A DNA stretch of 34,506 bases from a bacterium (GTDB taxonomy: Bacteria > Fidelibacterota > UBA8477 > JABMPR01): NCBI GenBank assembly GCA_013202895.1, contig JABMPR010000146.1, forward strand, positions 1 through 34,506, read 5' to 3'. Both the position numbers and the translations under genes were made by a program. Within the stretch, counting starts at the first letter, position 1; every line of letters begins with the position of its first letter. Below, piece by piece: positions 1 to 34,506 of this stretch. The notes under the pieces are model-generated. The model saw only the letters and a list, made by a program, of their open reading frames with translations. It made no database searches and was not told the origin of the DNA.

Positions 1-623
1 CAGGAAAAAACAAGAATAATGACGAGATCAAGAATGAACAGCAAACCCATAAGAGACAGGACCACCACCGGCTGAATTGCCGCCAGTTTCAACGTGACGG
101 ACTGCCAGTTTTGCTGAGGTTTTAAGGAGATCCACTTGAGGCTTTTCATGAACAAAACTACAGTAAACCCATAAGCAAATGGTGCCAGGATTGGTACCCC
201 TCCCCAAAAGGTTTTAATCGTATCCAGCTTCCAGTGAATTAGCTGATGAAGCGAAAGTAGCGTTTCAAAGAAGAAAGCTATCATAACCAATGTTGCAAAC
301 ATAAGCGGCAAATGTTGATCCCAGGGTTTTGATTTCAGATAATCAACACCCAGATAATTATTACTCCATTCCCAGCCTACATAACACAAATTTGTCCATA
401 GAACTGCATAAATGATGGGGAAGCCAAATATCGTGAGATGGAATCCACCATATTCATAAAGACCAGCGATTGGTACCATAACCAGCTCACGCAGAATTCC
501 CATTAGCATACCGCTAAGCCAGAAAACTTTGACAAAATCCAGATTTTTGCTTTTTAGTGCATGGTATATCAAAATTGGTGTCATCAGCAGCACCAGAAAT
601 TCAATCAGCCAGATCATTTCCAT
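1..623 (-). CDS. Polytopic membrane protein, partial (3' end runs off the window)
   Basis: Hand translation from ATG at 623 (MEMIWLIEFLVLLMTPILIYHALKSKNLDFVKVFWLSGMLMGILRELVMVPIAGLYEYGG...LSLMGLLFILDLVIILVFS) stays open to base 1. Several hydrophobic segments. It overlaps the stop of the upstream 61-aa ORF. It is absent from the ORF track, presumably because it has no stop inside the window. Confidence 0.75.
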   Translation of the reverse strand, partial: MEMIWLIEFLVLLMTPILIYHALKSKNLDFVKVFWLSGMLMGILRELVMVPIAGLYEYGGFHLTIFGFPIIYAVLWTNLCYVGWEWSNNYLGVDYLKSKPWDQHLPLMFATLVMIAFFFETLLSLHQLIHWKLDTIKTFWGGVPILAPFAYGFTVVLFMKSLKWISLKPQQNWQSVTLKLAAIQPVVVLSLMGLLFILDLVIILVFS

Positions 624-786
624 TTGCCTTGAGCTTTTTATTGAGTGAAACAATCCCCCAGATCAGCACGGGAAGGTTTGATAGGAGTAAATCATAGCGC
701 TTATAGACCAATTCAGTAATGATCGCTACACTTAGCAATAGATCTATCACCCCATAAGGAAGATATGTAAAGAGTAGTTTATTCAT
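601..786 (-). CDS. Small membrane protein, 61 aa
   Basis: ORF with two hydrophobic stretches (LLFTYLPYGVIDLLLSVAIITELVY; LLLSNLPVLIWGIVSL). Its end overlaps the start of the downstream membrane protein. Confidence 0.55.
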   Translation of the reverse strand: MNKLLFTYLPYGVIDLLLSVAIITELVYKRYDLLLSNLPVLIWGIVSLNKKLKANGNDLAD

Positions 787-954
787 GCTATCAAGGTGAC
801 TGATAATATCTGTTTAACGATGTGTGTGTTATATTTGAAGAGGCTCAGCATGACACACACCACTGGCTTTGTATCCCCGGGCCTGTTGAAGCGTCTGAAG
901 CAAACTATTATCAGAACCTTATCCAGATATAACTAATGCCTAGATCTGTCAGAT

Positions 955-2025
955 TCAGTCTGTCCAATCAGCCTTAAATATATGGGTTGCTCGTGGATTC
1001 TCGGCATCACGATTAGAAGCAAACGCCATCTGGCTGCCATTGGGATTAAACATTGGAAAACTATCGAAGAAAGTGTTTGTAGTCAGACGTTTCAGACCCG
1101 TTCCATCAATTTTGATAATGTATATTTCAAAATTATGACCATATGCTCCCGCTTCTGCATTCCAGTCATCCATATTTGATGAGAAAACCACGTGTTCTCC
1201 ATCCGGATGCCAGGAGGGAGCCCAATTGGTTGCACCATTGTTTGTCAGCTGATGTTTATTAGCTCCATCCGCATCCATAACATAGACGGACAGCGGTACA
1301 GCCTCCACCTGATTCAATGCCATATTCTCTCTCCAACGCAATGAATCCTCGGCATTGTCTGGATACCAGGCTCTCCAAACGATCTTCTGTGCATCTGGAC
1401 TGAAGTAAGGTCCGCCATCATAACCGAGATGATTTGTGATTCTAGTGACATCACTGCCATCGATATTCATGGTGAAAAGTTCCAGATCTTTATCAATCTC
1501 AGATGTAAAAATGACTTTACCCGTGAGATACGATACTGTTGGTTCAGCATCATATCCCTGGTTTTCGCGAATTCTTATCAGATCTGTTCCATCCGGATTC
1601 GAAGAGTAGATATCATACGGAAATAGGGGCCAGATATATTTATTCCCCTGAGGTTTGGGCCGAGGTGGACAACTATCAACCACTCCAAATGTTGAAGCAA
1701 ATATGATACGGTCTTTTTCAAGACTAAAATAAGAACAGGTATTGGCACCCAGTTCAGGACTCACCATATGTTGTTCTGATCCATCTGCATTCATGATATA
1801 AATTTTATCACATCCGTTTCCATGGCGCTTGCTCTGGAAGATGATCTGTTCGCCCAGAGGACCCCAGTATGCCTCGCCGTTATCGCCTTCAAAGGTTAAT
1901 TGCTGAACATTTGATAGTCCAAATACCAGTTCAACAACTGGTGTCATTTCCTCAACAGCGGTTTCCGGCACTGTGCTACAGGCAACTAATACGAGGACCA
2001 AAAGTCCTGATAGTCTTAAATTCAA
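955..2025 (-). CDS. Lipoprotein with TolB/PD40-like beta-propeller repeats
   Basis: Signal peptide with lipobox-like LVLVACS. Repeats such as YIMNADGSEQHMVSP, FTMNIDGSDVTRITNHLGYDGGPYFSPDAQKIVW, YVMDADGANKHQLTNNGATNWAPSWHPDGEHVVF and YIIKIDGTGLKRLT are typical of PD40/TolB-like propellers. Confidence 0.85.
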   Translation of the reverse strand: MNLRLSGLLVLVLVACSTVPETAVEEMTPVVELVFGLSNVQQLTFEGDNGEAYWGPLGEQIIFQSKRHGNGCDKIYIMNADGSEQHMVSPELGANTCSYFSLEKDRIIFASTFGVVDSCPPRPKPQGNKYIWPLFPYDIYSSNPDGTDLIRIRENQGYDAEPTVSYLTGKVIFTSEIDKDLELFTMNIDGSDVTRITNHLGYDGGPYFSPDAQKIVWRAWYPDNAEDSLRWRENMALNQVEAVPLSVYVMDADGANKHQLTNNGATNWAPSWHPDGEHVVFSSNMDDWNAEAGAYGHNFEIYIIKIDGTGLKRLTTNTFFDSFPMFNPNGSQMAFASNRDAENPRATHIFKADWTD

Positions 2026-2056
2026 GTGTATCTCCTTGTCATTTATTTATGTGTTT

Positions 2057-3226
2057 TTAATCTCGTTCCAATTCAATCCGGTACAAGAGAACAGCATTGT
2101 GGATTTGAATTGCAAACAAATCTTTGCCAATTAAACTGATTTTTGGCAATGAGGTCGTCCAGGTTCCAAAGGAACTCCGATGAATAATTCGTCCACCTTT
2201 ATTTACCCCTTCCAACTCAAATTTTCGGTAAGCCTGTTGGCCACTTTCAGTAAAATAAGGTTCATAGCGGATATACAGAAATATTCCCCACTCTGGTAAA
2301 AATGCTGCATCACTGATGGTACTCAAATCGATGGGGTGGAAACTTGCGGCCAATGATCCATCCCCCAAATTAACTACATTGAAATCTTTTTCTGTGATCA
2401 CAAAGGCGGCTTGCCGATCAATGGGCATTATCTTCCAGGTCTTCCAGGGATAATTGCTAATGGGGTTAATTCGATTAAAAAGAGTCAATGCACTCCCCTC
2501 ACCATAGTCAATTTCTAAAAAATAATAATCAGTGGCTTGAAGAGCTTGAATGTTTTTCAGCATCCCGGTGATATGCATTGGACTGCCAAACACTGTGGCA
2601 TGATTCCATAGTCTGAGCTCAACGGATGCTGTATCTGCGTGGGCAGGATTAAGGCAGGATGCTGCGGTGACCATTTCATATCTAAGATTAAGCTTTGCTG
2701 CCAGGAGAATTGGTTTACAGTCTTCGCTTACAGCTTCAATACAGGATTTGATATGGAGTAAAGTGTCCTCGGCATTGATCTCCAGAATCCATGGTTTTCC
2801 AAACTCTGAAAGCAAGATACTGCGCTCATTTGTAAACTGATAAGCCAACTTGCCTTCCAATGCATCAACTGCATGAACCGTGGTAAAATCCGGGGCTCCC
2901 TTGGAATTGAACACCTGGAAAGAATAAAGACGTTCTTGCTGCTCCGCTTGAATGGAGACATGTTCCTGCATTAGCATAAATCCACTGCGATTTTCATTGA
3001 TTTCGAAAACATCCCGAGGTGTACGCAGAATTTCTCTCACCTGATTACCTATACTATCATATAAGGCGATATACTCGCTGGTTCGAATAAGATAAATGGG
3101 GAATCCGGTCCCGCTTTTGCGGAATATGATATCCTCTAATGCTGTATCAAATGTCCATTGTGCATAGGGCTTGATGTGTAGGACATCAGCATGCAAGGAT
3201 GCCAGGAATACCAGCAGTAGAATCAC
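2057..3226 (-). CDS. Secreted protein of unknown function, possibly propeller-like
   Basis: 389-aa ORF with hydrophobic N-terminus (MILLLVFLASLHADV), beta-rich. Sits in the same-strand run. Confidence 0.6.
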   Translation of the reverse strand: MILLLVFLASLHADVLHIKPYAQWTFDTALEDIIFRKSGTGFPIYLIRTSEYIALYDSIGNQVREILRTPRDVFEINENRSGFMLMQEHVSIQAEQQERLYSFQVFNSKGAPDFTTVHAVDALEGKLAYQFTNERSILLSEFGKPWILEINAEDTLLHIKSCIEAVSEDCKPILLAAKLNLRYEMVTAASCLNPAHADTASVELRLWNHATVFGSPMHITGMLKNIQALQATDYYFLEIDYGEGSALTLFNRINPISNYPWKTWKIMPIDRQAAFVITEKDFNVVNLGDGSLAASFHPIDLSTISDAAFLPEWGIFLYIRYEPYFTESGQQAYRKFELEGVNKGGRIIHRSSFGTWTTSLPKISLIGKDLFAIQIHNAVLLYRIELERD

Positions 3227-3249
3227 TCTTATGGGTAGATTGGAAATGC

Positions 3250-5394
3250 TTATTTCACCAATAATAATTTCTGAGTTGCGCCAAACCTATCATTCAGCGT
3301 CAATCTAACAAGATAGGCACCGCTGGAAAGAACCTTTCCAGTCTGATCAACTCCATTCCAGCTCCAAATATGCTGTCCAGATTGTTGATTACTGAAGACC
3401 TGGGTGAAGACGCTGCGACCCTGGATATCATAGATTGTAAATGTGGTTTTTCCAGGTTGATCCAGATCGTAGGCAATATTGACCGAAGCATTAAAAGGAT
3501 TAGGGTATATGCTTGATATAGAGAGGGTTAACGGGATTTGAATATCGTCAATATCACTTGTTCTGGCAAAATATTGTAAGACTCTGCCCATGAGTGCGTT
3601 TCTGTCGATAGCCCCGTCAATTGTTTCAAAAGACAGACCCATGACAAATGTGGCTGATGTCTCATCCCGATAACTAATGGCAGCATTTAGAGAATTTCCG
3701 TATTGGAGGGCAACTTCTCCACCCTGAACAGGTGCAAAATGATCTGGCCAATCCTCCTCATAAGGCAGGCTGCCATAAGTGAAATCGATTCCTGAAAAAT
3801 GAGTACCAACTCCCTGCACCTGATAGCTACCGGCATCGTCACCGACATACGCCAAATGCAAGTTTTGATTCATAAACGACTCGTCAGCAGTGGACCCTGC
3901 ACTCAGATCATAGCCAATCTCAGCTCCTGATGCAAAAAAATTACCACCTGCGGCTAAATATGCCGAAATCACACTTTGTTCTTCTGAGCTGAAGGTTTCA
4001 TCAGTTTGACTATCATCGCCGACAAACCAGATCACAGCAGCAAAATCATCGAGATTTCCGCCTTGCGATACCCATTCGTTGCTGGCAGAGCTTATGGCCG
4101 CTGAGGGATCGCTGCCTGCAACGGCATCGGAATAATAGCAGGCAAAATCGTGTTGGGTTTGTGTCCATGATCCATTGGTCCGATCAAAACCGTCAACAAT
4201 CAGGATTGCGTCACCGGAGGCATTTAGTTTGACTCCATAAGTATCAGAGGATTCGCTATGATTTGGTATTGGAGCATCATCAACTGCTATCAAGCGAAAC
4301 TTGAGATATGAATTTTGAGGAAATCCTTCAACCACAAAGCTGGTCATATCAGCGGTAAGTATATCGGGACCATGGTTGGAGCTCCAATTCTCACCATCGA
4401 ATGAGAATTCCAGAATATAACCAGCCAGATCAACATCTGTTGGTGCCGACCACTCGAAACGTAGATCACCGCTATCATTTGGACCAATGTATTCCAGCTC
4501 CGGCTGCCCCGTGGGCAGAACATCTATATCACTAAGATTCACGGGAACATAGGTAGTGTCCCAGTTATCTCTGGTATCTGAGCTCATGACTGAGACCACA
4601 TAGGGTCCTGCTTCGTAGCTGGCGCAATCCAGATATCCATTGGTATTAATTCGATTTGTCACGATATATCTGTAAATGGAGGTGCTTGATCCAGGTGCGT
4701 ATACATTATTGATATATGAATTTGAGTAGAGTTCATCTGCTTCAAACCAGAAATGGGGTCCATCCAGCACTTCACTCATATCAGCTGAGTAGAGCGCCCA
4801 ACCAATTGTATAAATACCATTATTCATATCAATTGATGCCCAAAGGTCCGTAGTATCTGCTGCCTGGGCGATGATATCAACCCGTCCACTCAGATTGTTG
4901 CTGGGGAAGGCAGCAAATGTACCATCCATGACAAACTGGATAATGGGTGATCTGGGATGATAAGGATCATAAAAGGGGGTAATTTTTCCAGGGAGCAGAG
5001 GATTACCTGAAGCATGCCCACTGGCGCCGCCTCCATAATTCAAATGGATGTGTGCATAGATGTCGGTCCAGCCAACTACGGCTCCTTGATTCACCTCATC
5101 ATTTACATGGAGAGCTCCATTAGGAATCACATGAACGTAGGCAAAATCCTCAACGCGAATCCAATCAGGACCAATTTGAAGAACAGTCCCAGGCATGATG
5201 CTCAGGGCTTCTTCTCCTGGTGCCAGAGGCATATCGGTTCCATTATGGAAATGGTCCCGATCTTCTCTGCACTCATCAAACGTTGCCGAAATCCGGTGTT
5301 GCTCGTTCACTGGGTCCATGGGCCAGGAGAAATTATTGATCTGTGCGCTCAAACCCAGTGGGAGTAATGCTAAGAGGAGGAGTTCATTCCTCAT
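3250..5394 (-). CDS. Secreted M23-like peptidase domain + Fn3-like region + GATase/ThuA-like domain + T9SS type A C-terminal domain
   Basis: HFHNGTDM (HxxxD) and YVHV...VNDEVNQGAVVGWTDIYAHIH (HxH) fit LytM/M23 zinc-ligand spacing. C-terminus YPNPFNASVNIAYDLDQPGKTTFTIYDIQGR...GAYLVRLTLNDRFGATQKLLLVK is a T9SS-type sorting domain. Start moved to MRNELLLL at 5394, giving a 4-bp ATGA overlap with the upstream stop. Confidence 0.8.
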   Translation of the reverse strand: MRNELLLLALLPLGLSAQINNFSWPMDPVNEQHRISATFDECREDRDHFHNGTDMPLAPGEEALSIMPGTVLQIGPDWIRVEDFAYVHVIPNGALHVNDEVNQGAVVGWTDIYAHIHLNYGGGASGHASGNPLLPGKITPFYDPYHPRSPIIQFVMDGTFAAFPSNNLSGRVDIIAQAADTTDLWASIDMNNGIYTIGWALYSADMSEVLDGPHFWFEADELYSNSYINNVYAPGSSTSIYRYIVTNRINTNGYLDCASYEAGPYVVSVMSSDTRDNWDTTYVPVNLSDIDVLPTGQPELEYIGPNDSGDLRFEWSAPTDVDLAGYILEFSFDGENWSSNHGPDILTADMTSFVVEGFPQNSYLKFRLIAVDDAPIPNHSESSDTYGVKLNASGDAILIVDGFDRTNGSWTQTQHDFACYYSDAVAGSDPSAAISSASNEWVSQGGNLDDFAAVIWFVGDDSQTDETFSSEEQSVISAYLAAGGNFFASGAEIGYDLSAGSTADESFMNQNLHLAYVGDDAGSYQVQGVGTHFSGIDFTYGSLPYEEDWPDHFAPVQGGEVALQYGNSLNAAISYRDETSATFVMGLSFETIDGAIDRNALMGRVLQYFARTSDIDDIQIPLTLSISSIYPNPFNASVNIAYDLDQPGKTTFTIYDIQGRSVFTQVFSNQQSGQHIWSWNGVDQTGKVLSSGAYLVRLTLNDRFGATQKLLLVK

Positions 5395-6542
5395 TCCTTG
5401 ATCTCCAGCCATTCGTAATTGGTACCTATATAAAAGTGTTTACCATCGGAATGAAGCTGGAAAAGTTTTTGATAGCGCGGATCAATCTGTATATCGGCAG
5501 ATCGTTTTGAAAGTGGAAAGTAGATTTGGGCAAAGTGTGTATTACGTTTTACAAAAAAATCAACGGGCACTCTAATCACAGCAATATGCCCCTGATCATT
5601 AATACTAATGCCCAGAGCTGCTCGATTCTCATGCTGAAATTCAATGTGCTCTACACGTTCAAGTTTTAAGTCAAACCTTTGAATCGATTCATGACTGCTT
5701 AGAGCGGCCAGGTAATCGCCATTTGCTGACATGCTCAACTCATGCCCAAAGTTTTCGTTGGTCCATAGGACTTTACCCTCAGACGACACCTCAACGATCA
5801 AAGGATCCATCTGACCCTCCTCGGGATCATAGCTATAACCACTGATAAAGAAGCGCCCATTCTGAAATACAAAATCCTGCAAATAAGTAAATGGTAGAAT
5901 TGCCGTTCTCTGCCCTCGACCATCGGCGTTAATTCCAATAAAGAGGACCTCATCTGCCGGTCCACCATCTATACCGGGGCGTTCTAACAGGATATAACAG
6001 CGCTCATCATGCCACTGTACATGGATATTTCTTTCAAGGCTGTAATCACCTTCGGTTTCGTAGAGCTGACCTTCCGCAACCATTATGCCTGCCTGGTATA
6101 AATAGATTTTTGCTCGTACAGGATCTGCGAGAGCCAGAACGCCATTATCGGATATAGCAGACACCAAGGGCTTTAGATCCAAACCACTTCCTTTGCTTAT
6201 TTTATACAACAAATCCTGGTGTTCATTCAGCACAAAGTAATCTGAGTAGCGTAGGTCATTTTTAACCTCATCCAGATCCTGGAGCAGGCTAAGCAAGCGC
6301 ATATTTGCTGTAGGTGAAAGACTAATTATGGAATTTGGATCGTAGAGACTTAATGGCTTAACTGACTGATTATCAATCTGATAATGAGATTTAGCTGAAG
6401 TATAATATATGGGTTGACCTTCATATACAACCCATGATTTTGAGGCATCGGTCAATTCAATCAGTTGATTAAGGTCTGCGGCTTGAGTAAATCCCGTTAG
6501 CAGGAAAAAAAGTACTATCAGGTTCTTCAATTGTATTTTCAT
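5391..6542 (-). CDS. Secreted protein of unknown function, possibly propeller-like
   Basis: 383-aa ORF with signal peptide (MKIQLKNLIVLFFLLTGFTQAAD), beta-rich repetitive character. Stop overlaps the next gene's start (ATGA). Confidence 0.6.
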   Translation of the reverse strand: MKIQLKNLIVLFFLLTGFTQAADLNQLIELTDASKSWVVYEGQPIYYTSAKSHYQIDNQSVKPLSLYDPNSIISLSPTANMRLLSLLQDLDEVKNDLRYSDYFVLNEHQDLLYKISKGSGLDLKPLVSAISDNGVLALADPVRAKIYLYQAGIMVAEGQLYETEGDYSLERNIHVQWHDERCYILLERPGIDGGPADEVLFIGINADGRGQRTAILPFTYLQDFVFQNGRFFISGYSYDPEEGQMDPLIVEVSSEGKVLWTNENFGHELSMSANGDYLAALSSHESIQRFDLKLERVEHIEFQHENRAALGISINDQGHIAVIRVPVDFFVKRNTHFAQIYFPLSKRSADIQIDPRYQKLFQLHSDGKHFYIGTNYEWLEIKE

Positions 6543-6595
6543 CTGGCTCCCTCAGTTAGCTCACTCTAAGGTGAAGCAGAATATGCTGACAGGAT

Positions 6596-7642
6596 CTAAA
6601 ATTCCAAACTTAAACTAAAGCGGCGCACATCATTGAGGATTCCAAAATCTCCATATGCCATATCCAGTTTAAAACGAAGATTTCGTGCGATTAGCAGGTT
6701 AATCCCACCGCCCAGATTTAATCCTTCTTCAGAGAAGGCTTTGCCATCATCATCATTGTCATCCAGATAAAAAGTTTGACCAGCCCGCAAGAAAACCATA
6801 TCCATAATATTAAACTCGCCACCCATGCTAAGACTTTCTGCATAGTTGTTGGGATGAGCTGCATCGACAGCCAACGTGAGTTTAGCGTGAGGAATTTTTA
6901 ATACATCTGCGGCTACTCCCACCCGAAATATCAAGGGCAGCGACCAGTAATCGGTGTCGAGATGGGCATTTATCTTGGAGTTGTTGCCTTCCTTGACTTC
7001 ATCGATATCAACTTTGATCAAGGTGTCATCACCTTTGAGCTGCATTTTATTGCCAAAATTTGAAACGCTCATTCCAATTTTCACATCTTTGAATTGGGAT
7101 CGGAAGGTGGTTCCCAGATCGACTGCCACAGAACTGGCCTTCATATGCCAGATGCGCTCCTCGATATATTTGATGTTGGCACCGAAAGAGAAGCGGTCGG
7201 TAAAGCTTCTGCCCCAGCCCAGGGTGGCACAAAAATCTGTAGCATCAAATTTTTCACCGGTGCCCTCTGGTTGCGATACTGTACGCACTTTCATCTCAGG
7301 AACAGATAAGCTGGTGATTGCCATGCCCACAGTCCCTATATTTCCCAGAGGAAAGGCTACGGAGACATTGCTGAAATCGATGCCTGCCAACCACTGGGTC
7401 TGGATAAAACTGGCTTCACTTTTATTCATTAGGGCCAATCCACTGGGATTCCAGTAAAGAGAATTGACATCGTCGACAACTGCCACGAAGGCATTACCCA
7501 TGGATGTACCCCGCGCCCCGATGCCTATTTCCAGAAAAGATGCTGCTGTAGTTCCGCGTTTCGAAACTGCTGTCACGTTTGTCAATAATCCACATGCAAG
7601 TATAAATGTGGCAATCCGAAGTATCTTTTGCGAGTTTCTCAT
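6596..7642 (-). CDS. PorV/PorQ-family outer-membrane protein (copy 1)
   Basis: TTAASFLEIGIGARGTSMGNAFVAVVDDVNSLYWNPSGLAL is the typical PorV/PorQ-family N-terminus. C-terminal ...DFGILNDVRRFSLSLEF resembles an OMP beta-signal. GGAGG ribosome-binding site upstream. Confidence 0.9.
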   Translation of the reverse strand: MRNSQKILRIATFILACGLLTNVTAVSKRGTTAASFLEIGIGARGTSMGNAFVAVVDDVNSLYWNPSGLALMNKSEASFIQTQWLAGIDFSNVSVAFPLGNIGTVGMAITSLSVPEMKVRTVSQPEGTGEKFDATDFCATLGWGRSFTDRFSFGANIKYIEERIWHMKASSVAVDLGTTFRSQFKDVKIGMSVSNFGNKMQLKGDDTLIKVDIDEVKEGNNSKINAHLDTDYWSLPLIFRVGVAADVLKIPHAKLTLAVDAAHPNNYAESLSMGGEFNIMDMVFLRAGQTFYLDDNDDDGKAFSEEGLNLGGGINLLIARNLRFKLDMAYGDFGILNDVRRFSLSLEF

Positions 7643-7651
7643 GATTACCTC

Positions 7652-10600
7652 CTACTTGATTACAGCAAATTTGTTGATATGATTCCCAATACCGGGGGCT
7701 TCGATATGATAGAGATATATGCCGTAGGCAATTTCCAAACCATCTCGAGAAAGTAGATTCCAGGATTCTGCCCCATCCCAGATTTCGGAGCTATGTTCAA
7801 TTGTATTAATATATTTTCCACTCAAGGAATAGATCCGGATCGTGCATTCTGGAGGCAAATGGATAAAGTCAATCTTGCGGATTCCCCTACCAGTGTCATA
7901 GAGATGTTGGGGTTCCCAGGATGCTGTAACCACATAAGGATTTGGGACCACTGCAATGTCTTCCAGCAGATTGGCCGAAACGGCGTGATCTATCATGGCA
8001 GCTGAGGTTGTAAAGTTTAAGATATCCAAGGCTGAGAATGGTTTCTTGACCTTGATGATGAACTGATCGCCAGGCTTTGGTGCCCAATCATCCCAGATTC
8101 CTGACATATTTCTGGCAACTGAGTTCTCAGTCCCAAACCAGATAGTTCCGTCAGCCAACTCTTCGATAACCTGAAGTTTATTCGTCCCAAACGCAACGAT
8201 ATCATGTTTTGTCAGGGCCGTGTAGGTCGTATCACCTGAAAAATCGATAATGTTGTAACCCTTACTGGTTGCGATGTGGACTAATCCATTGGAATCTACC
8301 ATCACATCACGGACCTTCTTATCCAGCAGACTATCCTGATTTGAAAAGGTTATGGCACTGTCGACCAAATTATAAATTGCCAATCCTTTCTGCGTTCCTA
8401 TGAACAATTCATTCCCGGATAAATCAAGTGATAAAATCCGGTCACTGGGTAGATCAGAATTGTCTTCATTCACATACCAGAAGCTGCTGTCAGCAGGCTC
8501 ATAGAATTCCAGACCTTCAGATTTTGTACCAACCACTATTTTCCCATTTCCAAGATCCAGAAGATCTATGGATTCATTCTCCAGGATACCAGTGATAATT
8601 GTATCTCCTGAAATCGTGGCGAAGGTATCAGCCTGCCAATCGATGGTTGTGATCTTATTCTCGCCGTATATATAAGCTATAGATGACCGGTGCCAATCCC
8701 AGCGCAGAAGGCCTTTAGCTGAAATTGACCACAGGATGCCCTCTGAATCTTCCAGAACTTTATCAAAACTGACATAGTCCTGTTTATCATTTTCAGCATT
8801 CCCGCTTATGACCATATCGATTGAATAAGAATCCCAGCCCAAGGGTGTGTGCCTGTTGATTCCGTTTACCGAGCCGACTAATAAATCACCACTATTACTG
8901 AAGCTGAAATCCCTGACGTTGTTTGATAGTAATCCCACATCAGTAGTTATTGATGTCCAGGATTGACCATCATATACTCCAATTCCGTCTCCATTTGTCG
9001 CACAGATGATCAGATCGTCCCAGTTGACGATATCCATGATATCACCGGCTTTTGATCTGGTATTGAGTTTCCAGGTCACTCTTCGCTCACCACCAGCCTT
9101 AATGGTGGGATAGAAAATTGAAGCGGGTCTTATCAATGTATCTGAAACTGATGGTGCCAGCATTACGACTGGCAGATCATTGGTTAGGTCATGCATGCTG
9201 AAGGCGAGGCGTTTATTATCAATTGATGTATCGGTGACACTTGAATTGATAGTCAATAGATAATCAAAGGGAACGGCTTTATAATCTACAGTGTTGTATT
9301 TTTCAGCAGTGACCAAAATTTTAAAGTTCAGCCCCTGTGTCATCCAGCCAGTTTCAGCAGAAAGCAAAGCAGTCTCATCATTGGTAACATTCACTCTAAA
9401 GCCCTGGGTTACCAATTCTCGATCTTCACCCGAAAAGTTAGTTCGATCGCTAAGCAATATTTCGCCGGTTGATAAGTTTTCAAGGGCATAGGATGTTGTC
9501 ACCCGGGCAAGTTCGTCAATGTCATTGACGTCAATATTGGGTTCACCCAAATCGGGCTTTGCATTTGCCTGAGTACCGGAAGGATTGAATATGGGATCCC
9601 AGTTATCTTGGTTGGGATCACCGCCAAGATTAAGGGTAGTTTCAGAACAGGGAGAGTCCGGATTACCCGTCTCATATTCATCGTTACAACCATCGATTCC
9701 TAGATCTTCATAAAGCGGTTCCCAGCCATCCCAGACCCCCAAACTTGGAAAGAGGATAAAACTGGTATCGGGGATGTCTACAAAATACTGGAACACCGTC
9801 GAATCCCCGGAAGGTACAGTTTGAGTATCTACAAATGTTGTGTAAAAGATATAGTTTGCATAGATAAATTGGGTGGTGTTCTCAGTGATATTTTGAATAA
9901 CCTGAACGTTGTTAAGATTGATGTGAAGTGTGTCCGAATTGGGGGGAATTTGCATTCCAAGAGTAGGTGACAGTTGCACTAACACACTATCATCGGTCCA
10001 TGTTCGCCAATCCCCATCATTATCCACTCCATCCTCGGACCAGTCGCGAAAAGTTATCTGATACTGGTCATTGTTCCGGATAAACGATGGATCAACAACA
10101 CTTACCTCGAGTGAACCAGTCCCCAGTGTGGTGGCATCGTCAGCTAGAATTTCAGGAGCGATATATGCCATGGCAGGTGCATTAGGCACTACAGAGACAG
10201 TATTGATGGCAAATTTTACAGGGTCACCTGTGGCGTTGATCTCAATTTTTTTAGTACACTCTGAAGGTGTGATCGGTGGTCGCAGATCAACCTCTGATAT
10301 TCCGCGCTCATAAAAATCATAATCAAATCCATAATCATAAGCCACGATAGCATAATAATAGGTTTGTCCATTCTCCACGGTAGAGTCTGTCCAGGAATGG
10401 CGTAAACCGGTATCTGTACCCATGTCCAGGTGGATACCATTCAAACCGTGGGGGTGGGGTCCGGTCAGACCATCGGCCTTGTCAAATTGGGCAATTGGCT
10501 TGTTAAAAGTCTGGTTCCCATAGGTATCTGTAATGTTCCATATTTCATTAAACGCCGGATCGGTAGCACGGTAAATGCGATAACCTTCAAAATCCTTCCC

Positions 10601-12451
10601 ATAGATGGGATCAACACTTAATTCGGCTTTATCATCCCAATAAAGGGTTACCCTGCCATCCCCCGGGACAGCGGACATATGGGGAAGATTTGGCGGCTTG
10701 GCAAAGTTGTAATCACTGTTATAGATTTGCTGCATGGTTTCGGCATTGCGCAAGATGTCCTCATAATCATTTCCGAAAATAAGAGCAACTGCAAATTTAC
10801 GTTCTTCCATTTGAGGCAGAGCAAAGTAAGCCGAACCATACATAAATGTTAAATCAACGGTTTGAAATATGTCGGTAAAGGATCCGGGTGCAAGCTGTGA
10901 CCAGGCTGTTGCATCGTAGGTGAGATTAATACCCGGCCAGGGACCTGCTGTAAAACTTGTCAAACCGATCTGATCCGATTCATCATTATCGGTGTATTCA
11001 AAATTTGGTTCTCCGGCATCAGGAATCCCGTTAGCCTCAGTACCATCAGCATCCGGTCCGATATATTCACCAAAATTTGGACCGATACCATCAGAACCGG
11101 TATCGTCAACATAGGGATTCCAATCGCCATCATTATCAATCCCATCACTCTGGCTCTCGTCGACCATTCCGTCCTCATCATTATCGCGGTCATCGAGTGG
11201 ATTTCCAGGAGATTCGAGATACTTCCATCCAAAATAGGCTGGCACATAACCCTCGCTGCTATTGGTCCAAAGATCATGATCCCATTGATAAACTATATCG
11301 TTCCCCGTGTCAAACCAGGCATCATCATCTCGTTGATCCCCATCATCTCCCACATCGGCATCACCATACATACCGAAAACAAATTTCTCGTAATCCCAGG
11401 AACTGATATTCCGGATCCAATATGTGAAGATGAGGATATCTTCAGCGGCAGGATGAGCCCACTGGTAACCTCTTGCTGCTACATCCACTCCAATCCCCCG
11501 TTTGAAACCATCATAAATGTAATACTCAATTGGTCCGTCAGAGGTGTTTGCACGGTTTGAGAAGGTCTTTAAACGTATTTGATGATCATTAATCAGGGAA
11601 TCAATTTCATACCATTTATCTTCAAGGACTCTGATGGCATCCGGGCGTCTCCCTTCGCGTACATCCAGGGCTGCTGCCCGATTTACATCTCGAACATAAC
11701 CAGAAAACGATGTCACCATATCCGTGAGTAGCGCATATTCATCGGAGTCAGGATCGGCAAATTGGACGATCTCACCAGTATGGATTATATCATCCAGCAA
11801 TACGGGGAAATGTTTAAACTCATCATTATTGAAATCGTCCATGTGGAAATAGCTTTCCTGATCGGCACGATTGTATTGACCGTATTGCCCAGCCCATTTA
11901 TTGTTCCAATCCGCTGGCAAATCTGGCCAACTCTCGGGCCAGGACAAGCTGTCATCGCTCATGGCAATCAGTGAGTCATTGGCATTGGCATAACCGAGCC
12001 GAGGCTCAAATTGCCAGAGATAATCATCAGAGGGGGGTTTTTCAATCGAACTGGATGGCATGCCTTCACTGAGAATGTGTATCGGAACACCGCTGACCGC
12101 ACTCGGCGTTTCTGCAGCCACCAGGGGTGAAAATTCGGCCAAATAAGAATGACCACTCCCAATGGGGTATATTCCACAATCATAACGACCCGGTGAATGA
12201 CCATAATCGGCAATTGCGCCATAATTGGTAAAACGGGTAAGTATCTTGTTGCCATTGTGGACACCAAGCCTGCGATTGCCATGTTGGTTGGCATCGACAC
12301 CGAGGCTACCCATTTTACGAAGATTGTTTGTTTTGGGCTGTTTGTTTTTGACAGTACCAGCTGCTCCTAGCATTAGTGGAGTGGCGAGAAAGCTTATCAG
12401 CAGAATCGAAATGTATGTTTTGATTATATTCATGAATATGCCTTGCCTCAT
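7652..12451 (-). CDS. Giant secreted surface protein (copy 1): conserved N-terminal region, DNDGDW-type repeats, Fn3-like region, Reg_prop-like beta-propeller, PNPY-type C-terminal domain
   Basis: 1599-aa ORF. DNDEDGMVDESQSDGIDNDGDW; LPSDRILSLDLSGNELFIGTQKGLAIYN and LVHIATSKGYNIIDF propeller blades; C-terminus VVPNPYVVTASWEPQHLYDTGRGIRKIDFIHLPPECTIRIYSLSGK...INKFAVIK. Start could be 12451 (ATGA overlap with the TBDR) or 12433 (MNIIKTY). Confidence 0.9.
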   Translation of the reverse strand: MRQGIFMNIIKTYISILLISFLATPLMLGAAGTVKNKQPKTNNLRKMGSLGVDANQHGNRRLGVHNGNKILTRFTNYGAIADYGHSPGRYDCGIYPIGSGHSYLAEFSPLVAAETPSAVSGVPIHILSEGMPSSSIEKPPSDDYLWQFEPRLGYANANDSLIAMSDDSLSWPESWPDLPADWNNKWAGQYGQYNRADQESYFHMDDFNNDEFKHFPVLLDDIIHTGEIVQFADPDSDEYALLTDMVTSFSGYVRDVNRAAALDVREGRRPDAIRVLEDKWYEIDSLINDHQIRLKTFSNRANTSDGPIEYYIYDGFKRGIGVDVAARGYQWAHPAAEDILIFTYWIRNISSWDYEKFVFGMYGDADVGDDGDQRDDDAWFDTGNDIVYQWDHDLWTNSSEGYVPAYFGWKYLESPGNPLDDRDNDEDGMVDESQSDGIDNDGDWNPYVDDTGSDGIGPNFGEYIGPDADGTEANGIPDAGEPNFEYTDNDESDQIGLTSFTAGPWPGINLTYDATAWSQLAPGSFTDIFQTVDLTFMYGSAYFALPQMEERKFAVALIFGNDYEDILRNAETMQQIYNSDYNFAKPPNLPHMSAVPGDGRVTLYWDDKAELSVDPIYGKDFEGYRIYRATDPAFNEIWNITDTYGNQTFNKPIAQFDKADGLTGPHPHGLNGIHLDMGTDTGLRHSWTDSTVENGQTYYYAIVAYDYGFDYDFYERGISEVDLRPPITPSECTKKIEINATGDPVKFAINTVSVVPNAPAMAYIAPEILADDATTLGTGSLEVSVVDPSFIRNNDQYQITFRDWSEDGVDNDGDWRTWTDDSVLVQLSPTLGMQIPPNSDTLHINLNNVQVIQNITENTTQFIYANYIFYTTFVDTQTVPSGDSTVFQYFVDIPDTSFILFPSLGVWDGWEPLYEDLGIDGCNDEYETGNPDSPCSETTLNLGGDPNQDNWDPIFNPSGTQANAKPDLGEPNIDVNDIDELARVTTSYALENLSTGEILLSDRTNFSGEDRELVTQGFRVNVTNDETALLSAETGWMTQGLNFKILVTAEKYNTVDYKAVPFDYLLTINSSVTDTSIDNKRLAFSMHDLTNDLPVVMLAPSVSDTLIRPASIFYPTIKAGGERRVTWKLNTRSKAGDIMDIVNWDDLIICATNGDGIGVYDGQSWTSITTDVGLLSNNVRDFSFSNSGDLLVGSVNGINRHTPLGWDSYSIDMVISGNAENDKQDYVSFDKVLEDSEGILWSISAKGLLRWDWHRSSIAYIYGENKITTIDWQADTFATISGDTIITGILENESIDLLDLGNGKIVVGTKSEGLEFYEPADSSFWYVNEDNSDLPSDRILSLDLSGNELFIGTQKGLAIYNLVDSAITFSNQDSLLDKKVRDVMVDSNGLVHIATSKGYNIIDFSGDTTYTALTKHDIVAFGTNKLQVIEELADGTIWFGTENSVARNMSGIWDDWAPKPGDQFIIKVKKPFSALDILNFTTSAAMIDHAVSANLLEDIAVVPNPYVVTASWEPQHLYDTGRGIRKIDFIHLPPECTIRIYSLSGKYINTIEHSSEIWDGAESWNLLSRDGLEIAYGIYLYHIEAPGIGNHINKFAVIK

Positions 12452-15400
12452 AGTGAGGTTGAAATGCCAATTCGGATTTGTCTGGGGGATGAATAATAGC
12501 CCGGGCGATTCAGATATTCTTCCAAAGTATTATAATCCCAGTTCGGGTCTTCCGATGTATAGGTTGGAATGAGTGAATATCCAGAGCGGCCTGTATCGGA
12601 AAAGACCACAACTTCGTTTCGGATATCAAGGAGGTTATAAACATTGGCTGTGAAACTTATTTCACGACCCATGACTGAGATCGATTTTGTGAGGCGCATG
12701 TCAACATTTACGTTCTGCGGACGACGGCCACTATTTTCGAAGCTTCCCCCTTCAAGATTTGGTGTCTCGGGTGTATAAGGCAATCCAGATCCATACTCTC
12801 CTATAAAACTTAGATTAATTTTGTAGGGTAATCGGAACAGGACGGAGCCATTTAAAGTATGGCGCTGATCCCAATCCAAAGATACCAACTGCTTCTCAGA
12901 ATCCCGATTGTTTTGAGCATCCCAGAAGGCTGAGCGTGGGTCTGATGCATTTCCCTCAGCAATACTGAAGGTATAATCAACGTTGGCGGAAAAACCATTG
13001 GAAAGCCGTTTAGTTAGCGATACCGTAACTCCTTTAACGTTGCCATAATCACGGTTGACATAAACTCCGTAAACTTCATTTGTAAATGTGGACACGATCT
13101 TGGAGCCTAGCAGGTTATTAATATCCTTATAAAATCCAGTTACATCGATACCAATATTTTCACCGAACTGTTGCTGAAAGCCGATCTCGTACTGGACGGT
13201 CTTTTGTGGCTCCAGATCCGCATTTCCCATAGTCGCTGAAGCAACGCTACCGCCAGCAGGTACTTCAAAATCCGGATTTATATACAGGTACGTGTAACTT
13301 GGAATCTGGAAAAAATGACCGTAAGAGAAATGCAGAACACCCTTATCAGTGATGGGATACGCTATGGCCAATCGAGGACTAACCTGGATTTTCCTGGAAG
13401 CTTCTTTAAACCAATATTCCAAACGATCAGCATTGGTCTTGGCATTTTCTGAAACTCCTTCGTCTTCAGAAATAAGACCATCCTCATTCAAATCATGAAA
13501 ACGGTTTATCAATTTGAGAGGACGTAGTGGATTTGGATCTGCCGGATCCGTTAGTGTCGCACCATCAGGTTCAAAAATCTCATATCTCAATCCCGCATTT
13601 ACAATCATGTCGACGACTTCGATTTTGTCCTGGGTATAAACTGCGAATTCGTAAGGGTTACGGACCATCTGGCTATAATTCGGTGTGGATTCACTCACAT
13701 CCGGTGTCAATATTTGCGGATAATTGAAGTCAGGAGGATCATACAAAACTGAAAAATCCCTGCGAAAGATACTGGTATATTTGAATTCTAGCCCCGCTTG
13801 AAGTTGATGCATACTATTGATCTGGTTGGTCATATCAAATTTTAGCAGCTGGCTCCGGGTCATGCGATACAAATGGTACTTTGCGATTCCTCCCAGATTG
13901 AATTTTTCGCCTGTGGATGCATCAAGAATATTGTTGTCATTTTCATAGCCCGCTAAATCTTCAGGATTGTAAGCCGTTGGTTCCGGCATATCGAAGTCTG
14001 AAATTTTGAACATATTAGAAAGAAAATACCTGTTCCAGTCCACGTCATAGAGTTCTTTGTAATAAGAGCGTCCAAAATTGCCGAGAATGGATGCTTTTAT
14101 GGAATAGAAGGCTGTCGAGCTGAGGGTGTGTTGAAGGACCAGCCCAATGTTCATATTATTTCCATACGCCGTTGCCCGACCCTCGGGTGTGTATTTCCAG
14201 GCTAAAGAGTTACTGTTATAGGTGCTTGATTTACCATAAAGGACATTCAGGGAGGCTTTCAAGCTCTGACTGAATCGATGGGTGATCTTACCCTGTAAAT
14301 TTAGGCTGGTCGAGTTATACAGCGGAACGACAGCATTGTCACCCCGATTATTGGTCCATTCACCGTTTCCATCATCATCTATGTAGTACTCTCCACTAAG
14401 CCGACCATCTCCGTTAATATCCTCAACTATATATGGAATATCTATACCGGGATCCCAGGCCCCATTCCGGTTTTGATCAATATATTCGAAATTACCTCCC
14501 AGCCCCTCCAATTCCTCCAGAGTTATAAATTGAACCCGATCGCCGCCATCCCAGATTCCGTTTCCGGCTTCTCTAAAATCGCCAGCGTTGTTGCCTTCCG
14601 TACCGTCTGGATTAAGGTAGGGATCCCAGTTGTCACCATTGGGGTCCATTCCAAGATACAGCGGCGTATTTGAACATCCCCCTTCCCCATTTTCATAGTC
14701 ATCTCCACATCCGTCTGACCCAAGATCAATAAAATCAGAGAATGGTTCTCCATTCTCAACGGGCATGGTGTTGGCCTTATCCCAAAAGAATGAATCCGAT
14801 TTGAATCGCCGAACGCCGTATAGACGACCCGCAACATCTTCATAGCGACCAGAGGTAAAGAAAGAAGTTTTGGATGAGAAGCCTGGAACCGGGCCGCTTA
14901 AACTCCATTGGATATCATGTCTGCCCTGGGGAGTGAATACATCAGAATCCAATCCTAATAGATCAACTTTAGTAATATCAAGATTATCTTTAATCTCCAA
15001 GTCAGCGGGGATCAGACCCAGATAAATTTCTGGATCGGTTGATAAATAGCGACCAAAGCGATAGGTCAATTCACCAGAATATTTGTTTAAGCTACCATCT
15101 TTGGTTATGATATTAATGATCCCTGACATGGCCTGTCCGTATTCAGCATTAAAGGTACCTGAAATCACCTGAAGTTCCTGGATTGCATTATTTTCAATGC
15201 CGACACCCATATTTTGACCATATGAATTGGTTACCGGAATACCGTCAATCAAGTACCCTACTTCAGAGGAACGACCTCCACGGATATGAATTGCACCGCC
15301 GGCATCCACCACCACACCGGCCTGGAGAGACACTGCAGCTTGAAACGACTCCACGGGAAGGGCTTCTAGTTCCTCGGCACTGATATTTGCCTGAGCATGG

Positions 15401-15777
15401 GTGATATCAGCCTGGATCATAGATCGATCTGCGGTCACAGTAACCACATCTCCTTCAATGATGCTCAATGTCATCTTGATGTCCTGGGTGGTGGTCAGGT
15501 CGACCATAACCCTGATACCCTCAATAACCTGCTCGGAATATCCAATCATGGAACATCTCAATTCATATTCACCGGGGGGCGTATTTAGAATCAAATATCT
15601 GCCATTCAGATCGGTAGCTGCTCCTTGTCCAGTTGCAGGTAAAAAGACATTCACACCAATAAGGGGCTCTCCCGTGCTTACATCAGTCACACGGCCGATG
15701 ATCTTGCCAGATGTCCCCGCAAAAAGAAAATTTATCCCAATCGATAGAATTATGAATATCCGACTTAGCTGTTTCAT
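12448..15777 (-). CDS. TonB-dependent receptor with N-terminal CarboxypepD_reg-like domain (copy 1)
   Basis: GKIIGRVTDVSTGEPLIGVNVFLPATGQGAATDLNGRYLILNTPPGEYELRCSMIGY (CPD_reg-like); plug IHIRGGRSSEVGYLIDGIPVTN...ISGTFNAEYGQAMSGIINIITKDG; C-terminal barrel RPGYYSSPRQIRIGISTSL. Confidence 0.93.
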   Translation of the reverse strand: MKQLSRIFIILSIGINFLFAGTSGKIIGRVTDVSTGEPLIGVNVFLPATGQGAATDLNGRYLILNTPPGEYELRCSMIGYSEQVIEGIRVMVDLTTTQDIKMTLSIIEGDVVTVTADRSMIQADITHAQANISAEELEALPVESFQAAVSLQAGVVVDAGGAIHIRGGRSSEVGYLIDGIPVTNSYGQNMGVGIENNAIQELQVISGTFNAEYGQAMSGIINIITKDGSLNKYSGELTYRFGRYLSTDPEIYLGLIPADLEIKDNLDITKVDLLGLDSDVFTPQGRHDIQWSLSGPVPGFSSKTSFFTSGRYEDVAGRLYGVRRFKSDSFFWDKANTMPVENGEPFSDFIDLGSDGCGDDYENGEGGCSNTPLYLGMDPNGDNWDPYLNPDGTEGNNAGDFREAGNGIWDGGDRVQFITLEELEGLGGNFEYIDQNRNGAWDPGIDIPYIVEDINGDGRLSGEYYIDDDGNGEWTNNRGDNAVVPLYNSTSLNLQGKITHRFSQSLKASLNVLYGKSSTYNSNSLAWKYTPEGRATAYGNNMNIGLVLQHTLSSTAFYSIKASILGNFGRSYYKELYDVDWNRYFLSNMFKISDFDMPEPTAYNPEDLAGYENDNNILDASTGEKFNLGGIAKYHLYRMTRSQLLKFDMTNQINSMHQLQAGLEFKYTSIFRRDFSVLYDPPDFNYPQILTPDVSESTPNYSQMVRNPYEFAVYTQDKIEVVDMIVNAGLRYEIFEPDGATLTDPADPNPLRPLKLINRFHDLNEDGLISEDEGVSENAKTNADRLEYWFKEASRKIQVSPRLAIAYPITDKGVLHFSYGHFFQIPSYTYLYINPDFEVPAGGSVASATMGNADLEPQKTVQYEIGFQQQFGENIGIDVTGFYKDINNLLGSKIVSTFTNEVYGVYVNRDYGNVKGVTVSLTKRLSNGFSANVDYTFSIAEGNASDPRSAFWDAQNNRDSEKQLVSLDWDQRHTLNGSVLFRLPYKINLSFIGEYGSGLPYTPETPNLEGGSFENSGRRPQNVNVDMRLTKSISVMGREISFTANVYNLLDIRNEVVVFSDTGRSGYSLIPTYTSEDPNWDYNTLEEYLNRPGYYSSPRQIRIGISTSL
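14340..14735 (-). other. Asp/Asn/Gly-rich, two-Cys insertion in TBDR copy 1 (putative Ca-binding loops in an extracellular loop)
   Basis: DLGSDGCGDDYENGEGGCSNTPLYLGMDPNGDNWDPYLNPDGTEGNNAGDFREAGNG...DQNRNGAWDPG...EDINGDGRLSGEYYIDDDGNGEWTNNRGD. Limits approximate. Confidence 0.7.
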
Positions 15778-15823
15778 ACCAGTCTCACTTCAATTTATGT
15801 TCAATACTCTATTATGCTAGAAA

Positions 15824-15855
15824 GGTACATTCTCGAAGTATGCTGAAAATGTACC
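15824..15855. repeat. Perfect 8-bp inverted repeat, 16-nt loop, between the two triads
   Basis: GGTACATT (15824-15831) and AATGTACC (15848-15855) in the 115-bp gap between PorV copy 2 and TBDR copy 1. Confidence 0.6.
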
Positions 15856-15892
15856 ATTGAAAGTTTGCGATCAATTGATGGTCGTATGATCA

Positions 15893-16942
15893 TCAAAAAT
15901 ATAAACTCAAGTTAAAGCGTTGGACTTCTTTCAATCTCCCAAAATCGCCATAAGCCCAATCAAATCTGAGTCCAGAACCTGACCCGAAGAGTGGGAGATC
16001 AAAGCCAGCACCGAATGTGAAGCTCTCTTCTCGCGCTTCAAGATTTGAGGAAGCCAGACTGGTGTTCGTTTCTACAAATTCAGATTTTAAACCAGCCCTG
16101 AGAAAGTATTTGTCCAGAATATTGAACTCTGCGCCCAGATTAACCGACTCATAATTGTCATTTGGATGGATGGCATCGGCTGCAACAGTCAGCTTGCTAA
16201 CCCCAAGTTCCAAAACATCCATAGCTACACCAACGCGAAAGATTAGAGGTAAATCCCAACTGTCCATGGACAAATCTGCTGGAATTGCAGGATTGTTGCC
16301 CTCCAGGCCAGGTGCAAGGTCAATACGTTCCAGGGCATCCCGTCCGGACATGGTCATGCTGGAGCCATAATTTGAGATACTCATACCCAGCCGCATATCC
16401 TTGAATTGGGTGCGAAACAATGTACCAACATCCAGAGCCATACCACTGGCTGTGCTATGCCAGATATTTTGTTGAATATATTTCAAATTAAACCCAATGG
16501 AAAATCTGTCAGTGAGTGATCGTGCAAGGCTCATTTGCAGAGCCAGGTCACTGGCTGCGAATTCTTCACCGGTCCCATTGGGTTCATATTCGGTTGTCAC
16601 AGGCATATCATCCATAGTCAATGAAGTCAGACTCAGCCCAACAGTTCCAATACCATAGAGTGGAAAAATGACGCCCATATAATTAATGGCAATATCGGCG
16701 ATCCAGTTATTGCGTTGAAACATGATTTCAGCGCCCGGGGCCAGAGCGATCCCGGCAGGATTCCAATACAGACCTGAGGCATCACGGCTCATGGCAACAT
16801 ATGCTTCTCCCATACCTGTTGCCCGACTACCTACCCCAATTTTCAGAAATTGAGCTGCGGTAGTCCCACCTTTATATTGTCCAAAGCTAAGTGAAACTGC
16901 ACAAACGAGGAGGACGATGATCAATAATTTTCTCATGCTCAT
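15893..16942 (-). CDS. PorV/PorQ-family outer-membrane protein (copy 2)
   Basis: GGTTAAQFLKIGVGSRATGMGEAYVAMSRDASGLYWNPAGIALAPG... and C-terminal AYGDFGRLKEVQRFNLSLYF. Clear paralog of 6596-7642. Confidence 0.9.
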   Translation of the reverse strand: MSMRKLLIIVLLVCAVSLSFGQYKGGTTAAQFLKIGVGSRATGMGEAYVAMSRDASGLYWNPAGIALAPGAEIMFQRNNWIADIAINYMGVIFPLYGIGTVGLSLTSLTMDDMPVTTEYEPNGTGEEFAASDLALQMSLARSLTDRFSIGFNLKYIQQNIWHSTASGMALDVGTLFRTQFKDMRLGMSISNYGSSMTMSGRDALERIDLAPGLEGNNPAIPADLSMDSWDLPLIFRVGVAMDVLELGVSKLTVAADAIHPNDNYESVNLGAEFNILDKYFLRAGLKSEFVETNTSLASSNLEAREESFTFGAGFDLPLFGSGSGLRFDWAYGDFGRLKEVQRFNLSLYF

Positions 16943-16947
16943 ACTCC

Positions 16948-19900
16948 CTATTTGATCACGGCAAATTTGCCGATGGTTTCTGCGTTATTGCTATCATAAT
17001 TAGTTTCAACATGGTAGATATAAACGCCATAAGCAACCTCCAATTGATCCAGATTAAGGAGATCCCAGGATTCAGCTCCATCAAATAAAGTTTTATCCGG
17101 ATCTGATGCAGGGCTACTGTGTTCAAGTTTTCTCACCAATTCGCCTGCAATGGTATAGATCCGAATAGTACATTCGCTGGGAAGGTTAATAAAATATATC
17201 TTCCTTTCGCCTCTACCAGATCTCAGATAGGGTTTCTGTTCCCAAATTGCAGAGGCAACATATGGATTGGGAACGACAGAGACCTTATCCAGAGAATTGG
17301 CTTCCCTCGCGGCGTCCACCTTGGCTGCTGAGGTACTGAACTGGTATTTGTCCTGGCTACTGAACTCTTTGCGCGTGTTAATGCGTAGAATATCTCCAGA
17401 TTGCGGTCCAAAGGTATTCCATTCGTATTCTCCAACTCGCTGTTCTAGACCTTCTTCGGTTCCAAAATATCCAATATCATTTGAGAAGGCAATTGCACGA
17501 ATTTTATCTGAACTAAAAATTGTTGAGTCATTCCAGCTTCCCACAAATTTCTCACTGGTCAATCCTGTAGTCAGAGAATCTGCTGCATTTGAAAAATCAA
17601 TGATAGCGTAGCCCGAATGGGTGCCAACATATAATTCATTATTATTTGGTTGAGCCAGGCTGTATGCTCTTCCATTTGGCAGCAGAGAATCTCCATGAAC
17701 AATAAAAGTGTCCCCTACCATGAAGGTGAGTCCAGATTTCCCAGCGAAGACCAAAGCCGAATTCTGCTCTTCCGATAGTTCCGCGATGGCGTAAAAATCA
17801 TCATTGCTGACACCAAGATCATTTTTGGTATAATGATGCCAGATATTGGAGCCATAATCGTAAGATACGATACCCTTTTCTGTGGCCAGCCAAACCATAT
17901 TTCCCTTGATATAAATATCGTTAAGTTTGGTATCATTCAAGGACTCCAAACTCTCAGATAGGCTATCATTAAAAACAACGATGTCGTCATCTGCACTGGT
18001 GAGATAGGTTTGATTTGTTTTGACTCTCACCAGACCCTCATCCAGAGTTGCTATCCACAAATTGCCAAAAACATCTACATCAAAAGCTGTGACGGCACCA
18101 TAACTTTTGGTTTTATCGGGATCTTCAAGCGTTGCTTGACTGTCCTTCTTAAATTCGTCAAATAATGTCTCGAGCCCATGATTCCGATACCATACATCTC
18201 CATCATAAATTGATGGTCCATTCTGGGTTGCGATCCAATAATATCCTTCATAGAAAATGATATCCTTGATTTTATTATCGCTTCGTAAGCCACCACCGGA
18301 TGTGATCTCATCATAAAATATCCAACCCTTGGATTCCTGATTATAAATAGCTAACCCAGATGTTTCGGTACCAATCATCACGCCGTTTTCGGCTGGAAAT
18401 ATGCTCCATATCTCCTTCAGAGGTGTACTAAATGAAAACTGCCAGGTGAACATGATATCTTCCCAATACTCTGTACCTGTTTGTTCCTCATTCAGGTAGA
18501 TGGCGGGTGTAATGTCCTGGGTAACCAGTGATCGAATGCCATCAAAATCATTGCTGGCATATACAGTAAGTAGCTTATCATTGGTAACATCACGGACCTG
18601 AAAAGTAAGTTTTTGTCCATTTGTAGTAAAATGAGTTGTTTCCAGCGAAGTGTCAACAACGGTGGGAAAAAATTCAATCTCATAATCATATGGAACAGGA
18701 GCCCCCTTGTAAGCACCCACATCATAGATGCTAGCGTTCGGTCTCCAGATACAATCTCCCTGAATCCATCCTGATGTTTCATTATTAATGAGGAGTGTAT
18801 CATTGTAAACAAACAACTGCATTCCATTGCTAATTTGGTTGAAATCTTCACCATTCAGACCAAGCTGATTGCTCATGATAATGATTTCATCAGCAGGGTC
18901 GGTTACATCATAGACTGAGAACGATTGGGTGCTACGTGATAATTCTTGAAAGTCACTGAGGTCAATATTTGTTTCACCCATATCTGCACGTCCATTTGCT
19001 TCTGTGCCCTGGGGATTGTGCTGGGGATGCCAATTATCTCCATTAGGATCATCCCCTGGGGATGCCGCCAAGAGCGTATCGGAACAGCTCCCATCACCAT
19101 ATTCGTATTCATCGGAACAACCATCAGATCCAACATCATCATGAACTGAACCATCGGCAGAATAATCCCAGACATCCAGTGTTGGACCAATTGCAATTGT
19201 GGCAGGAAATACCACTACTGTATCCTTATTCAGAGTAGGACCTTCAAGCCAGGTTTTAATTTTCCAGGTTTGTCCATTGTGTACAAATTCTTTGTCAATT
19301 TCAGCTGCCAGAGTCAGGGTGTCGTAAGTGATGCTCTCATAAAAAGTCGAATCACTAGTGGTTGGGACAACCAAGTCGACGTATGGGCTGTTTTCGATTA
19401 ACAAATCAGCGTCAGTGAACGAAAGCCAATCCTCATCATTGTCAACCAGATCCATCCCGGAATCAAGGAAACGAACCTCCAAAATTCGATCATCCGGGAC
19501 CAATGTTGGATCAATGATATCAATCTCGATAGTTCCCGTACCTGGAGTTGAGGTACCATCATCAATATGCAAGACCTCAGGTGGTATATATCCCAGGGCT
19601 GGGGCCTGCGGTGTGACCATGGCTGTGTTTACATCCAGCAAAACTGCACCGGTAAAATCCTCTTGAATCGTTTTGGAGGTTTCTGTGGGTGGAAGAGTAT
19701 CATTAACAGAGCCAGAGTCATAAGCACAAACTGCATAGAAATAACGCAGTCCATTTATCAGGTCTTTATCTACAAAACTATGTACGAGTCCCGTGTTTCT
19801 ACCCATATCAAAGTGAAGACCAGAATTCTGGATCTGTTCGATGGGGTGTGGACCGGAGAGAGTGTTTTTAAGATCAAATTTCGCAATGGGGCTCCAGAGG

Positions 19901-21741
19901 TATGGGCTACCATAAGTATCAGTAATGCTCAAAGATTCATTAAAGCCAAAATCCGTAGCTCGATAAATCGCATAGCCTTCAAAATCATGGCCATAAAGCG
20001 GATCTCTTGACTTCTCTGCCCCATCATCCCAATAGAGTGTTACCTGACCGTCACCAGGAATAGCTGTCAGACGTGGTTTATTGGGTGGTTTTACAAAGCG
20101 ATAGCCGGCATCATAGATCTCCTGCATAATGCCCGCAGTTGCATACAGATCGCGAGTATTATAGGGGTCAGTATGGATACTATCCCCTGTAGAACCTGTA
20201 ATATTAAAGCCGAATAACATTGAAATTGAAAAGCGCCGGACATCTCCAGGTGACATTGAGATAGGACCCGAACCATATAAAAAATAATTATCATGAGTTT
20301 GGGTAAAATCAGCGGGTTGAATCGGCGAGCTGAGTCTATTATAATATACATCAGCAGTTGGGGTTGAAGAGGACCAGGGTCCAACAACAAATCCTGTTAA
20401 ACCGATCTGATCAGCTTCATCCAGATCTTTCTCATCAAAGTTAGGTTCGCCATCATCTGGAAACCCATTTACCTCGCTGCCATCAGGGTCAGGTCGAACA
20501 TATTGTGCATCTTCCGGTCCCACACCATCGGTACCTAGATCATCATTAATCGGTTCACCCCAATCCCATTCGCCATTCAAATTCCAATCTGTAAAGGTTT
20601 GCCAATCGCCGTCATTATCAATACCATCCTGCATGGACTCATCAACCATTCCATCATCATCATTATCGATGCCATCACGAGGCTCCCCGGGGGACTCCAG
20701 GAATTTGTATCCAAAAAATCCGGGGATAGAGTTTCCGCCGAAATAAGAATCTCCACGGGCATCATCATCCCAACCATATACCATATCCAGGAATGTATCA
20801 AAATAGGCATCGTCATCGTTCACATCACCGGCACCACCGATATGTGGATCACCATACATACCAAAATAGACATTGTTCAATGTATCTGTACCGACATTTT
20901 CTACTTCATAGACGAAGAAAATGACATTTTGAGCGCGAGTGGCAGTCCACTGGTAGCCGCGTGCTTGTACCTCCAAACCCAGACCACCTCGGACAGTATC
21001 CACACCTAAAGCAGGATAAAACTCATCTTCATTCAAAGTATCTGTCCAGCTTACCGAAGGTGCTATTTGCTCAGGCCAATAGGTGTTATGATTTTTGATA
21101 TAATAATCATCCATAACATAATAGGATTCCTGATCAGCAGTAGTGACACCCAGGCCATATTCACCCGGCCACATATAGTCACCAAACTCTACATTAAACC
21201 AGCTTAAGGGCCAGGAATCAGGTTTGTTGTCCCGGTTTTCGTCAGGCGTATCGCTCATGGCGATTGATTCAGAAAAGGGATCATGATGCCCATAAATGGG
21301 TTGCCAATTTCCGGAGATAGTGTTATCCGGGGATTCATAGGATACACCTGATTGAATCAGCGCATCCGAAACAAGTTTGATCTCGTCTCCACCGAAATTT
21401 TTTACTTTAGCCCCCGCCAAAACCCCAAATTCATAAGCATAACCTCTGCCAGAGCCAATCGGCCATTCCATAGAAGGTTCTGTACCAGGTTTTCCGATGG
21501 TGCCAAAATTATAAAAAAGCGTCCTAACCCGGTTTCCGTTGTGGATACCACTCCGACGATCGCTTATAGCAGCAGCTTTTGAGAGCATCTGGCGTTTTTC
21601 AAGACTAGCGTAATATTTTAACCAGGCTACTTTGTCATATTTATTTTTTGGTAAACTAATTATGTCATCAACACTTGCATTTAATACAGTTGAGAGGATG
21701 ATGAAGGCCAACAGGATCAATAATTTATTCTGCATGTTCAA
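16948..21741 (-). CDS. Giant secreted surface protein (copy 2), paralog of 7652-12451
   Basis: 1597-aa ORF. RRSGIHNGNRVRTLFYNFGTI...EWPIGSG parallels RRLGVHNGNKILTRFTNYGAI...YPIGSG. DGIDNDDDGMVDESMQDGIDNDGDW; Reg_prop-like blades (LRSDNKIKDIIFYEGYYWIATQNGPSIYD); C-terminus VVPNPYVASAIWEQKPYLRSGRGERKIYFINLPSECTIRIYTIAGELV...IGKFAVIK. GGAAGG ribosome-binding site. Confidence 0.9.
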   Translation of the reverse strand: MNMQNKLLILLAFIILSTVLNASVDDIISLPKNKYDKVAWLKYYASLEKRQMLSKAAAISDRRSGIHNGNRVRTLFYNFGTIGKPGTEPSMEWPIGSGRGYAYEFGVLAGAKVKNFGGDEIKLVSDALIQSGVSYESPDNTISGNWQPIYGHHDPFSESIAMSDTPDENRDNKPDSWPLSWFNVEFGDYMWPGEYGLGVTTADQESYYVMDDYYIKNHNTYWPEQIAPSVSWTDTLNEDEFYPALGVDTVRGGLGLEVQARGYQWTATRAQNVIFFVYEVENVGTDTLNNVYFGMYGDPHIGGAGDVNDDDAYFDTFLDMVYGWDDDARGDSYFGGNSIPGFFGYKFLESPGEPRDGIDNDDDGMVDESMQDGIDNDGDWQTFTDWNLNGEWDWGEPINDDLGTDGVGPEDAQYVRPDPDGSEVNGFPDDGEPNFDEKDLDEADQIGLTGFVVGPWSSSTPTADVYYNRLSSPIQPADFTQTHDNYFLYGSGPISMSPGDVRRFSISMLFGFNITGSTGDSIHTDPYNTRDLYATAGIMQEIYDAGYRFVKPPNKPRLTAIPGDGQVTLYWDDGAEKSRDPLYGHDFEGYAIYRATDFGFNESLSITDTYGSPYLWSPIAKFDLKNTLSGPHPIEQIQNSGLHFDMGRNTGLVHSFVDKDLINGLRYFYAVCAYDSGSVNDTLPPTETSKTIQEDFTGAVLLDVNTAMVTPQAPALGYIPPEVLHIDDGTSTPGTGTIEIDIIDPTLVPDDRILEVRFLDSGMDLVDNDEDWLSFTDADLLIENSPYVDLVVPTTSDSTFYESITYDTLTLAAEIDKEFVHNGQTWKIKTWLEGPTLNKDTVVVFPATIAIGPTLDVWDYSADGSVHDDVGSDGCSDEYEYGDGSCSDTLLAASPGDDPNGDNWHPQHNPQGTEANGRADMGETNIDLSDFQELSRSTQSFSVYDVTDPADEIIIMSNQLGLNGEDFNQISNGMQLFVYNDTLLINNETSGWIQGDCIWRPNASIYDVGAYKGAPVPYDYEIEFFPTVVDTSLETTHFTTNGQKLTFQVRDVTNDKLLTVYASNDFDGIRSLVTQDITPAIYLNEEQTGTEYWEDIMFTWQFSFSTPLKEIWSIFPAENGVMIGTETSGLAIYNQESKGWIFYDEITSGGGLRSDNKIKDIIFYEGYYWIATQNGPSIYDGDVWYRNHGLETLFDEFKKDSQATLEDPDKTKSYGAVTAFDVDVFGNLWIATLDEGLVRVKTNQTYLTSADDDIVVFNDSLSESLESLNDTKLNDIYIKGNMVWLATEKGIVSYDYGSNIWHHYTKNDLGVSNDDFYAIAELSEEQNSALVFAGKSGLTFMVGDTFIVHGDSLLPNGRAYSLAQPNNNELYVGTHSGYAIIDFSNAADSLTTGLTSEKFVGSWNDSTIFSSDKIRAIAFSNDIGYFGTEEGLEQRVGEYEWNTFGPQSGDILRINTRKEFSSQDKYQFSTSAAKVDAAREANSLDKVSVVPNPYVASAIWEQKPYLRSGRGERKIYFINLPSECTIRIYTIAGELVRKLEHSSPASDPDKTLFDGAESWDLLNLDQLEVAYGVYIYHVETNYDSNNAETIGKFAVIK

Positions 21742-21747
21742 ACCTTC

Positions 21748-24700
21748 CTAGAAACTTGTTGAGAGGCCGAGACGGAATTGACGCGGACTGCTGAAGTAAC
21801 TTGGTCTGGTTAACCAATCTGCCAGCGAGTGTCGTCCGGGAATATTTCCATTGTCCGGTGTGTACGTTGGGATAAGTGAATATGTCGCGCGGCCCGTATC
21901 ATTATACACGCTTCTCTCATTTTGTGCATTAAGGGCATTATAGATCTTGGCAAAGACAGTCCAATGCAAACCGGCAAACTCCACATCTCTGTGCATATTT
22001 ATATCAACATTTAAGTAGTCAGGTTTGCGATCGGAATTGGGAGCATCCAGTGCCTCACCTTGATAGACAGGTGAGTAGGGCAAACCGGAACCATATTTGG
22101 TTAAGATGGATAAACCCCATTTCCGCGGTTGCGATAAACTGATATTGAGATTAATTGTATGTGTTTGATCCCAATCCAGGGGGATGACCTGTTTGACAAC
22201 TTCATCCGGTGGATCATTTTCATTTGCATAAAATAGAGCCAGGGGATCTGAAGAATTTCCCTGGGCAACCAGGTAGGTATAATCAGCGGAGGCTGAAAGC
22301 AATCCCGTACGACGTTTGTTTATTGAGAAGGTAATACCACGACTGTCTCCATAGTCACTGTTTGAGTATGCAACATACCTGATAGTGTTATAGCTTTCGT
22401 ACTGCCGTGAACTCAGGAGACCAGAGAAATCTTTATAAAATGCGATGATTTCCACACTAAGATTTGGAGCCAATTCCTGTTGCAATCCAATCTCATAAGT
22501 AACAGTTTTCTGAGGTTTTAAGTTAGCGTTACCCAGAATGGATTCATTGCTTTCAGTGCTGAGCTCCATTTCCGGATTAGCGTATAAATAACTGAAAGTG
22601 GGAATCTGGAAAAAATGCCCATAGCTAAAATGAATAATACCCTTGTCGGTGATGGGATACGCTACACCAAATCTGGGAGAGAATTGATGGACAGTTTCTG
22701 AATTTTCATAGAAGTCATTATAATTTCTCCATGGTTCACCGTTTGCATCCAGAGTATCCAGGATTTCAGCAAACTCAGTAACTTCTGAGGAATACTGAAA
22801 GAAGGTATCAAGCATTGTCGAATCTGCTCCTGGCAGAGTATAAAGCCAGTAGGTAGGATTTTCGGGGTCTCGATAATCGCTGGGCACCAAATAATGGGGA
22901 TCGAAGTAATCATATCGAAATCCTATATTCACGATCATATCGGTCAGCTCGATTTTATCCTGCAAATAAAAATAGGCTTCACGCGGATTCCGGTTAGACA
23001 AGTTTAATTTCGAAACAGCATCGGTGAGCCAATTATCATAGGAATCATTACTAAAGCTGGATTCTGTAGTTTTAATCGTTGGAATCCAATCGAGATTCCT
23101 TTGGACAAAAACTGTATAAGCTTTATAATCCATAAGATGTGTCTTAAATCCTGTACCGACTTTTATCTGGTGAGCATTGTTCATTTGCCAGGTGAGATCC
23201 CCACTGATTAAATAGGTTCGGTTGATTCGTTCGGAATAGCCATGGGAGTGCCCGCCTCCCAAATATTCATTATCTGGTTGCTCTGAAATGCTGGTGGGTA
23301 AAAAATATGCCTTTTTCAAGTCATTGATAACGAATTCAATTTTTGCACCCTGAATAAAATTTGACCAATCCTCATCAGCGAGATAGCTTGCAAAATCTTG
23401 AGCCCATAATTCTTCCCAGTCATTAACAAGCCCAACGGTTACTTCACCCCCTCCCACGTAGAAAGTTTCGCCATCAATTGTAAGGCTATCGGCAGTATAA
23501 ATAGTCATATAACTTTTCAAAATGAGTAGTGAGTCACTGACGGGGCCATAGAAACTACCCATCCCTATGCCCGACCTGTCATCAGCAGCCGCCAGGTTGA
23601 AAAAATCACTCAATGATTGCAGGTCATCAAAAACCAACTCTTTGGTTTCTGAAAGATCTTCCGGATCAACCCTCTGGTAGAAAGTCTTTGCAGTCGTTTG
23701 ATAAAACGAGCCTTTGATGTTATAAAACATGCGCTCATTTAAGGAATGTCTGAGATCCATGATCAGTGAGGTTGAAGTCGACTGATTGGTGGGGCGACCG
23801 TCAGGATTATACTTATAATTGCGGTTGTAACTGACCGATTCAGCAGCATTATGAATCAGGCTGGTATTTATTTTGAGTTTTGGATTAATACGCCAGGTCA
23901 GTTTGAGCATAGCGTTATAACGTGACGAAGTGTTTAGTCGAACAATACTGGAATCCCCACTGGCACCGCTATCCCAGACCTGATTTCCATTAAAATCAAT
24001 ATAGGGTTCACCATCCAGCACCCCGTTGTAATTGGCATCCACAAAGGGATCTCCATTCAATACACCATCAGCATTCTGATCAATAAACTCCCAATCTTCA
24101 GGATCAATATAGCCATTCCCGTTAAAATCCTCATTGTGTGAATAGCGTCCGTCACCATTTACATCCCTGAAAGGTTCACCCAGAGTAAATGATCCATTCC
24201 CGTCAAAATCGAAATATGATTCACTTCCCAGCGCCAGTTTTCCATCTCCATCCAAATCTGTAAATGGTTCGGCAAAATTCAGCAATCCGGCTCTACCCCA
24301 AGGTGAGTCCCGCAGTTCCCTTACTCCATTCGAACTCAAATAATTTACATCATTTGGTGTGTGTTCGCGAACTCCACGGTAGAGTCCACCATAATCATAC
24401 AAACGGCCACTGGCAAAAAAGCTCAATTTATTTCCAAAGCCTGGCACCGGACCAGAGAGGCTGGCTTCCATATTTTTAATATTCATGAGGTCGAATTCAT
24501 CGGCGTGTTCAAAAAAGCGCGTGTCCTCAGTATAATAATCACCCAGATAGGCGCTTAAATTTCCTGAATATTTTGAGCCACCCTCTTTGGTTATAATATT
24601 TATGATACCAGACATGGCCTGCCCGTATTCAGCATTGAAAGTCCCGCTGAGGATTTGCAATTCCTGGACAGCACTATTTTCCAATCCTACAGCCAACCCA

Positions 24701-25287
24701 CCTGAGGAAAGGTTTGTGACTGGAACCCCGTCAATCATGTAGGTGACCTCACTTGAACGGCCACCCCGAATGTGAATCGAACCGTCAGCTTCGGCAACGA
24801 TGCCAGCTTTGGTTGTGATGATGCCCGATAATGACTCAACAGGCATTTCTTTGATGTCTTCTGCACTTATAATGGATCGACCTGAAGTTAGATCTTTTTG
24901 CACCATGGGGCGCTCAGCAACAACGATAACTTCCTCATCTGATTCTAGGACTCGAACATTCATGGCAAAGTCTATTTCAGTAGTCAAATCGCCTCTTACA
25001 GCAACAGCGGTCATGACTATGGTTGTGTATCCGATCATTCCGGCCTTGACAGAAAAATTGCCAATCGGGACATTAATTATGAAATATATACCGTCAGCAT
25101 CTGTAGAAGCTCCCATACCCGAGTTTTCTATGATTACATTGACACCAGGAAGTCCTATTCCGGTTTCTGCGTCAGTCACTCTACCTGATATTTTCCCGGT
25201 AGTCCCGGCATGAAGGCTGCCTATTATGGATCCGAAGATAAATATTTTCAGAAATGATCTATAAGAATTCGCTAACACTGAAGGCAT
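21748..25287 (-). CDS. TonB-dependent receptor with N-terminal CarboxypepD_reg-like domain (copy 2)
   Basis: GKISGRVTDAETGIGLPGVNVIIENSGMGASTDADGIYFIINVPIGNFSVKAGMIGY; plug IHIRGGRSSEVTYMIDGVPVTN...LSGTFNAEYGQAMSGIINIITKEGG; C-terminus RPSYFSSPRQFRLGLSTSF. Confidence 0.93.
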   Translation of the reverse strand: MPSVLANSYRSFLKIFIFGSIIGSLHAGTTGKISGRVTDAETGIGLPGVNVIIENSGMGASTDADGIYFIINVPIGNFSVKAGMIGYTTIVMTAVAVRGDLTTEIDFAMNVRVLESDEEVIVVAERPMVQKDLTSGRSIISAEDIKEMPVESLSGIITTKAGIVAEADGSIHIRGGRSSEVTYMIDGVPVTNLSSGGLAVGLENSAVQELQILSGTFNAEYGQAMSGIINIITKEGGSKYSGNLSAYLGDYYTEDTRFFEHADEFDLMNIKNMEASLSGPVPGFGNKLSFFASGRLYDYGGLYRGVREHTPNDVNYLSSNGVRELRDSPWGRAGLLNFAEPFTDLDGDGKLALGSESYFDFDGNGSFTLGEPFRDVNGDGRYSHNEDFNGNGYIDPEDWEFIDQNADGVLNGDPFVDANYNGVLDGEPYIDFNGNQVWDSGASGDSSIVRLNTSSRYNAMLKLTWRINPKLKINTSLIHNAAESVSYNRNYKYNPDGRPTNQSTSTSLIMDLRHSLNERMFYNIKGSFYQTTAKTFYQRVDPEDLSETKELVFDDLQSLSDFFNLAAADDRSGIGMGSFYGPVSDSLLILKSYMTIYTADSLTIDGETFYVGGGEVTVGLVNDWEELWAQDFASYLADEDWSNFIQGAKIEFVINDLKKAYFLPTSISEQPDNEYLGGGHSHGYSERINRTYLISGDLTWQMNNAHQIKVGTGFKTHLMDYKAYTVFVQRNLDWIPTIKTTESSFSNDSYDNWLTDAVSKLNLSNRNPREAYFYLQDKIELTDMIVNIGFRYDYFDPHYLVPSDYRDPENPTYWLYTLPGADSTMLDTFFQYSSEVTEFAEILDTLDANGEPWRNYNDFYENSETVHQFSPRFGVAYPITDKGIIHFSYGHFFQIPTFSYLYANPEMELSTESNESILGNANLKPQKTVTYEIGLQQELAPNLSVEIIAFYKDFSGLLSSRQYESYNTIRYVAYSNSDYGDSRGITFSINKRRTGLLSASADYTYLVAQGNSSDPLALFYANENDPPDEVVKQVIPLDWDQTHTINLNISLSQPRKWGLSILTKYGSGLPYSPVYQGEALDAPNSDRKPDYLNVDINMHRDVEFAGLHWTVFAKIYNALNAQNERSVYNDTGRATYSLIPTYTPDNGNIPGRHSLADWLTRPSYFSSPRQFRLGLSTSF
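23945..24275 (-). other. Tandem EF-hand/dockerin-like Ca-binding loop array inserted in TBDR copy 2
   Basis: DLDGDGKLALGSESYFDFDGNGSFTLGEPFRDVNGDGRYSHNEDFNGNGYIDPEDWEFIDQNADGVLNGDPFVDANYNGVLDGEPYIDFNGNQVWDSG: about eight D-x-[DN]-x-[DN]-G loops. Limits approximate. Confidence 0.75.
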
Positions 25288-25375
25288 ATATGCTCCCTGC
25301 TTCTATTTCATTACTTAGGTAAAGAAAATAATTTAGCAATTATAGCCGAATGTCCAAGTCAAGTCAACCCTATTA

Positions 25376-25403
25376 GTTAGTTAAGGTTACTTTATTAACT
25401 AAC
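25376..25403. repeat. Perfect 9-bp inverted repeat, 10-nt spacer
   Basis: GTTAGTTAA (25376-25384) - GGTTACTTTA - TTAACTAAC (25395-25403). A further AACTAACTAA lies at 25544-25553. Confidence 0.75.
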
Positions 25404-25431
25404 CAAATATAAGATGAGCTTTTTGCTTGTT

Positions 25432-25456
25432 AAATCTATGGTCGCTCCATAGATTT
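25432..25456. repeat. Perfect 10-bp inverted repeat, 5-nt loop
   Basis: AAATCTATGG (25432-25441) - TCGCT - CCATAGATTT (25447-25456). Confidence 0.8.
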
Positions 25457-25563
25457 CGGGCACTTTAATAAGGATTGGTACAATTATTAGATTATTATTT
25501 GATAGTCTATTATTGTGGCGCCATTTAAAAGTATAACAAAGTCAACTAACTAAGGAGGACAAA

Positions 25564-28389
25564 ATGGGAATGAATTTACCTAAGTGGTCGATTATTCTAG
25601 TACTGTTTGCTTTCACAGCTTTCGCAATGGCCGGTGAAAATGGTGTGAATAGCTATGTTGAAGGTTGGAGTGAATCACATCCAACCGATACAGACGTATA
25701 CTGGGGTATTTCTGGTCCCTATGATTTCGATAACGATGGTTATGACGAACTCGTAGGTTATACGGATGCAGGCGGCATAACATTGCACATGTATGAGAAC
25801 AGTGGCGATGATAGCTGGGATGAAGTATGGACTTTCGTCATTGAGGATGTCCGTTATAGTCGAGATGTTGCTGAAGGAGAACAGGATTTAGATCGCGATG
25901 GTCTCCCTGAATTACTCGTTGCCGGAAGGGGTGACCTGAACTGGAACTCGCTCTTCATTTTTGAATTGGATACCAGTGCTGCAGATATCAGTTTTAACCT
26001 CGTCAGTGAATTAGACGTTGAAGAAGTCGCTGGTTTCACTTCTGAGGGCGGTACCGATTTGAAATCAATCCAAGCCGAGGATGTAGATGCTGATGGTGTA
26101 ACTGAGATGATCCTCTTTGATGGTGGTGGTTCGGATATCGTTGTCATTATGAGTCTGGATACACTTTCCAGTTTTGAATTTCCAAACTGGGTTGTAGAGT
26201 ACACGGATGAAAGTTTTTGCTGTTCGGTCTATGGATCTGAAACCGGTGATTTTGATGCAAACGGGACCAATAATATTGCCATGATTCAATGGAATTTTAG
26301 TGAAATCCTTTTTATCGATGTTCTCGACGAAGATGAATATGAGCTGATCCAATTTGTTGAGGGAGTATCAACCTATGATGCCGGATCCTTAAGATCAATG
26401 CGCTCTGGTGACCTGAACGGTGATGGTTACTCTGAAATCTACCTGGCGTCAACATCGGGTACAGTTTTACTCTATGATGTTGGTGAAGATCTTGCTGATT
26501 TTGATGGAACAACTGACGTATATACAATCTTTGATGGTATTGAAGCTGGTTGGGCTTTCAATGGAGCAGATCTTGGCAACACGGATATCTGGCACGGTTC
26601 CGCTGATGGTGGTGATTATATCATCACTGCTGATTCATCAGCCCTACTTGATCTAGAGTATGATGGAGTTGGCGACATAACCGACGCCGCTTCCTGGACT
26701 GCATACACAATTCCAACAAATGTTGCTACCTGGCAGGATGTTGCTCTGGGTGAATTTGATTATGATGGTCTGGACGAGATTTTTGCAGTTACAACTGAAG
26801 CTCCCCTGGCCATGATTTATGAACACGATGGTTGGAATGAAGTTGCTGATGTTGATGTTCGTCCATTTATGGCAGACGACGAGACAACTCCCGGCTGGCA
26901 GACACGAGGTGTTCAAGCTGGTAGTGATATCGATGGTGACGGTCGTCAGGAAGTAATCATCACTGATTATGCCGTACACGGTGTGCACGTCTATGAAGTT
27001 GCCGGAGATAACACTCTGGAGTGGATGGTCACTTTGCAGGATGATTCTTCTGATGGCGGTTCCACACCTAGACATTGTGTCATTTCCGATCTGGATGGCA
27101 ATGGTCAGGAAGAAATCAGCTGGCTTCAGCACTATTCTGGTGGCAGCGGCAACAATGGTCTGATGGCCTGGGAATGGGATGGCGTTGTCGGTAGCGATAA
27201 CTACACGATGTACTCAATTCCAGTTATGGCCGGTGGTGTAGAATTTGACCGTTATTATGGGGATCGCATGGTGAGTGTTGGTGATCCTGATAGTGATGGA
27301 CAGCAGGAAGTGATGATCTCGAATAATGGTTCAGATCACGCATTCGATATCTTTATGATCGCTCATGTTGAAGGCACCTTTGAAAGTGGATTTTATTCAC
27401 TGGTAGAAGAATATTCCATCGACCAGAATGATGCTGCTTTTGGTGGATTACCTGGTTATGGTCAAGCCAATGTGACTGATCTTGATGGTGATGGCGACAA
27501 AGAAGTTTGTTTCTTTGCCTGGGATCACACGACATTGCTTGTTGTTGAAGCTATTGATACAGACGATTATGAACTCCAGAGTTCAACCATGCTTGATTCA
27601 GCTCTGACCGATAAAGTTGTTTATGGCACCACTTTCGTATCCGATATTGATGGTGATGGCGTAGATGAGATTTACGGCGGTATGTATCCTAACGGTTGGG
27701 TATGGGGTGTTACTGGTGGTGATGATGTTGCTGACATTAGTTTCGATAATGGCAATGTTACCATTATCTCCGAATTTGGTGCTGCATGGGATCTCACCGG
27801 TGGTGATGGCGATAATGATGGCGTTGACGAACTCTATACCGTTGATTACACACATGGCCGTATCTATGAATGGGATTATGAAGGCGGCGTCTGGGATATG
27901 TCGGTTGTCACAAATTGGGATCAAACCATGGGTGGTTTTTCTCTCGATTTTGCCGATGATCTTGATGGCGATGGACATCCTGAACTTGTTCAGGGCTTCC
28001 TTGAACCTCCCTTCAGCAGTGGTAACACCTATGGATATGTCTTCTCAGTTTCTGAAATCGGTGGACTTACCGGTGTAGATCAGAACTGGACGGTGGTTAC
28101 TCCTGCTGATTACAAGCTTGAGCAGAATTATCCCAACCCCTTCAACCCAAGTACAACAATCGAATTCACGCTGCCATTGGCGAAAGACAATGTCAACCTG
28201 ATTGTTTACAATATGCTTGGTCAAGAAGTGATTCGTTTGGCTGATAATGCTTCCTACGGTCCTGGTACACACAGTGTTACCTGGAATAGCCTGAACGCAA
28301 ATGGAACACCAGCTGCTGCTGGTCTCTATATTTATGAGCTGCGTTCTGGGAACGTATCCAAAACAGCAAAGATGACTCTGATCAAATAA
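25564..28389 (+). CDS. Secreted FG-GAP/VCBS-type beta-propeller protein with T9SS type A sorting domain
   Basis: 941-aa ORF with signal peptide. About eleven DxDxDGxxE repeats (DFDNDGYDELVGY, DIDGDGRQEVIITD, DLDGDGHPELVQG). C-terminus YKLEQNYPNPFNPSTTIEFTLPLAKDNVNLIVYNMLGQEV...GLYIYELRSGNVSKTAKMTLIK. Confidence 0.92.
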   Translation: MGMNLPKWSIILVLFAFTAFAMAGENGVNSYVEGWSESHPTDTDVYWGISGPYDFDNDGYDELVGYTDAGGITLHMYENSGDDSWDEVWTFVIEDVRYSRDVAEGEQDLDRDGLPELLVAGRGDLNWNSLFIFELDTSAADISFNLVSELDVEEVAGFTSEGGTDLKSIQAEDVDADGVTEMILFDGGGSDIVVIMSLDTLSSFEFPNWVVEYTDESFCCSVYGSETGDFDANGTNNIAMIQWNFSEILFIDVLDEDEYELIQFVEGVSTYDAGSLRSMRSGDLNGDGYSEIYLASTSGTVLLYDVGEDLADFDGTTDVYTIFDGIEAGWAFNGADLGNTDIWHGSADGGDYIITADSSALLDLEYDGVGDITDAASWTAYTIPTNVATWQDVALGEFDYDGLDEIFAVTTEAPLAMIYEHDGWNEVADVDVRPFMADDETTPGWQTRGVQAGSDIDGDGRQEVIITDYAVHGVHVYEVAGDNTLEWMVTLQDDSSDGGSTPRHCVISDLDGNGQEEISWLQHYSGGSGNNGLMAWEWDGVVGSDNYTMYSIPVMAGGVEFDRYYGDRMVSVGDPDSDGQQEVMISNNGSDHAFDIFMIAHVEGTFESGFYSLVEEYSIDQNDAAFGGLPGYGQANVTDLDGDGDKEVCFFAWDHTTLLVVEAIDTDDYELQSSTMLDSALTDKVVYGTTFVSDIDGDGVDEIYGGMYPNGWVWGVTGGDDVADISFDNGNVTIISEFGAAWDLTGGDGDNDGVDELYTVDYTHGRIYEWDYEGGVWDMSVVTNWDQTMGGFSLDFADDLDGDGHPELVQGFLEPPFSSGNTYGYVFSVSEIGGLTGVDQNWTVVTPADYKLEQNYPNPFNPSTTIEFTLPLAKDNVNLIVYNMLGQEVIRLADNASYGPGTHSVTWNSLNANGTPAAAGLYIYELRSGNVSKTAKMTLIK

Positions 28390-28411
28390 CAACGCGAGTC
28401 AATTTGATATC

Positions 28412-28445
28412 AAAGAGACCTCCCATTCGGGAGGTCTCTTTTTTT
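28412..28445 (+). terminator. Strong Rho-independent terminator
   Basis: Perfect 13-bp stem AAAGAGACCTCCC - ATTC - GGGAGGTCTCTTT followed by more T, 23 bp after the stop of the FG-GAP gene. Confidence 0.95.
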
Positions 28446-28475
28446 ATATACGCTGGGGTATGCTTATTCCTCGGC

Positions 28476-28507
28476 TCTCAATTACCCCGTGTTTTAACGC
28501 GGGGGTA
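28476..28507. repeat. Palindromic intergenic repeat, copy 1
   Basis: TCTCAATTACCCCGTGTTTTAACGCGGGGGTA. 28/32 identical to 28626-28657, exactly 150 bp away. GC-rich hairpin core. Confidence 0.7.
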
Positions 28508-28526
28508 ACCACCAAAGACAATCACA

Positions 28527-28588
28527 GGGTTTCAGCCCCACAACTGGCGGTGAGGGTTCGGACACTCAGGTCTGAAACCCATTTTTTT
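28527..28588 (+). terminator. Hairpin with T-run (second terminator or 3' end of a small structured RNA)
   Basis: GGGTTTCAG (28527-28535) pairs with CTGAAACCC (28572-28580), followed by ATTTTTTT. The 36-nt interior may fold further. Confidence 0.4.
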
Positions 28589-28625
28589 AATATGTATTCA
28601 TCACGCCCAACTTGAAAGCCGGGGT

Positions 28626-28657
28626 TCTCAATCACCCCGCGTTTTGAGGCGGGGGTA
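28626..28657. repeat. Palindromic intergenic repeat, copy 2
   Basis: TCTCAATCACCCCGCGTTTTGAGGCGGGGGTA. See copy 1. Confidence 0.7.
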
Positions 28658-28972
28658 TGCTAACTCGTCCAAATCAGCGTAGCGCATGTTTGAAATAAAT
28701 TGGATCAATAGGTTTTACTCTACCGGAGTTCGAATTAACTTATTACCGAAACAAAATTAGAATATCAAAAAATATGCACTATTCACAATTATCGGACACT
28801 GTTCCAGTCGACCTTGGGAAGTAGTTTGTATGTCATGGGAGACTACAATATGGAAAGGATATAATTAACATATCACCACCCTGAGACTTCAGGCGAATGA
28901 GTAGCGATGATCCACACATATATATCATTTCGTCTGTCTCACCAAACATTAAATCAGCAGAGGGCTTAAACC

Positions 28973-29164
28973 ATGGCATGGACATTTAAATTTGAATTGG
29001 ATAAGTACGAAGTCGAAGATTTAAAAATTATTTTAGAAAAATTAAAAAAGCGTGATATTAAGAAGGCCGAAATCTCCGTAAGTGGAGATGTTCGAAAACT
29101 TGCTACAAATATGCTGAAAGCCGTATATGATCAGGAAGACTTTTTCAAGGATGATCGCTGGTAA
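28973..29164 (+). CDS. Small charged hypothetical protein, 63 aa
   Basis: MAWTFKFELDKYEVEDLKIILEKLKKRDIKKAEISVSGDVRKLATNMLKAVYDQEDFFKDDRW. Plausible amphipathic composition, on the same strand as the transporter 56 bp downstream. Confidence 0.55.
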   Translation: MAWTFKFELDKYEVEDLKIILEKLKKRDIKKAEISVSGDVRKLATNMLKAVYDQEDFFKDDRW

Positions 29165-29220
29165 ATAAGGTCATCGCAGGGGGACTGAGTATCACTAGCT
29201 TTAACTTGAAAGGATCCCAA

Positions 29221-31020
29221 ATGAATCCCTTAGCACTCATTTTCAGAAATCCTTTTGCCAGGATATTGATATTGACCATAGCTGTATCTGCCTATGCCGC
29301 AAGTGGCAGTTCAGAAGCGGGGATCAGTTGGGGCTTTTTGATCATGTGGCTCATGGGAGGGCTCTCCTTATTCCTCATTGGTATGGAAAAGATGAGTACA
29401 GGTTTAAAGCTCGCAGCCGGCGACAAGATGCGCAATATCTTGTCAATTTTAACTAAAAATCGAGTGATGGGTATGGCCGTTGGTGCTTTTGTAACCATGA
29501 TTATACAGAGTTCCAGCGCAACCACAGTCATGCTTGTAAGTTTTGTCCAGGCCCAACTCATGACTTTTGTTCAATCTTTGGGAGTTATTCTAGGTGCTGA
29601 TATTGGAACGACGATCACAGCTCAATTGATAGCTTTCAAACTTACCGATTATGCACTTTTAATGATCTCAATTGGCTTTTTACTCAATGCTTTTTCCAAG
29701 TCAGAGAACCAAAAGAATATTGGAGATGCAATCCTTGGATTTGGGATACTGTTTTTCGGTATGAAGCTCATGTCAGATGCCATGAAACCTTTGAGCAGCT
29801 ATCCTGCACTTATCGAAGTATTGAGAAATTTGGAGAATCCACTTCTCGGTGTACTAGCAGGAACCGTATTTACAGCGCTAATCCAGAGTAGCAGCGCGTT
29901 TACTGGTATCATCATTGTTTTAGCCCAACAGGGTCTGATTTCATTGGATGCAGGAATTCCAATGGTGATGGGTGCCAATATCGGGACCTGTGTAACCGCT
30001 GGTCTGGCTGCCATAGGAGCAACCCGAGAGGCAAAAAGAGTTGCCATGGCTCACGTCATATTCAAAGTATCAGGAGTCATCTTATTCATCTTTTGGATAC
30101 CCAGTTTCGCTGATCTAATTCGCTCTATTTCACCTGTTGGAGATGGGGTAGGCATAGCAAAAATGGCTGCTGAAACACCACGCCAAATTGCCAATGCCCA
30201 CACCGTCTTTAACATCTCACTGGCTTTTGTTTTCCTGCCGTTCACCCAATTGATCTCAAAATTCATTTTTTATATCTATCCAGAAAGAATTCAAGAGAGG
30301 GGTATTGCTCCCAGCACAAAGTATATCAATGATGTTGCTCTGGGCACACCATCGCTGGCCCTTGATCTGGCGCGATCAGAAATCTCCCGCATGGCTAAAA
30401 TATTGGGCAAAATGGTTAAAAGTATCATTCGACCCTTCTTTACAGATGAACCCGGCATGGATGAATTTGAATCGAAACTCACCTTTGCTGAAGGTATAGA
30501 AAGGCGAGAGGGCAAGATTGACTATCTCGATCATAAAATCACAAAATTTCTTTTAAATCTTAGTCAGAAAGAAATCACGGATCAACAGGCGAATGAGATT
30601 TTTGCCATGGTTTCGGTTGTTAGCCACCTTGAAAGTATTGGGGACATCGTTAATAACAATATGCTGCCCCTGATCGCAAGAAAACAGGCTCTGAAGCTCG
30701 ATTTCTCAAAAGAGGGTAAGGAAGAGCTTGAAGTCTATCATCAGAAGGTTCTCCGTCAAATTTACCGGCTGCGGGATTCTTTTTCAGAAATGGACCCAGA
30801 ACGAGCAAAGAAGATCATGAAAAAGCAACAGAAGTATAGTGACCTGGAAGCCAAATATACTGTTTTCCATCTAGCTCGAGTACAAGAATCACGAGATGCA
30901 TCCGTCAAAACTCATGAGATTCATATGGAATTGCTGGATATGATGAAAAACGTGAATGTCTATACAGGCGATATTGGGAAAATCATTTTCAATCTTGCCC
31001 ACAATGATGAGGAGGGTTAA
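29221..31020 (+). CDS. Na/Pi cotransporter family protein with C-terminal PhoU-like domain
   Basis: Two inverted QSSSAT/QSSSAF motifs (IIQSSSATTVMLVSF; LIQSSSAFTGIIIVLAQ), GADIGTTITAQ and GANIGTCVTAG, then a helical PhoU-like tail. ATG at 29221 (MNPLAL) has an AGGA SD and is preferred to the upstream TTG at 29206. Confidence 0.92.
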   Translation: MNPLALIFRNPFARILILTIAVSAYAASGSSEAGISWGFLIMWLMGGLSLFLIGMEKMSTGLKLAAGDKMRNILSILTKNRVMGMAVGAFVTMIIQSSSATTVMLVSFVQAQLMTFVQSLGVILGADIGTTITAQLIAFKLTDYALLMISIGFLLNAFSKSENQKNIGDAILGFGILFFGMKLMSDAMKPLSSYPALIEVLRNLENPLLGVLAGTVFTALIQSSSAFTGIIIVLAQQGLISLDAGIPMVMGANIGTCVTAGLAAIGATREAKRVAMAHVIFKVSGVILFIFWIPSFADLIRSISPVGDGVGIAKMAAETPRQIANAHTVFNISLAFVFLPFTQLISKFIFYIYPERIQERGIAPSTKYINDVALGTPSLALDLARSEISRMAKILGKMVKSIIRPFFTDEPGMDEFESKLTFAEGIERREGKIDYLDHKITKFLLNLSQKEITDQQANEIFAMVSVVSHLESIGDIVNNNMLPLIARKQALKLDFSKEGKEELEVYHQKVLRQIYRLRDSFSEMDPERAKKIMKKQQKYSDLEAKYTVFHLARVQESRDASVKTHEIHMELLDMMKNVNVYTGDIGKIIFNLAHNDEEG

Positions 31021-31178
31021 TCTCACGATGGTTCTGCCAGTGATCCTATTAATAATCGGAAATCGTAGGTAGATATTCTTAAGAGAGGATTAATGGTAAA
31101 TCTGGATTATTTTCAAATACTGAAATTTGGAATATGTCCTATGTTCATATGCACATTGCCGAAAATGATTAACATCAA

Positions 31179-31781
31179 ATGATGAATCAAACTAATTCAA
31201 ATCAGATTGTCCCACGTTGGGAGTGGAGAACATTTGGTCAAGATTTCGGTGAGGCTGAGGAAAAGATCAAAGCCCACAAATGTATTCGCACATTGGAAAG
31301 CAATGAAATTTATATCCTTTCAAAGAAAAGTGATCAGAATATTAAGATCCGAGATTTGTTTATAGATATCAAAGTGTGCCAGGAGATCAATAGCGACAAA
31401 CTTGAACGATGGATTCCTCTTATGAAAGCTGGATTTCCAATTTCGACTCTGCAGTTACGCGAATTATGTAGGATTGCTAACATAGAATCCCGTGAATCAT
31501 TAGCCAGTTTAAGTTTTGAAGAGTTTATTGTCAATTTTGTTTATCCACACCCCGATCTGACCTCTGTAGGTGTTTATAAAAAAAGATATGGATATCTCAT
31601 CGATGGTGCCACAGTAGAGTTGGCAAACCTCGAAATTAATGGGACTGCAACCAGAACCGCTGCGGTTGAAGAGGTGGATCCCGATCTGGTATTGAATACG
31701 GTAAATACTCTCGGTCTCAGTGAATTTGAAAATATAAATTATATCAAAGCCATGCATCGTATGCTCGGGTTCGAGGAGTAG
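31179..31781 (+). CDS. Divergent CYTH/triphosphate-tunnel-like protein
   Basis: PRWEWRTFG...SNEIYILSKKSDQNIKIRDLFIDIK...VYKKRYGYLIDGATVELANLEINGTATRTAAVEEVDPD...ENINYIKAMHRMLGF: charged alternating strands as in the CYTH fold. Ends 3 bp before a canonical CYTH gene. Confidence 0.6.
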   Translation: MMNQTNSNQIVPRWEWRTFGQDFGEAEEKIKAHKCIRTLESNEIYILSKKSDQNIKIRDLFIDIKVCQEINSDKLERWIPLMKAGFPISTLQLRELCRIANIESRESLASLSFEEFIVNFVYPHPDLTSVGVYKKRYGYLIDGATVELANLEINGTATRTAAVEEVDPDLVLNTVNTLGLSEFENINYIKAMHRMLGFEE

Positions 31782-31784
31782 CTC

Positions 31785-32249
31785 ATGGCACGAGAGATCG
31801 AACGGAAATTCCTTGTTCTAAATACAAGTTATCAAGACCTTGCCGCAGGTTCCCATTATCAGCAGGGCTATCTTAATAGTCATAAGCAGCGAGTGGTTCG
31901 TGTACGCCTGAGTGATAATTCCGGACAATTAACTGTGAAGGGGATAACCTCTGGCGCCACCCGCCTTGAATTCGAATATAAGATACCGGTAGCAGAAGCG
32001 AAGGAGATGCTTGAAACTATATGCGAGCAACCCATCATCGATAAAACCAGGTATAAAATTCAGATCGAGGGATTTATCTGGGAGATTGATGAATTCCACG
32101 GAGAGAATGAAGGACTTATTGTGGCTGAAATTGAGTTGGACTCTGAGGACCAGAAATTTTCCAAACCGGATTGGATCGGTGAAGAAGTAACCCATGATTC
32201 GCGCTACTATAATTCAAATCTTATCTCAAATCCATTCAAGAAGTGGTAA
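31785..32249 (+). CDS. CYTH domain protein (triphosphate tunnel metalloenzyme)
   Basis: MAREIERKFLVLN (ExExK motif), QGYLNSHKQRVVRVRLSDNSGQLTVKG, EFEYKIP, DKTRYKI, EIDEFHGENEGLIVAEIELDSEDQ. Confidence 0.92.
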   Translation: MAREIERKFLVLNTSYQDLAAGSHYQQGYLNSHKQRVVRVRLSDNSGQLTVKGITSGATRLEFEYKIPVAEAKEMLETICEQPIIDKTRYKIQIEGFIWEIDEFHGENEGLIVAEIELDSEDQKFSKPDWIGEEVTHDSRYYNSNLISNPFKKW

Positions 32250-32692
32250 TCCAGCCTCTGATTGGGTTACAAGCCCCTGTATCGCCGCGCTCATATCATT
32301 TATCTCACTTTTCTTTATCCAAAACGTGTTTGACCAGCAGGTGGTTGGCGCTGAGGCGCATACTTCGATTGAGCAAATAATTGAACCGATCATGCAAAAC
32401 CGGGTTAAATAATATATTTTACCACACAAAAATCGTATATCTCTTTAATGATATAAAGAAAATATCGGATAACGATCTCGAGCTGCAGGCTTTCCAGAAG
32501 ACAATCAGGTTCAAGCTAAATTTGATTCAGACCTTATCAGTTTGGCATTAAGAATCGATAGGATTAGTTTAAGTTGTGGCCAAGCTGCCGATCGGGTCAA
32601 AAGTGATATAGGTCTTGGATCCAAAAGGGGGAGCAAATGGCTGAGTGTGGGACGAGGGAGTATGAGCCCCTGCATTATTTAAGGAGAATTCA

Positions 32693-33217
32693 GTGAGATT
32701 GGTAACATTGTTAATTTTGAGCCTTGCCATCGTTGCGTGTAATACCAGCGATCCGAATGAACCTGTGATTGAGACCGGTGCCTTGCTTATCAATGAGTTC
32801 CTTGCCAGCAACACTTCCACAAACGAGGATGAGAACGGCGAGTTTGATGATTGGGTCGAACTCTATAATGGCACTGACGCTGCGATTGATATAGCCGGAA
32901 TGTATATTACAGATGACCCCACTGATAGTGTATTCTGGCAAATTCCCTATTCTGCCGCATCTATTACGACCATATCGGCTGGTGGATTTCTCCTGCTGTG
33001 GTGTGATGAGCAACCTGAACAAGGTCCTAATCACGTGGATATCAAACTCTCCAAGGACGGTGAATCAATTATTCTGATAGATTCTGATGGCATTACTGTT
33101 ATTGACAGTCTTGTTTATTACGAAATGGTTACAGGCGTCTCCATGGGTCGAATTATGGATGGTGGTGAGACCTGGGGTAGCTTCTCAATCCCCACACCCG
33201 GTTTCAGCAACGAATAA
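32693..33217 (+). CDS. Lipoprotein with lamin-tail (LTD) domain
   Basis: GTG start after AAGGAG; lipobox SLAIVACNT; LLINEFLASN...DDWVELYNGTDAAIDIAGMYITDD...GGFLLLWCDEQPEQGPNHVDIKLSKDGESIILID. Confidence 0.85.
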   Translation: MRLVTLLILSLAIVACNTSDPNEPVIETGALLINEFLASNTSTNEDENGEFDDWVELYNGTDAAIDIAGMYITDDPTDSVFWQIPYSAASITTISAGGFLLLWCDEQPEQGPNHVDIKLSKDGESIILIDSDGITVIDSLVYYEMVTGVSMGRIMDGGETWGSFSIPTPGFSNE

Positions 33218-33224
33218 TGTACCG

Positions 33225-33992
33225 ATGGTGAAACTCTTGCCTCTTCCCATTTTCTTTATTTTAGCGACCTGTGCTCTTTTTGATAGTCGGCCAAAAGACA
33301 GTGCCGAACCACTCATTCTGATCCAGGAAATTCAACTCGACATTTCAGAACCCTCAGGTCTGTCTCTTGATCCCACATCCGGATTATTATATTGTGTCAA
33401 TGATCCACCCAGCAACAAAGTATTCCAAATGGATCTGGCCGGAGAGGTACAAATAATTTATGCTTTTGAAGGTGATGATCTTGAAGGGATTTGTTATGAT
33501 TCTCGAGATAATTCAATGTGGGTTGTTGAAGAACGGGTGAGAGAATTAGTGCATCTTGATGAACAGGGCCATGAATTGTCTCGATCATATATCGACTTTT
33601 CTGCCCAGGAGGGTAATAATGGGCTAGAAGGAATTTGTCTGCAGGCGGGAACGAATGATTTTTTTGCCGTAAGTGAGAAAAATCCCACAATGATCATCCA
33701 GATAGATTCCAATCTTACCATAACGTGGAGAAAGGAACTTTCTTTTGCCAGTGACTTCTCTGCTATTTGTCCGGGGAGAAATCAGAACGAATACATTATC
33801 CTTAGCCATGAGGACCAACATTTATATGAATGGTCTAAGGCTGCTGGACTTATTTCAACATACCGTTTTGACGTGAAACAAGCAGAGGGAGTCGCTTATG
33901 ATTCCACAAGTGAACTCATATATATTGTCTGTGATGCAGAATCAAAGCTATACACCTACAAGTTTCCAGCCCTTAATGATTCAGATAATTGA
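33225..33992 (+). CDS. SdiA-regulated-like (YjiK-type) beta-propeller lipoprotein
   Basis: Start corrected from 33087 to ATG 33225 (MVKLLPLPIFFILATCALFDS, lipobox). EPSGLSLDPTSGLLYCVNDPPSNKVFQMDLAGEV...DDLEGICYDSRDNSMWVVEERVRELVHLD fits the SdiA-regulated family. Confidence 0.8.
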   Translation: MVKLLPLPIFFILATCALFDSRPKDSAEPLILIQEIQLDISEPSGLSLDPTSGLLYCVNDPPSNKVFQMDLAGEVQIIYAFEGDDLEGICYDSRDNSMWVVEERVRELVHLDEQGHELSRSYIDFSAQEGNNGLEGICLQAGTNDFFAVSEKNPTMIIQIDSNLTITWRKELSFASDFSAICPGRNQNEYIILSHEDQHLYEWSKAAGLISTYRFDVKQAEGVAYDSTSELIYIVCDAESKLYTYKFPALNDSDN

Positions 33993-34430
33993 ATGGAGAA
34001 AAGTGTTCTAATTTCTGCTTGTCTGGTTGGAGAATCCTGTCGCTACGATGGTCAGGGTAAATTATCCAACGATCTTCTGGAGCTACTCCAGGGAACAAAA
34101 TTGTTTGCAGTTTGCCCTGAAGTTGAGGGAGGGCTACCCATCCCGCGACCCCCAGCCGAAATTAAGGGCGAAAAGGTTATCCGCGCAAATGCTGAAGACG
34201 TGACCCCTCAATTTAAAGCCGGTGCCAAAGCGGGTCTGGAATTGGCCCTGAAGGAGCAGGTCTCCATGGCAATTCTTAAAAGTCGCAGCCCGGCCTGCGG
34301 CTGTGGTCAGATCTATGATGGATCATTTTCAGGAGTTTTGATCAAGGGTGATGGTATTCTCACCCGTGAACTTAAAGCAATGGGTATTGAATGCATTTCA
34401 GATGAGGAATTCCTGAACAGTTCACGCTAA
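33993..34430 (+). CDS. DUF523 / TudS-like desulfurase-family protein
   Basis: SACLVGESCRYDG, AVCPEVEGGLPIPRPPAEI and LKSRSPACGCGQIYDG are conserved DUF523 motifs. Start directly abuts the preceding stop. Confidence 0.88.
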   Translation: MEKSVLISACLVGESCRYDGQGKLSNDLLELLQGTKLFAVCPEVEGGLPIPRPPAEIKGEKVIRANAEDVTPQFKAGAKAGLELALKEQVSMAILKSRSPACGCGQIYDGSFSGVLIKGDGILTRELKAMGIECISDEEFLNSSR

Positions 34431-34506
34431 CAATTCCTACACAGTAACGTTTATGGTGCAAGTCAACTGAATTTACAACGAACAATTCGCCCCCATTACC
34501 TTGCAC

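Follow-up and report, generated by a model that had tools for sequence, protein, structure and literature searches.

Tandem TBDR, T9SS-CTD protein and PorV-family barrel triads as a candidate SusD-independent uptake system in Neomarinimicrobiota

The described outer-membrane systems closest to the locus analysed here are SusCD/RagAB, the PorZ-PorQ and PorU-PorV pairs of Porphyromonas gingivalis, SprB-SprF and the related pairs of type-B C-terminal domains (CTDs) with PorP/SprF in Flavobacterium johnsoniae, and BamG-BamH of the Bacteroidota BAM complex. In P. gingivalis, the CTDs of PorZ and PorU are not cleaved (PMC11285876). PorU stays on PorV and PorZ on PorQ, and it has been speculated that cognate PorV-like barrels shield CTDs from cleavage (PMC10202324). 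In pairs of the SprB-SprF type, cargo and barrel are cognate and the cargo is kept on the surface (PMC12618676; PMC9143113). We found no description of an operon composed of a TBDR, a T9SS-CTD protein and a PorV-family barrel in the open-access literature, subscription papers and preprints being outside the scope of the search.

The marine phylum Neomarinimicrobiota (SAR406) is widespread and mostly uncultured, with Fidelibacter multiformis as an isolate (PMC11652737). It is largely without SusD, which leaves its surface capture of polysaccharides unexplained. The window (the whole stretch of 34,506 nucleotides that was analysed) sits in contig C108 of a 3.6 Mb assembly that is 88% complete and has its nearest named relatives in Candidatus Neomarinimicrobiota. 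Six long open reading frames on the minus strand, arranged as two triads, together fill positions 6596-25287. Module A encodes a TBDR (21748..25287; 1179 aa), a giant secreted protein (16948..21741; 1597 aa, with a likelier ATG start two codons inside) and a PorV/PorQ-family outer-membrane barrel (15893..16942; 349 aa), and module B repeats this order with a TBDR (12448..15777; 1109 aa), a giant (7652..12451; 1599 aa) and a barrel (6596..7642; 348 aa). The genes of module A are separated by 6 and 5 bp, and those of module B by a 4-bp overlap and a 9-bp gap, which bears out a preliminary description of two tandem modules, identical in order and strand, whose genes overlap or lie less than 10 bp apart. 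Modules A and B share 35% identity between their giants, ∼40% between their TBDRs and 47% between their barrels, and because identity is only 35-47% across the three genes, the tandem is an old duplication.

In profile searches, the CarboxypepD_reg, plug and barrel domains of both TBDRs all score above cut-off, and TBDR A also has a DxNGDG-rich stretch within its barrel region. On the SusC/RagA model TIGR04056, the two proteins fall well short of the cut-off of 368 bits, scoring 71.1 (A) and 76.7 bits (B). The barrel region of TBDR B contains an Asp-rich cassette with the pattern D.G.DG..D.YE...DPNGDNW (14563..14730, minus strand) that shares 57% identity with residues 868-925 of giant A (18967-19140). 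Its core motif is found, among 75 triads, in seven giants of the window subfamily and in only two TBDRs, and the cassette looks as if it had been copied between partner genes. The third gene of each module meets the PorV/PorQ-family model NF033709 (206 bits for B and 199 bits for A; cut-off 90), and the module A barrel matches PorV (6h3i_F) with a phmmer E of 6e-8. Both barrels score higher on the PorQ model (92 and 89 bits, below its cut-off of 220) than on the PorV equivalog model (69-71 bits), and a domain search gives a Toluene_X match and a likeness to FadL. Gene C195 scores 198 bits on the PorV equivalog model and is probably the housekeeping PorV, separate from the pair in the window. 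The genome as a whole has 28 plug domains and 18 PorV-family matches; one of the latter, in another triad locus (C101:13709-14620), has one in-frame TAG.

The conserved blocks of the giants are an Asp-rich N-terminal region, an Fn3-like block (PGD..VTLYWDD), a variable middle and the CTD, with many Asp-rich, Ca-binding-like motifs along the protein. The fold of the N-terminal domain is unsettled, the structure model reaching a pLDDT of only 59. Its Foldseek likeness to GH94, GH116 and GH149 domains is weak and was not backed by a profile test, which was negative for the one GH94 compared, and does not decide the fold; a SusD-like fold was rejected, as SusD structures were missing from the top Foldseek hits and the PDB gave no significant sequence match. 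The giants had been called propeller proteins in the preliminary description, and a beta-propeller is indeed present, at 17422..18420 in giant A (minus strand; about residues 1108-1440; profile and Foldseek matches) and at 8087..9064 in giant B (minus strand; about residues 1130-1455; Reg_prop match and alignment). However, the propeller is an insert of ∼330 residues before the CTD, most of the protein is not propeller, and most homologs, which are 1030-1250 aa long, lack it altogether, so the name fits only the window subfamily. By profile, the giant A propeller matches the BT3049/BT4663 sensors (E 8e-42 and 6e-40) and PorZ (E 8e-8), and Foldseek returns BT4663 (1.1e-11) and PorZ (5m11; 1.8e-11).

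Profiles built from alignment A1 place a CTD of a PorU/PorZ-like class at 16951..17325 in giant A and at 7655..7999 in giant B (both minus strand). The full-length giants match no sorting-domain model in Pfam or NCBIfam at E 0.01, and A1 CTD members match such models weakly; the best curated models for these members are PorZ (18/24) and PorU (14/24). Searched against the whole PDB, the CTD profile finds only PorZ (5m11) and PorU (6za2) up to E=10. The giant A CTD scores 17.4 bits on the type-A model TIGR04183, below the cut-off of 23, and the PorZ equivalog model gives 19 bits against a cut-off of 260. Neither of the type-B families, CHU_C and TIGR04131, matches giant A at E 0.01, and CHU_C is weakly matched by 8/24 CTD members (E 2.7e-4 or worse). 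In the window giants, the propeller is followed by an Ig-like CTD, as in PorZ, with the CTD part of the structure model at low confidence. The CTD runs for ∼100 residues from its VVPNPY motif to the C-terminus, a length that fits the retained kind, since cleaved CTDs have 67-88 residues and those of PorZ and PorU 96-108 (PMC11285876). By these profile matches, the CTD of the giants is a separate class that current libraries miss. That it is retained on the cognate barrel is inferred from the CTD class only, without cleavage or binding data, and we regard it as distinctly likely.

The own genome has 16 triad-type CTD loci by the A1 profile, compared with 111 ordinary type-A CTDs, and it encodes the SprA translocon (C55:41379-47684, 732 bits). 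In neighbour counts read from match coordinates, a PorV-family gene lies within 5 kb of 13/15 assessable triad CTDs but of only 7/111 type-A CTDs (Fisher p 4e-11), the latter being the chance rate (about 5% expected).

Conservation of gene order was assessed at loci picked on the giant CTD alone. For 42 giants at 40 Neomarinimicrobiota loci, a TBDR is directly upstream on the same strand in 41/41 assessable cases, and a PorV-family gene is downstream in 42/42, as the next gene in 37 and the second next in 5, with median gaps within these triads of 3 and 6 bp. These loci were drawn from the ∼160 best CTD matches listed, and weaker members vary more. In Calditrichia, Rhodothermaceae and Ignavibacteria-type genomes, weak-CTD members included, the complete order TBDR, giant, PorV is kept in 29/39 assessable modules. 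The triad CTD was found in all 61 genomes of a set comprising a 60-genome sample of Neomarinimicrobiota and the own genome (1 to 23 copies each), in 63/118 genomes of the phylum to which L059, a Melioribacteraceae MAG, belongs, and also in Calditrichia and Rhodothermaceae MAGs. The linkage and order of the three families are therefore conserved, as had been predicted for them, and the triad is almost certainly a deeply conserved module.

Departures from the order do occur. In the own genome, both neighbours are canonical for 6/10 giants; in C55, the order is TBDR, PorV, one further gene, giant, and the CTD at C26:30241 has no PorV nearby. Giant and PorV are not always neighbours, because at L039, L148, L150 and L151 the TBDR and PorV adjoin, with the giant several genes off on the same strand. 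L147 and L152 have a tandem of two short giants, of about 600 and 735 aa, which suggests modules with two surface subunits. At L097, L119, L121, L124 and L127, giant and PorV are separated by a further gene of ∼460 aa. Two of these five genes are annotated, with matches to SurA N-terminal or PPIC rotamase domains, and the product is possibly a dedicated periplasmic chaperone.

Across 75 complete triads, the distance matrices of the TBDR, the giant minus its CTD, the CTD and PorV correlate at r 0.83-0.92, the highest value being that of TBDR and giant (0.92) and the overall value for CTD and PorV being 0.83. Shuffling partners inside single genomes, so that species relatedness is preserved, gave a maximum r of 0.68, and 0/2000 trials per pair were as high as observed. 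Within genomes, PorV correlates at 0.86 both with the CTD and with the N-terminal part of the giant. The three families thus co-diverge, as the preliminary description had proposed, and the triad genes have stayed together through many duplications. Co-divergence alone does not prove contact, and tight linkage by itself would make it likely. Its use as a guide to the parts that touch was given up, the correlations being alike for all pairs. The nearest relatives of the module A parts are all in A-type triads (L051, L052, L111), and the module B parts are nearest to the B-type triad of L051 and then to the triad of L112. Only an A-type triad is present in L052 and L053 and only a B-type triad in L112, with apparently the same downstream genes following. 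Judged from these relatives, the tandem goes back a long way, and the three genes of each triad travel together. Since the A and B lineages are old and separate, it is plausible that the two modules serve different substrates, although there are no substrate data and the substrates of the window modules can only be inferred.

No SusD gene (PF07980) was found in the window, as first reported, or in the rest of the own assembly, and SusD is absent from 49/61 phylum genomes, this one included. Downstream of homologous triads are GH16 (11/100), ABC permeases (14/100), sugar-binding proteins (8/100), GH3 (5/100), CBM20 (6/72) and GH94 (3/72), as well as GH9, amylase and many ordinary T9SS-sorted proteins. 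As a control, 68 genes on the opposite strand at these loci were compared, and the 25 families listed for them include none of these glycan and ABC families, although single unlisted hits remain possible. If one hidden control hit is assumed per family, permeases give a Fisher p of 0.005 and GH16 one of 0.03, values to be read with care since the loci are related. L104 has GH9, GH16 and GH3 at its triad locus, and among the triad loci of the own genome, C76 has two GH16 genes and C351 a GH94 and a glucoamylase-like protein. The polysaccharide-utilisation context seen in many homologous triads is not recognisable in the window operon.

Four co-oriented genes follow module B on the minus strand: one of unknown function (5391..6542; 383 aa) with the same post-triad place in relatives L052 and L053, one with an ordinary type-A T9SS sorting domain (3250..5412; 720 aa; TIGR04183 41 bits) kept in the same two relatives, another unknown (2057..3226; 389 aa) kept in relatives, and a PD40 (WD40-like) protein (955..2025; 356 aa), where relatives have a similar-sized gene. 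A domain search recognised no glycan enzyme or other enzyme family among them. The 720-aa protein matches FlgD-like CTDs only, plus weakly an Ig/Fn-type domain; by eye, an N-terminal HFHNGTD-type stretch recalls M23/LytM peptidases, without a database match. On the other side lies a divergent FG-GAP protein with an ordinary type-A T9SS sorting domain (25564..28389, plus strand), kept beside the module in relatives, and adjoining it are a Na/Pi cotransporter with a PhoU domain and a CYTH-domain gene (29206-32249).

The reading that we consider reasonably probable is that each triad forms a SusD-independent uptake complex, in which a T9SS-delivered partner of the TBDR is held by its own PorV/PorQ paralog. 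The TBDR would import a solute, which at most of the homologous loci is very probably an oligosaccharide. The giant would be exported by Sec, fold in the periplasm and pass through the SprA translocon by means of its CTD, and with a CTD of the non-cleaved PorU/PorZ kind, it would stay bound to the barrel encoded downstream of it rather than be released. This barrel may park the N-terminal and Fn3-like domains of the giant over or beside the TBDR, where they would capture or hand over the substrate, the role that SusD has for SusC, and the two tandem modules would make two uptake complexes of different specificity. The earlier proposal that each giant is the dedicated surface partner of its TBDR, with its own PorV, gains support from linkage, co-divergence, the absence of SusD, the PorU/PorZ-like CTD and the carbohydrate operons. 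We hold the uptake role of the giant to be about as probable as the complex itself; contact with the TBDR has not been shown, and this contact, the binding of substrate and its identity remain inferences.

It is also conceivable that the giant is ordinary type-A T9SS cargo served by the housekeeping PorV, and that the barrel next to it does something else, for instance transport of the FadL type. Profile matches to PorU/PorZ and, weakly, to TIGR04183 mark the CTD as Ig-like, the genome has a separate PorV candidate, and the Toluene_X match of PorV-family barrels does point to FadL, yet the 111 ordinary CTDs lie near PorV genes at the chance rate whereas triad CTDs almost always do, and CTD and PorV distances track each other both overall and within genomes, which renders this explanation improbable. 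The constant TBDR directly upstream in 41/41 Neomarinimicrobiota modules, the r of 0.92 and the sugar transport and hydrolase genes trailing many modules weigh in turn against the giant being a surface adhesin, matrix or sensing protein, with a TBDR that takes part in signalling or imports on its own account and is linked for co-regulation only. This possibility draws on the resemblance of the propeller to the BT4663/BT3049 sensor propellers, on the Asp-rich, Ca-binding-like motifs in which the giants are rich and on the FG-GAP and T9SS surface proteins that flank the window modules, and we regard it as quite doubtful.

A further explanation retains the link between giant and barrel but makes the PorV paralog a transient shuttle that passes the giant to another final anchor, for example LPS via the PorU sortase. 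PorV shuttles type-A cargo (PMC5562754), and the genome has an ordinary T9SS with its 111 type-A CTDs. However, the triad CTD class resembles the two CTDs that are not cleaved, and a recycled shuttle needs no dedicated one-to-one barrel, as in the argument made for PorV versus SprF (PMC12618676). We consider this very unlikely.

The SusD-independent complex would, in its general form, be a second mode of TonB nutrient capture without SusD across several phyla of the Bacteroidota superphylum, with a T9SS passenger permanently on a PorV/PorQ paralog, a claim towards which we lean only slightly.

If true, the triad would be the main capture machine of Neomarinimicrobiota, in which each genome has about 1 to 23 triad-type CTDs, and would account for the large number of PorV-family genes in these genomes. 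The published speculation on CTD protection (PMC10202324) would become directly testable, and the triads would add a further class of CTD-barrel pairing, a genome-wide generalisation of PorZ/PorQ in which PorV-family barrels evolved into dedicated anchors. Annotators would also gain a marker for polysaccharide loci without SusD, which searches based on SusCD overlook.

Set beside the known systems, the triad resembles SusCD/RagAB in its TBDR with CarboxypepD_reg, its co-oriented surface-partner gene and the polysaccharide-utilisation-like operons of many homologs. In contrast to SusCD/RagAB, its TBDR is not SusC by curated model, there is no SusD-family partner, the partner present bears a T9SS CTD and the third gene encodes a PorV-family barrel. 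With PorZ-PorQ and PorU-PorV, it has in common a CTD closest to those of PorZ and PorU, a PorV/PorQ-family barrel and, in the window subfamily, a propeller followed by a CTD, as in PorZ. Triads, however, provide numerous paralogous pairs within one genome, and every pair comes with a TBDR; no PorZ likeness was found in the N-terminal region of the giants, and the proteins are not orthologs by curated models. SprB-SprF and the type-B CTD and PorP/SprF pairs likewise have a private barrel gene directly after the cargo gene and cognate pairing, but the triad barrel belongs to the PorV family and not to PorP/SprF, its CTD is PorU/PorZ-like and not type B, and a TBDR is added. In BamG-BamH, a FadL-fold barrel similarly forms an extracellular pillar on which a surface protein is docked beside a larger barrel (PMC12611786), although that surface protein is a different, lipid-anchored one and the large barrel is BamA. 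In its simplest mechanism, the triad would be SusCD-like in purpose and PorZ-PorQ-like or SprB-SprF-like in assembly, but it fails the membership tests of each of these three.
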